64,000 nt of DNA from Spirosoma sp. GTDB taxonomy: Bacteria; Bacteroidota; Bacteroidia; Cytophagales; Spirosomataceae. Shown here piece by piece: positions 1 through 64,000 of the stretch (positions are counted from its first letter, which is position 1; every line of letters starts with the position of its first letter). Below the pieces are notes generated by a model that was not told the origin of the DNA, made no database searches, and saw only the letters and a list, made by a program, of their open reading frames with translations. Position numbers and translations under genes: made by a program. The stretch is taken from the NCBI RefSeq assembly GCF_026391055.1, contig NZ_JAPLET010000022.1:835648-899647 (forward strand), written 5' to 3'.

Positions 1-790
1 CCTGATCGCCCTCAACCCGTCCCTGATAAGTCGCTTTTTGACCGGTTACCGACCACGTGATGAGCCGCATGTCGGGATTAACGGCCTTCAGCAGTAGGTT
101 TACTTCCTCGTCGATATCTGCGTAGTCCGTGCAGTAGATGAGCGTACCAGCATGAATAAAGAGCCGGAGTTTCTCGGCCACTTTCTGCTTTCGGGTGCGG
201 AATCCCTCATCGTGGGCGGTGCCTATGTTCGTAAAGATGCCGATGGTAGGCCGGATCATGGCTTCGAGGGCCTGCATTTCCTGGGTTTGCGAAATACCGG
301 CCTCAAAAATCCCCAAGGTATGACTCTCGTTCAGCTGATGTACAGACAGCGGTACGCCTAACTGCGAATTGTAGCTTTTTGGACTTCGGGCAATCACGTA
401 CTCATCAGCGAGGAGTTGCGCCAGCCATTCTTTTACAATCGTCTTTCCATTACTTCCGGTAATACCAATAACCGGAATACGAAACTGCCGGCGGTGTTCA
501 GCAGCCAGCGTTTGAAGCGTTTGTAAACTGCTGTCGACCTCGATAAACTGAGCCTCGGCATAGGTTGTCAGTTCCTCCCGTCGCTCGCGGGTCAGTGCTG
601 ATCGCTCAATAACAAACTGGCGAATACCTTTGCGATACAGATCGCCGATGAACGCGTGTCCGTCGTGGTGCTCGCCCTGAATGGCGAAGAAAACAGCATC
701 ATTTGCCAGCGAATCCGCTGCATGCCCCGTTACCTGCCTTGAATCGGTAAACCATTGGCGGTTTACCGATTGATTTTTTGTTGTTACCAT
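1..790 (-). CDS. murF: MurF-like ligase part of bifunctional MurF/alanine racemase (partial)
   Basis: About 263 codons of the N-terminal part are visible; the rest lies beyond the left edge. The protein is a Mur ligase that adds D-Ala-D-Ala to UDP-MurNAc-tripeptide in the cytoplasm. An N-terminal MurF-type domain (about residues 10-100) is followed by the ATP-binding loop GITGSNGKT at about 109-117 and a central domain with EAGIS and FTNIGTAHDEGF. In Bacteroidetes this ligase is commonly fused to alanine racemase; the racemase half would be outside the window, so the fusion is inferred. The start is the ATG at 788-790, just after corA on the same strand, so the two may be cotranscribed. Confidence 0.85.
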   Translation of the reverse strand, partial: MVTTKNQSVNRQWFTDSRQVTGHAADSLANDAVFFAIQGEHHDGHAFIGDLYRKGIRQFVIERSALTRERREELTTYAEAQFIEVDSSLQTLQTLAAEHRRQFRIPVIGITGSNGKTIVKEWLAQLLADEYVIARSPKSYNSQLGVPLSVHQLNESHTLGIFEAGISQTQEMQALEAMIRPTIGIFTNIGTAHDEGFRTRKQKVAEKLRLFIHAGTLIYCTDYADIDEEVNLLLKAVNPDMRLITWSVTGQKATYQGRVEGDQ

Positions 791-798
791 ATCCTTAA

Positions 799-1881
799 TT
801 ACATCCACCGTCGCCGACGAAAATAGGCGATCATGCCAATTGTTACCAACGTCATGATTGCCCAAACAACAAAGTATCCATTCCTGGTGTGAAGTTCCGG
901 CATATTGTCGAAATTCATTCCATACACGCCCACAATAAACGTCAGTGGCATGAAGATAGCCGAAAAGATCGTCAGCGTTTTCATGACCGAGTTCATCCGG
1001 TTGCTCACGATGGAATAATACACATCCATTAAACCGGCAATTAATTCCCGATACGAGTCTAGGGTTTCAATTACCTGATTGACATGGTCGGACAGGTCCC
1101 GCAGATACGGAATTGTGGTATGCTGGATCATGTCTGATTCGCCCCGAAGCAATGTACCGACAATATCCCGCAGCGGGTTGATGGTTCGCCGGATAAAGGC
1201 CAGTTCGCGTTTGAGTTTATAGAGCGTAGACAAGGTTTGCTGGCTGGCTCTTTCTTCCACGATTTCCTCTTCCAGTTCATCCATTTTTTCACCAATCCGT
1301 TCGGTGATCAGCAAATAGTGATCGACCATCACATCCATCAGTGCATAGAGCAGGTAATCGGCCCCGTTGCGACGGGTTTTTCCCGACGACGCTTTTATGC
1401 GTTCAATTACCGGCTCAAAAATATCCTTCGATCGCTCCTCCTGAAACGAGATAAGGTAGTTCTTACCGAGCACCAGACTAACGTGCTCAATATCGATTTC
1501 CTGCCTCTGGCGGCTGTGGTGCAGGTATTTTAGGGTTATGAATACAACGGTATCGTCGTACAGATCAAGCTTTGGCTTCTGCTCCGTATTGACCACATCT
1601 TCGAGCAGCAGTGGGTGCAGGTGATACTGCTGACCAATAGCCGATACCACTTTAGGTTCGTGAATGCCATCTACATCCACCCAGCTCACAAAAGGAGCTT
1701 CGGCCGGAGGAATTTTGCAGGCACTCAGTTTACTGCTATCGTCAATGGAATAATCGGTGGCGTTATAATTTATTCGTTTGATTTTCGTAGCGTGTTCGAT
1801 CTCCTGCCCTACATAAGTAAGCGTGCCGGGCGATGTGCCGAGCAGTTTTTCGGCCGAGCGATTGTGCCGGTGTTTCGACAT
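799..1881 (-). CDS. corA: CorA-family magnesium/cobalt transporter
   Basis: A 360-residue inner-membrane divalent cation channel of the CorA/MIT family. It has the long acidic and helical cytoplasmic N-terminal domain, a stalk helix rich in charged residues, and two C-terminal membrane helices. The signature GMN occurs in VYGMNFDNMPE at about residue 320, between the two helices, where it forms the selectivity filter. The C-terminus is basic (RRRRWM). Length is normal for the family. A TATCTTTG promoter element lies upstream at 1924-1931. Confidence 0.93.
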   Translation of the reverse strand: MSKHRHNRSAEKLLGTSPGTLTYVGQEIEHATKIKRINYNATDYSIDDSSKLSACKIPPAEAPFVSWVDVDGIHEPKVVSAIGQQYHLHPLLLEDVVNTEQKPKLDLYDDTVVFITLKYLHHSRQRQEIDIEHVSLVLGKNYLISFQEERSKDIFEPVIERIKASSGKTRRNGADYLLYALMDVMVDHYLLITERIGEKMDELEEEIVEERASQQTLSTLYKLKRELAFIRRTINPLRDIVGTLLRGESDMIQHTTIPYLRDLSDHVNQVIETLDSYRELIAGLMDVYYSIVSNRMNSVMKTLTIFSAIFMPLTFIVGVYGMNFDNMPELHTRNGYFVVWAIMTLVTIGMIAYFRRRRWM

Positions 1882-1923
1882 AAAGTACTAAGTAGTCCGT
1901 CTGGTAAACGGGTGTAACGTCTC

Positions 1924-1931
1924 GCAAAGAT
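1924..1931 (-). promoter_or_regulatory. Bacteroidetes -7 promoter element for corA
   Basis: On the minus strand this reads TATCTTTG, an exact TAnnTTTG match, about 43 bp before the corA start. No clear TTG box is seen 19 bp upstream. Confidence 0.5.
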
Positions 1932-2015
1932 AAATCAACTACACGGCACGTTCGGGAATGTTCAGAAAATGATGTTTTACCGGCCAGCGTGTCTAGTCAA
2001 ACAGCCCGTCCTCCT

Positions 2016-2023
2016 TACCTTTG
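2016..2023 (+). promoter_or_regulatory. Bacteroidetes -7 promoter element for the chitinase gene
   Basis: TACCTTTG is an exact TAnnTTTG match 40 bp before ATG 2064. It lies downstream of the ATG at 1989, which supports 2064 as the true start. Confidence 0.5.
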
Positions 2024-2063
2024 CCCATCAGCCCAAACGCTGACTCACAACGCTATACTTCCT

Positions 2064-3212
2064 ATGAAAAAAGTTCTTTCTATCGTTACCCTTGTGCTGG
2101 TGCTGCTCGGGCAAAATCTGTTGGCTCAAACCACAAAATCGCATCCATATGTCGTCATCGGCTACGTAACCGGCAACGGCTGGACAAAAGATCAGATCGA
2201 AGCGCAGAAACTGACCCACATCAACTATGCATTTGGCGTTCCGGACGAAAAAGGCGAAATCGCCCCCCTTACCGCCAAAGATGGCGAGAACCTGGCAAAA
2301 CTCACTTCGCTCAGAGCCAGCAATAAAGATCTCAAGATCTTACTTTCCATTGGTGGCTGGGGCGGCTGCAAATACTTTTCTGATGCGGCTCTCGATGATG
2401 GCTCCCGCCAAAAATTCACGAACAGCGCCGTTGCGATCTTAAAAAAACACCAGCTCGATGGTATCGATATCGATTGGGAATACCCCGATCAGATCGGTGC
2501 CGGGAATATCTACCGCCCCGCCGATAAACAAAACTTTACCCTGTTCCTGAAATCCCTGCGGGATGGGCTGGATAAACAGGGGAAGCTGGACAAGCGCACG
2601 GGCAAAAATCATTACCTGCTCACAGCCGCCACCGGGGGCGACACGGCTTTTGTGAACCATACGGAATTAGGCCAGGCCCAGAAATACCTCGACTATGTCA
2701 ATATCATGACCTACGATCTGTATCATGGCAACGACAAAGTGACGGGCCACCATAGCCCACTGTTTCAATCGGCCAAGGGCGACCATTCCCGAAACAGCAG
2801 CGCCGATGCCGTCGATGGGCACATACGGGCGGGCGTACCGGCGAGCAAAATCGTGCTCGGACTCCCTTTCTACGGGCGAGGGTGGTCCGAAACACGGGAT
2901 CAGGATAACGGACTTTTTCAACCATCGACGGGTAAACATTACTTTATCAGCTACGATGAACTGATGGCTAAGTACATTAGCAAGAATGGATACACCCGCT
3001 ATTGGGACTACGATGCCAAAGCCCCGTATCTCTGGAATCCGGACTCGCGTACGTTCATCTCCTACGCCGACCCCGAGTCGTTCATCTACAAAGTTGAGTA
3101 CGTAAAATCGAAGAAACTGGCCGGGGTGATGTTCTGGGAATACATTTATGACCTTCAGCAGAAAAGTATACTGCTGAACACATTGGTCGGGGAATTAAAC
3201 AAACAGAAGTAA
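2064..3212 (+). CDS. Secreted glycoside hydrolase family 18 chitinase
   Basis: A 382-residue exported chitinase. A Sec signal peptide occupies residues 1-22 (hydrophobic core, ending LLAQ). The GH18 barrel shows SIGGWG at 95-100 and the catalytic DxxDxDxE motif as DGIDIDWE at 132-139, with Glu139 as acid/base. Later barrel motifs include MTYDL and a C-terminal GVMFWEY. It would cleave beta-1,4 GlcNAc polymers outside the inner membrane. An in-frame ATG at 1989 lies upstream of the promoter element and would bury the signal peptide, so 2064 is preferred. No T9SS C-terminal domain is seen. Confidence 0.9.
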   Translation: MKKVLSIVTLVLVLLGQNLLAQTTKSHPYVVIGYVTGNGWTKDQIEAQKLTHINYAFGVPDEKGEIAPLTAKDGENLAKLTSLRASNKDLKILLSIGGWGGCKYFSDAALDDGSRQKFTNSAVAILKKHQLDGIDIDWEYPDQIGAGNIYRPADKQNFTLFLKSLRDGLDKQGKLDKRTGKNHYLLTAATGGDTAFVNHTELGQAQKYLDYVNIMTYDLYHGNDKVTGHHSPLFQSAKGDHSRNSSADAVDGHIRAGVPASKIVLGLPFYGRGWSETRDQDNGLFQPSTGKHYFISYDELMAKYISKNGYTRYWDYDAKAPYLWNPDSRTFISYADPESFIYKVEYVKSKKLAGVMFWEYIYDLQQKSILLNTLVGELNKQK

Positions 3213-3370
3213 ACTGGATTATCGTACGCATAGGCACGGCGACAACAGCGCTTTTATAACCTGACTTATAGCTACTTACCCGCTGTATTCTCCGTGTCTA
3301 TGCACTTAGTAACTACGTTTTATTGCTCAGGGCAGTCGTTTACCCGGTTCAAACTGACACAACATCAACG

Positions 3371-3994
3371 ATGACGGATATCAATTCTTCTGCCCTGACG
3401 CACCTCGCTCAGGACCCGGTTATGGCCCGCATTATAGCGGACACCCCAGCACCTAAACTATTTAACGACTATGCCGATGATGTGTATCTGGCGCTGCTCG
3501 AAAGCATCGTTTCACAGCAGATTTCGGTGAAAGCGGCCGATGCCATCTTCAGCCGCTTCCGGGCGCTGTTTCCAGATAAGTACCCTCAGGCGAATGCACT
3601 GCTCCTGAAAACCACCGATGAACTGCGGAGTGCCGGTTTGTCGTTTCAGAAGATAAAATACTTACAAAGCGTAGCGGAGTTTTCGCTTGAGAAACCCATC
3701 GACCGAGTACATCTTGATGCGCTAACGGACGAAGAAATTGTGCAATACCTGCTCCCCATTAAAGGGGTTGGCCGGTGGACGGTCGAGATGCTGCTGATGT
3801 TTGTGCTGGATAGACCTGATATTTTCCCAATCGACGATCTGGTTATTCGTCAGCGGATGCTGCGGGCTTACCCCGAACAAACCAATGGACTGACGGGTAA
3901 AGCCTTGTACAAAGTCCTGCTCAGCATTGCAGAGCCCTGGAGACCGTACCGAACTACCGCCAGCCGGTACCTCTGGCGATGGCAGGCAACCTAA
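3371..3994 (+). CDS. DNA-3-methyladenine glycosylase II-like (HhH-GPD)
   Basis: A base-excision repair glycosylase of the AlkA-like HhH-GPD superfamily, about 207 residues from ATG 3371. The helix-hairpin-helix is visible as LPIKGVGRWTVEM (about 128-140), followed by FPIDDLVIR in which Asp156 matches the catalytic Asp of AlkA. It lacks the N-terminal beta domain of E. coli AlkA, as usual for the short bacterial forms. It removes alkylated purines from DNA. The frame stays open to 3323, but that extension has no family character. Confidence 0.85.
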   Translation: MTDINSSALTHLAQDPVMARIIADTPAPKLFNDYADDVYLALLESIVSQQISVKAADAIFSRFRALFPDKYPQANALLLKTTDELRSAGLSFQKIKYLQSVAEFSLEKPIDRVHLDALTDEEIVQYLLPIKGVGRWTVEMLLMFVLDRPDIFPIDDLVIRQRMLRAYPEQTNGLTGKALYKVLLSIAEPWRPYRTTASRYLWRWQAT

Positions 3995-4027
3995 GCACGA
4001 ACTCCTTCCGCCGTGCCCGTTGCTGCT

Positions 4028-5422
4028 TTAGAAGCGTTTGACCTTCACGGCTACTTTCGATTTCACCTTGATTAATAGCTGCACTCCATCGGGTCGGATC
4101 ACAATTCGCTGAGGCACCAGTCGGAAGGTATCAATATTCAGCGCCGTCTTCTGTCCGACTTTAGCTTTAGCAAATGCCGTTTCGATCTTGTCGGGAATGG
4201 ATGATATCTGTTGACGTAGTGGAATAACCATGGCCGCCTGAATGGTGTCGCGGAGGTGATCATGCAAAAGCCAGTCTGCGGTAGCGAACAGCCGCTCTTT
4301 AGTATCGACGTCAAAGTCGACATCATTCATGCGCAGGGTGTTGGTAAGGGTATCGTACTCTGGATTGCCGTGAAAGAACAAAGAACCGGATACTTTCCCA
4401 CCCACGTTTGCTTTCAGAATCAGCTTGCGGCCACTCCCATATACCGATGCGCTTTTGATAGTGATGTGCCCACCAACGAGGTTCAGTTTCTGTTTCGCGA
4501 GTGTGCGGGCCAGGACTGTGTTCACCTCCGAGTATGGAATGAAGGCCAGCACTTCAATGCGGGCAGAATCGGGCAGACTTTTTCGGCGCAGCAACCGGGG
4601 CAGCATGATTAAAGAATCAACCATTGGCTTGGGTCCCAGATGCGTTTTTACCCGAAAAGCAATCTGGATGGGCACTGTTATCTGCGTTGCATTGCCATAA
4701 ACAGGAGCCACAGCAATACTGAACGGTTTGGGAAGCAACCAGAAATTGTCGGGCACTTTGGCAATTCGCAGCGGATTTTGCATGTCCCGCCATACCTTAC
4801 TCACCTCCCTGTCGAGACGCAAACCGTCATACACCGCCTTGTCGATAGCCTTCTCTATATCAGCCTTTCGTTTGTTAAGTATTTTTTCGGCAATACTTTT
4901 CACGTTGACCTTTATTCCCAGCAGTTGGACTTTAGGTTCCTGGAGCCATTGGTAGTTTTCAAACCTGGATTTAGTAGCAAGCCGCCAGCTTGTTCCAACA
5001 CCAACGGGACTATTAAACGTTACGGAGAGTGCGCAGAGCGTACGACTCTTGCGTTTTGAGCTTTTACGGAGTCCGATAGGGTTCGTGTACCAGACCTCCA
5101 GCGGAGCAGAGAAATAAACTTTTCGATTGGCATATCGAATGCGAACCGGGCCGGTTCGGTCTACCCGGAACCGCCAGGCTTCGCCTTTGTGGCCTTCAAA
5201 GGTCTCTTCCGGTACAAGTGTGGTCTTTAACGATTTATTTATTTTGGCTTCCAGATCACGGATATTGAAGGTCAGGTTCCCGGCCATGTAGGATACGGGT
5301 TCCGTGATTGGGGGTTCAAACTCTTCCTGAACCGGCGCGTCCGGACGAACGTGTTTGCACGCTTCCAGACTAAAAACAAAAAGAAGTATAGTGAAAAATA
5401 CGGTGATTCGCTGAGTATTCAT
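4028..5422 (-). CDS. DUF4403 family lipoprotein
   Basis: A 464-residue lipoprotein from the ATG at 5422. The signal peptide ends in a lipobox-like SLEAC, with the Cys followed by KH. The body is a beta-rich repeat protein resembling DUF4403, a Bacteroidetes family of envelope lipoproteins of unknown function; motifs such as WYTNPIGLRKS and the C-terminal region with paired basic strands fit. The frame extends 16 codons upstream to 5470 but that would mask the signal peptide. The short Cys-rich peptide gene ends just upstream on the same strand. Confidence 0.75.
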   Translation of the reverse strand: MNTQRITVFFTILLFVFSLEACKHVRPDAPVQEEFEPPITEPVSYMAGNLTFNIRDLEAKINKSLKTTLVPEETFEGHKGEAWRFRVDRTGPVRIRYANRKVYFSAPLEVWYTNPIGLRKSSKRKSRTLCALSVTFNSPVGVGTSWRLATKSRFENYQWLQEPKVQLLGIKVNVKSIAEKILNKRKADIEKAIDKAVYDGLRLDREVSKVWRDMQNPLRIAKVPDNFWLLPKPFSIAVAPVYGNATQITVPIQIAFRVKTHLGPKPMVDSLIMLPRLLRRKSLPDSARIEVLAFIPYSEVNTVLARTLAKQKLNLVGGHITIKSASVYGSGRKLILKANVGGKVSGSLFFHGNPEYDTLTNTLRMNDVDFDVDTKERLFATADWLLHDHLRDTIQAAMVIPLRQQISSIPDKIETAFAKAKVGQKTALNIDTFRLVPQRIVIRPDGVQLLIKVKSKVAVKVKRF

Positions 5423-5473
5423 TTCCTCAACAAACAACCGTATTTTAAAAATGTTATCCGCAAAATCCAATAT

Positions 5474-5629
5474 TCATTTTTCGGCAGCCCTGACCGATGC
5501 ACGGGTATCGGTCGCACAGCCACAGCCCTTGCCGCAGCCCGCTTTTTTAGCCGAAAAACTCTGGTACGCCCGGTTGCTTAAATACACAATCGCGACAGCA
5601 AAAATCAGAAAAATGATGAGTTCCTGCAT
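5474..5629 (-). CDS. Small Cys-rich membrane protein (FeoB-associated type)
   Basis: A 51-residue peptide with one N-terminal membrane helix (QELIIFLIFAVAIVYL) followed by the Cys-rich stretch GCGKGCGCATD. This layout matches the FeoB-associated Cys-rich membrane proteins of Bacteroidetes, thought to accompany ferrous iron uptake. No feoA or feoB gene is in the window, so the assignment rests on the peptide alone. ATG 5627-5629 is preferred to the upstream in-frame start at 5674, which would add 15 polar residues before the helix. Confidence 0.6.
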   Translation of the reverse strand: MQELIIFLIFAVAIVYLSNRAYQSFSAKKAGCGKGCGCATDTRASVRAAEK

Positions 5630-5700
5630 GGTGTATAGGTATGCTGTAGTATGAACGCCATTTGATTGCCGCAAGTAGTATCTACCTCATACTTCCTATA

Positions 5701-6249
5701 TTATACACTTTTCTCAAGCCATCCGTTCCGTTCGGCCAGGCGGTAAGCATGCTGGTAATGGTGCTCACCATGCCACGCATACATTGCAATCACCTCCCGA
5801 AGGCCAAATGTACGCTGACTGCCCGGGTGAAAATAGGTACGATCCAGATCAGTATCCGTAAGCGACTCCAGCACGGTAACCCACCGGCGATGAAGGTTTC
5901 GCAGAATAACCAGCGACGGAGCAATATCGAGGGTGGAGTCGGGCAATTTAGCCCATTCACCTTCCTCATAGGGCGTAATCGTTGGGTTGGTTTCGGTGAG
6001 GGCCAGCTTTGTGCGAACGTACGCATTGATGTGGCTATCGGCAATGTGGTGTACCAGTTGCCGGATTGTCCAGCCTTCGGGTCGGTAGGGCGTATCCAGT
6101 CGCTCATCACCCCATTTTCCAACCAGTTCCGTCAACTTAAAGGGCATCTGATTGATCGCCTTGATGTGCTGCGCTGTCTCCCCAGCCGAAAACGACTGAC
6201 CATAGGTAAAATCACCAATTGGGTACTTCAGGTTTTGTAAATCGTTCAT
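5701..6249 (-). CDS. YfiT/DinB-family metal-dependent transferase
   Basis: A 182-residue DinB-like four-helix protein matching the YfiT family, annotated as putative bacillithiol S-transferases or metal hydrolases. The metal-binding histidines are visible: LVHHIADSH (His67, His68, His73) and WHGEHHYQH (His160, His163, His164). It starts MNDLQNLKYPIGDF, which is characteristic of the family. It is a single gene with no clear operon partner. The exact substrate cannot be read from sequence. Confidence 0.85.
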   Translation of the reverse strand: MNDLQNLKYPIGDFTYGQSFSAGETAQHIKAINQMPFKLTELVGKWGDERLDTPYRPEGWTIRQLVHHIADSHINAYVRTKLALTETNPTITPYEEGEWAKLPDSTLDIAPSLVILRNLHRRWVTVLESLTDTDLDRTYFHPGSQRTFGLREVIAMYAWHGEHHYQHAYRLAERNGWLEKSV

Positions 6250-6429
6250 AAGACTAATTATGCTTTACGAAATAACTACGTCAAAATGGCTGAAGCCCCG
6301 GCTGGGGCAGAATAATAGGGATGCGGCCCCGAAGTACCAGATAGCCTTTGGCTGTCTGTAAAATTACTGTTCAGTAAAATGTAAACTCGTTATCGGCTTT
6401 AGTCAGACAGCCAGAAACTGTCTGGTGCT

Positions 6430-7230
6430 TCAGGACCAAAAGCTCTGAATCACCTTAATCAACTCCGTGTGAACGCCACTACCAGCCACCACATCACCCC
6501 GAAAAAGGAAGGCATCGCCCCCTTCGAAATCAGTCACCAGTCCGCCTGCTTCGCGAACGAGTAGTACTCCGGCGGCCATGTCCCACGAGTTGAGATTGTA
6601 TTCGTAAAAGGCATCAAAACGGCCACAGGCTACATAAGCAAGATCGATAGCGGCAGAGCCCATCCGGCGCAGGCCGTGGGTTTGCTGCATCAGCGACTCC
6701 AGAATCTGTAGATAAGGCTGCATCTGAGCAAAGGTGTAATACGGGAAGCCGGTAGCAATCAGGCTTTCGCCCAGTTGAGTAGCGGGCGATACAGCGATCG
6801 GGTTCCCGTTGCAAAATGCTCCTCCACCCTGCCAGGCCGAAAAACACTCGTTGCGGTTGGGATCATAAATGACTCCGGCAATGGGAGTACTCCCCTGCGC
6901 CAATCCGATACTTACCGAAAAAACGGGCAGATCATGAATGAAATTGGCGGTTCCGTCGAGCGGGTCGATGATCCAGTTCAGGGCCGATTGGTCAGCTTCC
7001 TGACCGGTGGTGCCTTCTTCTGTTATAAATCCGGCTTGGGGCAGTAGCTTACTCAGCTTCTCGACCAGTTGCTTTTCGGTCTCTTTATCTACGTACGAAA
7101 CGAGGTTATTCAGGCCTTTGTATTCGATAGCATCGCGCTGAAACCGGCTTCGCTCCTGAAGCAAAAAAGCACCGGCATCCATAGCGATGGTGCAAATTTC
7201 GCGGGTAACCGCAGCTAAATCAATGGTCAT
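6430..7230 (-). CDS. suhB: Inositol monophosphatase family protein
   Basis: A 266-residue Mg-dependent, Li-sensitive phosphatase of the IMPase/SuhB family, cytoplasmic. Metal ligands are visible: the EEGT motif (Glu71, Glu72), IDPLDGTANF (Asp89, Asp92) and NSWDMAAG (the later Asp). Length is normal. It may act on inositol phosphates or related sugar phosphates; the substrate is not set by sequence. It lies downstream of purL on the same strand, but a large palindrome separates them. Confidence 0.88.
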   Translation of the reverse strand: MTIDLAAVTREICTIAMDAGAFLLQERSRFQRDAIEYKGLNNLVSYVDKETEKQLVEKLSKLLPQAGFITEEGTTGQEADQSALNWIIDPLDGTANFIHDLPVFSVSIGLAQGSTPIAGVIYDPNRNECFSAWQGGGAFCNGNPIAVSPATQLGESLIATGFPYYTFAQMQPYLQILESLMQQTHGLRRMGSAAIDLAYVACGRFDAFYEYNLNSWDMAAGVLLVREAGGLVTDFEGGDAFLFRGDVVAGSGVHTELIKVIQSFWS

Positions 7231-7294
7231 GGTATAAATAAAGTTGGTCTGTTAAAAGGAAGACGTTTGCTGACAGTATAATGGCAGGATAATC

Positions 7295-7353
7295 GCTGGC
7301 GCGGGTTTGAACCGCACAGGTGACCCTGCCGTGCCGTTCAAACCCGCGCCAGC
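7295..7353. repeat. 18-bp perfect inverted repeat between purL and suhB
   Basis: GCTGGCGCGGGTTTGAAC (7295-7312) and its exact reverse complement (7336-7353) flank a 23-bp centre that can pair further (GCAC/GTGC). It abuts the purL stop. No U-run follows on the minus strand, so it is either a terminator of unusual form or an intergenic palindromic repeat. Confidence 0.75.
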
Positions 7354-7363
7354 CATACACTAC

Positions 7364-9628
7364 TTATGCCATTATCTTACCCAATGCATTATCATACAGA
7401 TTCTTTGCTTCGGCCAGCGTCATCACCGGCGCATTATCGACAACAAACGCAGGGGATGTGCTCGTTACCGTTCCTAATAACATAAACGGCATGATGGTAT
7501 CGTGCAGGTAACCCTCAACTGTCTTTTGATGTTCGGGCGATACCGTTACTACGACGCGGCTCTGGCTTTCACCGAACAGGAACGAGTCGAGCCGATGCCG
7601 GTCGTCCGATACGATCTCGAAACCTTTATTACCCGCCATTGCCGACTCGGCCAGGGTAACGAACAAACCACCGTCCGATACATCGTGCGCCGAAAGGATC
7701 CAGCCGTTCCGGTTCATGGTTTTGATACCTTCCTGAACGTGCCATTCATCGTCGAACTCGAAATAAGGTGCGGGCGAAGCTTTGATGCCCAAGTATGAAT
7801 ACAAGTATTCCGAAGAGGCAATATCATTGGTCGACTGCCCGATGAGGTAAATCAAATCGCCCTCGTTTTTGAAGTTGAGCGTCAGTTGGTGAGCTGGATT
7901 TTCCATGATACCGAGCATACCGATGGTTGGCGTCGGGAATACCGGGCCATCGTCGGAGCTTTGGTTGTAGAAACTCACGTTACCGCCCGTTACGGGGGTG
8001 CTGAACCGGCGGCAGGCTTCGCCCATACCCTGAACGGCCTCTACGAAATGCCAGTACACTTCTGGTACATACGGATTTCCGAAGTTCAGGTTGTTAGTCA
8101 CGGCGAGCGGCTCGCCCCCGCTGCAAACAATGTTACGGCAGGCTTCGGCAACGGCAATCTTCGCCCCCTGACGCGGGTTGGCGTTCACATAGCGACTGTT
8201 GCAGTCGACGGTAATCACGATGGATTTATCCGTTGCCGGAATGCCCGGACCTTTCACGCGCACCACAGCCGCATCAGACGGTGCGTTGGTGCTGCGGTTG
8301 CCCGTACCCACCATAGAATCGTACTGTTCATACACCCACTTGCGCGAGCAGATGTTTGGGTGCGACAGCAGGTGCTCGGCAATCTCCCGGATATCCTCCC
8401 GCTCAATGTCGTCTACATCAGCGATGTCGAACTTGGCGAACTCCTTAATATAAGCAGGTTCTTTATACTCCCGGTGGTAAATAGGTGCACCGCCCCCAAG
8501 CACAAGGTCGTAAGCGGGCACGTCGGCGACGAGTTCACCATTCCGGTAGAAATGCAGTCGACCGAGGTCGTTTTCTCCTTTGGCGGTCACTTCGCCAATC
8601 TGGGCGCAGTTGAGGTCCCACTTGTCGAAAATACCCTGGATAATATGCTCTTTGCCTTTTTCGATGACCACCAGCATCCGCTCCTGCGACTCCGACAGCA
8701 GAATCTCGAACGGGGCCATGTTGGGTTGACGGGTGGGCACTTTATCGAGGTCAATAATCATACCGTGTTCACCCTTCGCGCTCATTTCGGAGGTCGAGCA
8801 GATGATCCCGGCGGCACCCATATCCTGAATACCGATTACGTAGCCCGTTTCAATAATTTCAAGGCTGGCTTCGAGCAGAAGTTTCTCCATGAACGGATCG
8901 CCAACCTGTACGGCCGGAAGTTTATCGGTCGATGCGGCCGAAATATCTTCCGATGCAAACGTAGCCCCGTGTATTCCGTCTTTGCCCGTTGCGGAGCCAA
9001 CGATGAATACGGGATTACCCACACCATAACTAGTTGCTTTCGCCGATTTACCTACCTCAACGATGCCCGCCGAAAATGCGTTAACCAGCGGATTGGTATT
9101 GTAGCACTCATCGAAGTACAATTCGCCACCAACGGTTGGAATACCGAAAGCATTCCCATAATCGCCGATACCTTTTACAACACCGCGCAACAGACGCCGG
9201 GTTTTGGGCAATGTCAGGTCGCCAAATCGGAGTGAGTTCAACTGGGCAATGGGCCGCGCGCCCATCGTAAATATATCGCGGTTGATTCCACCAACGCCCG
9301 TTGCCGCGCCCTGGTAGGGTTCCAGCGCCGACGGGTGGTTATGCGACTCAATCTTGAACGAACAGGCCAGTCCGTCGCCAATATCGACAAGGCCCGCATT
9401 TTCTTCTCCGGCTTTGGCCAGCATCCGGTCCGAGTCGCGAGGGAGCGTTTTAAGCCAAACAATGGAGTTTTTATAGGAACAGTGTTCCGACCACATCACC
9501 GAGAAGATACTCAGTTCTGTAAAATTTGGCCGACGCCCTAAAATTTCGGCAATGCGGTCAAATTCTTCGGGCAGCAGGCCCAGTTTGCGGGCAGTTTCAA
9601 GCGAGGGTAGCGATTCGGTTGCGTCCAT
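7364..9628 (-). CDS. purL: Phosphoribosylformylglycinamidine synthase subunit PurL
   Basis: A 754-residue small-type PurL, which converts FGAR and glutamine-derived ammonia to FGAM with ATP in purine synthesis. It is the synthetase subunit that works with separate PurQ and PurS proteins, unlike the ~1300-residue single-chain form. Signatures include [10 protein letters not shown] near the N-terminus, [35 protein letters not shown] and the second-half repeat [10 protein letters not shown]. Length fits. The gene stands alone, with the tRNA-Ser on the opposite strand upstream. Confidence 0.95.
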
Positions 9629-9766
9629 GTTAGCGAATTGTGACTGAGCAAATTAGGGAACGGGTCAGCGGGTGCAGACCTATTTTGGGGCGTTCCGTAC
9701 CGTACTCAATCCTTCATTGAAGAATGCCCAAAATTACGGTTTTTGACTGAAATGGGACCTAAAAGG

Positions 9767-9796
9767 TTGACAAATCTCAAAACGTTCGTATATTTG
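9767..9796 (+). promoter_or_regulatory. Promoter of tRNA-Ser
   Basis: TTG at 9767-9769 (within TTGACA), a 19-bp spacer, then TATATTTG at 9789-9796, ten bp before the tRNA. This is the cleanest host-type -33/-7 promoter in the window and serves as the yardstick for the phage promoters. Confidence 0.8.
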
Positions 9797-9806
9797 CACC
9801 CAAGAA

Positions 9807-9891
9807 AGAGAGATGGCAGAGTGGTCGATTGCGGTGGTCTTGAAAACCACTGACTGTAACAGGTCCGGGGGTTCGAATCCCTCTCTCTCTG
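9807..9891 (+). tRNA. tRNA-Ser (anticodon UGA)
   Basis: Acceptor strands AGAGAGA (9807-9813) and TCTCTCT pair fully; discriminator G at 9891. The anticodon stem GTGGT/ACCAC encloses the loop CTTGAAA with anticodon TGA. A long variable arm with its own stem marks a class II serine tRNA, and the T arm is GGGGG-TTCGAAT-CCCTC. CCA is not encoded. The 3' end faces the prophage integrase, so this gene is the likely attachment target and remains intact. Confidence 0.96.
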
Positions 9892-9918
9892 CAAAATAAC
9901 CTTCCTATGTGACCAGGT

Positions 9919-9949
9919 GCCCGAAACAAACCCGTTTCGGGCTTTTTTT
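9919..9949 (+). terminator. Intrinsic terminator after tRNA-Ser
   Basis: Nine-bp stem GCCCGAAAC/GTTTCGGGC (9919-9927, 9934-9942) with a 6-nt loop, followed by seven T. Confidence 0.85.
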
Positions 9950-10000
9950 ATGCCCTTTTTTCACCTGTAAGCGTTGCTTTCCTAGAAAATTGACAAACCT

Positions 10001-10031
10001 GGTGACGCACCCTGATTCGTGGTGACGCACC
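10001..10031. repeat. Two direct repeats GGTGACGCACC, candidate integrase arm-type sites
   Basis: GGTGACGCACC occurs at 10001-10011 and 10021-10031, a 20-bp period (two helical turns). Each unit is itself a near palindrome, GGTG-ACG-CACC. The pair lies between the tRNA-Ser attachment region and the integrase gene, where lambda-type integrases bind arm sites. Function is inference. Confidence 0.5.
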
Positions 10032-10190
10032 ATTCCTGTTGTGCACGACTGAACTGTGGCAAGCCTGTCAACTTCGTAATAGTACGGCCAGCTACTTACC
10101 GCCCAGTAAAATTTGGAGGTTTTTTTAACCGTGCTTTAATCTCCTCCCCTATCATCCACTTACCAGCGCTACCACTAAATCGGTAGCGAA

Positions 10191-11423
10191 ATGAACATTA
10201 AACGAATGGAAATTAGCTTCTGGCGACGCCAGAGCCGGCAAAAAGGCAAAGTTCAAATTTATTGCCGCATCACAATCGGCGGAGAACGAATTGACCTGGG
10301 TAGTACAGGCATTACAACCTGGCACGATCACTGGGATGGCCAGCAAATCACGGAGTCCGATCCGGAGTCATTTTTCAAAAACGAGCAGCTCGACATCATG
10401 CGTAACCAGCTGCGGGCCATCTTCAACGATTTGTTCCGGCGAAAGGAAAAAATTACGGCCGCAAAAATCCGGCGGGCCTACATGGGCGGCAGTGAAACGG
10501 TATCACTGTTATCAGCGTTCGAGCTATATCTGAAGGACAGCGAAAAGGATCCGGAGCGCTCCCTGAAAGACTCGAGTCTGGAGGTGTACGACAACGTCCG
10601 CAAAAAACTGATTGACTTTCTCATCAGCCAGAAGGCCCTGGATCTGCTGGTGGAGGATTTTGATTTAAGCTGGGTGAAACGCTACCGCGTCTGGATGAAA
10701 CAAATTAAACTGGAGGGTGGTAAAATTGGCCACGCCGACTCCTACATTGTTAAGCATACCCAGACCATCAAGAACGTACTGGTGTGGGCGAAACTTCACA
10801 AACTCTCTGATTCAAATCCCCTCGAAGGCCTGCGCATTAAAAATGCCACCTACGACGATCCGGTCTTTCTAACGGAAGATGAATTCCAACGGTTGCGTGG
10901 GCACCAGTTTAATAATAAACACATCCAGCAGGCAGCGGATGTGTTTATTATTTTATGCCGGTGTGGCTTTCATTACGGGGATCTGCTGGACTTTGTTAAA
11001 AAGCACAAGACGGCACTCCGGAAGGGTGTCGATGGTGATCTGTGGATGATCAAGGACCGGATTAAAACCGAAGTCAGTCAGCGCGTACCCCAGTTCGAGG
11101 AAGTGAAAACCATCGTCGACAAATACGGTGGCTGGGAAAAACTTCCCCTGACGTCCCTGGCCAAGTTCAACACCTGGCTAAAGCTAGTGGCGGCCGAGTT
11201 GAATCTTCCGTCAGATCTTTCGAGTAAGGCCGGCCGTAAGACGTTTACTGACTGGTGTTTTAACACCCTGCTCCTTAGCACGGATTCGATCAAGGTGCTT
11301 CTGGGCCGAAAATCAGATAAAGGCCTGGAGGTATACGGCCGGCCAGATGAGCGTCGGGTAGCTGGTGAGCTGGCGGCCAGTAAGGTGATGCAGCAGCGAA
11401 AGAAAACGCTGAAATCACGCTAA
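10191..11423 (+). CDS. int: Tyrosine recombinase/integrase, Bacteroidetes type
   Basis: A 410-residue phage integrase with an N-terminal arm-binding domain (about 1-90), a SAM-like core-binding domain (about 105-205) and a C-terminal catalytic domain. The nucleophile Tyr is in LEVYGRP near residue 383 and the second Arg in AGRKTF. The usual first Arg is replaced: the TGLRYSDL-type motif reads CGFHYGDL. The HxxR His is Lys (KAGR) and the LGH His is Arg (LGRKS). Some Bacteroidetes integrases, such as IntDOT, also lack the first Arg, so activity is possible. A TAAAATTTG stretch near 10107 may be its promoter; a strong terminator follows. Confidence 0.9.
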   Translation: MNIKRMEISFWRRQSRQKGKVQIYCRITIGGERIDLGSTGITTWHDHWDGQQITESDPESFFKNEQLDIMRNQLRAIFNDLFRRKEKITAAKIRRAYMGGSETVSLLSAFELYLKDSEKDPERSLKDSSLEVYDNVRKKLIDFLISQKALDLLVEDFDLSWVKRYRVWMKQIKLEGGKIGHADSYIVKHTQTIKNVLVWAKLHKLSDSNPLEGLRIKNATYDDPVFLTEDEFQRLRGHQFNNKHIQQAADVFIILCRCGFHYGDLLDFVKKHKTALRKGVDGDLWMIKDRIKTEVSQRVPQFEEVKTIVDKYGGWEKLPLTSLAKFNTWLKLVAAELNLPSDLSSKAGRKTFTDWCFNTLLLSTDSIKVLLGRKSDKGLEVYGRPDERRVAGELAASKVMQQRKKTLKSR

Positions 11424-11430
11424 TGCAAAA

Positions 11431-11460
11431 CGCCCGACCGTCACCGATCGGGCGTTTTTT
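11431..11460. terminator. Intrinsic terminator after integrase
   Basis: CGCCCGA (11431-11437) pairs with TCGGGCG (11448-11454), followed by six T. It lies between convergent genes and closes the integrase transcript. Confidence 0.85.
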
Positions 11461-11470
11461 GACCTAAAAG

Positions 11471-12034
11471 TTACAAGTCAGCTTTAACCTTTTGCTGTTC
11501 CTGTTGGCGACAACTCTCTTCCAGATCAAATTTTCGGTTCAAACCGCTAACAGTATTCATTGACAAGATAATTGCCCCGGTCGCAATACCCTCCAGACTC
11601 ACATAAGTCTTATTCCCGCTCCATTTAAGGACCGTTAGTAGTGAACCCCCCAATTTTTTTTGATCTATCTCAGTAGGTTCTCCATACTCTTCCCGCATTG
11701 ACTTGGCCAGCATTAGCCACTTATCTTCGTCATATCCCTTAAAGAGGACAACTTGACTCAAGCTATCCTGGGTGTAGGTCAATATGAGTTTATCAAACTT
11801 TATCGAGCCCAGTGACATGTAAGGACCCTGGACACATTCAAACTCGCTTATTGTTTTACAGGAATTCGTTTTGGCCAAAACGAAATTTCCTTTCTGGGTA
11901 AGCGGCTGACTCGACGACTGAAAGCTCAGATCTTTATAGCCTGACTTGCTATCAACTTTCAGATTTTTATTCTCCTGGGTTGTTGAACACCCACAAAAAA
12001 TTAGCCCTAAACAAAGAGATAAAATTGCTTTCAT
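11471..12034 (-). CDS. Putative lipoprotein, lysogenic moron candidate
   Basis: A 187-residue protein with a clear lipoprotein signal: a hydrophobic N-terminus ending FCGCS, with the lipid-bearing Cys followed by Ser-Thr-Thr. I do not recognise the mature domain. It is on the minus strand, opposite to the flanking phage genes, and more AT-rich than they are, which fits a separately expressed cargo gene. An inverted pair ATGTAGA/TCTACAT (12038-12044 and 12061-12067) sits just before the start and may be an operator. Envelope location suggests surface modification or superinfection exclusion, but this is inference. Confidence 0.7.
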   Translation of the reverse strand: MKAILSLCLGLIFCGCSTTQENKNLKVDSKSGYKDLSFQSSSQPLTQKGNFVLAKTNSCKTISEFECVQGPYMSLGSIKFDKLILTYTQDSLSQVVLFKGYDEDKWLMLAKSMREEYGEPTEIDQKKLGGSLLTVLKWSGNKTYVSLEGIATGAIILSMNTVSGLNRKFDLEESCRQQEQQKVKADL

Positions 12035-12236
12035 AAAATGTAGAAATGGGGAAAGACGAATCTACATAATTTCACTTACTAACCGCTTACTCAAGAAACA
12101 TGACAGTAGTTTTACCTATTCCTTTTTAACGGTATTACATTTATTCATTTGGTGGTTTTGACGACCTATAGGTTAATAAAAGAGGGCATTAAATCTATTA
12201 ATTTCGAACCCTAATACTCTCCGTAACTTAACTTAT

Positions 12237-12794
12237 ATGCTTTTCCAGGACCCCGTTCTCTTCGAGCTACCGGTATTGCCGCGTGTCCAAAAATTCATCC
12301 GGACTAAACTGCATGACCAGGCTGGCTATCCTCAACCGATGCTGGCTGTGCCCACCGCCCCGGGCGCTGGCCTGATGCTGTGGGCCATGGCCCAGGCGGA
12401 GATGATCTACCTCTCAAGAAGTCCCTCGCGCAATAAGGCGACCCGGCACGCCCAGCCCGAAGCCTTTACCGCCAAACTAGGGATCGGCATTTATGAATTC
12501 CATCCAACTCGCCAGCGGACACTGCTGAATCATCCCGAGCTACTGGTCTTCTCCAACATGGTCGACCACATGATTCAAAATGAGCTTGTCCTCTTCTGCC
12601 AGCAGGCTCCCAAGACCCCGCCCATGGTCCGCATTAAGGCCTTTTGTGATCATTACGATTTCTCGGAAGAGGATTATTCGGAAGCAGCTCTCAAGCAGAT
12701 GTATCTGCGTTACCGGCGGGGCACGGGCTCCCACGGCTTTGCGCCCCAGCTAACGCAGCAGTTCGCCTTTGTACCCGTTAGTCTGGCCGCCTGA
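12237..12794 (+). CDS. Hypothetical phage protein, 185 aa
   Basis: Not recognised. It is the first gene of a tight left-arm block (12237-14237) on the plus strand. It has no signal peptide or clear membrane helix; the middle holds the stretch MLWAMAQAEMIYLSRS and the C-terminus is YRRGTGSHGF-rich. The stop overlaps the start of the next gene by one base (TGATG), indicating translational coupling. A TAATTTCG stretch at 12199-12206 may be a weak -7 element. Codon use is like the phage late genes. Confidence 0.65.
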   Translation: MLFQDPVLFELPVLPRVQKFIRTKLHDQAGYPQPMLAVPTAPGAGLMLWAMAQAEMIYLSRSPSRNKATRHAQPEAFTAKLGIGIYEFHPTRQRTLLNHPELLVFSNMVDHMIQNELVLFCQQAPKTPPMVRIKAFCDHYDFSEEDYSEAALKQMYLRYRRGTGSHGFAPQLTQQFAFVPVSLAA

Positions 12795-13321
12795 TGCTAC
12801 TTGAATCTCCTTCTCCCCTTATGATCGGCCTGCGGGAGCCGGCTGATGAAGTAATTCTTGAACTCAAGACTCTGGCCATGCGTGAGGCAATGACGCTAAC
12901 CCTGTGCGTGTTTCCGGAGCATGCGATCGGACCTCCCCAGCGGATCCACATTGAACCGCCAGCTCTGAGGGGCTTTTGGGACGGATTGGAGGAAACCATT
13001 GACGACCGACCTGTTTTACCCCGCCGAACGTTCCAGGATGTTATGATCATTGGGGGTCACCCAACAGGTGCCCTGCTAAGCGCTCATTACCACTTTCTCA
13101 ACCAGGCGCATGCCCTTGAATTAGCCAGCAACGAGCTATCAAAAAATTTACAAAAGAGTCGGGCCACGTTTCTTGAGCTAAAGGAACTGGCTAAACCTGT
13201 TGGCTGGAATCCGGTATCTGCGCAAAAACCCTCGCGACGGTCGGGCCAAAAGAACAAAGGCTATAACGCTGCCCGCGACCGTATTATCGCCAAAGAAGCC
13301 TATACCCAAAAACGGAAATGA
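12794..13321 (+). CDS. Hypothetical phage protein, 175 aa
   Basis: Not recognised. A soluble protein with a helical middle (about 95-135) and a very basic C-terminus (RRSGQKNKGYNAARDR), which could bind nucleic acid; that is only suggested by charge. Coupled at both ends: TGATG overlap upstream and ATGA overlap downstream. Confidence 0.6.
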   Translation: MLLESPSPLMIGLREPADEVILELKTLAMREAMTLTLCVFPEHAIGPPQRIHIEPPALRGFWDGLEETIDDRPVLPRRTFQDVMIIGGHPTGALLSAHYHFLNQAHALELASNELSKNLQKSRATFLELKELAKPVGWNPVSAQKPSRRSGQKNKGYNAARDRIIAKEAYTQKRK

Positions 13322-13608
13322 CCCTTTTTGACGCTTCGCTGCTGGTCATGCGCCTGTTTACCCTGATGGGCTTTATTGTGTTTCTAGCCGGGTTTATCCT
13401 GATCTATCTGCTCGCAGCGGCCGTGCTGATCAGCTTCGTTTCTAAGCTGGGATTTCGCTACGATTACCGCAAAAAGCATCCCAATCTCTTCCGGTCGTGC
13501 ATCTTTCAGACAGAGGCCGGCGAGTGGAAATCGACGCCCCGCAGCTGGGTCTGTAATTTTATGCCTGACTACCTACACCATTGGTCCCACTGGATAGCAG
13601 TTAATTAA
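13318..13608 (+). CDS. Small membrane protein, 96 aa
   Basis: Not recognised. A long hydrophobic N-terminal segment (about residues 10-45, with LMGFIVFLAGFILIYLLAAA) forms one or two membrane helices, followed by a basic soluble tail with two Cys and Trp-rich C-terminus. It overlaps the previous gene by ATGA. Its membrane location among left-arm genes would fit an exclusion protein, but nothing in the sequence proves this. Confidence 0.6.
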   Translation: MTLFDASLLVMRLFTLMGFIVFLAGFILIYLLAAAVLISFVSKLGFRYDYRKKHPNLFRSCIFQTEAGEWKSTPRSWVCNFMPDYLHHWSHWIAVN

Positions 13609-13615
13609 GTACACT

Positions 13616-13849
13616 ATGATAAAAGTTCAAGAACTAATCGTAACGGATTTATCTAAACGGGGATCCGGCAAAGAAGCCCTTAGTCCGGTTAGAACTATTC
13701 TGGAGGTGTATACCAAAGAGGGCAAGATGCTGGCGTCTAACGATCCACGGGGCAACTACTCAGTCGAGGATATGGTAGCCTTCAGCAAGGCCTGTTTGGC
13801 AGAACCCGAAAAGTCGGTTGAAGAGATTTTTGAGAAGTGGATGCGCTAA
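13616..13849 (+). CDS. Hypothetical protein, 77 aa
   Basis: Not recognised. A small, soluble, mixed-charge protein (EVYTKEGKMLASNDPRGNYS) with a helical acidic C-terminus. Starts 7 bp after the preceding stop, so it belongs to the same operon. Confidence 0.55.
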   Translation: MIKVQELIVTDLSKRGSGKEALSPVRTILEVYTKEGKMLASNDPRGNYSVEDMVAFSKACLAEPEKSVEEIFEKWMR

Positions 13850-13871
13850 CGACCTACTTCTTTCTTGCTTT

Positions 13872-14237
13872 ATGAACGAACTACTTGAGGAGTTACGGTT
13901 AACCTTAGAGGTCATGCAGGCCATCACCACCCTGGAGTATCATGACCAAACCCAGTTGGCGGATACGTTTCCCGATCGCTGTAAAACCCGGCAGATCCAA
14001 CTCGATAAATGCCTTAAGCTGGTCAACCAAATCGGCGCTCAACCAGGCGATCCGGTTCAGTATGCTGCTAAAATCGATCCGGGATTTAGTTCAGTGTCGA
14101 TACCGGAAAACCTGGTTGCCGGGCAAGCCAAAGAGCCGGCCAAATGTCCCTCCTGTTATGCCCCTTGCCCAAATTGCCGAACTATCCCTCCCCCTCCAGC
14201 GCCCCCTGAAAACCGCAGATTGACCCCCTTGGGTTAA
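13872..14237 (+). CDS. Hypothetical protein with Cys-pair tail, 121 aa
   Basis: Not recognised. From ATG 13872 the protein has an N-terminal helical half and a C-terminal stretch with CPSCYAPCPNC, a possible metal-binding or zinc-knuckle-like cluster, then a Pro-rich end. The frame is open upstream to 13818, which would overlap the previous gene by 32 bases; 13872 leaves a 22-bp gap and is preferred. It is the last gene before the first copy of the phage promoter element. Confidence 0.55.
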   Translation: MNELLEELRLTLEVMQAITTLEYHDQTQLADTFPDRCKTRQIQLDKCLKLVNQIGAQPGDPVQYAAKIDPGFSSVSIPENLVAGQAKEPAKCPSCYAPCPNCRTIPPPPAPPENRRLTPLG

Positions 14238-14242
14238 TTTTT

Positions 14243-14290
14243 GTGCAGGGTGTCGCGGGCAAAGGCAGGCGCAGCGGATTTCTTTGCGCC
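14243..14290 (+). promoter_or_regulatory. Phage promoter, copy 1 (leaderless type)
   Basis: Element GTGCAGGGTGTCGCGG at 14243-14258, 20 bp, then TTTCTTTG at 14279-14286, then 4 bp to ATG 14291. The element occupies the place of a host -33 box and the start codon lies where transcription should begin. Confidence 0.7.
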
Positions 14291-14773
14291 ATGACGGACA
14301 TGACCTTTGCTGGTGGAAACAATATCGCCGGAGGCTACAAGCTCCGGTGTGTGCCGGTGGTGGGGGTGCAAAGCCTGCCCACCCCGGCCACCAGTGGTCC
14401 GATGAATGCTCCTCCCCTCACCCTGAAATCCGGTTTTACCTGGATAAACATCTACGGTACCGAGCAGACAAAAGATTATAATGAGGGTGAATCGGAAACC
14501 GATAATGGTCCCTTGTGGGCCGTCTCGACAAGTCTGTTTCTGCCCGGTGATTCGGCCGATCAGCGCCGGACCCTTCTCCAGATGAGCCGGCATACCTTCA
14601 TTGTCGAATGCCAGGACAATGTTGGCCTGTGGCGACGGCTGGGAACGCTGACCGAAGGCCTCAGTTTTGCCTATAAGTTTACCATCGATGCGCAGGCAGG
14701 TGGCCAGCGTGGCGCTCTTCTGACCTTTTCGGGCAATTTGACCCAAATACCTCCTTTACTAACTGGACAATAA
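14291..14773 (+). CDS. Phage structural protein, tail-tube/decoration-like
   Basis: A 160-residue soluble protein. I see a resemblance to the product of 18203-18730: both have an LFxPG motif (SLFLPGDSADQ here, KLFYPGLTDDA there), a block ending in xLG or QLG, and a C-terminal glycine-rich strand ending in (T/V)xG. They are probably paralogues of one Bacteroidetes phage family; tube, neck or capsid decoration are all possible. The start is set by the promoter (ATG 14291, 33 bp after the element); the frame upstream to 14243 runs through the promoter. It is a one-gene transcript closed by the terminator at 14810-14840. Confidence 0.6.
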   Translation: MTDMTFAGGNNIAGGYKLRCVPVVGVQSLPTPATSGPMNAPPLTLKSGFTWINIYGTEQTKDYNEGESETDNGPLWAVSTSLFLPGDSADQRRTLLQMSRHTFIVECQDNVGLWRRLGTLTEGLSFAYKFTIDAQAGGQRGALLTFSGNLTQIPPLLTGQ

Positions 14774-14809
14774 TTTTCGGTGGTTTTTTCATTTTAGTGT
14801 AATCTTTAA

Positions 14810-14840
14810 ACTGATCCTGCCCTGCCGGATCGGTTTTTTT
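14810..14840 (+). terminator. Intrinsic terminator
   Basis: ACTGATCC/GGATCGGT stem (14810-14817, 14827-14834, one wobble pair) and seven T. Closes the 14291 gene. Confidence 0.85.
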
Positions 14841-14848
14841 ATGAGCTG

Positions 14849-14892
14849 GTGCAGGGTGTCGCGGTTACTCCCCGCAGCCATTGCCTATTTCG
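14849..14892 (+). promoter_or_regulatory. Phage promoter, copy 2 (no gene at the start point)
   Basis: GTGCAGGGTGTCGCGG at 14849-14864, 20 bp, then CTATTTCG at 14885-14892. At the position where the other copies have ATG there is ATC (14898). A perfect terminator follows at 15008-15045. Confidence 0.65.
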
Positions 14893-14897
14893 TCTCA

Positions 14898-15045
14898 ATC
14901 TTACGTGATAGATACCTTATCAAACTTACCGATGCCTACTTTATTCGTTTTTCACCAACGCTGCCTGGGTAGCTAATTACCCCCCTTCTATTCCTATACC
15001 GCTCCTAAATCGACGCTGCCCTCAACTGGCAGCGTCGATTTTTTT
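14898..15045 (+). ncRNA. Candidate short phage transcript, about 150 nt
   Basis: The interval is bounded by a copy of the phage promoter and a perfect 13-bp terminator. No ATG-started frame of useful length exists; a GTG frame of 23 codons (14905) and a frame of 24 codons from the ATC at 14898 are the only options. Either a small RNA or a micro-ORF is possible. Expression is inferred, not seen. Confidence 0.4.
15008..15045 (+). terminator. Strong intrinsic terminator
   Basis: Perfect 13-bp stem AATCGACGCTGCC/GGCAGCGTCGATT (15008-15020, 15028-15040) and a T run. Six bp later the third promoter copy begins. Confidence 0.9.
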
Positions 15046-15050
15046 AGGGT

Positions 15051-15094
15051 GTGTAGGGTGTCGCGGCTGGCCTGATTAGTCCCGTGCTCCTTTG
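15051..15094 (+). promoter_or_regulatory. Phage promoter, copy 3 (capsid operon)
   Basis: GTGTAGGGTGTCGCGG at 15051-15066, 20 bp, then CTCCTTTG at 15087-15094, then 5 bp to ATG 15100. Placed directly after a strong terminator, so it must start the protease-capsid-terminase operon. Confidence 0.75.
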
Positions 15095-15099
15095 CATCC

Positions 15100-16569
15100 A
15101 TGAATCGGCAATTTCGCACAATCTCTAGCTTTATGCGCGGCACCTGGCTGATTGAGCCAACGTATGCCGAAGCCCACATCCCCTATATTAATTCGTACCT
15201 GGCCGGCAATCTGCCGACCAAGCAACTCCTTGAAGAGGATGACGATGACCAGGAAGCTGACCCCCTTGCCAAGATTGGTTTTGCCCTCTCGGCCACTACT
15301 GATACTGGCTCAGCCCCCCAAACGCGCTACAGCTTAGACGATCCCGAACTGCCCGATAATTCCGTATTCGTCCTCGATATCCGGGGCGCGATCTTTAAGG
15401 AGAGCACCTGCTGCTCGGTGGGCACAGAGGATTACTGCAAATTACTCGACCAGGCCTACGCCAATGAGAAGATCATCGGCATTGTCTGTCTGATCGATTC
15501 CCCGGGTGGCCAGCTCTCGGGCACGCCTACCCTCTACGATGCCCTGCGCAATCCGGCCAAACCCACCGTATCGGTCATCAATGAAGGCCTGATGGCCTCA
15601 GCGGCCTACTGGCTGGCCTGTGGTTCGGACGATATCTACGCGACTCAGAAGTCCGACCAGGTAGGCTCCATCGGCGTGTTTGTGCAGTTTGAAGACCGCA
15701 CCAAAGAGCGCGAGCTGAAGGGCATTAAACTCATCTCGGTCTACTCTGACCGCTCGGGCCAGAAAAACAAACCCTTCCGCGATGCGCTGGCCGGCGACGA
15801 CACCCTTTTGCGGGAAGACCTCAACCAGGCGGCTGATCTGTTCCGGGAAGCCGTCGAGCAGGGACGGGGTGCCCGGCTGAAGAATGGCAAGAAGGGCTCC
15901 GCCGACGACGTCTTTGAAGGTGGTCTTTTTTACGCCAGTAAAGCGCTCCAGCTGGGCCTCATTGATGGGTTCGGCAACCTCAGTACCGCCATCGAGCGGG
16001 TTTCCCAGCTGCACAACGCCAAAAAGAGCCAGGCTCCTGCCTCGGCTTCAGCGGTGCGCTCGGAAGTAGTCACCTCCATTTCTGTGGAAAATCCGGCTCC
16101 CGTTGGGGCCGAAACGGCCGCCCCCGCATTGGGCGATATACAGCCAACGCCTGCCCAGACAGGTTCCGGCACTCCTGACCAATCTTCAACCCAAAACCAA
16201 AACGACCCCATGTTTGGATTTACCAAACTGCCCGCTCTGGCGGCAGTAAAAGGCGTGGCAGCAGCTGACATCACAGCCGCTCAGATCGACGCCATCAATG
16301 CAGAGCTTACCGCTGAGGGCTACAACATCGGCGTTGTCAGCCAGGCTGATTTTACGGCCGCTCAGACGCTCCAGACCCAGCTGACCACCGCCAACACCAC
16401 CATCACGACCCAACAGGCCGAGATCGAACGCCTGGGCAAGCAGCCTGGCACGATGGGCTCTACGGTCCCTAAAGCGGAAGAAAGCATTTCGAGCGCGGGT
16501 GAAACGGCCCTCAGCGAAACTGATCAGATGCTGAAGGATCTCAAACAAGGCATGGCGGGCGGCAAATAA
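15100..16569 (+). CDS. S49-type prohead protease with fused C-terminal scaffold
   Basis: A 489-residue protein. Residues about 85-300 are an S49/SppA-like serine protease with DSPGG at 133-137 and the presumed nucleophile Ser167 in LMASAAYW, followed by DQVGSIGVF. Residues about 370-489 are an Ala/Thr/Gln-rich helical region resembling a scaffold, as in phages where protease and scaffold are one gene. An in-frame ATG at 16210 (residue 371, MFGFTKLPAL) could make the scaffold alone, as Nu3 does within gene C of lambda. It lies just before the capsid gene, as expected for head maturation. Start 15100 is set by the promoter spacing. Confidence 0.85.
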   Translation: MNRQFRTISSFMRGTWLIEPTYAEAHIPYINSYLAGNLPTKQLLEEDDDDQEADPLAKIGFALSATTDTGSAPQTRYSLDDPELPDNSVFVLDIRGAIFKESTCCSVGTEDYCKLLDQAYANEKIIGIVCLIDSPGGQLSGTPTLYDALRNPAKPTVSVINEGLMASAAYWLACGSDDIYATQKSDQVGSIGVFVQFEDRTKERELKGIKLISVYSDRSGQKNKPFRDALAGDDTLLREDLNQAADLFREAVEQGRGARLKNGKKGSADDVFEGGLFYASKALQLGLIDGFGNLSTAIERVSQLHNAKKSQAPASASAVRSEVVTSISVENPAPVGAETAAPALGDIQPTPAQTGSGTPDQSSTQNQNDPMFGFTKLPALAAVKGVAAADITAAQIDAINAELTAEGYNIGVVSQADFTAAQTLQTQLTTANTTITTQQAEIERLGKQPGTMGSTVPKAEESISSAGETALSETDQMLKDLKQGMAGGK

Positions 16570-16634
16570 GCCTGCTGCCTTTTCCAAGCCCTCTTCTCCC
16601 TCGTAACTCTTAACACTTAACCGTTTACCCTGCC

Positions 16635-17720
16635 GTGGCAACACCTCAAAACGACATTACCGCGATTAACAACTACGCGGGCCAGTACGAATCCCGGATC
16701 CGCACGTCGATCTTCACTGACCTCGACATTGCCAACGATCTGAACCTGATCACCAACCTGACCTCCGCCCGTATTCTGCCTAAATACAAGGCAAACGACG
16801 GCCTTCGTCCTTACGATCCGGACGTCACCGAGCCGGACGGCACATCGGGCGTGTTCTCCAAGCGGAACATCGAGCCCCGCACCGGCATGAAGATCCTGAA
16901 AGTGGTTCCTGAGGAGCTGCGCAAGACGTTCCTCAGCGAGCAGCTTCGTGCTAATGCCAAAGATTATCCGGGTGGCTTTGCCCAGTACTTCTGGGATGAG
17001 CAGATCAAAAAGCAAAAGGCCGAAATCAACAACAACTCGTATATGGGTGTTGATGGGCAAGGTGTTCCCGCTTATGACCCATCCGTTTCCTACACGGTAG
17101 GTGCCCGGATGCTGTTCACCGACCGCTCGTACTATTCCTGCATCGTGGCCACCACGGCGGCTCAGACGCCAGTTACTCACCCGGCCAAGTGGCTCAAGGT
17201 CAACAACAGCTCGATCACCAAAGGGCTGGGCGTGATTATCGCCGAGGAGTACGCAGGCCTGCCTACCCGCAACAAGATTGCCACCGGCACGCTGGACGCC
17301 ACCAACACCTTCGACAAGGTAACTAACTTCTATTTGTCGTTGCCCGAAGAAATCCGGGCGGCCGGCGGTATCATCCGCTGCTCGCAGGGTACCTACGACA
17401 ACTACAACATGAGCGCCCTGGCTAAATTCCAGAACGGCACCTCATTCCTCGACGTGCAGAACGCGGGCAAAATCATCGGTAAGTCGATTCTGGGCTCGGA
17501 TGGCAAATTCATCCTCAAGCCAGCGTCCTGGATGTCGGGCTCCAAGCGCCTGATTGCCGATATCAACCAGAACCTGTACATGGGTACAGACCTGGTATCG
17601 GATCTAACGGGCATCGGGCCAATGATTCCCAACATTCACGGCTACAGCTGCAAAATGCAGATGATTCTGGCCTACCAGATTGCCGATCTGGAGATCCTGT
17701 TCGTCAACGACCAGGCGTAA
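16635..17720 (+). CDS. Major capsid protein with carbohydrate-binding-like insertion
   Basis: A 361-residue protein placed right after protease/scaffold, with an N-terminal SIFTDLDIANDL region and repeated capsid-like strands; no other ORF nearby fits as capsid, and the HK97 fold is inferred. Residues about 144-190 form an insertion resembling a CBM5/12 (chitin-binding type 3) module: AYDPSVSYTVGARMLF, then SYYSCIVATT, then PAKWLKV. It sits between SYMGVDGQG and a segment continuing NSSITKGLGVIIAE. Start is GTG 16635; the next Met is too far inside. A strong hairpin lies after the gene, which may limit read-through so that capsid is made in excess. Confidence 0.8.
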   Translation: MATPQNDITAINNYAGQYESRIRTSIFTDLDIANDLNLITNLTSARILPKYKANDGLRPYDPDVTEPDGTSGVFSKRNIEPRTGMKILKVVPEELRKTFLSEQLRANAKDYPGGFAQYFWDEQIKKQKAEINNNSYMGVDGQGVPAYDPSVSYTVGARMLFTDRSYYSCIVATTAAQTPVTHPAKWLKVNNSSITKGLGVIIAEEYAGLPTRNKIATGTLDATNTFDKVTNFYLSLPEEIRAAGGIIRCSQGTYDNYNMSALAKFQNGTSFLDVQNAGKIIGKSILGSDGKFILKPASWMSGSKRLIADINQNLYMGTDLVSDLTGIGPMIPNIHGYSCKMQMILAYQIADLEILFVNDQA

Positions 17721-17756
17721 GCCAGCACCTACCCTCATTCTTTTTCTCTAATCGAC

Positions 17757-17794
17757 AAATTTGGTAACTGCCAGCCAGGCAGTTACCAAATTTT
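17757..17794 (+). terminator. Terminator/attenuator after capsid gene
   Basis: Perfect 16-bp stem AAATTTGGTAACTGCC with its complement (17757-17772, 17778-17793), 5-nt loop, ending in TTTT. Genes continue in the same direction without a new promoter element, so partial read-through is likely. Confidence 0.85.
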
Positions 17795-17812
17795 ACAACC
17801 CCAACATCGATC

Positions 17813-18145
17813 ATGGCGGAACTAACCGACGATCAAAAACTGATTGCCAGCCTGACCAAACAGGTGGAAACGCTCACGGCCGAGAAAGTCAAAGCCGAAA
17901 ACGATTTGGCCGAGGCCGTTAAGGTGGTCACCGAGCTGAAGGGCAAGCTGAGCGAAAAACAGGAAGCCGGCAGTAAGCTGCCTACCCTGAAAGTAGGTGA
18001 GGATACCTACGAGCTGGTGACTGAATTCCTCTACCAGAATCAGGAGGTAACGCACCAGGTGCTTAAAGAAAATCCGGACCTGGCAGCCGCCCTGGTGGCC
18101 GATGGCTGTGGCAACTTGAAAAAAGTGGCCAAAAAAGGAAAGTAA
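17813..18145 (+). CDS. Hypothetical coiled-coil phage protein, 110 aa
   Basis: Not recognised. N-terminal half is a charged coiled coil (LTKQVETLTAEKVKAENDL), then a compact domain (PTLKVGEDTYELV) and a basic Lys-rich end. Its place after the capsid gene suggests a head accessory protein. Confidence 0.65.
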   Translation: MAELTDDQKLIASLTKQVETLTAEKVKAENDLAEAVKVVTELKGKLSEKQEAGSKLPTLKVGEDTYELVTEFLYQNQEVTHQVLKENPDLAAALVADGCGNLKKVAKKGK

Positions 18146-18202
18146 TCCTTTCCGATTTGATTGCGCTGATCATTCGACAACCCTTTAACTGCTTTTCCCT
18201 AA

Positions 18203-18730
18203 ATGGATTACAAAGAATTAACCGCGCCGGATGGAGAAGATGTGAACATGGGTGGTACCCAGCAGACGGTGTACTTCGCGCCTGTTTCTCACATCGGCAC
18301 CTATCCCGCAGCGGCCACCACGGAAGGGGCCAACCCCTACGTGATGACGACGCCCTTCGTCATGAAGCAGGGCAAGAAGTTTATCCCCATGTATACCACC
18401 CAGGACATGTCCGATCTGGACTTTGGCTCCAACGGGGAGGCAGACGGAAAAAGCTTTAAACCGGTGCTTAAACTGTTCTACCCGGGTCTGACCGACGACG
18501 CCCTGTTGTTTATCAACAACATCAAAAACGACAAGATTATTCTGCTCGTTCCCCTGGCCAACGGCAAGGTGCTGCAGCTAGGTAACGGGCAGTTCTTCAT
18601 GACCGTTTCGCCAAACTTTAAAACCGGCACTGTCAGCGGCCGGGGCATTGGTACCGAGATTGAGGTAATGGGGTATCTGCCCTATATCTACCGGTACGCA
18701 GCTGCCATTCCGCTGGTGGCCGCAACCTGA
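18203..18730 (+). CDS. Phage structural protein, tail-tube/decoration-like
   Basis: A 175-residue soluble protein that I read as a paralogue of the 14291 product: KLFYPGLTDDA, a GKVLQLGNGQFFM strand and a C-terminal GTVSGRGIGTEIEV strand line up with it. The beta-rich pattern fits a tail tube or capsid decoration protein, but no family is certain. Its stop overlaps the next start (TGATG). Confidence 0.6.
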   Translation: MDYKELTAPDGEDVNMGGTQQTVYFAPVSHIGTYPAAATTEGANPYVMTTPFVMKQGKKFIPMYTTQDMSDLDFGSNGEADGKSFKPVLKLFYPGLTDDALLFINNIKNDKIILLVPLANGKVLQLGNGQFFMTVSPNFKTGTVSGRGIGTEIEVMGYLPYIYRYAAAIPLVAAT

Positions 18731-18933
18731 TGGCGAAGCCTCCCAAATCGCCCGATGCCGCTCCCCAGCCGGAGGCGGCTCCGGCGTTCGACATCGTGGG
18801 GCTTGAGCTAGCGGCATCCATGCCGATCTATTTCGAGAACCGCCTGTTCGATCTGGCTCACCTCTCGGCCGATGAGGCAACCTACCTGCTGGGCTTCCCC
18901 GAGCAGGTGCCTTATCTGCGCGTTACCATTTAA
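18730..18933 (+). CDS. Hypothetical small phage protein, 67 aa
   Basis: Not recognised. Pro/Ala-rich N-terminus, then a compact domain (ENRLFDLAHLSADEATYLLGF) that ends near PYLRVTI. Translationally coupled to the upstream gene by a TGATG overlap and followed by a terminator. Confidence 0.6.
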   Translation: MAKPPKSPDAAPQPEAAPAFDIVGLELAASMPIYFENRLFDLAHLSADEATYLLGFPEQVPYLRVTI

Positions 18934-18973
18934 TTTTTTACCAGGCAACTGGCATTTTGTGTAGTGTGGCAAA

Positions 18974-19000
18974 GAAGCCCGGCCTTGCCGGGCTTCATTT
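18974..19000 (+). terminator. Intrinsic terminator
   Basis: Ten-bp stem GAAGCCCGGC/GCCGGGCTTC (18974-18983, 18987-18996), loop CTT, followed by ATTT. Short U tract, so may be leaky. Confidence 0.7.
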
Positions 19001-19021
19001 GTGTTAGGTCCAATCTCCATT

Positions 19022-19666
19022 ATGAACTCTCCCATTGACCTGCTTACCGCCTGGCTCCAGCGACCCGTCTACAACGAAGGGGTTGTGCTCTATGAGCGCC
19101 TGATCGGGGGGGGCTTTTTGCTGACCCTGCTCAAAACGGGTGAAGACGACTACAACCGCGAAAAGCTGACCACCGCCCTTTCAGACAAACTGCTCAGCCT
19201 GCAGGCTGATGAGAAAGCCCTGAAAGAAAGCTATCCCGTCAGTTTAATTACCCAGCTGGACGGGGGCGGTCTGCTGATGGATGAGCGCACCATTCTCAAA
19301 GAGCGCATGCGTACACTGCTCAACGGGGGCGTTACCAAATCGGAAGAACTCAAACAAATGGCCTTCCGGATCCTGGCCATCAAGGATGAGCTGGACGGTA
19401 TTTACGGCAGGAAGCATTTTTTCGAGCAAAACGGCTTTCTGCCCGAACAGGCCAGCCTAGCCCCCGAGCTCGAAGCCCCCGAGCTGCTGCTGCGCCGGCG
19501 CAACACCCTGCGCACCTACGTGACCAAATACACGGCCCTGCTAGCTCAGCCACTTGCGCCCAACCGGCAACGCAAATACCTTTCCAAGCTCGAAGGCTTT
19601 CTCCAGGAGCTGCATGGCATCGATACCCACCTGGCTGTTCTTTCCCCAACTGCCCCACCGCTATGA
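19022..19666 (+). CDS. Hypothetical phage protein upstream of terminase, 214 aa
   Basis: Not recognised. A helical, charged protein with a Leu/Arg-rich C-terminal half (LLLRRRNTLRTYVTKYTALL). ATG 19022 (MNSPIDLL) is preferred to an in-frame GTG at 19001 that lies next to the terminator stem. It overlaps the small terminase start by ATGA, so the two are coupled; it may aid packaging. Confidence 0.65.
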   Translation: MNSPIDLLTAWLQRPVYNEGVVLYERLIGGGFLLTLLKTGEDDYNREKLTTALSDKLLSLQADEKALKESYPVSLITQLDGGGLLMDERTILKERMRTLLNGGVTKSEELKQMAFRILAIKDELDGIYGRKHFFEQNGFLPEQASLAPELEAPELLLRRRNTLRTYVTKYTALLAQPLAPNRQRKYLSKLEGFLQELHGIDTHLAVLSPTAPPL

Positions 19667-20298
19667 GCAAACAACTGACGCTCCTCAATGATAACGACCC
19701 AGGCCGCTGGGATGACAAGTTCGATCTGATCGTCAAGTGGTACAACGACGAGCGGGAGGAGGACGATCCCCGGAAAATCAAGCTGCCCGCTCCCCTTTTC
19801 GAGCAGATCGGCCGCTGGAACTGGCTCTACGCCATGGTCACCATGCCCAAAAACCGCTATAAGTCGGACCCGCAGCTCATCAAACTGCTGCGCGTGCAGT
19901 ACCCCGACCTCAGTGAGCGAACCGCCCGGCGCACCCTGCGCGATATGCGCCGTTTTTTTGGGGCTGTTGAGCAGCCCGAACTGGCCTGGGAAAAGATCAT
20001 GCTGATTGCAGGGATAAAAGAAACGATTCGCAAGGCGGGCCTTGCCAAAGACTTTCGGGCGGTTGCCTCTGCCCAAAAGAACCTGGCCAGTGTGCTGGGA
20101 GCCGACAAAACGGCGGAAACCGTCGAAAACAAGACGATCATCAACGTCATCAACTTCAATCCAGTGCAACTGGGAGCCATTCCCATGTCTCAGGAAGCCC
20201 TCGACAGCATGATTGAGGAGATAACGAACTACGATAAAAAGAAAGCGGAGAATCCCTTTGACGACTTTACCGATGTCACAGACCAACCAGCCGCCTGA
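19663..20298 (+). CDS. Probable terminase small subunit
   Basis: A 211-residue helical protein immediately upstream of and overlapping the large terminase, the usual place for the DNA-recognition subunit. An N-terminal acidic region is followed by a helical region with LSERTARRTLRDMRRFFG that looks like a helix-turn-helix, and a C-terminal half with a segment rich in Asn/Ile (TIINVINFNPVQLG). No family signature is certain, so the call rests on position and size. Confidence 0.6.
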   Translation: MSKQLTLLNDNDPGRWDDKFDLIVKWYNDEREEDDPRKIKLPAPLFEQIGRWNWLYAMVTMPKNRYKSDPQLIKLLRVQYPDLSERTARRTLRDMRRFFGAVEQPELAWEKIMLIAGIKETIRKAGLAKDFRAVASAQKNLASVLGADKTAETVENKTIINVINFNPVQLGAIPMSQEALDSMIEEITNYDKKKAENPFDDFTDVTDQPAA

Positions 20299-22030
20299 TC
20301 GGCTTGATTTGACCGAGCTCATAACCGACGATCTGGCGCTGGCCACGCGCCTGGCGCACGTCGAGCACGATGTGCAGAAGCTCTCCAGTGATGTGGAGGT
20401 CATTGAGCGTCATTACAACAAACCCCAGATGCGTTCGATGCTGGTGGGCGCCAACGAAGAGTACGCCGTCTGGGGACGGGGAACGGGCAAAAGTGAAGGC
20501 CTGATCGCACCCAGGAGTTTCCGTAACGTCGAGGTTATGCCCCGGGCGCACGGGTGTTTTGTCGGCGCTACCTACATGCAACTTCTCGAACGAACCCTGC
20601 CGCCGGTCATCAAGGGCTGGGAGCAGATGGGCATGGTGCGGGGCCGCGACTTCTGGATCCGGGAGCGACCACCGGCTAAGCTTAACATCCCCCAGCCTAT
20701 CGTGGGGCCCGTCACGTCGGATCACTGTATTTTCTTTAAAAACGGGGCCGTGGCCAGTATGGTCTCTCAGGACCGGCCTGGCTCTTCAAATGGTAAGACC
20801 GTCCACTGGATCATCGGGGACGAAGCTAAATTTTTAAACAAGCCAAAGCTCGACAACGAGCTGCTGATGACCAACCGGGGGGATGAACGCTACTTTGGGG
20901 GCATCCCTGAGTTCCACTCCCTGCTGTTCTGCACCGACATGCCCACCACCAAGGCAGCGATGTGGATCCTGGAGCAGGAAAAGCGCATGATCGAGCAGAC
21001 GGCACAGCTCGGCCACGACCGCGTCAAGTCGCTGCTCAGCATCCGGGCCGTTATTTTCGATCTGTACGACAAGCTGCTAAAAAACCCGAAAAAGCGGCCC
21101 CAGATTCTCCAGGAAATCGCCCGCCGGCAAGCCCAGTGGGACGCCATCCGGGCCAATACGATTTATTTCTCGGAGGCCTCCACCCTGGACAACGTGCACG
21201 GCTTTGGCATCAAGAACATTGCCCGTCTCAGAAAGCAGCTGCCTCCGTTTATCTTCCGGACGGCTATTCTCAACCAGCGCCCGTTCTTATCGGAAAATGC
21301 GTTCTATCCTGATCTGGACGAACATCACTTTACCGATGCGTATGATTATGGCTTTATCGATCAGTTTGAGTTTGGCCAGGGCCAGTACGCGGACTCCCGA
21401 AAAGATGCCGACGTCGACAAATGGCGTCCCCTGGATATCGGGGGTGACTACGGCTCCTCCATCACCCCCATGCTCGTGGGTCAGCCCAATGGGCGTAAGT
21501 ATCGGGTGCTGAATGAGATCTATGTGGGCTATCCCAAGAAGGTAAAGGATGCGGCCAAAGCGTTCTGTGAGTATTATAAACACCACCCCACCAAAGAAGT
21601 GCGCTACTTCTATGATCACACCACCATCTTCACCAACGCCTCGATGGATATCAGCTATGCCGATGACTTTGCTGACGTGCTCCGGGCGGAGGGTTGGGAT
21701 GTGAACATGATCTATCTGGGCCATACGCTCTCCCCTATGCAGCGCTATGAGATGTGGGGCAGATGCTTGACGGGAGGTGACGAGAAGATATTCGACGTGA
21801 GCTTTAACCGCAACAATACCCAGTACACGCGCATCTCGATGCAGCAGGCCCAGATCAAACAGGGAGGACGGGGCTTTGAGAAGGACAAAGCTGACGAGAA
21901 GAAAACCGAGATCGATCAGCGCACCACTACCCACTTCTCGGATGGGATCGATACGCTGTTGATCGGGGCGCACGTGTTCCACCAGTTCGAAAGTCAGGAG
22001 GCCTTCGATGCAGTCTTTGTCAGCAGCTGA
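20273..22030 (+). CDS. terL: Terminase large subunit
   Basis: The DNA-packaging motor, 585 residues. The ATPase domain has Walker A as WGRGTGKSEG (about 67-76) and Walker B as WIIGDEA (about 179-185, with Asp-Glu). The C-terminal nuclease domain shows DIGGDYGSS near residue 390 and a YFYDH segment further on. ATG 20273 is preferred to a TTG at 20258. It overlaps the small subunit gene by 26 bp. A strong terminator follows at 22067, ending the capsid-terminase operon. This is the firmest proof that the element is a tailed phage. Confidence 0.93.
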   Translation: MSQTNQPPDRLDLTELITDDLALATRLAHVEHDVQKLSSDVEVIERHYNKPQMRSMLVGANEEYAVWGRGTGKSEGLIAPRSFRNVEVMPRAHGCFVGATYMQLLERTLPPVIKGWEQMGMVRGRDFWIRERPPAKLNIPQPIVGPVTSDHCIFFKNGAVASMVSQDRPGSSNGKTVHWIIGDEAKFLNKPKLDNELLMTNRGDERYFGGIPEFHSLLFCTDMPTTKAAMWILEQEKRMIEQTAQLGHDRVKSLLSIRAVIFDLYDKLLKNPKKRPQILQEIARRQAQWDAIRANTIYFSEASTLDNVHGFGIKNIARLRKQLPPFIFRTAILNQRPFLSENAFYPDLDEHHFTDAYDYGFIDQFEFGQGQYADSRKDADVDKWRPLDIGGDYGSSITPMLVGQPNGRKYRVLNEIYVGYPKKVKDAAKAFCEYYKHHPTKEVRYFYDHTTIFTNASMDISYADDFADVLRAEGWDVNMIYLGHTLSPMQRYEMWGRCLTGGDEKIFDVSFNRNNTQYTRISMQQAQIKQGGRGFEKDKADEKKTEIDQRTTTHFSDGIDTLLIGAHVFHQFESQEAFDAVFVSS

Positions 22031-22346
22031 TGGGTTGATGCACGTTCCTTTGTTGGTTTACATTCCGGGCCTGCTTCATCAAGCAGGCCCTTTTCATATA
22101 TGCAGGGGACTCTCTTTTTGCAATTGCATATCAGCTCAGTGCGTGGCATTGGGGGGCAGAGCGCCAGGTGCACACGCTTTTTGCCATATTTCACCCTTAA
22201 TTGCCTGATTTTAAGCCCAAATGCCCTAAAATGGATGTCAAAACGGGCCGAAAACTGAATTCAGTGGGTAGACGGCCGCTTTTTTAGCCGTTTGGTTATC
22301 AATTCATTAGGCCCAATTTTTGCAATTCTAATCCCTACTCACCGGC
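22031..22346. other. Gap after terminase: terminator and a possible promoter
   Basis: 316 bases with no credible ORF. It holds the terminator at 22067-22094, a short inverted pair ACGGC/GCCGT around a T run near 22270-22295, and an AT-rich stretch with CAATTTTTG near 22316 that could be a weak -7 element for the gene at 22347. Confidence 0.5.
22067..22094 (+). terminator. Intrinsic terminator after terminase
   Basis: Ten-bp stem GGGCCTGCTT/AAGCAGGCCC (22067-22076, 22081-22090), loop CATC, then TTTT. Confidence 0.88.
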
Positions 22347-22574
22347 ATGAAAAACGACGAAACTCCAGTAAAAACACCCGATTTTGCCCCCATTTTACCC
22401 CAAATCCCGACTAAAAAGGGCATCTACCGGCTGCTGCAGGCCGGTGAACGTCTCCAGCCCCGTGACGCCGTTTACTGCGCGGCCTCTGACCAGTGGTGGC
22501 CCCTGCCGGCCAGCCTGATGGGCTCGCCCTACAATCCCGAGCTAACCGGTCCCGTGCGCCGGTTCAACAAATAA
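22347..22574 (+). CDS. Hypothetical small protein, 75 aa
   Basis: Not recognised. A Pro-rich N-terminus is followed by a short domain with the pattern KKGIYRLLQAGERLQPRDAV and DQWWPLP. It stands alone between the terminase terminator and promoter copy 4. Confidence 0.5.
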   Translation: MKNDETPVKTPDFAPILPQIPTKKGIYRLLQAGERLQPRDAVYCAASDQWWPLPASLMGSPYNPELTGPVRRFNK

Positions 22575-22618
22575 GGCCCGCTCCTGCGCGTTTCTGGCAT
22601 CAACCAACCGCTCGCCCT

Positions 22619-22662
22619 GTGTAGGGTGTCGCGGTCTGGTGAGCCGTGCTGTCCCACTTTCG
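22619..22662 (+). promoter_or_regulatory. Phage promoter, copy 4 (portal-lysis operon)
   Basis: GTGTAGGGTGTCGCGG at 22619-22634, 20 bp, then CACTTTCG at 22655-22662, then 5 bp to ATG 22668. The spacing is the same as in copy 3. Confidence 0.72.
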
Positions 22663-22667
22663 CGCCT

Positions 22668-22928
22668 ATGATCAAGGTGGCGGACATGATCCAGCAAATG
22701 CGCAGTGTCGATGCGAGGGGAAAGCCCCGAGCCTTCGATCTGGTGGTCTGTACGGCCGATCGGGCACGTAACACGGGCGGTGAGCTGCGGGATATGCGCA
22801 AAATTGTCCTGCTGACCAAAAAACGGCAAACCGAACGCTATTTGCTGGTTCAGGCACTGGGCACCAAGGAAGTCATTCGACTCCACCTCGATCTGATTCT
22901 TTATTTCAACAATCAGGAGGTAGTCTAA
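22668..22928 (+). CDS. Hypothetical phage protein, 86 aa
   Basis: Not recognised. A small basic protein (FDLVVCTADRARNTGG, then DMRKIVLLTKKRQTERYLL) that ends directly before the portal gene. The start at 22668 follows from promoter spacing; the frame is open back to a GTG at 22626 inside the promoter element, which is unlikely to be used. It may be a head or neck accessory protein. Confidence 0.6.
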   Translation: MIKVADMIQQMRSVDARGKPRAFDLVVCTADRARNTGGELRDMRKIVLLTKKRQTERYLLVQALGTKEVIRLHLDLILYFNNQEVV

Positions 22929-24347
22929 ATGGCCAAGAGAAAAAGTAGCCCGGTTGCCTATTTTGAGGGCGATCAGTACGATGCCGGCATAATGGCATCG
23001 GCGGGTATCAGCGTAGCGTTTGAAAACGACCGGCCGGCCTCCAGTCGGGCAGGTGCCTTTCCTCCGCCGGGCCAGATGCCCGGCGCGGAACCCAGCTCGG
23101 TCGTTCCTGATGAGTCGCTCTACGCAGGCCTTACCGATCTGATGCCCTGGGGCGAAGGCAACGACTTTCCCCAGCGCATCGTCGAGCTCTATAACCGCGA
23201 TCCTATCATTCCCACCACCCTGGGCAAGCTGTCGGCCATGCTGGTCAGCCGGGGCATTATGGCCGTCGAAGTCGATATCGACGAGAAGGGCAACGAAGTG
23301 GTTCGCAAACTCACCGGTGACCAGGCGGTCATCGATGCGGTCAATGCCTTTATCGATTCACGTAAATTCAAGCTTTATCTACGGGAAATGGCCGGTGACG
23401 CCACCTGGTTTTTCAACGGTTTTCCCGAAATGATCGTCAGTAAGGACCGCAGTATCATCACCGAGCTGCATCCGCTCAATGCCGAGGAGTGCCGCTGGTG
23501 CCGCATGAGCCCCACGGGTAATCTTCCCCACATTTATCTGGATGCCAACTGGCCCCGCCATTCGGCGCAGCAGGCCAAAAAAATCCAGGCCATCGATCCC
23601 TACCACCCCGATCCGGTGGGCTGGCTGCGCGATCAGTCGGTGTACAACTGCGTGTACCCCATCCGGTTTCCCACCCCGGGCAAACGCTACTACGCCCTGC
23701 CGCACCACTACAGCCTGGTTGAATCGGGCTGGCTCGACGTGCACCTCGGCATCCCGGCCTACAAAAAGCACGTCATGAAAAACCAGATGGCCCTGAAGTA
23801 TCACTTCAAGGTCGATAAAGATTACTGGCCCATGCTGTACGGGGAAAAATACACCAAGGCCACTGCCGAGGGCAAACGCGCCCTGAAGGTAAAATGGCTG
23901 GAGAGCATGAACAAGCAGCTCACCGACGTCACCAAAGCGGGCAACTCCATCATTACCGACGTGACCTGGGACCAGGTGAACAAGATGTTCAAGGATCACA
24001 TCACCATAACGGCCATCCCCGATCCGCTCAAAGACGGCAAGTTCATCGAAGACAACATGGAGGCCACGGCCCAGATCTTCTACGCGCTGAACGTCGATCC
24101 GGCCATGGTGGGCTTTGCCGGTGGGGATAAGATGGGGGCTAAATCGGGCGGCAGCGACAAACGCGAAGCCTACCTGATTGCCCTGCAGATGCTGTCACCG
24201 TTCCGGGATATGCTGCTGGAGCCGCTGATGTTTGTCGCCGAATACAACGGCTGGAAAGCGGCCCTGCCCAAACTGGGCTTTCGCTTCCGGGATACCATTC
24301 TGACCACGCTGGATACCGGTGCCGGTACCACTAAAAAACTAAGCTAA
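22929..24347 (+). CDS. Phage portal protein
   Basis: A 472-residue protein placed between terminase and the lysis genes. It begins with a disordered Pro/Gly-rich N-terminus, then a region typical of portals (LYNRDPIIPTTLGKLSAML), a middle with HPLNAEECRWCRM, and a helical end with DPAMVGFAGGDKMGAKSGGSDKREAYLIALQ. The combination SGGSDKREA and the position fit portal families of Bacteroidetes prophages. It forms the head-tail gate through which DNA is packaged. The stop overlaps the next start (TAATG). Confidence 0.75.
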   Translation: MAKRKSSPVAYFEGDQYDAGIMASAGISVAFENDRPASSRAGAFPPPGQMPGAEPSSVVPDESLYAGLTDLMPWGEGNDFPQRIVELYNRDPIIPTTLGKLSAMLVSRGIMAVEVDIDEKGNEVVRKLTGDQAVIDAVNAFIDSRKFKLYLREMAGDATWFFNGFPEMIVSKDRSIITELHPLNAEECRWCRMSPTGNLPHIYLDANWPRHSAQQAKKIQAIDPYHPDPVGWLRDQSVYNCVYPIRFPTPGKRYYALPHHYSLVESGWLDVHLGIPAYKKHVMKNQMALKYHFKVDKDYWPMLYGEKYTKATAEGKRALKVKWLESMNKQLTDVTKAGNSIITDVTWDQVNKMFKDHITITAIPDPLKDGKFIEDNMEATAQIFYALNVDPAMVGFAGGDKMGAKSGGSDKREAYLIALQMLSPFRDMLLEPLMFVAEYNGWKAALPKLGFRFRDTILTTLDTGAGTTKKLS

Positions 24348-25294
24348 TGAACTCCTTCTTTACCGGGCCGGCCGCTGAATTCCGCACGCTGATTCCCAGT
24401 GTTGTTAAAAACTTCAGCATGGGAGCCGTGCTGCCCCTGTTTGATCAACTGGCCGCTCAGCTGCTGCCCCGGTTTCTGGGGGAAGCGCTGGCCGGGCGGC
24501 TCAGCGAGCTGGACGGCTACGATCCCACCCTGGACCCCTTCCTCAAGCAGGCTTATGGACTGGCCCGCTCGGCGGTAGCGAGGCTCGCCTTTGCCGATTA
24601 TCTGCCGTTTGCCGAGCTACAGATCGGCGATGACGGGGTGACGGTGACGGCCTCCCCCGATCGCAAAGCGGCGTTTGAATACCAGACCACCAAGCTCGAT
24701 AAATCCCTGCGGGAAATGGGCTGGCAGGATCTGGATGCGCTGCTTAAGCTGGTAGCCGCCAAGCCGGCGGTGTTTCCCGAGTGGTTAGAAGCACCCTATT
24801 TTCAGGAGCATCAGGATGCGCTGTTTAAAAGTGCCCCCGAGTTTTCAAAGTATTACCCCATTCAGGACAAATGGCTCACCTTCTGGGCGCTGAGACCCTT
24901 TATCCAGGCCGTTGAGGAAAATCAGGGGGCACAGGCTCTGGCCCGGCTGGAAGCCCTGCCGGACAGCGATTCGGGGGGTCAAAAAGCGGTCCTCAGACGC
25001 AATCTGCTGCGGTCGCTGGCCTACCAGGCCGTCATTTTGGCCCTGCCCAACCTGAGCATCGAGCTCAGTGGCACCAACGTGCAGGTGAATTACGCCGGTC
25101 AGTATGCCAACTCGACGTACTATACTCCTCCCGGGCGGGAGATGCTTGACTGGGTAAGCCAGAACCTGCAAAAACAGGCGGATCTGTTCTGGTCAAACTT
25201 TGAGGATGGGCTGTCGGCCCTGCTGCCTTCTCAGGCGGAAGACGATGAGGCCAGCGGCCTGATTGAATCATCCGGATCTATTGTCTGGCTATAA
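24347..25294 (+). CDS. Hypothetical head-tail protein, DUF6712-like
   Basis: A 315-residue, mostly helical protein coupled to the portal gene by TAATG. It has two halves, each with an aromatic-rich helix, and ends with a strand-rich part (LPNLSIELSGTNVQVNY). It resembles the DUF6712 proteins found beside portals in Bacteroidetes phages, but that match is from memory and not certain. A head completion or neck role is inferred. Confidence 0.5.
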   Translation: MNSFFTGPAAEFRTLIPSVVKNFSMGAVLPLFDQLAAQLLPRFLGEALAGRLSELDGYDPTLDPFLKQAYGLARSAVARLAFADYLPFAELQIGDDGVTVTASPDRKAAFEYQTTKLDKSLREMGWQDLDALLKLVAAKPAVFPEWLEAPYFQEHQDALFKSAPEFSKYYPIQDKWLTFWALRPFIQAVEENQGAQALARLEALPDSDSGGQKAVLRRNLLRSLAYQAVILALPNLSIELSGTNVQVNYAGQYANSTYYTPPGREMLDWVSQNLQKQADLFWSNFEDGLSALLPSQAEDDEASGLIESSGSIVWL

Positions 25295-25306
25295 CCTATT
25301 TCACGT

Positions 25307-25594
25307 ATGGTTACTAAAATTAAACACTTCTTTTGGTCATCGATGGCGTTTCTGAGCGCTTTACTGGCTCTACTCACCTGGATGGGAGTCCTGCTGCAAA
25401 GCTGTCATTCCAAAGCCAAACCCGAACCTACCCGCATTGTGATTTACGCCGATACCACCCGGGCCAAACTGGTCCACCGGGCGGATTCGTCGAGCCAGGC
25501 CGTCACGATTTTAACCGCTCGTTCAACTCAATCCGTAACAACCTATGAAAAATCGAAGCAGACCTTCGACTCGATCCAAATCGAACTTCCCTGA
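25307..25594 (+). CDS. Small lipoprotein, outer spanin candidate
   Basis: A 95-residue protein with a hydrophobic N-terminus (AFLSALLALLTWMGVLL) ending in LLQSC, a lipobox-like site, then a short hydrophilic tail of about 65 residues. It overlaps the next gene, which encodes a coiled-coil membrane protein, and both precede the endolysin. This resembles a two-component spanin pair that joins outer and inner membrane in the last step of lysis, although the order is reversed from lambda Rz/Rz1. The role is inferred from layout. Confidence 0.5.
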   Translation: MVTKIKHFFWSSMAFLSALLALLTWMGVLLQSCHSKAKPEPTRIVIYADTTRAKLVHRADSSSQAVTILTARSTQSVTTYEKSKQTFDSIQIELP

Positions 25595-26153
25595 CTGGAT
25601 CATTTTGCTATTCTTCTTTGGACTGGCCATGCTCTGGGCTGCCCTGAACGCGGCAACCGCCCAGTCGGTGCAGTCCATGGTCAAAAACCAGCCTTTTCCC
25701 TTTGCTCAGGGCGTGGCCATGGATACAGTCTTGTACAAATCCGTTAAAGCCAAGCTGCAGGCCGCCGAAGCCCTGAAAATTAGCTCCGAGCTGGCCATTT
25801 CGTCCCTGAAGACGGAACAAAAAGCCATCCGGCAGGCCCTTGCCGACCAGCGGGCGGTTAGTGCGTACGACACTAAAAAATTAGACTCGCTCAGTACCCT
25901 TCTGGTCAACACCATAACTCGGTTGGAAGCGGCCCGGCAACTGGCTGGTCAGGCGCAGCGGATGACCGATGAGGTGTTGTCAAAACTTCCCCGCTCGATT
26001 CGTAAAACGCTGGTTGGGGCCACGCCCGAACGGATTGCCACGGCAACCCTCGACTACATCCAAACCTTGCGGGTTCGTAAATGGTACTGGGCAGCCGGCG
26101 GAGCGGGCATTGGTGGGAGTTTGTTCACCCTGTTACTGCTTAGTTTGCGATGA
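25545..26153 (+). CDS. Coiled-coil membrane protein, inner spanin candidate
   Basis: A 202-residue protein with a membrane helix at about 19-41 (WIILLFFFGLAMLWAAL), a long charged coiled coil at about 70-150 and a second membrane helix at the C-terminus (GAGIGGSLFTLLLLSLR). Its start lies inside the lipoprotein gene in another frame and its end overlaps the endolysin by ATGA. The layout fits a spanin partner, but two membrane anchors are unusual for an i-spanin. Confidence 0.5.
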   Translation: MKNRSRPSTRSKSNFPDWIILLFFFGLAMLWAALNAATAQSVQSMVKNQPFPFAQGVAMDTVLYKSVKAKLQAAEALKISSELAISSLKTEQKAIRQALADQRAVSAYDTKKLDSLSTLLVNTITRLEAARQLAGQAQRMTDEVLSKLPRSIRKTLVGATPERIATATLDYIQTLRVRKWYWAAGGAGIGGSLFTLLLLSLR

Positions 26154-26737
26154 GCGCCGATAAACGACTGACGCTGGCCGACTACCAGGCAGCAGCCAGC
26201 CTGCTGCGCACCGGCGTGGCCGAGATCCGGGCCGTGCGCGACGTGGAGAGTTCAGGCTACGGTTTCCTGCCCGACGGTCGCATTTTGATCCGCTTTGAGG
26301 GCCACCGCTTCCGAAAGGAAACCGGCCGTAAATACGACAAAACGCACCCAACGCTCTCCCACCCCTATATGGCGAACTGCCCCTACAACAAGGGACCGGT
26401 TTCGGACTATGGCCGGCTGGCTACGGCCATGGCGCTGGATGCGACGGCCGCGCTGCTGTCCTGCAGCTGGGGTCTGTTTCAGGTGATGGGGGATGAGTAC
26501 TGGCGCTGTGGCTACAAAAACGTGCATGACTTCGTCGATGCCCTTAAAACGGGTGAAGCGGCTCAGCTGATGGCGTTCTGCCGGTTTCTGATTTCCAAAA
26601 AGCTCGACGACGAGCTGCGCGACCACGAATGGGACGGGCTGGCCTACGGCTACAACGGCGAGAATTATCGCGATAATAAGTACCACATCAAACTACCCCG
26701 GGCCTACGCCTGGCATGTAGCCCATCCAGAAGGATAA
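26150..26737 (+). CDS. Endolysin, N-acetylmuramidase family
   Basis: A 195-residue peptidoglycan hydrolase matching the N-acetylmuramidase (PF11860) family: the N-terminal VESSGYGFLPDGR holds the presumed catalytic Glu, then ILIRFEGHRFRKETGR, and ASWGLFQVMG-like residues appear as SCSWGLFQVMG. It has no signal peptide, so it needs a holin to reach the cell wall. It is coupled to the coiled-coil gene upstream and followed by two small membrane proteins, making a lysis cassette placed between portal and tail genes. Confidence 0.88.
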   Translation: MSADKRLTLADYQAAASLLRTGVAEIRAVRDVESSGYGFLPDGRILIRFEGHRFRKETGRKYDKTHPTLSHPYMANCPYNKGPVSDYGRLATAMALDATAALLSCSWGLFQVMGDEYWRCGYKNVHDFVDALKTGEAAQLMAFCRFLISKKLDDELRDHEWDGLAYGYNGENYRDNKYHIKLPRAYAWHVAHPEG

Positions 26738-26778
26738 TGCCCATTATCAGCCCCGCTCACTGATTACTAACTACCTCA

Positions 26779-27189
26779 ATGAAACGCCTCCTCCCTTCCA
26801 CCCTACTGCGTAATTCATCTTTTTTCTGCTCCACCAACAGCCTGCTTTTTCTGGCTTGGGGTGAACAGATTGGCCTCTGGGTTGTCGCCCTAGGTGTTGA
26901 CTGGGCCAAACTACCCTGGGCCTTTGCCGGGGCGACGATCGCCACGCTTAAATCAAAAAAAGACGCTTCCGGCCAGCCGGTTCATAAACCCCTTTGGGAG
27001 TTTGTCAGCAGTGCGCTGGGTGGCATGGTGATTGGTATGGCGGCCTGGAAAGACGTGATGAGCTTTACCAAGCTCAGCCCCGAATTTTCCACTGTCATTG
27101 CCGGGCTCATCGGCTGGCTGCTGGCCGATATCATCTTAAAAAAGGCCAAAACGCAATTGTCTGAAACCGTTACTCCCCCTAAACCCTAA
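26779..27189 (+). CDS. Holin-like membrane protein, 136 aa
   Basis: Not matched to a family. Hydrophobic stretches at about 27-55, 78-95 and 102-120 suggest two or three membrane helices, with a short Lys-rich C-terminus. Position right after the endolysin makes it a holin candidate. Which of the two membrane proteins acts as holin or antiholin cannot be decided. Confidence 0.5.
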   Translation: MKRLLPSTLLRNSSFFCSTNSLLFLAWGEQIGLWVVALGVDWAKLPWAFAGATIATLKSKKDASGQPVHKPLWEFVSSALGGMVIGMAAWKDVMSFTKLSPEFSTVIAGLIGWLLADIILKKAKTQLSETVTPPKP

Positions 27190-27195
27190 CCGGCC

Positions 27196-27570
27196 ATGCT
27201 TCACAATCCCTTATTCTGGCTCGCCCAGATCGGTCTGGTGCTCTGTCTGATCAGCGCAGCCATTTTAGTTTTCCGTTTACGGCACCGCACCCGGCTCCTG
27301 ACAGTTCCCATCTGGCTGCTCGCCTTCTCGGCGATGATGCTGCTGGTACACCCCGTCCGCTTTGCGCCCCCTTCATCGATCTACTACCTGCTGGAGCTAC
27401 TAATGGGCCTGCTGATGAGTGTGGCCGCCTGGCATTTAAGCTGGAAAGGTCCCAAGCCCGGTACGCCCGGTGAGCAGCTGGTCACTAAAAATATTGTCCA
27501 CTGGGGCATTCTGGCGGGTGGGGTGGCGCTCTCCTACATTTTCTTTAAGCTTAAGCAGATGAGCCGCTAA
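27196..27570 (+). CDS. Small multispanning membrane protein, 124 aa
   Basis: Not recognised. Four hydrophobic segments (about 8-25, 36-52, 62-80, 100-118) with a short basic C-terminus. It begins 7 bp after the previous gene, so it is the fifth member of the lysis block and may be a holin or pinholin-like partner. Confidence 0.5.
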   Translation: MLHNPLFWLAQIGLVLCLISAAILVFRLRHRTRLLTVPIWLLAFSAMMLLVHPVRFAPPSSIYYLLELLMGLLMSVAAWHLSWKGPKPGTPGEQLVTKNIVHWGILAGGVALSYIFFKLKQMSR

Positions 27571-27593
27571 GGCTTTTGAGACGTTTTCTTACG

Positions 27594-28508
27594 ATGACAA
27601 CCATCGACCTGACGATCGCAACGCCCGCCGGACGGCCCCGTAGCTGGCGCTTTGAGGGGCCATCGGGCTGGGATAAGCTTAGCCCCGCGCAGGCCGTGGC
27701 CCTGATGCGGTTTCGCTACCGGGTAGCCGGAGAGCCCCAGACGATCTTTCCTGTTCTGGCGCTCATTTACGGCTTTACCAAAGAGCATCAGCGGTGGCTG
27801 TTCGACGAGCGGTTTCTGCGCCGAAAGAATATTCCCGAAGAGACCCGCTTTCAGGCCCTTCAGTACGGGCAGGCGCTGATCGATTCGATTCGCTGGATTG
27901 GGGAAAGCCAGCCCGGCCCCAGTTTTCTGGTGAGTCAGTTTAGCCAGTTTTCTTACCGGTATGGCACCCCGCGCGTACTGCTGCGTCGACTTTTTGACCG
28001 GCAGCGGTATTATGCCCCCCGCGAAGGCCTCTCCAGCAGCACCTTTGAGGAGTTTATGTACGCCGAGAAGGCCTATAAGGACAAGAATTTTGCCCTGCTG
28101 ACGGCCATTCTGTACCGGCCGGCCACTTCCGAAAAACAAAAGACGGGTGACATCCGCCTGCCGCTCGATAAGCACACGGTCGAGAAAAGGGCCAAACGCT
28201 TCGAGCGGCTCGAACCGGCCCTGATTGCCCTGGTGGTGGCGCACTACGAGGCCTGCCAGCAAAATCTGCAACGGGCATTCCCCCGCGTTTTCCCAAAACA
28301 GCTCATTTTAGAGGGGCAGCAACCTCCTAAACCGCAAAAAAATGCGGGAAACTGGCTGGACGTTGCGCTGGGGCTGGCTAAACTCGACGTGACCAAGATC
28401 AGCCAGATCGAGCAGACCAATCTGTATCTGGCCCTGAAAGTGCTCGACGAGCAGATCCGGCAGGCAGACGAGCTGGAGAAAGAGCTTGAAAAAACCCGCA
28501 AAACGTAG
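27594..28508 (+). CDS. Hypothetical phage protein, 304 aa
   Basis: Not recognised. ATG 27594 (MTTIDLTIATPAGRPRSW) is preferred to an upstream TTG at 27576. The N-terminal half is compact and Trp-rich (GPSGWDKLSPAQAVALM), and the C-terminus is a charged helix with a run of Glu and Lys. It lies between lysis and tail genes; a tail assembly role is possible. Confidence 0.55.
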   Translation: MTTIDLTIATPAGRPRSWRFEGPSGWDKLSPAQAVALMRFRYRVAGEPQTIFPVLALIYGFTKEHQRWLFDERFLRRKNIPEETRFQALQYGQALIDSIRWIGESQPGPSFLVSQFSQFSYRYGTPRVLLRRLFDRQRYYAPREGLSSSTFEEFMYAEKAYKDKNFALLTAILYRPATSEKQKTGDIRLPLDKHTVEKRAKRFERLEPALIALVVAHYEACQQNLQRAFPRVFPKQLILEGQQPPKPQKNAGNWLDVALGLAKLDVTKISQIEQTNLYLALKVLDEQIRQADELEKELEKTRKT

Positions 28509-28512
28509 TCCC

Positions 28513-29025
28513 ATGACTGAACCAGAATACATTGCTTATTTCGAAGGGCTGGCCAGCAAGCACAAGGCCATTCGCCACGTGCCCGGGGATGAGTCCAGCC
28601 AGGGGTTCTTTTTGGTACAGGATGATAACATGGCGGAGCTCGAGCAGGCCGTTCGTAACAAACTCCAGCTGCCGGCCCTCCTGCTCGACCAGTACTTTGA
28701 TGAGCTCGATACCACTCAGGATAACAACCGTCTGCGCATTGAGGGCGGCTTTTCCATTATCTGTAAGATCGAGCAAGGTGATACGGCCTCCATTCGGGCC
28801 GCCCGCCACCAGGCCCGGCTCATTGCCCGGAGCGTCCTGGGCCGGCTCCGTAAGGAACTGCGTCCGGGCGGAGGCTTATCGGCTCAGAACGTAGTCATGC
28901 TCCCCGTCAATGCCGGCGAGCCAACGCCGATCCTGGGCGGCAATGCCACGGGCTGGGGCTACGCCATCACCTGGCAGATGCCCACATCCATGGCCGTTTC
29001 GACCGACGACTGGCTTGATTTATAA
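28513..29025 (+). CDS. Hypothetical phage protein, 170 aa
   Basis: Not recognised as a family. ATG 28513 follows the previous stop by 4 bp. The protein is mixed alpha/beta with the phrase DNNRLRIEGGFSIICKI in the middle and ends in a Trp-containing strand (GWGYAITWQM). It is the last gene before promoter copy 5 and may belong to neck or tail assembly. Confidence 0.6.
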   Translation: MTEPEYIAYFEGLASKHKAIRHVPGDESSQGFFLVQDDNMAELEQAVRNKLQLPALLLDQYFDELDTTQDNNRLRIEGGFSIICKIEQGDTASIRAARHQARLIARSVLGRLRKELRPGGGLSAQNVVMLPVNAGEPTPILGGNATGWGYAITWQMPTSMAVSTDDWLDL

Positions 29026-29035
29026 AATCCGGGTG

Positions 29036-29079
29036 GTGTAGGGTGTCGCGGCTCAGAGCAGCGGCGGAGGGCAACTTTG
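29036..29079 (+). promoter_or_regulatory. Phage promoter, copy 5 (tail operon)
   Basis: GTGTAGGGTGTCGCGG at 29036-29051, 20 bp, then CAACTTTG at 29072-29079, then 4 bp to ATG 29084. No other copy was found downstream in the 27-kb tail and fibre region. Confidence 0.72.
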
Positions 29080-29083
29080 GCCC

Positions 29084-31060
29084 ATGCCGGTCACACTTGT
29101 TTCCTCTCCAGACCCCTATTCGCTCAGTAAAGGCGGGCGCACGTTGTACCGCTTTTCAGGGTCAGGCCGCTACGCCAGCACGGGGGTAAAGGCCGTCACC
29201 AGCCTGATCATCAAAGGTCAGCCTGTTCCCGATGGCACTGTTTTACGCCTGCGCTGGAACGGCAAAGTCATCACCCTGACGGCCCGCACCACCCCGACAC
29301 TTCCCACCGAGTTTCCTGCCGGCAACGGCTCATCGGCCTACGCCACCATTCTGGCCATTTGGTTTGGTAGTCTTTTTGCGTTTCGCTCGGATTTTACCAT
29401 CTCCCGCGTCGATGCAGGCATTTGGTCGCTGATCAAATTCACCGCCCGAAAACCCGGCGTTGCCTACACCATCAGCCTGGATAACAACACCGGTGCGGGC
29501 CCCATTGATCTGGGCGTCGATACGGCCGGAGCTGACCCGGTGTTGCGGGTGCAGTACAGCGTCTATTGTGCGGTGTATTTGCAAAAGCCCGGCTCGCCTG
29601 GCACCGATCTGGAGGCCGACTACGAACAGGTTTTCGCTCCCGTCGTGGAGATGGACAGCGATGGGCTGGCGCAGTTCGATGTGGGGGCCGTGCTGCACGA
29701 CGCCCTGAAAGCCGACTGGCCGGACTGGTCAGCTTCCACCACGACCCTCTCGCATACCTCCGCCCGCAAGTACTACCTGGCCTACGCCGAGGCCTACGGA
29801 TCACCCATCGAGGTGGGAAGGCTGTACACCGACCAGGTGCGCTATATCCTGCTGGGGGGTACAGACTATCAGCACCGGGCTTCCGGCGGGCAGAATCTGC
29901 TGCAGCGCTACACGAATGATCCGGCTGCCGATCCGGCCCTGCGCTTTGGTGCCACCACACGCGTTGTTCGGCCTGATGAGCCCCAGTTTCTGAGTTTTCT
30001 CAATTCGCGGGTTGACCGGCTCGGCTCGGCCCTGCTGATCACCCTCACCTTCGACGACGACAGTCAGCTGGTCATGAACGATGTGCTCAGTCAGCCGGTC
30101 GACGTGCTGGCCGGCCAGAAAGTGACCTTCGCCGTGGGGGCACCTCAGCAAAAGCTGTTCGACAATCTACCCGCCGGCCGGATCCTGAAGGAATACACGG
30201 TGCGGTGGGTTGGCACCTCGCTGGGCACAAGCCCCTTAAGCGCCGAATACCGCTTTATTCTTAACTACGACTACCAGCCCCATACGCGCTATTTCGCGTA
30301 TCTGACCAGTCTGGGCGTCGTCGATACGCTGGCCACCTTTGGCAAAGGCAGCTCCGAGCTGGCCCGTTTCTACGAGCAGGCCGAAGTCTACCTGCCGGCT
30401 CTTTATGAGCTGGCCGACGGGCAGTTTACCGACTACGGCATCTCCCTCCAGCGCAGTGTGGAGGTCACGACGGGCTTTCGCTCCCAGACTGAACTGCGCC
30501 GTTGGGACGACTTCTACCGCTCACCAAAGCAGTTCCGACTGGTGGACGCACAGGCCTTGCCGGTGGGCATCACGGCCAAATCCATCAAGGAAAACAAGGA
30601 CGGCGACACCCAGTTTGCGCACCGGTTTGAGTACGTCTACCTCTTCAAAGACGATTTCTATGCGGAAGGAACCGAAGCGGCCGAGCCGCTGCTGCCCCCC
30701 GGTTTTGTGGGCGGTGGGGGTACGGTGGTTATTCAGCCGACTCAGACGGTCTATGCGGTCGATCCAACCGTGCCAGCTTTCGTGCGTAACCTGACGGCCG
30801 TCGACATTGCCAAGTTCCAGGTAGCTGCTGCCCGGCCCAACCCCGAAACGCTGGGCTTTCTCAATCAGACCACCGCAGCAGGCCTATTCCGGGGCAAAGA
30901 GCCGATCTCTTTTGCGACCGATATCACCGATAAGCCGACCACGCGTGACGCATCGGGCCTCACCGACGTGCCTACCGTCAGCGAGATCTTCAAGACTGCC
31001 TTCATCAAACCTCACCTCTCCAGCTGGACGGGCGATCAGGAACCTCCTCAACTCCTCTAA
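29084..31060 (+). CDS. Tail-tip/baseplate-like structural protein, 658 aa
   Basis: A large, beta-rich soluble protein with no signal peptide, first gene of the tail operon. I see no named domain. Long runs of alternating hydrophobic and polar residues and an Ig-like central part suggest a virion protein; the C-terminus (PNPETLGFLNQTTAAGLFRG) looks like the linker of a fibre-associated protein. Start is set by the promoter spacing. Confidence 0.6.
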   Translation: MPVTLVSSPDPYSLSKGGRTLYRFSGSGRYASTGVKAVTSLIIKGQPVPDGTVLRLRWNGKVITLTARTTPTLPTEFPAGNGSSAYATILAIWFGSLFAFRSDFTISRVDAGIWSLIKFTARKPGVAYTISLDNNTGAGPIDLGVDTAGADPVLRVQYSVYCAVYLQKPGSPGTDLEADYEQVFAPVVEMDSDGLAQFDVGAVLHDALKADWPDWSASTTTLSHTSARKYYLAYAEAYGSPIEVGRLYTDQVRYILLGGTDYQHRASGGQNLLQRYTNDPAADPALRFGATTRVVRPDEPQFLSFLNSRVDRLGSALLITLTFDDDSQLVMNDVLSQPVDVLAGQKVTFAVGAPQQKLFDNLPAGRILKEYTVRWVGTSLGTSPLSAEYRFILNYDYQPHTRYFAYLTSLGVVDTLATFGKGSSELARFYEQAEVYLPALYELADGQFTDYGISLQRSVEVTTGFRSQTELRRWDDFYRSPKQFRLVDAQALPVGITAKSIKENKDGDTQFAHRFEYVYLFKDDFYAEGTEAAEPLLPPGFVGGGGTVVIQPTQTVYAVDPTVPAFVRNLTAVDIAKFQVAAARPNPETLGFLNQTTAAGLFRGKEPISFATDITDKPTTRDASGLTDVPTVSEIFKTAFIKPHLSSWTGDQEPPQLL

Positions 31061-31062
31061 TT

Positions 31063-32508
31063 ATGCCTATACGCATTGATAAGCCAGTCGGGTCCGACTG
31101 GCAGTACTCTCTCGACCAAGCCAACTGGCAGATCAGCAACGTCTTTGACAAAGCGGCCGGTGGGGTTGATTTCATCGTCGGCAACGTCTACCTGGTGTAT
31201 TGCCGTAACCAGGTCCAGAACGCCTTCAGCCAGGACGCCATCATATTTGGCGATAAGAACAACCAGACGCCCACCCTCGATCAGGTTGCCAAAACGGGCA
31301 GTGCTGCTCACATGGGTATCACGGATGCCCTGGTAAAGCTTTTGGGCGGTCTGTTTCTGGGCAATATTCCCACCACGACCGAGAATTTCCCCCAGCTGGT
31401 GCTCGATGCTGATGGGAAAGTGTGGAAACGGGAAGGCTCCGTGGTGACGCCCCCGCCCGTGCGTAGCAACGCGTTTCGGAATTTCCAGCACTACGAATTC
31501 GTGCCCAAAGTGGTGGCAGAAGCGCCCAAAATTGCCCGGATTGACGTCAACGATTGCCAGCGGATTACGGGCTGGGGGTATGGAGGCCCCTTGCGCATTG
31601 AGCGTGATGGCGTGCCGGTAGCCTATATCAACCCGACTATCGCCCGACCTGACGTGGTAAGCTATTTGGCTACGCAAGGCATCACAGCGGACAGTGACGA
31701 GTTGGGCTTTGTGTATTACAAGTCTGCCAGTGAATCGGCGGGTACCCACACCTGGGAGGTATTCGTGGGCAGCAGCAGCGTGAAGGCAACCACCGATGTG
31801 GGCGCACCGACTTCGGTGACTTGTTCGGTACCTGACCCATCCAACCCGGCTCCCTCGCTGGCCAATCCTACAGACAACTGGACGATTACCGCCTTCAATG
31901 GTACCTCAAAAGTGCTGGCCCAAAACCAGTTCAGCGACAACGCGGGCGACACGGGTACGCTCAGAGCCTATTTCTACAATGAGCAGCTCAAGTCGTACAT
32001 GTCCCTGCCTGACTGGCTGGTTTTTGACCCGGCCACCCGAACCTTCGCGCAACCCCCGGCCGGCACGCCAAACCAGACCCTTACCATTCGCGTCGTCTAC
32101 GTCGACAGCGCCTACCAGTCGGCTGATGATGAGTTCGAGCTAAAAATTGACGTACCGGTTACGGTGGTTCCCCTCATCACGCAGGTAAAGCGCAACTGGT
32201 CAGGATCATCGGTCCTTTATTCTGTCTACGGCAACAACCTCAACATCGGCAGTGGCGACCCCTTTGGCCTGCAAATACGCTGGAAAGTAGGCGAGCAGGA
32301 TAGCTGGTCGGCCTGGGAAGGTCCCGCCAGTGCCACGGCCAGCGTGCCCGGCACCTTCGGCAAAAACGTCGACCCTGATACAACAACCGTCTTCGAGGTC
32401 CGCATCGTCAGCGCCCAGGGCAGTGTCCGGGCGGGCAGCACCCTGCAATTCGCCTTCACGACAACCGCCTCCGCGCAGGCCCAAACCACCGTCTACCCGA
32501 CAGAATAA
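31063..32508 (+). CDS. Tail fibre-like protein with cadherin-like domain, 481 aa
   Basis: A soluble modular protein. The N-terminal 150 residues include TLDQVAKTG, typical of phage fibre linkers. Residues about 270-370 look like a cadherin-type/dystroglycan-type beta-sandwich: MSLPDWLVFDPATRTFAQ then PAGTPNQTLTIRV. The C-terminal 110 residues form a fibronectin-like repeat (EVRIVSAQGSVR). No signal peptide. It begins two bases after the previous stop and likely forms part of the tail tip. Confidence 0.6.
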   Translation: MPIRIDKPVGSDWQYSLDQANWQISNVFDKAAGGVDFIVGNVYLVYCRNQVQNAFSQDAIIFGDKNNQTPTLDQVAKTGSAAHMGITDALVKLLGGLFLGNIPTTTENFPQLVLDADGKVWKREGSVVTPPPVRSNAFRNFQHYEFVPKVVAEAPKIARIDVNDCQRITGWGYGGPLRIERDGVPVAYINPTIARPDVVSYLATQGITADSDELGFVYYKSASESAGTHTWEVFVGSSSVKATTDVGAPTSVTCSVPDPSNPAPSLANPTDNWTITAFNGTSKVLAQNQFSDNAGDTGTLRAYFYNEQLKSYMSLPDWLVFDPATRTFAQPPAGTPNQTLTIRVVYVDSAYQSADDEFELKIDVPVTVVPLITQVKRNWSGSSVLYSVYGNNLNIGSGDPFGLQIRWKVGEQDSWSAWEGPASATASVPGTFGKNVDPDTTTVFEVRIVSAQGSVRAGSTLQFAFTTTASAQAQTTVYPTE

Positions 32509-32510
32509 CC

Positions 32511-33113
32511 ATGGCGTATTTCACCGCAATATTCGATGATTTCGAGGACGGCGTGCTGCTCTCCAGCACGAACGTCATTATTCCCTATGATGGAGATCAG
32601 TACACCTGCTCGCAGATCGAGCAGTACCTGGCCTCGCTCACCTCTGAGCAGAGACTAGTTTGGCGCAGTCTGAGCACTACCCAGCCGCCACCGCCACCGA
32701 CTGACTTCGAGGTAGCCCTGCGCGGTTGTTCAGGCCCCATAACCAGCAGCTCATGGTCAGCCGATACCGATTTTGGTCCTGACCTGATCGATGACCGGCC
32801 ATCGTGGGCCCTGCTGCTGCGCTACTCCTACGCAAGTGGTGTGCTGACGCTGGAAGCCCCCGACACCATCGGCCAGATCAAATTCGAGCGGCAGGATGGC
32901 ACGGCCTTCAGCACCACCAACCCCGACAATGTACCCATTCAATCGGGCAATTTCTACCCCTCTGGTGATCTCGATGACGGCAACTACAAACGTCGCTGGC
33001 AGATCAATCTGGGCATTTTCCCCATGAAAATCACGGCTGAGCAGGATGGCGGCTCAGCCACAGTCGTCTATCAGTTCACCCCCACCGCAAACGCTAATCG
33101 CATCAATCTGTAA
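32511..33113 (+). CDS. Hypothetical phage tail-region protein, 200 aa
   Basis: Not recognised. A soluble beta-rich protein with a Pro-rich hinge (QPPPPPTDF) after residue 60 and a C-terminal domain of strands. Its last base overlaps the next start (TAATG). Confidence 0.6.
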   Translation: MAYFTAIFDDFEDGVLLSSTNVIIPYDGDQYTCSQIEQYLASLTSEQRLVWRSLSTTQPPPPPTDFEVALRGCSGPITSSSWSADTDFGPDLIDDRPSWALLLRYSYASGVLTLEAPDTIGQIKFERQDGTAFSTTNPDNVPIQSGNFYPSGDLDDGNYKRRWQINLGIFPMKITAEQDGGSATVVYQFTPTANANRINL

Positions 33114-35323
33114 TGAAAAAGTTATCACTTCTCCTGCTGGGGCTGCTCCTGGCGTTTACCGCTACCTACGCCCAGACCTACAAACTTCAGAAGGTCAAAC
33201 GGACGTTCTCCGGCACTGTTCAAAAAGGATTTAGTCGCCGTGACATGGGCCTTTATCCGGCGACCAGCCAGGGTAATACCAATTTCTTTACCGCCCTCAA
33301 TGCGGGCTGTGTATCGCTTACCCTCAACTCGGGTCAGGTAATTCCGGTATCGTCCGGATGCTCGTCCGGCGATACCCGCCCCTTCTGCTCCAGAGGGCCA
33401 ACGGTGACGAACCTGACGGTAAACTCCCCTTCGTCCATGCTGGTCCAGTATGATGGGGATGGTCTGAGCAGTATTGACTGGAAAATCGAGCAGAGCGGCA
33501 CGGCCGTTCGTTCGGGCAATTCAGGCACGCTCACCACCAGCACGTTTACCATTAATTTAAGTTCGGCCCTTTCGGATGGCAGTTACACGCTCGTGCTGGA
33601 CGGTACGATCTGTAAGACCACCGACCCGGCCGCTGCCCGGCGAACCTTTACGGTCAGCACCACCACGACGACACCACCCCCGGTCACCACGACGGCCTAC
33701 TTCCGGGACGGCTTTGGTGAAGGAAGCGTCAGTCAGCTCATGCTGTCGGCCCCCTTTACGCCAAATTTTAGTGACGCGTCGAGCAATCAGTACTCCTCAC
33801 TTCCCTTGGGCAACCAGACGATGTACATACAAAATGCCAACATAAAATTCGGCATTGGTAAAGCACTCGGCGGGGCGATAAAGTGGCTGAGCATTGGCAA
33901 TGGCGAGAACCTGGTCAACACCAACGCCGACGGCTATAAGGGGGTATTCGAAGGGCTACCGGCTCCCGATGGCGGGCGGTCTGGCGGCTGGAGCATGTAC
34001 GGCACGCCGGGGCATGACTTCCATGATAACGGCATGAGCACGTCAGAGTACTTCGACACGGGTATGAACTGGGTGCACGGTGGTAGTACGTATCACGATA
34101 TGTCCAAAATTACGTGGTACGAAAAACGCAATATTTCAGGGTATGGGGAGGTCATGTACTGCCGGGGCGTACCGCGTCAGTGGGCGATTCGGAACTCGTA
34201 TGGCCAAACCGTCTATCACTGCTGGTGGTGGCTGGAGGGCAATTCAGTGCGCTACTTCTCGATTCTGGAAAACAACCGCACCGACACCCAGATGATCTAT
34301 CAGGGTAGGCAGCAGGAAGCCCCCTTCATCTTCCCCATCGCTAAAATGTGGCACCACAAAGTGCCCGTGCCGGGCGGTATCCAGACCATTACACCCGTTC
34401 CTCCAGTGGAAGGATCGGGCACGGATGGGGTTCGGTGGACTGATATTTATGCCGCATCAGCCCACTGGTTTGGGGCCGTCAATGACAATGATATTGGCAT
34501 TTTCAATATCCCTCAGTTCAATTCCCGCTTTCAGGGCAGCATTTCGCAGGCTATTTCGGGGGATGAGTTCTCGAATGCCACGAGCTACAATAACTCGGCC
34601 GCGATGATGCAGTGGGCTGATCTGCCGGGTACCAATGTAGCGTTTAGCGGGGCCTTCTACGCGGGTTCACTGACTAATTTTTTGAACTGGTACGACAATT
34701 CGGGCTTCACCTACACCAAGTTTGACTGGTCGTTTGGCCAGAACCAGACGGCGGGCTGGTGGAGTGAAAATGGCGCGGCCAAGTTCATCAACAACCGGTA
34801 CGCGCTCAACATCGGCTATGGTAGACCTGGCGATAATGGCACTCCGTTGGAGGGACAGACGGTGCATTTTGCGGCGCTGGCCTCGCCGTTCGGGACATGG
34901 CCTGCCTCAACCATTCCCACGATCTACATTAAGGGAACGTTCCCCCCGAACATTACCAGCTACGTGCTGAAGTGGAAAAAGTGTGGGATGGATAATAGCC
35001 CCGAATACACCAAGACGTTCAGCGTGAACAATTCGGGTACCGAGCAGACCGTGGCCATCCCCATGAGTGGGGTCAGCAACTGGGACGGGCAGATTGCCAA
35101 TATCCGAATCCAGATGGCGGATTTTCTCCAGCCGACGTCAGGCTCCGAGCTATTCGTGCCAAGCTATATCGGCAATATCAACCCCAATTCCGCTTCTGAC
35201 TGGCAAGCCCTGTTAACACTTGCGGTTGGCCTGGGGACTGGCTTAAAGCGACGAAAAAACACACTGTCCGTTCGCCAACGGCGCCCAAAGCAGCAACTAC
35301 GTAGACCCCAATTAATACCATGA
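33113..35323 (+). CDS. Secreted multi-domain protein in fibre block, 736 aa
   Basis: A Sec signal peptide (residues 1-20, ending TYAQ) starts this large protein, unusual for a phage tail gene. After a Ser/Thr-rich region and a Thr-Pro linker (TTTTTPPPVTTT, about 188-198) comes a 500-residue domain rich in Trp, Tyr and Gly with HGGSTYHDM and CWWWLEGN, looking like a carbohydrate-active or binding protein. The end is a very basic, low-complexity tail (RRKNTLSVRQRR). No T9SS sorting domain. Function is unknown; a polysaccharide-binding role is a guess from composition. Confidence 0.6.
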   Translation: MKKLSLLLLGLLLAFTATYAQTYKLQKVKRTFSGTVQKGFSRRDMGLYPATSQGNTNFFTALNAGCVSLTLNSGQVIPVSSGCSSGDTRPFCSRGPTVTNLTVNSPSSMLVQYDGDGLSSIDWKIEQSGTAVRSGNSGTLTTSTFTINLSSALSDGSYTLVLDGTICKTTDPAAARRTFTVSTTTTTPPPVTTTAYFRDGFGEGSVSQLMLSAPFTPNFSDASSNQYSSLPLGNQTMYIQNANIKFGIGKALGGAIKWLSIGNGENLVNTNADGYKGVFEGLPAPDGGRSGGWSMYGTPGHDFHDNGMSTSEYFDTGMNWVHGGSTYHDMSKITWYEKRNISGYGEVMYCRGVPRQWAIRNSYGQTVYHCWWWLEGNSVRYFSILENNRTDTQMIYQGRQQEAPFIFPIAKMWHHKVPVPGGIQTITPVPPVEGSGTDGVRWTDIYAASAHWFGAVNDNDIGIFNIPQFNSRFQGSISQAISGDEFSNATSYNNSAAMMQWADLPGTNVAFSGAFYAGSLTNFLNWYDNSGFTYTKFDWSFGQNQTAGWWSENGAAKFINNRYALNIGYGRPGDNGTPLEGQTVHFAALASPFGTWPASTIPTIYIKGTFPPNITSYVLKWKKCGMDNSPEYTKTFSVNNSGTEQTVAIPMSGVSNWDGQIANIRIQMADFLQPTSGSELFVPSYIGNINPNSASDWQALLTLAVGLGTGLKRRKNTLSVRQRRPKQQLRRPQLIP

Positions 35324-35673
35324 AAAACCTGCTCTTACAACAGGCACTGACCGCCCTGCTGGCGGCAAACCCCAAACTACGCTACGATGATGGTTCAGGG
35401 GATTCATCGGGTGAAAAGCTCAAAATTGTCCGGTTGCCCTGGTGGCGAGTCCGGCTCTGGAAGGGCGAACGGGACGGCAAAGCCGAAGCCCGGCTGAAAT
35501 ACTGGGAAGAGAACGTCCCGGCTTCAGCGGAGCTGTGTGCCCTGCTGACAGCCCCCAACTCACTGGTGAGCTTCAAGCGCAACATCAACAAGGACGTTAA
35601 AGTCGACCTCTACATTCTGGTGTCGTTTGGCTGGTGGTACGTCGGTATCAAAACCACCCTGATCGAAACTTAG
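35320..35673 (+). CDS. Hypothetical protein, 117 aa
   Basis: Not recognised. A basic Trp-rich protein (LPWWRVRLWKGERDGK) that overlaps the previous gene by four bases and is followed by a strong terminator, so it ends the first part of the tail operon. Confidence 0.55.
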   Translation: MKNLLLQQALTALLAANPKLRYDDGSGDSSGEKLKIVRLPWWRVRLWKGERDGKAEARLKYWEENVPASAELCALLTAPNSLVSFKRNINKDVKVDLYILVSFGWWYVGIKTTLIET

Positions 35674-35677
35674 TCGG

Positions 35678-35722
35678 GGCTGGGATCGGCCACTCGAAGC
35701 CGATCCCAGCCATCTGTTTTTT
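35678..35722 (+). terminator. Strong intrinsic terminator
   Basis: Perfect 13-bp stem GGCTGGGATCGGC/GCCGATCCCAGCC (35678-35690, 35699-35711), then a T-rich tract. It separates the tail operon from the methyltransferase gene. Confidence 0.9.
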
Positions 35723-35747
35723 CTTTTTCTATTAATCTATCTAAGCA

Positions 35748-36500
35748 ATGATTCTCACTCGACCGGGCAACAAACGACGCATCGCCCAAGCCATTATCGC
35801 TCACTTCCCTGAGCATGACACCTATATCGAACCCTTTTTTGGGGCGGGTGGCCTGTTCTTCAGTAAACCAAAAGCTAAACACAACATCGTCAATGACTAC
35901 GACAGCGAAGTCTACAACCTCTTTAAGGTAATCGTCGATCGAAAGCCTGAGCTTATGAACTTCTGGTCCATTATGCCGGTGCACGAAGACCTCTGGAAGT
36001 ACTGGAAAGCCAATCCGGAAGGGGATCCGATTCGAAAAGCGGCCCGCTTTCTGCTGTTTTCTAACTTCTCCTTCATGGGCCGCATGACGACCATGTGTTT
36101 TGGCCAGAGTAATGCCTACCCACTGGTGGCCCAGCGCATCCAGCAGGTGCACGAGCTGATGCGGGGTGTCCAGCTGATGAACTGTGATTTCCGTAAAATG
36201 CTCAGCCGCATTTCGATCCGGCCCGGCTCCGAAAAGCGGGTCTTCATCTACTGCGATCCGCCGTATCTGGAAACCAAAGGGGGTAATTACGAAGGGTTCA
36301 CCGAGACCGACTGCGATGATCTCTTTGACGCACTTGTCTCGTCTGGCTACCGGTTTGCCATTTCGGAGTTTGACCATCCCTATATCCTTTCGCTGGCCAG
36401 CAAGCACAAGCTGAATGTGATTCACATAGGCGAGCGCCAAAACATGAAGAACCGGCGAATGGAAATCCTGATCACCAATTACAGCCTGCCTTCCGCCTAG
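35748..36500 (+). CDS. DNA adenine N6-methyltransferase, D12 class (Dam-like)
   Basis: A 250-residue orphan methyltransferase of the Dam/MT-A alpha class. The SAM-binding motif I is EPFFGAGGLFF near residue 30 and the catalytic motif is CDPPYLETKG near residue 173, i.e. DPPY. There is no restriction partner nearby. In phages such enzymes protect DNA from host restriction or change gene timing. A terminator upstream and a hairpin downstream isolate it, so it is likely an inserted cargo gene within the fibre block. Confidence 0.92.
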   Translation: MILTRPGNKRRIAQAIIAHFPEHDTYIEPFFGAGGLFFSKPKAKHNIVNDYDSEVYNLFKVIVDRKPELMNFWSIMPVHEDLWKYWKANPEGDPIRKAARFLLFSNFSFMGRMTTMCFGQSNAYPLVAQRIQQVHELMRGVQLMNCDFRKMLSRISIRPGSEKRVFIYCDPPYLETKGGNYEGFTETDCDDLFDALVSSGYRFAISEFDHPYILSLASKHKLNVIHIGERQNMKNRRMEILITNYSLPSA

Positions 36501-36536
36501 AGGCCCAGCCTGAAGTGGAGCAGTAAACCAGAGTAT

Positions 36537-36562
36537 CCCACCAGCGAGCAAAGGCTGGTGGG
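36537..36562. terminator. Hairpin after methyltransferase gene
   Basis: Nine-bp stem CCCACCAGC/GCTGGTGGG (36537-36545, 36554-36562) with an 8-nt loop. Only CTTCC follows, so termination would be weak. Confidence 0.5.
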
Positions 36563-36591
36563 CTTCCTAAACCCAATTCAAAACTTGTACC

Positions 36592-38718
36592 ATGAAACCA
36601 CTACTGTTTTTATTGTTCCTCTTTTCTCTCGCCATTCCTCTACGGGCTCAGGTGTCCGAACCCACGGCCATCCGCATCTACCGCATCAGCGACCAGATCA
36701 CTACCGCTGACGCGGCCGGCAACATCACGGGTTTCTACCCTTATGCCGATGTGTCAGTTAAAGCGGAAGGGGCGCTCATTAAAGTAAGCGTTAAAGGGGT
36801 TGGTACTCTTTACTACTCGCCTGCTCTGTTCTGGACCGAGCAGGGAACCCCCTACGGCTCGACCGTTAACGCAGCACTCAACCTGTATCTGCTCAGTATT
36901 CCGGCTAGCTCATCGGGCGGCAGTGGGGGTACAACGGCAGCCACGACCAACGCCGGTGCACTCGTCTCGGGTACCCTGGACGACGCCCGGTTGAGTGCGA
37001 ACGTAGTCAAAACGACCGGCTCCTACTCAAATCCCACCTGGCTTTCGGCTCTCGATCCATCACGTATCAGTCAGAACAGTTTGAACCGGTTTACCAGTGA
37101 TGCTGAAAAGGACGCCTGGAATGCCAAACAAGCTCCACTCGTTTCGGGCAGCAATATCAAGACAATCAACGATATCCCCATACTTGGACCGGGCAACATA
37201 GTCATTGGCGGTGGAAGCGGAGGCACAACGACCAGTGCCACTTCGCTGACGGCTGGCACACTTGACGATGCAAGGCTCTCTGCCAATGTGGTCAAGACGA
37301 GCAGTACGTATTCGAATCCCGGATGGATCACCGCCTTTGATCCGACACGAATTACCCAAACAAGCCTGTACCGGTTTGTGAGTGACAATGAGAAATTAGC
37401 CTGGAACAACAAACAGGATGCGTTGGGGTTTACGCCCTTCAATAATGCGGATGCTCTAACCGTAAACTACACCGGGGCTGGCGTCTCGGTCAACCAGGTC
37501 GACAAAACCGTGACGGTTACCATTCCGGGGGGAACTTCCGTGGTAATCGATCAGGCATTAAATAGCTCATCCGTCAATGGGATTGCCAACGGGGTGGTCG
37601 CTTCAGCCCTCAATACACTGACAACGGGATTGTCGACGGCTAATGGCAACATTGCTACTAACACAGCCAGTATTGCTACTCACACGACCGGCATTGCTAC
37701 CAATACCAACAGCATTACAGCCAATACAGCCAGTATTGCTGCCATTTCATCGGCCATCACAGCACTCAATGCCACGGTGGTCAGTCTCCAGTCGCAGGTA
37801 GCGGCACTAACAGGAACGTTCACCATTGCAGCACCGGCGCTTACGGCGAGTAACATCACTAACACCGGAATGACCTTAAGCTGGCCCGCGTCAACGAGTG
37901 CGACCAGCTATGCCCTTGAGATGGCGACCAACGCCGGATATACGACCGGCCTGGTGAGTCTGACGACGACGTCGGCCCTGAGTTATGCCGTTACCGGCCT
38001 GACGCTGGGTACCCAGTACTGGTTCCGCATTAAGGCATCGGGCGGGGCGGGCACTACGGCTTCGGCGTATGGTACCACCACGGCAACGACCACATCGGTG
38101 GCCGAAGCTAGCTATACCGTTACCCGTATCATTCGGGGTCAGAACATGCAGTCGACGTTCGCTGTCGCCACAACCGCCAACGTCAACCAGCTGAAGCCGA
38201 CGGCGAGCCAACTTACCACCGCAGGCGGTGGGTATACCTCCCAGAGTCTGATCACCGAAACGGGTACGGCTTCGGGGGTCACCCTGAGTATTACGGCTCC
38301 GTTCGCGCAGGCCTCGTCCTCGCTGAGTACGTCTGCGGTAGCGGGTAGTTTGTACCCCCTCGATATGTATAAAGGTGCCTGGATGGTGACCTCGGCAACG
38401 CCAGCGCAGGTGAGCTTCAACAACCTCGACCCAACCAAGAAATATCGACTGCTCCTGTATCCTGTGTCGGCAACCTCAACGGGCTCCACGGCCTTCGTGG
38501 TTGGTGGCGTCACCAAAGAAAAGGCTGTTTCCAACAACTTTGGTGTCGGTGGCGGAAACGAATTAGACCCCAACACGGCGCTCGTCGAATTTAAGAATAT
38601 CACGCCTGACGGTAACAACGCCATTTTGATGAACGTCAACCGGGGTACTGTAACCGGTTCCGGCAGTGTACCCTGGAACACGTTTGTGCTGGAAGAATAT
38701 AGCGGAACAAGACCGTAA
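36592..38718 (+). CDS. Exported tail-fibre-like protein with fibronectin III domain, 708 aa
   Basis: Signal peptide residues 1-20 (ends LRAQ). Residues 25-105 are a domain almost identical to the start of the 42012 product (AIRIYRISDQITTADAAGN). Two tandem repeats then follow, each with LDDARLSANVVKT, LDP(S/T)RI and a DAEK..WN..KQ-type motif, about 90 residues apart, a phage fibre pattern. A Thr/Asn/Ile-rich coiled region (ATNTASIA repeats), a fibronectin-III-like domain (about 410-500) and a beta-rich tip complete it. It looks like a fibre stalk with a lectin-like tip, yet has a Sec signal. Confidence 0.7.
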   Translation: MKPLLFLLFLFSLAIPLRAQVSEPTAIRIYRISDQITTADAAGNITGFYPYADVSVKAEGALIKVSVKGVGTLYYSPALFWTEQGTPYGSTVNAALNLYLLSIPASSSGGSGGTTAATTNAGALVSGTLDDARLSANVVKTTGSYSNPTWLSALDPSRISQNSLNRFTSDAEKDAWNAKQAPLVSGSNIKTINDIPILGPGNIVIGGGSGGTTTSATSLTAGTLDDARLSANVVKTSSTYSNPGWITAFDPTRITQTSLYRFVSDNEKLAWNNKQDALGFTPFNNADALTVNYTGAGVSVNQVDKTVTVTIPGGTSVVIDQALNSSSVNGIANGVVASALNTLTTGLSTANGNIATNTASIATHTTGIATNTNSITANTASIAAISSAITALNATVVSLQSQVAALTGTFTIAAPALTASNITNTGMTLSWPASTSATSYALEMATNAGYTTGLVSLTTTSALSYAVTGLTLGTQYWFRIKASGGAGTTASAYGTTTATTTSVAEASYTVTRIIRGQNMQSTFAVATTANVNQLKPTASQLTTAGGGYTSQSLITETGTASGVTLSITAPFAQASSSLSTSAVAGSLYPLDMYKGAWMVTSATPAQVSFNNLDPTKKYRLLLYPVSATSTGSTAFVVGGVTKEKAVSNNFGVGGGNELDPNTALVEFKNITPDGNNAILMNVNRGTVTGSGSVPWNTFVLEEYSGTRP
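36659..36905 (+). repeat. Direct repeat shared with 42079-42325
   Basis: The DNA encoding the N-terminal domain after the signal peptide is closely similar, mostly at synonymous differences, to that in the gene at 42012. Both copies are in the same orientation and about 5.4 kb apart, so recombination could delete or swap the fibre segments between them. Confidence 0.75.
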
Positions 38719-38725
38719 CTGATCC

Positions 38726-41700
38726 ATGAAGAAACTTATCTTTCTCCTGCTCCTGATCGCAGTCGGTCAGGGGCAGGCACAAAGCCTGAGAATGCCCTGG
38801 CGCACAGTGACGGGCAGCAGCACTAGCCAGCCCACAGAGCCTACTCAGCCGGTATCCAATTCCAACATCGTCACCCTGACGATTACCTATGCCAGTGCGC
38901 CGACATCGCCGACCGCTACGTTTGCCCCACTCAAGTACAACAAACAAGCCTGGTTCCAGTATGAGCGTGACGATCTGCTAAGTGCTACCTGGACCGACTA
39001 TCAGTTTTTTCAGGGGAAAACGCACACCGATGGAGCGGGTAATGCCGTCAAGTGGCGGGGTAGTACCGTCGTAAATGCCCGGTCGAACTTCAACAATGGC
39101 GATTTGTGGGGCATTGCGGGGAAGCTGACGGCCGCTCAGATTGCGACGATGGTACGCGACGGTAAATGGGGTGTACTCAATCACGGCTATTACCATGATA
39201 CGCCAACGTCCAATAATTTCTATCCCCCCTCCAGTGCAACCTATTCGCAGGCGGGCTGGGATTTGGCCGAAAACCAGAAGTTCACCTACGACAAGTTAAA
39301 AGCCGAAGGTGTAGAATATGCCATGCGGGGCGTTGTGCTGCCCTCTTCCCATGCGGGCTTCGTGCGGGGGGCTGATTCGCTGCAATACCTGGGCATTACC
39401 ACCACGGCGGCAAGGGATGGCTATACCGGCTATCCCACGAACACGGCCTACAATCCTGCCAACGATGGGGCCAATTTCCTGAATGAAGAAAGCTTGCCGG
39501 TCGCCGGAACCACGCTGTTTGGCAATACGGGTTTTGTGCAATACACGCGAAATCTTCAGGACAGCTGGAACGCGACCACTGTCGGCACACTCAAAGCGCA
39601 GTTTGTGGATCTGCTGGCCAAGAGCAATGCCAGTAAACACCTCGGCATGCGCCTTGCGACGCACTCAGGTACGTATCCGGAAATGAGCGATTTTTTCAAT
39701 TACGCCGATTCGGTTGCCGCCGATCGGGTCTGGTTCGCGGGTATGACCGAGCAGCTTGAATACCGGGAAATGAAACGGCTGGCCCAGAAGAGTCAGGCAC
39801 TTTCGGGTAATACGCTGACGGTTAGTCTGGACGTGAGTTCAGTTCCGTCTGTGAACCGGTTCCGGGATATGAGCCTGTTGGTGGGCGGTGGCACGATCAC
39901 CAGCGTGACGGCTACGGGCGCCCATGACCGGATGTCGTACAATCCCAGTACCGGGCTGATTAATATTTTCTGGGAGAAAACGACGGTCGCTAATCCGGAT
40001 CTGGTAGCGGCTGGCAGCACGCTCGCCATCGTCGGCCCTGACTCGGTAGCGGAAGGAGCCTCCGGCAGCTATCAGATAACCAGAACAACACTGGCCGGTA
40101 CCACATCGGACGTGACCGCCAGTGCTTCTTTGTCAGCCAGCCGGGGAATGGCTTCCGGCCTGACCATTACGCCCGGCAGTCAGATTACGCTGGCCAATGC
40201 AACGAATGTGGTGAAAGGCGATCATCGCATAACGACCCTTACGGCCAGCTATCAGGGGAAGACCGTCACGCGGGAGATCGTGCTGAAGGATGCGACAGGT
40301 ACGCCTTCATCCATCGCGCACCGGATGGTGACTGCTGACGATATTAGCATGTGGCCGCAAATGAAACTAGGCGATCTGATTGTGCCAGGCGCAACGTTTG
40401 GGTTTGGTAGTGCTACCGATCACTCGATTCAGATTAGGACCAGCCGCCAGAACGCCCCCACCCTGGCACCTGGCTCGACGATCTGGGTCAAGGGAGCTGA
40501 CTACGTGAACGTGGTGATTCAGCTTGATTCATCCCGAACGACGGATGGTCAGGCACCCATCCAAATCCGGAACTACGACGGTCAGGTCAAGGTCCTCAAC
40601 TCCCTGAATATTCTGGGGGCACAGGGATTGCTATTGTCAGGACGGTATGACCCGGTGAGTGGGGCTGGGGATAGCGACTACCGGGGCCATGAAGGGAATT
40701 ATCCGATCCGGGCTGACCGCTACGGGTTTCTGCTCGATAACCGATGGACGGATTCGAGCAAAAATGGCTTAGTGATGGATGGCGGCTGTCAGCGCGTGGA
40801 GTCTGAATTTATGGAACTTAGAGGGGGCTACTTCGCGCCCGTGTTCGTCAACGGGAGGAATTACGATATGCGGGTTGCGGGCAGTACGGTGTGTCTGCCC
40901 TACAAGAATATGAAATACCACGACCTTTATATTCATGACTCCGAGTCGGAAGGGTTCTACATGGGCAATACAGCTGCGGACGTGTGGGCCAAATTTGACT
41001 CGTTGGAGATCTACAACAATGTCATTGTGCGGGCGGGAACGGAGGCCATTCAGGTGGGACAGCTTCACAAGGGAACGCGTATCCATCATAACGTCGCCAT
41101 GGGAAATTTGAATGCGAAAAATGCTTTCAAAAAATTCCAGGACAATAGCCTTCAGACTGATCTGCGGCAGGGCGGGCACCTGATCGAGAAAAACCTGTTC
41201 ATTCGCGGAGGTGAGAAATTCATCAATGGTCAGTCACGGTTAACGGAAGATGTATCGAAGGTGACGCTGGCCACTGACACGGTGCTGATCCGACGCAATG
41301 CGTTCCTATTCAATACCGGCCTGTTTGAATCCTACTATAACACGACAGGCGGCCAGACGGCTATACCTAACCTGACGTTCGCGTTTCAAAACAACTGGTT
41401 TGGCCACAACCGATTCGTCTATAATCTGATCTATCCGACCGCGCCCAGAGAGAACTTCATTATGAAGTTTGAGGTGAAAGGGGCGAACTCAAAAGTAATC
41501 GTTACAGGGAACACCTTTGATGGCAGTTCGCCGGTCACAACTTGGGTCAATAATACCAGTCCAGGGAATACGACCGTCACCGAGTCAGGTAACACGCTGT
41601 CAGGTACGGTGCCACATCCGGAGTTCGTCAATACCGGCTTCGGGCCAAACTTCGACTTTACCACGCTGGAATTCTGGACCGATAAGATCGGCAATTCATC

Positions 41701-41995
41701 ACAGTTTCCCACCGATGGCACCGCGAAGGGTACATTGGTGACAGTACCCGTGGGTGAGTTTCGGTCGTATCACGGCATCATCTACGAATCGAAAGCGGCT
41801 AATAATACCGCCATCCGGCCGGGGTATCATGTCAACTGGCGGGATTACTGGAACCTGATTTACTGGGACCGGACAACGGGTGCAATGGTGCGGAACCCTA
41901 CCGATTTGAAGAACCTGTCGCCCATTCCGCCCGACAAATACAAACTGGTGCCCGGCTCATTCTACCAACAACAGGGGTTGGGACCCTCATTTTAA
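38726..41995 (+). CDS. Exported polysaccharide deacetylase/beta-helix protein, 1089 aa
   Basis: Signal peptide residues 1-19 (ends QAQ). The N-terminal part (about 65-380) resembles a polysaccharide deacetylase (NodB-like): Asp-Asp at 82-83 (QYERDDLL) and HGYYH at 153-157 match motifs 1 and 2. After a strand-rich linker with two Ig-like parts, residues about 540-950 look like a right-handed beta-helix (repeated short strands with Asn and Gly turns), as in phage depolymerases. The last 60 residues contain a CBM-like piece (YHGIIYESKAANN, then NWRDYWNLIYWD). It may deacetylate and cut surface polysaccharide; this is inference. Confidence 0.7.
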   Translation: MKKLIFLLLLIAVGQGQAQSLRMPWRTVTGSSTSQPTEPTQPVSNSNIVTLTITYASAPTSPTATFAPLKYNKQAWFQYERDDLLSATWTDYQFFQGKTHTDGAGNAVKWRGSTVVNARSNFNNGDLWGIAGKLTAAQIATMVRDGKWGVLNHGYYHDTPTSNNFYPPSSATYSQAGWDLAENQKFTYDKLKAEGVEYAMRGVVLPSSHAGFVRGADSLQYLGITTTAARDGYTGYPTNTAYNPANDGANFLNEESLPVAGTTLFGNTGFVQYTRNLQDSWNATTVGTLKAQFVDLLAKSNASKHLGMRLATHSGTYPEMSDFFNYADSVAADRVWFAGMTEQLEYREMKRLAQKSQALSGNTLTVSLDVSSVPSVNRFRDMSLLVGGGTITSVTATGAHDRMSYNPSTGLINIFWEKTTVANPDLVAAGSTLAIVGPDSVAEGASGSYQITRTTLAGTTSDVTASASLSASRGMASGLTITPGSQITLANATNVVKGDHRITTLTASYQGKTVTREIVLKDATGTPSSIAHRMVTADDISMWPQMKLGDLIVPGATFGFGSATDHSIQIRTSRQNAPTLAPGSTIWVKGADYVNVVIQLDSSRTTDGQAPIQIRNYDGQVKVLNSLNILGAQGLLLSGRYDPVSGAGDSDYRGHEGNYPIRADRYGFLLDNRWTDSSKNGLVMDGGCQRVESEFMELRGGYFAPVFVNGRNYDMRVAGSTVCLPYKNMKYHDLYIHDSESEGFYMGNTAADVWAKFDSLEIYNNVIVRAGTEAIQVGQLHKGTRIHHNVAMGNLNAKNAFKKFQDNSLQTDLRQGGHLIEKNLFIRGGEKFINGQSRLTEDVSKVTLATDTVLIRRNAFLFNTGLFESYYNTTGGQTAIPNLTFAFQNNWFGHNRFVYNLIYPTAPRENFIMKFEVKGANSKVIVTGNTFDGSSPVTTWVNNTSPGNTTVTESGNTLSGTVPHPEFVNTGFGPNFDFTTLEFWTDKIGNSSQFPTDGTAKGTLVTVPVGEFRSYHGIIYESKAANNTAIRPGYHVNWRDYWNLIYWDRTTGAMVRNPTDLKNLSPIPPDKYKLVPGSFYQQQGLGPSF

Positions 41996-42011
41996 TACCA
42001 AACCCTCTACC

Positions 42012-43415
42012 ATGAAATCACTTAGTTTAATCTATACCCTGCTTTTCAGCCTGCTTATGGCCAGTGCGCAGGCTCAGTTTTCCGAATCATCGGCCATCCG
42101 CATCTACCGCATCGGCGATCAGATTACCACGGCTGATGCGGCCGGCAACATCACAGGCTTTTACCCTTACGCGGATGTGTCGGTTAAAGCGGAAAGGTCA
42201 CTCGTCAAGGTGAGCATCAAAGGAACCGGCTCGCTCTACTACACCCCTGCTCTGTTCTGGAGTGAGCAGGGAACCCCTTACGGCTCGACGGTTAGTGCTG
42301 CACTTTATCTCTATCAGCTCAGCATTCCCCTGACTACATCCGGAGGAGGCAGCAGTACTGGAGTTGTGACCGATGCTTCGCTTATTTCTTCAGGTGTTTT
42401 TTCTGAAGCCCGGCTACCGGCAAGCGTTGTCAAAACCACGTCGACGATCACAAACCCCACGTTTATTACGGGTTTGGATCCAAGCCGAATTACCCAGGGT
42501 CCAACCGCTCGATTTGCGTCTGATGCTGAAAAGGAAGCCTGGAATGCCAAACAGGGGGCTATCACCACAACGACGGATTTAACCCCCCGAAATATCACCG
42601 TGAACGGTACGCTAACGGCTCCTACGCCCGTCACCGGCACGGCCAGTAATGTGGTGGCCACAACGAAATACACTCTCGATGAGGTCATGCGCATTCTGAG
42701 GGACTCCCTGCTGGCTCAGTACATGCCCCAGTTTGATCCGGCCCAGTTTGTCAGCGTCGATACGCTGGGTACGTCGTTCATTCGCATCAAGCCCGGGTTA
42801 GTGACTGCCTCGACGTCGGGAACGGCAACACCAGCGTCGGTAACCGGCCGGGTGGCCCTGACCTTCACCGACGCTGGTGTTGCGGCCCCGATCGTCGCGA
42901 TCGACAGCTCCAGTACTGCGCTCAGGTATTACAAAGGGGGCAGCCCAGTCGACTGGGACAGCGGTCCCAATAGCGGGGTTTCAACAACCAGACTACCCGC
43001 GGGTACTGAAGGCTATCTGGAAATGCGCTATTTCCCGATGCAGGATTTTGCCGCTATTGGCTTCAACACATCGGGCATAAAGACTGAGCAGAACCTGAGC
43101 CGCTATCAGGCGGGCGTCTACGTCAACAGTTCCGGCAAGATTGCCACCGTTGTGCAGGGCCGGGCTTCGCTGGAAGTGGCCAGCACCTTCACCGCAGCAC
43201 CGGGCAGTTACATAAGACTTCGACGGACAGCGACGGGCACCTTCAACGTGGAGTACTCTGCTGACGGAGCGAGCTACAGTACCATCCTGACGGACATACG
43301 CTCGAGCGTTCCTTCGGTTACGCCCATCACCAGTATCCTGTATGCCGGTGTGGCCATCCATTTCAACGGACGGGTGTATATGCCCTCCTCCTCCAACAAC
43401 TTCGTAACGTACTGA
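42012..43415 (+). CDS. Exported tail-fibre-like protein, paralogue of 36592 product, 467 aa
   Basis: Signal peptide residues 1-21 (ends QAQ). Residues 24-105 repeat the N-terminal domain of the 36592 protein; then one linker repeat (FSEARLPASVVKT, LDPSRITQGP, DAEKEAWNAKQ) and a KYTLDEVMRIL helix. The C-terminal 200 residues form a beta-rich, lectin-like tip (VALTFTDAG, then YYKGGSPVDWDSG). The shared base with different tip suggests alternative receptor binding. It overlaps the next gene by TGATG. Confidence 0.7.
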   Translation: MKSLSLIYTLLFSLLMASAQAQFSESSAIRIYRIGDQITTADAAGNITGFYPYADVSVKAERSLVKVSIKGTGSLYYTPALFWSEQGTPYGSTVSAALYLYQLSIPLTTSGGGSSTGVVTDASLISSGVFSEARLPASVVKTTSTITNPTFITGLDPSRITQGPTARFASDAEKEAWNAKQGAITTTTDLTPRNITVNGTLTAPTPVTGTASNVVATTKYTLDEVMRILRDSLLAQYMPQFDPAQFVSVDTLGTSFIRIKPGLVTASTSGTATPASVTGRVALTFTDAGVAAPIVAIDSSSTALRYYKGGSPVDWDSGPNSGVSTTRLPAGTEGYLEMRYFPMQDFAAIGFNTSGIKTEQNLSRYQAGVYVNSSGKIATVVQGRASLEVASTFTAAPGSYIRLRRTATGTFNVEYSADGASYSTILTDIRSSVPSVTPITSILYAGVAIHFNGRVYMPSSSNNFVTY

Positions 43416-46400
43416 TGAAGACCAGGCTTTTATTTATTCTGTTGATTGGGTTTAGCCTGAGTAGTCTGGGACAGGTTCGCCAGAAGCTCAGCAAGCCCAA
43501 TCCGGCCGTGCCGACCACCAGGGGAGCACTCAAAAAAGCACCTGCTCAACCTGGTGCCGTACTACGGGCCGCCATCAGCCGACCCGTGACGGTGACTGTT
43601 TCCGGCTCCTTTACCCTCCCGGTAGCAGCCAGAGCCACCCTGGGGGTGTATGCTCAAAATGGCGAGCTGGTGCGGACGGTTTATGCGGGCGTTCAAAAGG
43701 AGGCTGGCACCTACACCGAGACCTGGGACGGCAAGAATGACCTGGGTGAAACCCTGCCGGAAGGCGACTATAAACTGCGATTGCAAACCAACAATGTGCA
43801 GTACAAGTGGATGGGCGTGCTGGGTAACACCTCCTTTAACCGGGCAAATCCGGCCGGGATGCAGAAGGGATACCGTCGGATCCAAACCATGGTCATCGTA
43901 AACGGTATCGCCTACTTTGGCAATGGCTACGCCGAGGGCCATCCGTCCCAGGCTTCCTTCGATGTGAGCAATCCACAGGTACGGATTGACTTCTTTCGGG
44001 ATAGCAAGACCGGACAGGCCACGCGCATGATGTGCAGCGACGGCATCCGGGTGTATGCCGGAGGCCCCGACATTTTCAGTGTTGACAAGAAGATCAACTT
44101 CATTTTTGGCTGGACAGTCAGCACCAACGCTGAATACAGCTTTACCGGTGGCGGGCAGCTCTTCAAGACCGCCCAGGGGCAGGACTGGGGCGAAACCTAT
44201 AAGTCAGCCCTGGTGATCACCGATACGGCCGGTTTACCCAAATATACCGACCTCATCAAAGGCATGGCCGTTCAGAAAACGGGCAACTACCTGTTTGCCT
44301 CACTGGGCTCGACTAAAAACGTCATCCGGATCTGGCATAAGGTAACCGGGGCCTTCGTGGCTGATGTGCCTGTTACTAGTCCTGGCGCACTGGCTATTGA
44401 TGCCCTCGATGACAACAAGCTCTGGGTCACCCAGGGCACGACCGTTTCGGCCAGAACCATTGGAGCGGGTAGTTTGAGCAGTCCGGTACTGACGCTTGCC
44501 GGCCTGGTCAAGCCGATGGCGATGGCCTGCCGGCCGGGGGGTGGTGAACTGGCCGTGTGTGACGGGGGCAGCTCGCAGCGGGTGATGTTCTACAACCCGG
44601 CTACCGGCGCTAAAACCGATTCGCTGGGCGTAAAGGGCGGCTACCGCAACGACCCGTCGGTGAGTTTTTATAAGTTTTATTTTGACGACCCGGCTCTGTC
44701 CATTGATGATACCTACCTGGCCTACCAGGCGGATGGCTCTTTCTGGGTGGGCGATGACGGCAACTACCGAAACCTCCGTTTCTCGGCGGCAAAGCAGTTT
44801 GTGGACCATGTGAGCTACATGGAAAACTGTTACACGACGGGTGTCGACAAGGCCAACCCGACCCGGCTCTTTGGGCAGTACATGGAATTCTCGGTCAGCG
44901 ACTACGCCAACCTGACGGCTACTTCGTCCTGGACGCTGGTCAAGAATTACCGATCGATGATGCCATCGGAGTACTTCGAGAATGAGTACAACCGGATGCA
45001 GAACATTTTTCAGGTCAACATCCTGCAACAGGTGATCACCATTGGGGGCCACACCTACGGCCTCATCCAGCGTTTCACCGATAAGAAGTATGCCGTTGTG
45101 GAGCTGATGCCAAGTGCGCCCCTGAAGTTTACGGGTCTCTATCTGGGCACCGGTTCGGTATCCAATCCAAATTCAGAAAGCTGGGTGCTGCTGCCCGACG
45201 GCAGTTTAGGCGTACACCGCACCAGCCTCAGTGGCGGCAATGGTACCGCTACCTGGTACAAACGCCCGTTTCTGGGCGTGGATGGGTCGGGTAATCCCGG
45301 CTGGGGAGCCGAAATCGCCTTGCAGAGCGTAGCCGTGACGCCAAACGATCCGTTTCCGGTCTACGGCGGCTCCGAGCCGTTTGGCATCACCACGGACGGC
45401 ACCATCGCGGCCTTCAATTCAACCCTGTTTAACCCCACTACCGGAGCGGGCCTTGGCTATCATTTGGGTGGGGTACGAGCCAATAAATGGCAGTGGAAAG
45501 GGGCGCTGGCCACCCACAAGGAGTACAAGGGAGACTTTCCGGCTGATGGCGGCTATGACATTGGCAACTCGGTCCAGTACGGCGGAGGCAATGCGCCGGT
45601 GGCAGGCAATGACATATTCTGGACGTATCATGGGGAGTTCTGGAAAGGCAGCCAGACCAACAAGTTCAATCACGTTCGCAGTAATGGCTTGTTTGTGGGT
45701 ACGTTCGGGGTAACGGGGCCGGATGCGGTGCGCGATCCGGCGAATAATCCGGGCATGGCCGGTAATGTCTTCGGTGCGACGGCCGTGCCGGCTGCCAACG
45801 GCAATATTTATTTGTTTCATGGGGAGGAATACGGCTGGTCGGGTATTCACGGCTGGGAGGTATCGGGCCTCAGCACGATCCAAACCCAGGAGGTGACCGC
45901 CACGGTCAGCAATGCGCCCGACCCAAGAGGCATACCCATTTTCGGTGGCCTGCCCAAGTACACGGTGCTGGCCAGCGGAACCGCCGGCTTAATTCGGTCT
46001 CCTCTCACTGATGACGGGGAGTACACCGTCCGCACCAACGCCCTGACCTACGCAAAAATTGGGGCACCCGATTTCTATTTCCAAAACAACAATAGCAGCG
46101 GAGAGAAATTTGCGACAGTCCCCTTCTCTACCGCCACTGGCGTTACCAGCTGGACAGTAAGCTTCACCCTTCAGGCGACCCAGTACTACCCTTCGGTGGG
46201 CGAGTTTGGCCAGGCCAATTCCGGTGGGGGCTACATCCGCATTCTGGATAATACGGGTAAGATTCTGGTCCAGTATTTCCAGAAAATAAGCGGCTCGAAT
46301 ACAATCATGGGTTTCAATGGCGTAACGGCCTATACTCGTCCTGGAGCCGGTGTGCCCGCTTACGTGCCCATCACGCTCGAATCAAACGGCACGACTATCA

Positions 46401-46558
46401 AATGCACGTACGGCAGTTACGGTACGGTCACCGTACCTCGGTATGACAACACGGCCAGCCTGACCGCTCCGGCCGCAGTGCAGGTGTTTTCGTGGGTCAA
46501 CGGCAACAATACGGGCCGGGTGTATGGCCTGCTTGACGCCTGGTTTCGGGCCAACTAA
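43415..46558 (+). CDS. Exported protein with FlgD-like domain and beta-propeller, 1047 aa
   Basis: Signal peptide residues 1-20 (ends SLGQ). Residues about 77-125 form a FlgD-type Ig-like domain: GELVRTVYAG, TWDGKNDLGE and PEGDYKLRLQ. A long middle part with repeated blade-like motifs (GTTVSARTIGAG, LVKPMAMACRPGG, VCDGGSSQR) fits a beta-propeller of the NHL or YncE kind. The C-terminal 170 residues look like a concanavalin-type lectin tip. This architecture is more typical of secreted bacterial proteins than phage fibres, yet the gene sits between two fibre genes and is coupled to the first. Confidence 0.65.
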   Translation: MKTRLLFILLIGFSLSSLGQVRQKLSKPNPAVPTTRGALKKAPAQPGAVLRAAISRPVTVTVSGSFTLPVAARATLGVYAQNGELVRTVYAGVQKEAGTYTETWDGKNDLGETLPEGDYKLRLQTNNVQYKWMGVLGNTSFNRANPAGMQKGYRRIQTMVIVNGIAYFGNGYAEGHPSQASFDVSNPQVRIDFFRDSKTGQATRMMCSDGIRVYAGGPDIFSVDKKINFIFGWTVSTNAEYSFTGGGQLFKTAQGQDWGETYKSALVITDTAGLPKYTDLIKGMAVQKTGNYLFASLGSTKNVIRIWHKVTGAFVADVPVTSPGALAIDALDDNKLWVTQGTTVSARTIGAGSLSSPVLTLAGLVKPMAMACRPGGGELAVCDGGSSQRVMFYNPATGAKTDSLGVKGGYRNDPSVSFYKFYFDDPALSIDDTYLAYQADGSFWVGDDGNYRNLRFSAAKQFVDHVSYMENCYTTGVDKANPTRLFGQYMEFSVSDYANLTATSSWTLVKNYRSMMPSEYFENEYNRMQNIFQVNILQQVITIGGHTYGLIQRFTDKKYAVVELMPSAPLKFTGLYLGTGSVSNPNSESWVLLPDGSLGVHRTSLSGGNGTATWYKRPFLGVDGSGNPGWGAEIALQSVAVTPNDPFPVYGGSEPFGITTDGTIAAFNSTLFNPTTGAGLGYHLGGVRANKWQWKGALATHKEYKGDFPADGGYDIGNSVQYGGGNAPVAGNDIFWTYHGEFWKGSQTNKFNHVRSNGLFVGTFGVTGPDAVRDPANNPGMAGNVFGATAVPAANGNIYLFHGEEYGWSGIHGWEVSGLSTIQTQEVTATVSNAPDPRGIPIFGGLPKYTVLASGTAGLIRSPLTDDGEYTVRTNALTYAKIGAPDFYFQNNNSSGEKFATVPFSTATGVTSWTVSFTLQATQYYPSVGEFGQANSGGGYIRILDNTGKILVQYFQKISGSNTIMGFNGVTAYTRPGAGVPAYVPITLESNGTTIKCTYGSYGTVTVPRYDNTASLTAPAAVQVFSWVNGNNTGRVYGLLDAWFRAN

Positions 46559-46576
46559 TCCAACTACATACGCGCT

Positions 46577-47374
<798 letters not shown>

Positions 47375-47380
47375 CTAACC

Positions 47381-48235
47381 ATGGCTTTTAAAACAGAAGA
47401 TACCCTCATTGAGGGTGTGCAGGACGACGGAACCGCAGAAGGCGTGATCCGTGCCAAAATTGTATCAGGTGAACTGGTCAAAGTACCCGCCTGGTTTTTG
47501 GACTGGAACGATACGACCAAAATCAACACCTTATTACAGACTGATAACAACGACGGTACGGGCTCTGGCTACAACCTGTCGGTTGTTGCCGGTCTGCCTG
47601 GCATTGCCAGTATCTCGACCATTATCTACGGGCGGGTGATCGGCATCCGCTACCGCCGTCCCAACTCGGCCGTTCCGGACTTCACCGTTGTCATTGACGG
47701 GGTGCCCTATGCCGTCAAGCCCAACGTCATTGCGCCACGGGCATCCAACATCGGCAATATGCTCGACCGGGAAACCCTTGTAATCATTGCCCAGGACCTT
47801 TCTGACACGGCCCATACGGTAGAACTGGTACTGCATGCCGATGCGCTGGCCAGCCGATCAGTTGTCATCTACGGCTTTCTGGCCGAGCGGCGGGCGGGCT
47901 ATCAGGAACGCATGCACAATGATTACATTATTACACAGGGCACATTAACCATAGCCGCAGTAGCCTTTCCCACAGCTGATCCGGCCAACAGCCGCCCTCA
48001 TCAGGGAGTCAAAAAAGTCTGGTATTACAATAAAAATACCACGACGGCCCGAAAGGTAACGCTCCAGTATGCCGGCTCGACGATTCGCGTCATCGACGTT
48101 CCTGCAGCCGGTACCGTTGAGGTGAATTTATCCGAGCGGGGCCTGATTGTTTCCGGCGCTTCGGCCACCACGGGGCTTAACCACTTTGCTGACGTTGACG
48201 CTGAGGTAACCTTCACTCTTTTTGGCTTAAAATAA
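47381..48235 (+). CDS. Hypothetical fibre-associated protein, 284 aa
   Basis: Not recognised. A beta-rich soluble protein (IYGRVIGIRYRRPNSAVPDF, VLHADALASRSVVIYG) without signal peptide. It begins 6 bp after the collagen-like gene and its stop overlaps the next start (TAATG). A particle protein is likely. Confidence 0.6.
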   Translation: MAFKTEDTLIEGVQDDGTAEGVIRAKIVSGELVKVPAWFLDWNDTTKINTLLQTDNNDGTGSGYNLSVVAGLPGIASISTIIYGRVIGIRYRRPNSAVPDFTVVIDGVPYAVKPNVIAPRASNIGNMLDRETLVIIAQDLSDTAHTVELVLHADALASRSVVIYGFLAERRAGYQERMHNDYIITQGTLTIAAVAFPTADPANSRPHQGVKKVWYYNKNTTTARKVTLQYAGSTIRVIDVPAAGTVEVNLSERGLIVSGASATTGLNHFADVDAEVTFTLFGLK

Positions 48236-49455
48236 TGAGAAAACGACAAGACAAATCCGCGCTGTTTCTAGCCCAAACCATTACCGCCATTGGCGACTCA
48301 CAGACTGATCTGAAAGCAGGCTACGGCGTAGCTGCCTATAACATGTGGACCGCTCAGCTTTCCAAGCGGCTCAACACCCTGGGCTGCAGCACAAAGCCCC
48401 GCTGTTTTGGGGTATCGGGCAACACAACCAGCGAAATGCTGGGCCGGGCCGGTCTGCTGTTTCTGTATGACACCCCGGCCATTGGGATTATTTACGGCGG
48501 TGTCAACGATGCGTTTGTTACCCATTCCGGGACAGCCACTGGCGGGACAGCTTCGACCATCACCCTGCAAAATACCGCTTCGGGCACGCTGGGAGCTTAC
48601 CTGAACTGTACCATTACCATCACCTCGGGGGCGGGGGCTGGTCAGAGCCGAACGATTACCGCCTATAATGGTGCGATCATATCAGGAGCCAACTACGTGG
48701 CCAGCGTCGATACGCCCTGGGTGACTCTGCCAACCAGCACATCCGTTTATTCAATTGGCTTACCGCCTGCTGCGGCCACCCAGGCGCATCTGCAGGCGCT
48801 GAGCAAAGTGCTCAAATACGGCGTCAGAGGGGATGAGCAGGGTCGGTTCGTCCACGTCTATTCTCAAGCTGATCTGCCCGCCAAAGGCAACATTGGTCAG
48901 CGCTACGTGGTCCTTAAGGACAGCTCCGCCACCGGCGGCGTGCAGGGCAGTCTCCCTGGGCAGAATGCCACCATTGCCGGCAATTATTCAGCATCACCCA
49001 AACAGTCGGTTTGGGAATACAGAAACCCCCAGGCGGGAGAGCTGGGCTGGAGCCGGATCGCCATCGACGGGACGGCTCCGTTTGCGGATGGTGTACAGAA
49101 AGTGGTAATTGTTTCGACCAACTACCAGAACTGGTCAAGCGGGGGTGACAACTACAATACCAGCACGAGCACCGGCACTCAATACGCCCAGTACATACCT
49201 ATTCGTTCGGCAGCCAAAGCGGCGGCTCTGGCTGATGCAGTGGTCTACTGTGACCTGTATGATTTTCAATCCAAGCTCATTTTTGGAGGCACTTTCAGCG
49301 GGCTGACCCTGAGCTCAGAGGCTGTACAGGGTTCGGCCACTTTTCACTATATCGACAACAACCAGCATCACGGGGATTATGGTCATGATACGGTGGCACG
49401 GGCCATACTCCAGACGATTACTGCGCAGGGCTGGCTGACCAGCCTGCAATCTTGA
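48235..49455 (+). CDS. SGNH/GDSL-type hydrolase in fibre block, 406 aa
   Basis: An esterase/deacetylase of the SGNH fold. The N-terminal ITAIGDSQTD contains the nucleophile Ser in GDSQ in place of GDSL, the Gly block is FGVSGNT and the Asn block is GGVND. The C-terminal Asp-His block is GDYGH, near the end. A beta-rich insertion with repeats lies in between (about 110-300). No signal peptide. In a fibre cluster it may remove acetyl groups from the surface polysaccharide, helping adsorption; this is inferred. Confidence 0.75.
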   Translation: MRKRQDKSALFLAQTITAIGDSQTDLKAGYGVAAYNMWTAQLSKRLNTLGCSTKPRCFGVSGNTTSEMLGRAGLLFLYDTPAIGIIYGGVNDAFVTHSGTATGGTASTITLQNTASGTLGAYLNCTITITSGAGAGQSRTITAYNGAIISGANYVASVDTPWVTLPTSTSVYSIGLPPAAATQAHLQALSKVLKYGVRGDEQGRFVHVYSQADLPAKGNIGQRYVVLKDSSATGGVQGSLPGQNATIAGNYSASPKQSVWEYRNPQAGELGWSRIAIDGTAPFADGVQKVVIVSTNYQNWSSGGDNYNTSTSTGTQYAQYIPIRSAAKAAALADAVVYCDLYDFQSKLIFGGTFSGLTLSSEAVQGSATFHYIDNNQHHGDYGHDTVARAILQTITAQGWLTSLQS

Positions 49456-49564
49456 TAAGGGTGTACTACGGTGTTTACTACACTCCTCGTATATTACCAA
49501 CTCATTTACCGTAACTATAACGGGATGAACACGCCCTCACCGGCGTGTTCATCCCCTGCTTAAC

Positions 49565-49750
49565 ATGTGGAACGTCATTTACCCCTTTCAGCTCATTCTG
49601 CGAGAGAATGAGACTACCTACGTTACGCGCTATCGTCACTATGGCGAGGCCATCGCCCAGCAGATCGAGTGGGAAGCCCGTAACATTCCGGGCGCCACTA
49701 TTGAACTGCTGGACCTAACCTCCTCTCCTCTCCAACTGGCGACCGTATGA
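49565..49750 (+). CDS. Hypothetical small protein, 61 aa
   Basis: Not recognised. A small compact protein (YPFQLILRENETTYVTRYRH) that overlaps the next gene by ATGA, which supports it being real. Preceded by a 109-bp gap containing a GTGTA-N13-TACAC inverted site at 49461-49483. Confidence 0.55.
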   Translation: MWNVIYPFQLILRENETTYVTRYRHYGEAIAQQIEWEARNIPGATIELLDLTSSPLQLATV

Positions 49751-51834
49751 TTGCGATCCTTAACGATTCAGGCCAGAGTCTCAACCTGATACCGGGGTTG
49801 AACCTGGTGACCGAACGGGCTGCGGCCTGGCTCTCGGATGATGACTTGCCGGGTGAATTCTCGTATGCGATCGATTTACCCCTCAACGAGAACAACAAGC
49901 GCTTCGTGGCCCATGGCTACCGGCCTGACCTGGCACAGCCCTTTTCAGAGATGCCCGTTACGGCGCAGATGAGCGGAGTCCTGTATCGTCGATGCACGTT
50001 TTCGTTTCGTCTCAACGAGGGCAAGTTATCGGGCTTTCTAAAAATCGATAGCGCTGAATTTTACGACCGCATCCGGAACCTCTCGCTGTTGGAAGCCTTC
50101 AACACGCCCCTAATTCTGGGCGACGGGCTGCTGACGGGCACGGATTTTCGTACCCGTTTAAAGCAGATTGCCGCCCTGAAGCCGGGCGAGTTTCCCTGCA
50201 CGTTTTTCCCTATTCGCAACGACGGCTTCTGGGAGAGCGACTTCGGGGCCGAGCAGTTGCCGGGTTTTGCGGGGGGCGTGTTTCTGGGTACCGACGAGCT
50301 TAGTCCGGTTACCTATTTGAATCCCTGGGAAAAGCTGGAGGGTGGTGGCGTAGGCTTCGTGGTCGACCAGCCGAGTGTGCCCCGCTACGGCCGGGCGATC
50401 TGTCCCCAGTTTTACCTGGCCTACGTGCTGGAGGGCATCATGAAGCTGGCCGGCTACCGCATTGAAAGCGACTGGCTGGCCTCGGCCGAGGTGCAGGCCA
50501 TGACGGTACTGAACCTGACGGCCATGAATCAGAAGCTGCCCTTTGCGGAGCTACCCATTGGCCACAAGCTCACGCCAGGCCTGTTTTTGCCCGACGTATC
50601 GGTATCGGAATTTCTCAAAGCGGTCAAAGGCCGCTTTGGGCTGGTCTTCACCTATGACGGCAACGCCCGGGTGTGCCACATCACCCAGTTTGTGGGCACC
50701 ATCCGGGCGGGAGCAGCCATTGACTTAACCCCTTATCAGGCGGGGCCCTACAGCACGGACTTTTCCGACGGATCGGGCTACAGCGTTCGGGATTTTTACG
50801 ATTCGGGGGATGCACTCTACAAAGATGCCGATGGCAAATCCATCGAAGCGCCCGCCCAGGTAGTGGGCAGGGGCCGAACGCCGGTGACCCTCAGGGCCGG
50901 TACCACGCAGCTGGTTCGCGTCAGGTCCAATCTGTCGGCCGATGCGCTCTGGTTTGTGCCCACTGTATATCAACCGGGCAATACGCTCGACCCCACTTAT
51001 TCGGCGTCGAGTCGGTATTTAAGTAAGGAAGGCAAGCGCCCCAACTCAGTCGGCATCCGGTTTTTGTCTTACCGGGGCATGACCACCGACAGCAAGGGAA
51101 ATTCCTACCCATTGGCCAGCCCCGACGTCTACGATGGCCAGCAGGTGGCCCGCTCGAGTCAGGCGCTGACCATGGGCGGGCGGGCCGGCAGCTGGCGAAA
51201 CTACCTCAGGGCGTATTATTACTTTCGGGATCAGACTCAGCGCGTCACCCAGCCCCTGCTGATGCCGGTCGATGTGCTGGCCAGCCTGCAGCTGCACCGG
51301 ATGATCTGGCTTACGCTGGAAGATCAGATACGGCGGTCGTATCTGATTTTAAAACTACGCGCTGATTCGCCGAATGAGGACGGGAAAGTAACCGTGCGCC
51401 TGGAAGCGCTCACCCTGCCCTCGGGCATCGAGCAGGTAGCGGATCCTGCGGACCCCATCGTGTGGGTGGAGTTCATTTTCGGGCCGGGCACCTATCTGTC
51501 CAATCCGATTCGTCAGTATGCGGTGCTGACGGTGAAAACCTGGGTCGATGCCGCCAAGTCGGCTCCGGCCCTGGTCACCAACCTGCCCATTAACATCCGC
51601 TTTCAGCGCTCGCATCTGGACACGCGCGGGGGTACGAATGGAAATGATAGGCTGGTGGATTATCTGGAGTACGTCAAAACCTACATGGCCAACGGCTCAA
51701 CGACGGTATTGGAAACGGCCTTTCTGGGCCAGTACATCGACCCGCTGGATCGGAACTACCGGTATTACAACTATGACTTCGCTCTGGATCCGGGCGAGGG
51801 CTACAAGATTCTGGGACCCAGGATCAATTTATAA
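49747..51834 (+). CDS. Tail structural protein, tail hub/tip type, 695 aa
   Basis: A 695-residue soluble virion protein. Its beginning (ILNDSGQSLNLIPGLNLV, then LPGEFSYAIDLPLNENNKRF) is shared by Bacteroidetes prophage proteins lying near the tape measure. Domains are not named; a role like the tail hub (Tal or Dit) fits because it lies two genes before the tape measure. The stop is followed after 6 bp by the next gene. Confidence 0.65.
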   Translation: MIAILNDSGQSLNLIPGLNLVTERAAAWLSDDDLPGEFSYAIDLPLNENNKRFVAHGYRPDLAQPFSEMPVTAQMSGVLYRRCTFSFRLNEGKLSGFLKIDSAEFYDRIRNLSLLEAFNTPLILGDGLLTGTDFRTRLKQIAALKPGEFPCTFFPIRNDGFWESDFGAEQLPGFAGGVFLGTDELSPVTYLNPWEKLEGGGVGFVVDQPSVPRYGRAICPQFYLAYVLEGIMKLAGYRIESDWLASAEVQAMTVLNLTAMNQKLPFAELPIGHKLTPGLFLPDVSVSEFLKAVKGRFGLVFTYDGNARVCHITQFVGTIRAGAAIDLTPYQAGPYSTDFSDGSGYSVRDFYDSGDALYKDADGKSIEAPAQVVGRGRTPVTLRAGTTQLVRVRSNLSADALWFVPTVYQPGNTLDPTYSASSRYLSKEGKRPNSVGIRFLSYRGMTTDSKGNSYPLASPDVYDGQQVARSSQALTMGGRAGSWRNYLRAYYYFRDQTQRVTQPLLMPVDVLASLQLHRMIWLTLEDQIRRSYLILKLRADSPNEDGKVTVRLEALTLPSGIEQVADPADPIVWVEFIFGPGTYLSNPIRQYAVLTVKTWVDAAKSAPALVTNLPINIRFQRSHLDTRGGTNGNDRLVDYLEYVKTYMANGSTTVLETAFLGQYIDPLDRNYRYYNYDFALDPGEGYKILGPRINL

Positions 51835-51840
51835 CTGGCC

Positions 51841-52371
51841 ATGGAATACAAAAAGTTAAACATCAATGAGAAGATCAACTTCAAGGGGCTGGTGGGTGCC
51901 TGGAGCAACATTACCATCGAGCGCTTTCAGGCACAGATCGACAAAAAGGTGTACGGCCGGCGCAGGCGGGGCCTGATCCGGGGTAGCGAGCAGCGGGATG
52001 CCAAAGGGCGATACGTGAAAGGATCCGGGAAGTACCGAAGCGTGCGCACCTATAAGCTGCGCTCCGACTGGCGCAAACGGCTCTACCTCGACGCGTCCAA
52101 TGGTGGGGTTAAAGGCTTACAGTTAAGCTTTTTGCTCTACGGCCGGTTCGTCGACATGGGGGTGGGTAAAGGTAAGGATTTCGCCCTCAGCCGCTGGCAG
52201 CGCAAACGGCGCAATGGGGAAAGCTCAGCGCGAACGCCGGCCCGCTGGTATTCCCGCGAGAAGGGCTACCAGGTGCACCGGCTGCGTGAACTGCTGGCTA
52301 AATACTACGTAAACATTACCCTCTCCTCGCTCGAGCAGGTGCTGACCGATTCAGTTACCGTGCACGTGTAA
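51841..52371 (+). CDS. Basic tail-completion-like protein, 176 aa
   Basis: A strongly basic protein with many Arg and Lys (YGRRRRGLIRGSEQR, SRWQRKRRNG) and a C-terminal helical part. Its size, basic character and place next to the tape measure gene suggest a gp10/virion-morphogenesis-type head-tail connector or tail completion protein, but no signature is certain. Confidence 0.5.
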   Translation: MEYKKLNINEKINFKGLVGAWSNITIERFQAQIDKKVYGRRRRGLIRGSEQRDAKGRYVKGSGKYRSVRTYKLRSDWRKRLYLDASNGGVKGLQLSFLLYGRFVDMGVGKGKDFALSRWQRKRRNGESSARTPARWYSREKGYQVHRLRELLAKYYVNITLSSLEQVLTDSVTVHV

Positions 52372-52430
52372 GGGACACACTACACGACTTTTAAGCTAGT
52401 GCCTGGCCGCACCCCTAAACCAAAAAGGCC

Positions 52431-55400
52431 ATGGCCAATTCTTCTTCCGACCGGGCGGTCATTGATCTGGTGATCAATGGCCAACAGGCCCAAACCAGCC
52501 TGAAGCAAGTCAGTCTGGAGGTTACCCGTGCTACGGCTGCAATCGTCAAAATGAAAGAGACGGATGCAGGCTATAACGATAAACTCAAAGAACTCCACGC
52601 CCTGCTGGCTGCCCAGCGCCAGATGCGGGCGCAGATCAACGACACCTCGACCGCCTGGGGCCGCTTTAAATCCAATGTGGCCAGCACCGCCGTTGGCGTG
52701 TTGGGCGGCAACATTTTTGGGTCGGCTCTTCAGTCGGCCGTAAGTGCCATACCGGCGGCTATCGGACGCTACAGAGAGTTTACGTCTGCCTCCGCCGACA
52801 TGTCAGCAAACCTTGGTTTAGCCGCTAAGGATGTCGACTACTTTAACGCCAAGGCCCGGGAGATGGGACCTACGCTTGGAAAGTCCGCTTCTGAAGTACT
52901 GGAGGGTTTCAAGCTTGTGGGCTCGGCTAACTCTGACCTGGTAAAAACACCGGAACTACTCGCCGACGTAACCAGGCAGGCCATTACCCTGAGCCAGGCG
53001 TCTAAAATGACCCTGGCTGATGCAACTGCCTCATTGGTTGGCAGCATGAACCAGTTCGATGCCGGTGCCGATCAGGCCCAGCGGTTTATCAACGTGATGG
53101 CGGGTGGCGCTCAGGTTGGTTCAGCGGAAATCAGTGACATGGCTAACTCACTGAAAGCCTCTGGTATCGTGGCCAACCAAACAGGGCTGAGTTTCGAGCA
53201 GACCAACGGAGCCCTGCAAAGTTTATCCAAGGAGTCCCTGAAGGGTGAGCAGGCTGGTACCATGTTGAGAAATATTCTGTTGACCCTTGGGGCCGGAGCC
53301 AATGAGACGAATCCGAAAGTGGTTGGTTTGGATAAAGCCCTGGATAATCTGGCTAAACAGAACCTGAGCACCGCCGAAATAACGAAACTCTTCGGCAAGG
53401 AAAACGTAACGGCGGCTTTATCGCTGATCAACCACCGCGACCGGGTTGCTGAATTTACCAAAGGGTTAACCGGCACTACGGCCGCCTATGACATGGCCGC
53501 CAAAAACAATGCAACGCTGGACCACCAGCTGGAGCTATTCAGCGCCCAGGTCGACAAGGCAGCCCTGTGGTTAGGGACCAAGCTCGTGCCGGCCTTCACC
53601 CAGGTTGTCAAGGGAGGATCCGACTTTCTTACCCTTTTACCCCAGCTGGGAAGCTGGCTGGCCAAAAATGGCGAATGGCTGCTGATAACGGGCATTCCCT
53701 CCCTGATTGCCTATAACGGCACATTAATTAAGGCGACCGCATCGGCGGCGGCCAACACCATTGCAGAGGGTTATCGACGAGCCGCCTATCAGGCGGGCTT
53801 TACCTGGCTGGTTATTTCCGAAGCAGCCACCAAAGCCTACGCCCTGGCGACGGGTGTACTGACTGGTCAGATTAGCCTTCAGACAGCGGTCGTGACCATC
53901 GCCCGGACTGTTTGGGCAGGCTTTTCGGCTATTTTACTGGCTAACCCGATTGGCCTGGTCGTCGGGGCCCTGGGTGGCCTGGTGGCAGCTATGAAGTATT
54001 TCTCGGAGCACACCCAACGAGCCCTGGATCTGGAGCGCAAAAAAAGTGCCCTTCAACAACAAGGGCTGAAAGATACCCAGTCGAATGCCCGGGCGCTTGA
54101 GGACTTGAATACGAAAGTAGCCAATGCCAACAATCTGTCCCAAACCGAGCAGGCCAACCTCAAAAAGACCATTGCCTTAAAACAGCTGGAGGCCAGAGCC
54201 CGTCTGCAAAATGCTCTGGCTAAAGCGCGTGAAATTGCTCGCCAGGAAGCCGAGCCTACCTTCTGGCAAGGGGTAAAATCCGGGGCGGGTGCCTTGCTGA
54301 CCGGAAATCTGGGTGCACTGGGCAATCTGGATGAGCAGAAAAAGCAACAAACAGAAGCCAATAAAGCGGCTGCTTATGCACAGGCCAAACAATTAGCGAA
54401 CGTTGAGCAGCTACAGGCTGATTTGGCACAACTCGACAAACTGGGTTCGCAGGCAGGAAAAAGCCCGGACCTAAAATCGCCGGCTGGCAGCGGTGGTGGG
54501 CTGACCGATGAGCAAAAGAAAGCGGCTAAGAAAGCCGCCACCGAGGCCGCACAGGATGCCCGGCAGCTTGAAAAAATGCTGGCCGATGCCCGGATGGATG
54601 CCCTGAAAGCCGAACAGTCGGACTATGATAAGGCCGTGTTTGCCTTTGCCGAGAAGTACGCCAAAATGTACGAACTGGCGGGAACCAACACCAAAAAGAT
54701 CAAGGAAATCGAGACCCTGAGCCTGGTGGAGATGAGTGCCATTGAGAAGAAATTCGGCGAAGAGGAGTTAAAAAAGACCTATGAGTTGAATGCGGCCAAG
54801 CTGGCAGAATTTAAAAAAGCGGCCGAAACCAAACTTGACCTGGAGGTGCAAGGAGGCAGCAAGACCCGCCTGCAGGCAGATGCTGAAAAGCTACGTCTGG
54901 AAGAGCAGTACCTGGACGCCAGTGAACTACTCAACCGGGCTTATTATAAAACCCTGGAAGAACTCAACCAGGGCTCAGCCGAAAAACTCGGCAAAATCAA
55001 TGCCGACAAGCAGGCCGCTTTGCTCAAAATTGCCCAGGACCGGTTAGATAACAGTAACCAGAAAAAGGAAAACAAGCGGACGCCGGTTGATGCCTTGCTT
55101 GAGAAGGATTTAGCCGATCTCCAGCTTAAACATGATCAGGAGCTTACCCAAATCAAGAAAAAGGCTCGTCAAGGGTTACTGACGGAAACTGAAGCGCACA
55201 ATCAGGAACTCTCGATCGAGCAACGGTTCCTGCTCGAAAAGCGCAGACTCTACGAGACCCATTACGATGTACTCTCTAAACTGGGTGTTCTGTCGGCGGA
55301 AGAACAAACGAATCTGCAACGGCAGAAAAACCGTGAGCTGCAGGACATTGATAACCAGTTACTGGACAGTGAGCAGCAGCAGTACGAAGGGCGGCTCGGC

Positions 55401-56351
55401 TCGCTACTAAAGTTTCTCGATGAGAAGCAGCAGTACATGAATGATGCGGTCACCATCCTGCAAGGCATCTTCAAGGTTGACCAGCAAAAGCTGGATGTTG
55501 GCCCGCTGCTGGATGAACTGGATCAGTTGCAGCATAAAACCAAACTCACCAGCGGTGAACAGGATCGCATGAAGACCATCATTGCCCAGGTGGGCAAAGT
55601 GATGCCGGATGCCGTTTCGGGAACCGATGCCTATGGGAATGCCATTGCGATCAACACCGGCAAAGCCCGTGAGGAGGTAGAGGCCCAAAAGAAACGGGCT
55701 AACCTGATGCAAAAGATAATGCTTGCCGAAAAAGCGTGGGCTCTGGCCTCGGTCGGCATCAGTTATGGTCAGGCGCTGATGGCAGCCATCAAATCCGCCA
55801 TTGGCCTTCCTTTTCCCGCGAACCTGGGGGCGGTTGCCAGTGCCATGGCTATCCCTACGCTGAATTTAGGCGTAGCAACCACCAAAATCCTGGGATCCAA
55901 GATTGATGCACCAGCCTTTGCCGATGGGGGCTTTACCGGTTCTGGCGATGGACCGGCGGGCTTTATCAATGACCCAACCCTGTTTACCATGGGTCAGCGT
56001 AAATTTATTGCGGGTGAAGCGGGTCGGGAGTTTGTTATCTCCAACAAAGCGCTGCAAAATCCGGTGGTGGCTGACTTTGCCCGGATGATGGATATTGCCC
56101 AGAAGACGGGCAATTACGGCATGTTGGGCAGTAGCTCAAACGGCGCATCAGGCGGTAGCCAGATGATCACCGGGGGCAATTCGGCCGGTGGTAGCATGAG
56201 TGATGAGCTGGGCATGGCCATGCTCCAGCAGCTGCAACGCAATAACGAACTGTTAGCCCAGTACGCCCAGCGACCGATTTCCTTTGACCTGTTCGCCTTT
56301 CAGCGCAAACAGCAGGAAGTTGAGTTTGTACAGAACGCGACAAAAGGGTAA
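52431..56351 (+). CDS. Tail tape measure protein, 1306 aa
   Basis: The longest gene. Residues about 80-330 match the TP901-type tape measure core (YREFTSASADMSANLGLA, QAITLSQASKMTLADA, KASGIVANQTGLSFEQ). Hydrophobic segments at about 430-530 are followed by long charged coiled coils (about 540-1050) and a Gly-rich C-terminal domain. The length would predict a tail of about 190 nm if the usual 0.15 nm per residue holds. It is the last gene of the late block, after the fibres and far from the lysis genes, an inverted order relative to most siphophages. Confidence 0.88.
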   Translation: MANSSSDRAVIDLVINGQQAQTSLKQVSLEVTRATAAIVKMKETDAGYNDKLKELHALLAAQRQMRAQINDTSTAWGRFKSNVASTAVGVLGGNIFGSALQSAVSAIPAAIGRYREFTSASADMSANLGLAAKDVDYFNAKAREMGPTLGKSASEVLEGFKLVGSANSDLVKTPELLADVTRQAITLSQASKMTLADATASLVGSMNQFDAGADQAQRFINVMAGGAQVGSAEISDMANSLKASGIVANQTGLSFEQTNGALQSLSKESLKGEQAGTMLRNILLTLGAGANETNPKVVGLDKALDNLAKQNLSTAEITKLFGKENVTAALSLINHRDRVAEFTKGLTGTTAAYDMAAKNNATLDHQLELFSAQVDKAALWLGTKLVPAFTQVVKGGSDFLTLLPQLGSWLAKNGEWLLITGIPSLIAYNGTLIKATASAAANTIAEGYRRAAYQAGFTWLVISEAATKAYALATGVLTGQISLQTAVVTIARTVWAGFSAILLANPIGLVVGALGGLVAAMKYFSEHTQRALDLERKKSALQQQGLKDTQSNARALEDLNTKVANANNLSQTEQANLKKTIALKQLEARARLQNALAKAREIARQEAEPTFWQGVKSGAGALLTGNLGALGNLDEQKKQQTEANKAAAYAQAKQLANVEQLQADLAQLDKLGSQAGKSPDLKSPAGSGGGLTDEQKKAAKKAATEAAQDARQLEKMLADARMDALKAEQSDYDKAVFAFAEKYAKMYELAGTNTKKIKEIETLSLVEMSAIEKKFGEEELKKTYELNAAKLAEFKKAAETKLDLEVQGGSKTRLQADAEKLRLEEQYLDASELLNRAYYKTLEELNQGSAEKLGKINADKQAALLKIAQDRLDNSNQKKENKRTPVDALLEKDLADLQLKHDQELTQIKKKARQGLLTETEAHNQELSIEQRFLLEKRRLYETHYDVLSKLGVLSAEEQTNLQRQKNRELQDIDNQLLDSEQQQYEGRLGSLLKFLDEKQQYMNDAVTILQGIFKVDQQKLDVGPLLDELDQLQHKTKLTSGEQDRMKTIIAQVGKVMPDAVSGTDAYGNAIAINTGKAREEVEAQKKRANLMQKIMLAEKAWALASVGISYGQALMAAIKSAIGLPFPANLGAVASAMAIPTLNLGVATTKILGSKIDAPAFADGGFTGSGDGPAGFINDPTLFTMGQRKFIAGEAGREFVISNKALQNPVVADFARMMDIAQKTGNYGMLGSSSNGASGGSQMITGGNSAGGSMSDELGMAMLQQLQRNNELLAQYAQRPISFDLFAFQRKQQEVEFVQNATKG

Positions 56352-56366
56352 TGCTCCTTTTTTGCT

Positions 56367-56374
56367 TATCTTTG
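56367..56374 (+). promoter_or_regulatory. -7 promoter element for structured RNA
   Basis: TATCTTTG, an exact TAnnTTTG match, ends 9 bp before the outer stem of the RNA fold at 56384. No TTG box is found 19 bp upstream, so the support is moderate. Confidence 0.4.
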
Positions 56375-56383
56375 CTCCCGCTT

Positions 56384-56582
56384 AGATACCTTTTTTTTAC
56401 ACTTACAGGAGAATGGTGCCGCCTTATCGAGTAGGCGGTGCTGTTCTCCCGTATCCTTATTGTAATGGTTTGGATAGAACGTCCTGTAAGTGGAGGTATC
56501 TGAGCAGCGGGCCAGAGCAGCACCTCCTTTTCGGAAATAGATCTAAACAAAATACCCCGGTCGTAGAACAACCGGGGTATTT
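56384..56582 (+). ncRNA. Candidate branched structured RNA in prophage
   Basis: Outer stem P1: AGATACCT (56384-56391) with AGGTATCT (56494-56501). P2: CACTTACAGGA (56400-56410) with TCCTGTAAGTG (56482-56492). Inside are a 17-pair hairpin (56408-56424 with 56433-56449, including wobbles) and a shorter hairpin TATCC/GGATA (56452-56456, 56472-56476), giving a three-way junction. The 3-bp overlap of P2 and the inner hairpin allows alternative pairing, and GGAGGT (56492-56497) can instead pair with ACCTCC (56522-56527) before TTTT. It contains no ORF. A TATCTTTG element precedes it and a terminator follows at 56550-56582. Confidence 0.5.
56550..56582. terminator. Bidirectional terminator
   Basis: Twelve-bp stem AAATACCCCGGT/ACCGGGGTATTT (56550-56561, 56571-56582), 9-nt loop. 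It lies between the late genes and the minus-strand HTH gene. Confidence 0.85.
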
Positions 56583-56603
56583 CCATTCGACGCTATTGCC
56601 GAT

Positions 56604-56870
56604 TTACTTATAGACCTTGTCTTTGATTAGTTTCAGGTCGTTAAGCTCCTCCACAATCACTATATCTTCAGCCGGGATAATGCCCCGGTTAATCCAGTTT
56701 GAAATAACGCTGATGCTTTCCAGCCCGTAGCGTTTGGCATATTCCTTCAGCGTTACCCATTCGGATAAGCTGTACCGCTTGCCCTGAGTCTCCAGGAAGG
56801 CGGTTGCTTGTTGAATCAACGCCTGGTTCTGTTCCAGAAGTTGTTCGGTGCTGTTCAGTTGAGATAACAT
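56604..56870 (-). CDS. Helix-turn-helix DNA-binding protein, 88 aa
   Basis: A small regulator or excisionase-like protein. The N-terminal third is a Gln/Glu-rich helix, the C-terminal part contains WVTLKEYAKRYGLESISV, a helix-turn-helix-like segment, then NWINRGIIPAEDIV and KLIKDKVYK, a layout seen in Bacteroidetes phage and transposon helper proteins. Three tandem 13-bp repeats lie 24-62 bp upstream, suggesting it binds its own promoter. It may be the excisionase (xis) or a lysogeny regulator. Confidence 0.65.
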   Translation of the reverse strand: MLSQLNSTEQLLEQNQALIQQATAFLETQGKRYSLSEWVTLKEYAKRYGLESISVISNWINRGIIPAEDIVIVEELNDLKLIKDKVYK

Positions 56871-56893
56871 AATCGAAAGGGGTTATGAAAAGA

Positions 56894-56932
56894 GATTACG
56901 AAAACGGATTACGAAAACGGATTACGAAAACG
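56894..56932. repeat. Three tandem 13-bp repeats GATTACGAAAACG
   Basis: Units at 56894-56906, 56907-56919 and 56920-56932 are identical, followed by a partial match (AAAATG). They lie just upstream of the HTH gene on the minus strand; an operator for autoregulation is most likely. Confidence 0.85.
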
Positions 56933-56988
56933 AAAATGTATTGAAACGAAAAATGTATTAATAGAGGGTGGGGTTTTACCCCCCACCC

Positions 56989-57159
56989 TTACTCATCAAA
57001 TTGTTGAAGGAGTTCAGTTAAAACTCCTAGTTGGTCAAGTAGCTTGTTTTCCTGCTCTTCGGATAACTCGCTGTCGGGATGGCCAGCCCGTTTATCGGCT
57101 AACTCATTTTTGGTTGCGGCAATGGCTGCCTTAATCTGTTTAATAAACCCTGCATTCAT
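56989..57159 (-). CDS. Small acidic helical protein, 56 aa
   Basis: A 56-codon frame with ATG at 57157-57159 (MNAGFIKQIKAAIAAT). It is mostly helical with an acidic C-terminal half (SELSEEQENKLLDQLG). Not recognised. Its promoter region holds the perfect 18-bp inverted repeat at 57181-57226. The size and operator suggest a regulator or antirepressor, unproven. Confidence 0.5.
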   Translation of the reverse strand: MNAGFIKQIKAAIAATKNELADKRAGHPDSELSEEQENKLLDQLGVLTELLQQFDE

Positions 57160-57180
57160 TAGCGTCGGTAGTGAGTGGGA

Positions 57181-57226
57181 TTGTTAACTCACTTAACAAA
57201 AGTAACTCTGTTAAGTGAGTTAACAA
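57181..57226. promoter_or_regulatory. Perfect 18-bp inverted repeat, operator candidate
   Basis: TTGTTAACTCACTTAACA (57181-57198) and its reverse complement (57209-57226), spacer 10 bp. Each arm itself holds a near-palindrome TTAACTCACTTAA, so a dimeric repressor could bind each arm. It lies 22 bp upstream of the 57159 start. Confidence 0.7.
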
Positions 57227-57260
57227 AATTTTGAGGTACTTATTTTCGTCTTTCTCATAA

Positions 57261-57293
57261 AAAACACCCGGTCAGAGTTGGCCGGGTGTTTTT
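57261..57293. terminator. Terminator of the 57327 gene
   Basis: Stem AAAACACCCGG/CCGGGTGTTTT (57261-57271, 57282-57292), T runs on both sides. Downstream of the minus-strand gene ending at 57327. Confidence 0.85.
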
Positions 57294-57326
57294 GCTTCTA
57301 TCCACACCATTTGTAACAAATGATTG

Positions 57327-57704
57327 CTATTCTTTCTCCGAGACCAAAAGCTTCGAGAGCAACTTTAACTTCTGAAAGTATTTATTCCATAGTTGTAGGT
57401 TGAGGTGGCCCTTGGTTTGGTTCATTGGATTCGTGCCAGTGTCATAGAGCCACACCATACATATTTTACCTCCTTCATCCCGCTTTATCCTTTTCGGATC
57501 ATTGTCAGCAATTGCCAACAGCTTTTTATCGGTTAAGGCTTCATACTTAGTATAGAGGGGCAAATCCAATTTTTCAATGTGAGTTTTGGCTCCTTCGTTA
57601 TTGAAGCCAATAGGAACGTATTCTCTATTAAATGCATACCACTCATCCTTTTCATTACGACTAATACCATAAGGCAGGTTAATGTCGAAAAAATCGCCAA
57701 GCAT
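57327..57704 (-). CDS. Hypothetical protein, 125 aa
   Basis: Not recognised. A soluble AT-rich gene encoding a protein with Trp and Lys in the middle (GGKICMVWLYDTGTN) and a helical C-terminus (WNKYFQKLKLLSKLL). Its own terminator follows. It is divergent from the serine recombinase and preceded by several copies of a TTTGGAGTAC-type repeat. Confidence 0.55.
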   Translation of the reverse strand: MLGDFFDINLPYGISRNEKDEWYAFNREYVPIGFNNEGAKTHIEKLDLPLYTKYEALTDKKLLAIADNDPKRIKRDEGGKICMVWLYDTGTNPMNQTKGHLNLQLWNKYFQKLKLLSKLLVSEKE

Positions 57705-58229
57705 AAGGTTTAACGTTTAGATGTTTATCCCCAAAGTAATAAACAATAGTTAAAGAAGAAACAAATGGGTGGTTTGGAATACCAAAACTGGGTGATTTGG
57801 AATAGAGATCATCTAAATAAGAAGTTTGGAGTACATAAACTAACCTATATAATATTATAAAGAAAATATATAAATATTTAAATTTTATAAGCTTACCTAG
57901 GCAAAGTACAAGACCAATTCCTGTTGTTTGACGCATCGTATAGTGAATTTGTCACACTTAAATAGGAGGTTTGGAGTACTAAACACAGTTATTGTGAGAC
58001 GTAATTTTGCTATTCCTCAAGACAGACTTTACCAATCTTTAACAACGGTTAGCAGTACCAGGAAACGATCTTATAAGATACTATTAGCAGTATACTCAAA
58101 CGCTTCTTTACTGACAGGGTCGTGACTTGGCCAATGTAACCCTATTCTTACTCGAAAACGGTTTACTATTGTTATTTACTTAATCAACGTTTATTTTAGG
58201 GGTATTCTACCCGTTAAAGTAAACCATTT
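57705..58229. other. AT-rich intergenic region with repeated sites
   Basis: 525 bases between divergent genes, no convincing ORF. It holds four copies of a TTTGGARTAC-type site, an AT-rich core near 57840-57900 and an inverted pair GGTTTACT/AGTAAACC (58160-58167, 58218-58225) just before the recombinase. It resembles a phage control region or an origin, but neither is shown. Confidence 0.5.
57773..57983. repeat. Four copies of TTTGGAGTACTAAA-type sites
   Basis: TTTGGAATACCAAA at 57773-57786, TTTGGAATAGAGA at 57796-57808, TTTGGAGTACATAAA at 57825-57839 and TTTGGAGTACTAAA at 57970-57983. A fifth, TTGGAGTGCTAAACA, is at 59091-59105. Near palindromic, so likely binding sites of one phage repressor or initiator. 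Confidence 0.6.
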
Positions 58230-58820
58230 ATGATTATCGGCTACGGACGCGTATCAACCACCGACCAGAATTTGAACCTGCAACTCGATGCCCTCTCCAA
58301 GGCCGGGTGTGAGCGTATCTTTTCGGAGAAGTTTACCGGTAAAACCAAAGACCGGCCGGAGCTTAACAAACTCATGGAACACCTTCGAGCGGGTGATGTG
58401 CTGATCGTTTGGCGGCTGGATCGGCTTGGCCGCTCGACCACTGATCTGATTGAGCTGGTGAACACCTTTGAGAAAAAGGGGGTCATCTTCAAAAGCCTGA
58501 CCGAGAATATAGACACAGCCAGTGCGACCGGTCGGCTGTTCTTTACTTTCTTTGCGGCAATGGCTGAGTTCGAACGCAACCTCATTCGGGAACGGACCAA
58601 TGCAGGTTTACAATCGGCCCGCGCTCGTGGCCGGGTTGGAGGCAGGAAACCAGGCCTATCGCAGGATGCCCAGATTAAGGCTGCAGCGGCCAAGACTTTA
58701 TACGAGTCGGGGAATACCGGCACGCAGATCTGCAAAATGCTGGGCATTGGCAGTAAGCGTACCTTGTACAGTTATTTGCGGGCGAAAGGTGTACGTGTTG
58801 GCCTAGCAACGGAGGCCTAG
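58230..58820 (+). CDS. Serine recombinase, resolvase/invertase family
   Basis: A 196-residue small serine recombinase of the Pin/Tn3 resolvase type. The nucleophile Ser9 is in YGRVSTTDQ; the Arg motif is in WRLDRLGRST and further conserved residues include FxxMAEFERNLIRERT. The C-terminal 50 residues are a helix-turn-helix (TGTQICKMLGIGSKRTLYSYL). Start ATG 58230. In a prophage it could invert a fibre segment, resolve multimers or regulate integration; no inverted crossover pair was found near the fibre genes. Confidence 0.92.
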   Translation: MIIGYGRVSTTDQNLNLQLDALSKAGCERIFSEKFTGKTKDRPELNKLMEHLRAGDVLIVWRLDRLGRSTTDLIELVNTFEKKGVIFKSLTENIDTASATGRLFFTFFAAMAEFERNLIRERTNAGLQSARARGRVGGRKPGLSQDAQIKAAAAKTLYESGNTGTQICKMLGIGSKRTLYSYLRAKGVRVGLATEA

Positions 58821-58901
58821 ACCTATAGTGATGTTAACAGTTAAAGAGGTTGAGTGAGTTAGAAATGACATTACCGAGTTCTCGGAGGGATTAATAGACA
58901 C

Positions 58902-59087
58902 ATGATAACAGAACTAAAAAACATTGCAAGAGAAATTGCAAATTCACGAGTTAGGCTTTCGCATCCATACCAAGGCAAGCAAACTAGGCAAGATATACTA
59001 GATGAAGCTAAACGTTTGGAGAATGTTGAACTGACGCTTCACAGACTAATAACTCAACTCGAAGAAAAAATTGAAAAGTGGGTGTAA
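58902..59087 (+). CDS. Hypothetical small helical protein, 61 aa
   Basis: Not recognised. Short, charged and helical (IAREIANSRVRL, then LHRLITQLEEKIEKW). AT-rich region; supported only by open frame and ATG start. Confidence 0.4.
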   Translation: MITELKNIAREIANSRVRLSHPYQGKQTRQDILDEAKRLENVELTLHRLITQLEEKIEKWV

Positions 59088-59191
59088 CATTGGAGTGCTA
59101 AACAGAGTACGAAAAAGCCCGTAAGCTTTTGTTTTCTTTCGTGGTTATTCACAAGCCAGGTATTTCTGCTTGGCTTATTAATTTATAATCA

Positions 59192-59431
59192 ATGGGAAAA
59201 ACACCACTACCCGGCTCACTGATAGGCCGACTTAAAACACCGATACTTGAACAAGAAAGATACCAGCATGAGTCTTTAATAAAATCATTACCAATTGGGA
59301 CTGCTGAATTTAGAATTGCGCTGCTTAAACTTCGCCAGTTCGATGAGCAGATAAAGCAGGCTAAACTGGACGACGAGCTGGTGATTCAGCAAGTTAGAGA
59401 AGAGTTGGTTGCTTATTCCCGTAATCGATGA
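59192..59431 (+). CDS. Hypothetical small helical protein, 79 aa
   Basis: Not recognised. Helical, Gln and Glu rich (QFDEQIKQAKLDDELV). It lies about 90 bp after a copy of the TTGGAGTGCTAAA site and 18 bp before the next gene, so it likely starts a small operon. Confidence 0.5.
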   Translation: MGKTPLPGSLIGRLKTPILEQERYQHESLIKSLPIGTAEFRIALLKLRQFDEQIKQAKLDDELVIQQVREELVAYSRNR

Positions 59432-59449
59432 ACTCAAAAAGCTTAGCCA

Positions 59450-59767
59450 ATGACTGAACGCATCTACTTTACGTCTATCAATTTATCTCCTGATGAACAG
59501 GAACGGCAGGTTCGGGAATTTGATGCCGCCTGGCACAAATTTGTAGGCCCGTTTAAATTTGAACATGACCAGGCGCTGACTTCCTTTGCAGCAGAGACAT
59601 CTGGACCGATTGTTTTCAAAATTTCCTATCCCCAACTTGGGTTTGAAAACTTTGAAGAGGCCCTGGAGTACATGAGAACAGGCAAAATCAAACTTAAAGA
59701 AGTAAAGCCCGAGACACCCGTTGTCTTGCGGCTCCACAACGAAAAAACGACAAAAAGTGATGGATGA
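59450..59767 (+). CDS. Hypothetical protein, 105 aa
   Basis: Not recognised. A soluble protein (NLSPDEQERQVREFD, YPQLGFENFEEALEYM). Starts 18 bp after the previous gene. Its end overlaps the next start by a few bases. Confidence 0.5.
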   Translation: MTERIYFTSINLSPDEQERQVREFDAAWHKFVGPFKFEHDQALTSFAAETSGPIVFKISYPQLGFENFEEALEYMRTGKIKLKEVKPETPVVLRLHNEKTTKSDG

Positions 59768-60122
59768 TATTATCGCCCTAGTTGAACTGCTTATAAGTGA
59801 TCCCGCTCTCTGGCATAATGATGACGAGTTATTTTATCAACTTAAACTTAAACGACTAATCAACGAATACGCCTTAGAAATGAATAGGTCTTCTCAACCG
59901 ATCAATTCAGATCGGCCCTTTGATTTACACGATATTGTCGGTAAAATGATTGACAGGCTTAAGAATAGCGACCTTGTGGCTAAAGTAATAGTCGGCCACG
60001 AGGGTACTTTACTTTTAGAAGAAATGAACCGAATTGCCGTTAAGCATTACAACGTTGCCGGGTTAATCTATAATCAGGATTTAAATTACAAAAGCCAATA
60101 CATAATCAGGCTTAAATACTAG
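59760..60122 (+). CDS. Hypothetical protein, 120 aa
   Basis: Not recognised. From ATG 59760 (MDDIIALVELLISD) it is helical; the start overlaps the previous stop by 8 bases, and the frame is open upstream but unlikely. Last gene of a small plus-strand operon; the next genes are convergent. Confidence 0.5.
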   Translation: MDDIIALVELLISDPALWHNDDELFYQLKLKRLINEYALEMNRSSQPINSDRPFDLHDIVGKMIDRLKNSDLVAKVIVGHEGTLLLEEMNRIAVKHYNVAGLIYNQDLNYKSQYIIRLKY

Positions 60123-60137
60123 TGTGTGCTGGGTGAA

Positions 60138-60338
60138 TCAAAATCGTACTCTTGGGCCGGGAGGGTAAATCCCAGGAAATGATTCATCAGGCTCCTGATC
60201 CGAAGTGGCGGCAAACTCTTGAAGTCCTTCAACTATCTTCTGCTTGATCCATACCCTTGGAACCCCATTCCAATCTGACCATGGGGCATAACTTGTAATC
60301 CTATTAAGAATTTGCTCTGCTTTTTCTTCAGCATTCAT
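60138..60338 (-). CDS. Hypothetical small protein, 66 aa
   Basis: Not recognised. Basic centre and a Pro-rich end (GIYPPGPRVRF). Last gene of the minus-strand cluster 60138-64000. Confidence 0.45.
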   Translation of the reverse strand: MNAEEKAEQILNRITSYAPWSDWNGVPRVWIKQKIVEGLQEFAATSDQEPDESFPGIYPPGPRVRF

Positions 60339-60357
60339 AGCTTTTCAAAATGAAGGG

Positions 60358-60783
60358 TTAACCTAGCAGTAACGTCCTGTCCGATTTCATGCGTTGGTAC
60401 ATGGTTTGCCCATCAGTGAGTAATGCATAAGGTAACATCACTTCGGGCACTGAAGCCAGGCCCGCTTCTACTATCGCCATTTGAGCTTCAATCCAGTCTT
60501 TAACAATGCGCCAACCCGTCCGTTGTGCTTGTGCAGCCGTACAGTTTGAGCGAGGTATTTTCTTATCCTTCTGCATTGCCAACAAAACGCCTTGCCAATT
60601 GCATGGCAGGGCAAAATAGACTGCCTGGCCATCCAGTTCAACATGGAAGGTCACCCCAACAGCCAGTCCACTGGAATCGAAATCGGTGATGATCTTGCGG
60701 GCTCCATGTTTCACCAGGCATTGCTGAATCTCACTGATGGTTTTAATCGGATCAATCTTTGTGGTGTAGTTCAGAATTGCCAT
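60358..60783 (-). CDS. Conserved phage early-type protein, 141 aa
   Basis: Resembles a family of hypothetical proteins common in phage early regions, typified by a Trp-rich centre RTGWRIVKDWIEAQMAIVE and an end with LPYALLTDGQTMYQRM. Function unknown; that likeness is from memory. N-terminal half is a beta-rich fold (FDSSGLAVGVTFHVELDGQ). Confidence 0.65.
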   Translation of the reverse strand: MAILNYTTKIDPIKTISEIQQCLVKHGARKIITDFDSSGLAVGVTFHVELDGQAVYFALPCNWQGVLLAMQKDKKIPRSNCTAAQAQRTGWRIVKDWIEAQMAIVEAGLASVPEVMLPYALLTDGQTMYQRMKSDRTLLLG

Positions 60784-60827
60784 GTTTTGTTGAGATTATA
60801 CATAAGCCGTGTTGGTGTTGGGTGTGG

Positions 60828-61097
60828 TCAGGCAACCACACTAAGGGCATAACCCGCGCATCCATCCTCGGACTTCCCTATTGTATCGCCGTACATCTCA
60901 TCCATGAGAATGTAGAAGATAACTTTTGGGAGCGGCACCTTAATTAGCGAAATCAATTGCTCGAAAAGCAGGTGTTTAGCCGTCACCTTATCGGATGGTT
61001 GAAAACATTCCTGAATGGGTTTGAAATCCATTCCGTGCTGGGTTGGATTTGAAAGGATTTGCTTATAAGCACTAACTTCTTGGGGACTAAGCGTCAT
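60828..61097 (-). CDS. Hypothetical protein, 89 aa
   Basis: Not recognised. Starts with polar helices (LSPQEVSAYKQILSN), then a hydrophobic segment (LISLIKVPLPKVIFYIL). The start overlaps the upstream gene end by 11 bases. Confidence 0.45.
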   Translation of the reverse strand: MTLSPQEVSAYKQILSNPTQHGMDFKPIQECFQPSDKVTAKHLLFEQLISLIKVPLPKVIFYILMDEMYGDTIGKSEDGCAGYALSVVA

Positions 61098-61455
61098 GTT
61101 TGTCTAGTTTTCCGCTGATAGGCAGCGCGTGAATGACTTTATTTGGTACCAGCCTAACACCTGAAGGCTTGAGGACTCTTCTTTGCTCCATCTTTTGTTT
61201 ACTCAGCTTATCAAGACCGCTTTTCAACTTCGCTAAATCGGTCCGGATGGCATTTAGATCAGCCTGAACACGTTGAAGGCCTTTCAACACCGTAAGCAGC
61301 CCTTCGCGTTGCTGTTTAAGCACCAGTGCACTCCGTGCCTGATAGGTGGAATCACTATAAAATGGCGAGGTGATCGCTTCGCGTTGCTCCATTACCACTT
61401 GAGTCTGCGCAATGGCCGCATACGAGCAGATAAGCAGAAAAAACAGGGGTTTCAT
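61087..61455 (-). CDS. Exported coiled-coil protein, 122 aa
   Basis: Not recognised. A signal peptide (residues 1-16, LFFLLICSYAAIAQ) is followed by a coiled coil (about 50-90, Leu/Lys/Gln heptads). Exported by Sec; probably periplasmic. Confidence 0.55.
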   Translation of the reverse strand: MKPLFFLLICSYAAIAQTQVVMEQREAITSPFYSDSTYQARSALVLKQQREGLLTVLKGLQRVQADLNAIRTDLAKLKSGLDKLSKQKMEQRRVLKPSGVRLVPNKVIHALPISGKLDKHDA

Positions 61456-61485
61456 AATTTTAGGTAGTAACGTGCTCTGCTCAAA

Positions 61486-61959
61486 TCACTTCTCCGAATG
61501 CCATATCTGAACCCTTCTCACAACATTGAAGCTGTTGTTGACCTTGGTTAATGCCTTTTTACGTTCCTGATCGAGATTGGCCACTGACTTTTTATGAAAA
61601 TAAACCATATCAATGCTGTCAAGCTCCATAATCAGACTCGGTGACTGTAACGATTCAGTCTTGAGGGCTAGATATATTCTGGGGGGCTGGCTATCCCAGT
61701 ACCTGATGGTATTTTTATCAACCCAGTACCGCATATAATGATTTTGGATGTCACTTTCGGCTTTTAAAAACCCGATATATCCACCATCAGGTACAGAATG
61801 ACGAACGCTATCCCAATAGGCGTAGTGAGCATTTGTGATTTTCTCCTTTTCCATAAACTTCTCAAGCCGTAAATATTGGATGTAATAGCCAATTGCTGAC
61901 GCCAGCAGTATCAGTATTATGATGGGATAATACTTCCTTTCTTCTTCCAAGTCATTCAT
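61486..61959 (-). CDS. Membrane-anchored protein, 157 aa
   Basis: Not recognised. One N-terminal membrane helix (YYPIIILILLASAIGYYI) and a soluble domain with strands (YWDSQPPRIYLALKTES). May act in the same envelope process as the exported protein just downstream. Confidence 0.5.
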   Translation of the reverse strand: MNDLEEERKYYPIIILILLASAIGYYIQYLRLEKFMEKEKITNAHYAYWDSVRHSVPDGGYIGFLKAESDIQNHYMRYWVDKNTIRYWDSQPPRIYLALKTESLQSPSLIMELDSIDMVYFHKKSVANLDQERKKALTKVNNSFNVVRRVQIWHSEK

Positions 61960-61998
61960 GGTTTTTAGGTTTGGCCAAGTTAATTAACAGATAGTGGG

Positions 61999-62223
61999 TT
62001 AGAGCGCGGCCTCTCCAATCACTTTACCATAGCCTTGTTGCTCAATGGCAAACCGGATCCACCCGACATTATTATACACCTGTAGCACGTAATAGCCATT
62101 TAGCATCAAATAGCCCAGGTTTCCATTTTCAACCAAAGCCGCAGCCCCTAAAGCCTGCACTGTTTTATTAAAGGCATCCGGATTGGGGCAATCAATGAGC
62201 AGATTTGTTACCGAGTTAGTCAT
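61999..62223 (-). CDS. Hypothetical protein, 74 aa
   Basis: Not recognised. ATG at 62221-62223 (MTNSVTNLLIDC) overlaps the end of the upstream gene by 8 bases. The frame is open to 62445 but that part has no coding character (antiparallel to the upstream gene). Compact fold with GNLGYLMLNGYYVLQVYNN. Confidence 0.5.
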   Translation of the reverse strand: MTNSVTNLLIDCPNPDAFNKTVQALGAAALVENGNLGYLMLNGYYVLQVYNNVGWIRFAIEQQGYGKVIGEAAL

Positions 62224-62563
62224 GGTTGGGGAGTATTGAATAGGTGGGCGTTGACAGCAAATCATCGATTTTGCGGCAATCATTATGATCCTCGGCACTG
62301 CCGAATAGCACCTCCAAGATCCGGCGGGAATACTTGGCCGATGACGTGGTAAAGAAAATATCGTCGATCTTATCCGTTTCCCACATGGCCAGCATGATAA
62401 AGTCCCGCTGGCCATCCGATCGGGCAATCCAACCATACACCACATAATACCCGTCGTCGGTTTTGGTATAGCGGTCCCACTGGATGGGAATGTTCATTGA
62501 TAACTCGTCCATTGCTTCAATGACAATGAGCTTACGATCCGGTTTATTCGTCGTCGTCATCAT
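62216..62563 (-). CDS. Hypothetical protein, 115 aa
   Basis: Not recognised. A soluble protein with aromatic centre (DGYYVVYGWIARSDGQRDF) and a C-terminal helix. Overlaps its upstream neighbour by 20 bases and its downstream neighbour by 8, so the three form one translational unit. Confidence 0.55.
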   Translation of the reverse strand: MMTTTNKPDRKLIVIEAMDELSMNIPIQWDRYTKTDDGYYVVYGWIARSDGQRDFIMLAMWETDKIDDIFFTTSSAKYSRRILEVLFGSAEDHNDCRKIDDLLSTPTYSILPNHD

Positions 62564-62723
62564 TGTGGTTAGTAGCCATGGTCATCGTCATCTCGTAGAA
62601 TTTCTGCTCCTCGATGCAGTCAGGGCAACGCCCATCACCGGGAACAATGTCGGTTTCCTCAGAGCAGGATCGGCACTCACCCGGCCGTAAATCCGCTAGA
62701 AAATAGTCAGTTTGGCTAATCAT
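62544..62723 (-). CDS. Zinc-ribbon-like microprotein, 59 aa
   Basis: Reads MISQTDYFLADLRPGECRSC at the start, with CRSC and CPDC pairs 17 residues apart, a four-Cys zinc-binding layout, and an acidic DDDE end. Too short for common length cut-offs. Its stop lies inside the next gene (20-bp overlap), which supports translation. Confidence 0.5.
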   Translation of the reverse strand: MISQTDYFLADLRPGECRSCSEETDIVPGDGRCPDCIEEQKFYEMTMTMATNHNDDDDE

Positions 62724-62806
62724 GGTAACATATGTTTACAGCAGTAAATTAAATTAGGCTTTTGTCAATCAATGATTTACAATTAATCTACTCACTCTGC
62801 GAATCT

Positions 62807-63043
62807 TCAATAACGGTCATCAATAAAAATAACCGGTTGCGGCCCTCTTACATAAAGCCGGGAGCTGAAATACAGGACCATCTCCCGCGTGCTGAAAGCC
62901 TCGGCCAGCGCCTGTATTTCCTGGGTACTATAGAACATCGACTCGTTGGCCACTAGATTCCAGATCTCCCGCAGTTCGGTTTTGCTGCGGCAGAGACCAA
63001 TCCACTCGGTAGCCTCTGCCGCTGTAAATGTCTGTTTTTGCAT
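62807..63043 (-). CDS. Hypothetical protein, 78 aa
   Basis: Not recognised. Helical N-terminal half (AAEATEWIGLCRSKTELREI) and a short C-terminal strand. Abuts the upstream gene (shared base at 63043). Confidence 0.45.
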   Translation of the reverse strand: MQKQTFTAAEATEWIGLCRSKTELREIWNLVANESMFYSTQEIQALAEAFSTREMVLYFSSRLYVRGPQPVIFIDDRY

Positions 63044-63348
63044 CAGGACACCCCTCCTGGCGCGGTAGGTTTGAGATAGGCAATAAGGTTCCTGACGGCC
63101 CGGATGGCATCGGCCACCAGGTGGGTGGCCATCTCTTCGTCAAGCGTCGCCACGGCGGTTGAAAAAAGCGCTCTTTTCCCCTTCAGGGTTTCTTCTGAGC
63201 TGACCGTTACCAGGTAAGTCGGGTAGTTGTGTTTTCGGCAGAGTGCGTCAAGTTCTTTGGCAAACGCTTTGAGCTGCTGGTCCTTTTCGGTGCCGGCCTC
63301 TTCGGATCGAGGATCACACGTGAAGTTGATTTTAGGCTCTTTACTCAT
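63043..63348 (-). CDS. Hypothetical protein, 101 aa
   Basis: Not recognised. ATG at 63346-63348 (MSKEPKINFTCDPRSEEA) overlaps the upstream stop by 8 bases. Alpha/beta protein with helical C-terminus (MATHLVADAIRAVRNLI). The longer frame to 63486 is a shadow of the upstream gene. Confidence 0.5.
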   Translation of the reverse strand: MSKEPKINFTCDPRSEEAGTEKDQQLKAFAKELDALCRKHNYPTYLVTVSSEETLKGKRALFSTAVATLDEEMATHLVADAIRAVRNLIAYLKPTAPGGVS

Positions 63349-64000
63349 TTGTCGATTCGTTAGTCGGCTGTTCATTAATTTCATTGGTTTGCTCTCCAGT
63401 GGACGGCTCAGTCGTTTCCTTTTTGAGCTTCCAGTATTTATAGCACTGGGTAGCCACGATGCTGGTATCGAGCAGAAACCCTTCATTATCGGGCATCATT
63501 ATCAGCAGCGAGCCGTCTTTTTGAAAAGCCTTCACCCGCACGTTACCTTCCGGCATTTTAAGGCTACCCACGTCCACGTAGGCTTTATTACGCATCTGGC
63601 GGTTGGGGATGGCCGTTAAGAGCTGGGCGGCAACGGGTACGATTTCACCCACCAGGCTGGGCGTTTGGGCTTTGGGGGACTCTTCGGGTTGTTGATCCAT
63701 CAGAATAGCGTTTAGTGGGTTGATAAGTTGCTGTTTATAACCGGCAAACAGGATACGCACCTGGTTGCGACGCCTTCGGGCGACCGGCAGAATCTCCCCG
63801 GTGCTTAATTTGAGGGCGGGCTGGTGGCGGTATACGATTGTCACATACGCCAGGTTAATGACGTGCCGTTTGTGGATCCTGACCAGGCCGGGCAGACGGG
63901 GCAGCAGTTCGTTGATGGGCAGGGCAAGTTTGAGTTGCTGGCCATCGACAAAGTACAGAATACTGTAGCTGGCTGCTCCGTCGATCCGGATGATATCGCT
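63341..64000 (-). CDS. LytTR-domain DNA-binding protein with C-terminal extension (partial)
   Basis: The frame is open from 63341 to the right edge, so the N-terminus is missing. The first about 90 visible residues form a LytTR domain (DIIRIDGAASYSILYFVDG, GLVRIHKRHVINL, TGEILPVARRRRNQVRIL), the DNA-binding module of AlgR/LytR-type regulators. An unusual extension of about 120 residues follows in the same frame (from MDQQPEESP at 63700), rich in Pro and polar residues. Either it is a fusion, or the extension is made from its own start. The LytTR protein may control the early genes that follow. Confidence 0.7.
   Translation of the reverse strand, partial: SDIIRIDGAASYSILYFVDGQQLKLALPINELLPRLPGLVRIHKRHVINLAYVTIVYRHQPALKLSTGEILPVARRRRNQVRILFAGYKQQLINPLNAILMDQQPEESPKAQTPSLVGEIVPVAAQLLTAIPNRQMRNKAYVDVGSLKMPEGNVRVKAFQKDGSLLIMMPDNEGFLLDTSIVATQCYKYWKLKKETTEPSTGEQTNEINEQPTNESTNE

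Follow-up and report, generated by a model that had tools for sequence, protein, structure and literature searches.

A variable block in the tail operon of a Spirosoma prophage carries five large genes whose products begin with signal-like N-termini that follow the Bacteroidetes Q-rule. Comparison with related sequences reveals four further features of such blocks: on/off exchange of the signal among homologues; an accessory slot between tail genes; portability; and chromosomal homologues. This suggests that some "tail" proteins are exported, either as an alternative to becoming part of virus particles or as a step that precedes it. With moderate confidence, we read the block as an accessory cargo cassette lodged in the tail operon, encoding Sec-exported, probably glycan-active, fibre-like proteins.

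Predicted signal peptides and fibre-like character of the block genes

The window is the whole stretch analysed, 64,000 nucleotides of Spirosoma sp. contig NZ_JAPLET010000022.1. Genes are named by their first position:

29084..31060, + strand, conserved tail gene, the left edge of the variable block
31063..32508, + strand, tail/adhesin-type gene; homology mostly limited to one part of the protein
32511..33113, + strand, 200-aa protein, signal-less
33113..35323, + strand, 736-aa fibre-like protein; predicted signal peptide 33113-33172, with Q21 as the first mature residue
33113 body, about aa 200-690, + strand, a family occurring with and without signal
35678..35711, + strand, terminator-like hairpin of 13 pairs (10 G-C) with a T-rich tail, 3' of 33113 and its small neighbour
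36592..38718, + strand, 708 aa: predicted signal peptide 36592-36648, module A (about aa 27-104), phage fibre-shaft repeat, FN3
38726..41995, + strand, 1089 aa; predicted signal peptide 38726-38779
42012..43415, + strand, 467 aa; predicted signal peptide 42012-42074; module A shared with 36592
43415..46558, + strand, 1047 aa; predicted signal peptide 43415-43471; FlgD-type Ig domain
46577..47374, + strand, 265-aa collagen-like fibre, signal-less
48235..49455, + strand, GDSL-like protein within the block, signal-less
49747..51834, + strand, conserved tail gene, the right edge of the block
52431..56351, + strand, tape measure protein

An earlier note had reported open reading frames at 33113, 36592, 38726, 42012, and 43415, each with a signal peptide ending in AQ or GQ. 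All five are present, and each encodes an M-K start and a Leu/Phe-rich core followed by AQ or GQ. Cleavage sites read by eye are TATYA^Q (33113), PLRA^Q (36592), GQGQA^Q (38726), SAQA^Q (42012), and SSLG^Q (43415), placing Gln at +1 in every case. A home-made rule, which scores charge, a core of 8-10 residues, and small residues at -3/-1, also calls a signal in all five; by this rule they have the charged n-region, hydrophobic core, and small -3/-1 residues of Sec/signal-peptidase-I substrates. (In 36592, the rule's top-scoring cut lies five residues before the by-eye site because of an Arg.) The note had described neighbours 29084, 31063, 46577, and 48235 as signal-less; the rule agrees, and likewise makes no call for 32511, 47381, 49747, or 52431.

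Tail fibres are expected to be cytoplasmic proteins without an export signal, and the signal-bearing block genes depart from this expectation. A cytoplasmic form made from a shared internal start was considered and rejected, as the five have no in-frame internal start in common from which a signal-less form could be made. No lipobox Cys follows the core in any of them (by eye), and NCBIfam and Pfam searches bear out the note's statement that none carries a T9SS sorting domain.

The note's "fibre-block" label is reasonable for 36592, 42012, and 33113, which are homologous to other fibre-type proteins; for 38726 and 43415 the case is weaker. A PHROG search at 0.01 gave no hit for any of the five. 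The shaft stretch of 36592 matches a ZF40 hypothetical protein and fibre-type proteins in IMG/VR. In sister prophages, six of nine tested signal-bearing proteins match PHROG tail or virion families, so a virion role fits these as well. The body of 33113, modelled with AF2 (mean pLDDT 64, pTM 0.71), has a weak predicted likeness to galactose-mutarotase-like folds; comparison with predicted viral structures gave nothing clear, and sequence searches of solved structures with this body and with 38726 gave nothing useful. The fold of the collagen-family N-domain was set aside as a clue: it is generic Ig-like and not diagnostic.

The Q-rule and the on/off exchange of the signal

The signal was surveyed in 29 related stretches from the same bacterial family, which contain 138 block genes of at least 150 aa. 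The home-made rule calls a signal in 53 of these. An [AGS]Q dipeptide lies within residues 14-34 in 52/53 called but only 12/80 uncalled block genes, a comparison that leaves out five weak calls and includes homologues that are not independent; the chance expectation for proteins with such a composition is about 20%. Gln occupies +1 in 49/53 by rule, and in two more by eye. Homologues of the flanking tail genes have almost no calls (29084, 0/25; 31063, 0/13; 49747, 1/28). The sole called 49747 homologue, in G444, looks spurious. Every called block seen in full (20/20) retains a large signal-less protein: a 31063-like or other protein with 400 aa or more, or a 29084-like fusion with 900 aa or more.

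Beyond the family the pattern thins out. Thirty tape-measure loci from other families of the order have 158 genes with 200 aa or more in their tape-measure runs, and just four of these, from two loci, bear a Q-rule signal, which makes the trait mainly one of the window's family; three further genes in these runs have a signal call without Q. In six related phage records, the rule gives a Q-rule signal to shorter proteins (128, 187, and 233 aa) and to none with 300 aa or more; capsid-region proteins there have signal-like starts and no Q.

Among homologous fibre proteins, the signal is cleanly present or absent as a separate module: the protein begins either with signal plus Q or directly at Met, and the signal-less versions begin at about the expected mature N-terminus. 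For example, the N-terminal domain of 46577 bears a signal in sister prophages; most of signal-less 32511 is homologous to the N-terminal part of a 1552-aa G021 protein that bears a signal; and a 43415 homologue in podovirus record MW202691 (annotated nhL) has no signal. The note had proposed that homologues consistently lacking the signal would count against its reading. That comparison gives a mixed outcome, some homologues with the signal and some without.

Two further ideas were rejected. Cysteine parity gives no indication of disulfide adaptation (among the 49 called genes with 200 aa or more, the cysteine count is even in 16, odd in 23, and zero in 10), and the O-glycosylation motif D[ST][AILVMT] is rarer than expected in both groups of genes (79 vs 111.3; 80 vs 108.2).

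An accessory, movable set of genes

The block genes form an accessory, movable set among prophage tail genes. In Mae-Yong924-2, homologues of the two edge genes, 29084 and 49747, overlap by 4 nt. A second phage type tells a similar story: in its relatives RAP44, PT03, PJN03, and Versailles, an empty interval of 68-79 nt separates a 165-aa tail gene from the next gene, and five prophages of that type in the genus contain one or more signal-bearing genes in that slot. (The 5/5 count arises partly by selection, because these prophages were found through module A.) All five block genes recur, in the same order, in a different prophage-like region of the same genome (G000:C24), where only 31063 was matched among nine other window genes.

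Moreover, a signal-bearing pair resembling 36592 and 38726 is present at a chromosomal locus in G007 and G010, two further genomes from this genus. Residues 1-419 of 38726, signal included, are 65% identical to the chromosomal protein in both. None of 10 genes flanking the pair in G007 matches a PHROG structural family; the pair could nonetheless be a phage remnant.

Wider searches returned little. A module A (A2) profile found five genomes among 390 of the order, with few candidates scored per genome, and A2 proved too variable to serve in scanning viral sequences; 49747, searched in 395 genomes of the class, found only its own genome; viral-contig scans with 38726, 43415, and 49747 confirmed no relatives; and 33113 and 38726 had no match at 1e-3 in the phage collection.

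Most called genes (41/52) lie close behind the preceding ORF, at a distance of 50 nt or less. The terminator-like hairpin follows the first block gene both in the window and in C24, so simple late read-through may not account for the remaining genes; T-tailed hairpins are present in only 5/29 related stretches. Together with the hairpin, an inserted gene that we take to be methyltransferase-like parts four block genes from the upstream tail genes in the window. Promoter-like sites number 12 against 12.0 expected, by a consensus possibly ill-suited to this phylum.

A model for export, and its alternatives

These observations lead to a model in which block products, built from phage-fibre and putative carbohydrate-related modules behind a Q-rule Sec/signal-peptidase-I signal, would mostly be expressed alongside the tail genes. 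After passage through SecYEG, they would be cut to leave Q as the N-terminus, which a host cyclase would cap as pyroglutamate. Folding would take place in the periplasm. Release would come at lysis, or earlier via a route not seen here (no outer-membrane export route was found), and the released products would bind polysaccharide of the envelope or the extracellular space, or process it. Export itself, its timing, the glycan target, and the benefit to the phage are what we infer from the sequence features.

The earlier note had offered export, assembly after export, and an uncleaved membrane anchor. Export is favoured among these, supported by the Q-rule statistics; by the signal-bearing chromosomal homologues; and by a candidate host glutaminyl cyclase homologue, an M28-type protein that matches solved glutamine cyclotransferases at E about 1e-100 and is lipoprotein-like by eye. 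(PF05096 has no match in the host at 1e-5.) An uncleaved N-terminus, serving as anchor or packaging tag, has the hydrophobic core in its favour and nothing else. A retained anchor would give no reason for Q at +1, the cleavage signature is present in 52/53, and signal-less homologues start near the mature N-terminus; we consider this reading very improbable. It is also quite unlikely that the signals are functionless relics, captured along with host genes and tolerated. The chromosomal homologues of 36592/38726 and the on/off variation fit such a history, but even divergent proteins keep the signal whole, with its Q, and such signals are seen again in the two phage types tested and in two more prophage-like arrangements (by eye).

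True side fibres might be exported, cleaved, and folded outside the cytoplasm, then joined to tails only after lysis, an alternative that we consider less likely than cargo. Tailspikes and fibres are able to join particles in vitro. Within one kind of operon block, homologous N-terminal domains are found both behind a signal and without one; proteins that bear a signal include shaft-type, collagen, and tail/baseplate-like domains; and the close spacing of most called genes also fits. Against it stand the large signal-less protein retained in all 20 complete called blocks, the absence of the block from related phage records, and the chromosomal homologues of two genes with no recognised phage genes nearby. 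In an extension of similar probability, tailed phages of this bacterial family would assemble part of the particle in two compartments, with side fibres cleaved before Q and capped as pyroglutamate docking at lysis, and the swappable signal would decide whether a fibre joins inside the cell, outside, or never. Expression in the lysogen, with display or secretion of the products to exclude superinfecting phages or alter the surface, is rather unlikely. The export signals, the chromosomal homologues, and the separation of four genes from the upstream tail genes would suit it, but the close spacing in the tail operon, promoter-like sites at expectation, and the lack in the five of a lipobox or T9SS domain for reaching the surface argue the other way.

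Fibre-like genes of tail operons usually are read as virion receptor-binding proteins. Here is a whole class with real-looking export signals that toggle between homologues. If exported, their products would be surface or polysaccharide proteins made by the phage, or else side fibres put together outside the cytoplasm, and predicting host range from these genes would mislead. The on/off homologue pairs are natural matched constructs for testing either idea.

Prophages of Porphyromonas gingivalis (proposed Nixviridae) provide a close parallel: five genes of unknown function with Q-rule signal peptides, for which the authors infer use of host secretion (PMC10367356). Both cases involve Bacteroidota prophage genes with Sec signals that expose N-terminal Q; fibre architecture, a place in the tail operon, and on/off exchange are not described in the available portion of that paper. 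The block products also resemble Bacteroidetes Q-rule Sec/SPI substrates, for which cleavage ahead of Q goes together with a cyclase in the host (PMC5837995), although the substrates here are prophage-encoded and the word "phage" does not occur in the available part of that text.

With phage tail fibres and tailspikes (collagen-like, shaft repeats, beta-helix), the block proteins share modules. They differ from IMG/VR fibre-type proteins, among which 0/27 N-complete matches of the 36592 shaft stretch, many of them near-identical, have a signal. Like moron and lysogenic-conversion genes, they are accessory insertions between structural genes, extra genes absent from relatives in the same slot. 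Unlike morons, they are large, fibre-built, and often multi-gene, and a T-tailed hairpin is present in few of the related stretches.

Signal peptides in the fibre block

The window (G000:C22:835648-899647), from a genome of 8.0 Mb, carries a prophage that encodes a head protease, a weakly portal-like protein, a muramidase, tail proteins, and a tape measure; its tail gene 49747 has named relatives in Spirosoma, Fibrisoma, Arsenicibacter, and Larkinella. Between 49747 and the conserved tail gene 29084 lies a block of variable fibre-type genes. The earlier note proposed that five large block genes (33113, 36592, 38726, 42012, and 43415, named by start position) encode Sec signal peptides, and this is confirmed: all five reading frames exist, and every one of them opens with a signal followed by glutamine, the residue read by eye. 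The neighbours said to be signal-less (29084, 31063, 46577, and 48235) are indeed not called by our home-made rule, and neither are 32511, 47381, and 49747. As also claimed, no T9SS sorting domain was found in the five proteins. Two further features of the window are:

35748-36500: putative DNA adenine methyltransferase-like gene in the block, just after a terminator-like hairpin (35678-35711)
61087-61455, minus strand: 122-aa protein with a signal cut before glutamine (Q-rule) at its start, MKPLFFLLICSYAAIA^Q

On the same contig, some 55 kb before the window begins, is a second tape-measure gene (G000:C22:780702-781280; loci L102 and L103), which belongs to another prophage type.

The trait was surveyed in 29 stretches: the window; contig C24 of the same genome, reached through module A (an N-terminal module of 36592 and 42012); and 27 places reached through the tape measure or 49747. 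Three (G421a, G371a, and G371b) are cut by contig ends. Under the Sec/SPI rule, later widened, the 138 block genes of at least 150 aa between conserved genes divide into 53 called, 80 not called, and 5 weak. Glutamine occupies an allowed site by rule in 49 of the 53, and by eye in two more (36592 and C24_16001); two of the 53 (G415_12836 and G120_13849) bear a closer resemblance to membrane segments or lipoproteins. A blind count of [AGS]Q in residues 14-34 gave 52/53 called genes versus 12/80 uncalled (chance about 0.2 per gene), but these counts include homologues and are not independent, so the binomial value exaggerates their significance. Signals are commoner in large block genes (19/32 of at least 800 aa versus 7/37 below 250 aa). 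Among homologues of the conserved genes, calls number 0/25 for 29084, 0/13 for 31063, and 1/28 for 49747. At least one called block gene occurs in 21 of the 29 stretches, and none in the other 8. Outside the family the trait is rare (4/158 genes in 30 loci).

Stems of at least 9 pairs within the first 84 nt occur in 12/53 called genes (1.9 expected from synonymous shuffles) and in 6/80 uncalled genes (2.9 expected); in 38726, the stem spans 38746-38777. Part of the excess in called genes may come from Leu CTG and Gln CAG codons.

A portable and exchangeable trait

On contig C24, all five genes recur in unchanged order within a different prophage-like region (tblastn identities, in gene order, 34, 63, 73, 69, and 56-76%). 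Nine other window genes were searched there, and only 31063 matched; the C24 tape measure was named by eye and is not listed by PF10145. In a second phage type of the genus, whose relatives include RAP44 and other phage records, one to three signal-bearing genes separate a 165-aa gene, taken to encode the tail tube, from the small gene that follows. This holds in 5/5 prophages read, partly through selection, since they came from a module A query that included the signal. The relatives RAP44, PT03, PJN03, and Versailles are free of that effect: there 68-79 nt separate the two genes and the slot is empty. p00 gave no profile match. For the window's phage type, the two border genes overlap by 4 nt in Mae-Yong924-2, and BT-TP2 has them in reverse order around one small gene, one match being weak. 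In G002, five signal-bearing genes follow one another in a third arrangement, which is phage-like by eye only.

All-against-all comparison of block proteins gave 72 local alignments (60 printed) pairing a called with an uncalled protein. In three pairs with N-terminal alignments, the signal is swapped at or near the boundary: a collagen-type fibre of G004 with a signal versus 46577 without; a G371 protein with versus a G380 protein without; and, from two prophages of G004, a 962-aa protein with versus a 786-aa protein without, whose bodies also match (32% identity, about 1e-80). In none of these pairs does the signal-less frame begin more than 18 nt beyond the upstream one, so an overlooked signal is unlikely there. 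The 36592 shaft stretch matches 30 IMG/VR loci in several related motifs; 29 were readable, and none of 27 N-complete matches, many near-identical, has a signal. Nor has the 43415 homologue of podovirus record MW202691.

The 38726 N-domain occurs in 3/200 family genomes: G007, G010, and G000, where it is found three times, once on a contig of 10.7 kb. In G007 and G010, a giant 36592-like gene with FN3 repeats (1633 aa in G010, 2317 aa in G007) precedes a 38726-like gene that is 65% identical across residues 1-419, a span that takes in the signal; the neighbours are common to both genomes. Ten genes flanking the G007 copy include no match to a PHROG structural family; two match families of unknown function, one of these two also matching a kinase family. 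This chromosomal pair may be a prophage remnant.

Destination and function

The host has an M28-type cyclase homologue; the plant-type cyclase family was searched for there and not found. From that homologue and the lack of a T9SS domain in the five proteins, the periplasm follows as the best-supported destination, with release at lysis. Against this reading stand the absence of a disulfide signature in the signal-bearing proteins, the rarity of the trait outside the family and, as described below, the hairpin at 35678 and the tail-domain matches in sister prophages.

The five matched no PHROG family. Collagen, beta-helix, and tail- or baseplate-like domains occur in signal-bearing proteins of sister prophages, of which 6/9 tested match PHROG tail or virion families; these matches are also compatible with a possible virion role. 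The 33113 body model is moderate (mean pLDDT 64, pTM 0.71) and weakly resembles galactose-mutarotase-like and GH36 domains, and the 48235 protein is GDSL-like. We read the block proteins as ones that would bind or process glycans. Several block proteins of G004, G357, and G021 have, by eye, an SGNH-like GNSIT motif before a 33113-type body.

The terminator-like hairpin at 35678 raises the possibility of separate transcription for four of the five genes; another follows the first block gene of C24. T-tailed hairpins occur in 5/29 stretches, and terminator-like sites in the window region exceed shuffles (30 vs 18.8).

Relation to known systems

Earlier reports describe P. gingivalis prophages with five Q-rule genes whose function is not known (PMC10367356); two Bacteroides phages with signal peptides, for which membrane interaction was suggested (PMC5723332); and phage DGR target proteins said to lack signal peptides (PMC6199706). 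In related phages, the N-termini of capsid-region proteins are signal-like but lack Q (L047, 23978-25063; L048, 27885-30038; L049, 26299-28476), and PMC10367356 states something similar for capsid proteins. Among the titles and abstract openings listed from the open-licence literature, none describes Sec signals on tail-operon fibre genes. Accessory phage genes and Q-rule export are already known; what is unusual is the architecture, together with the on/off exchange of the signal.
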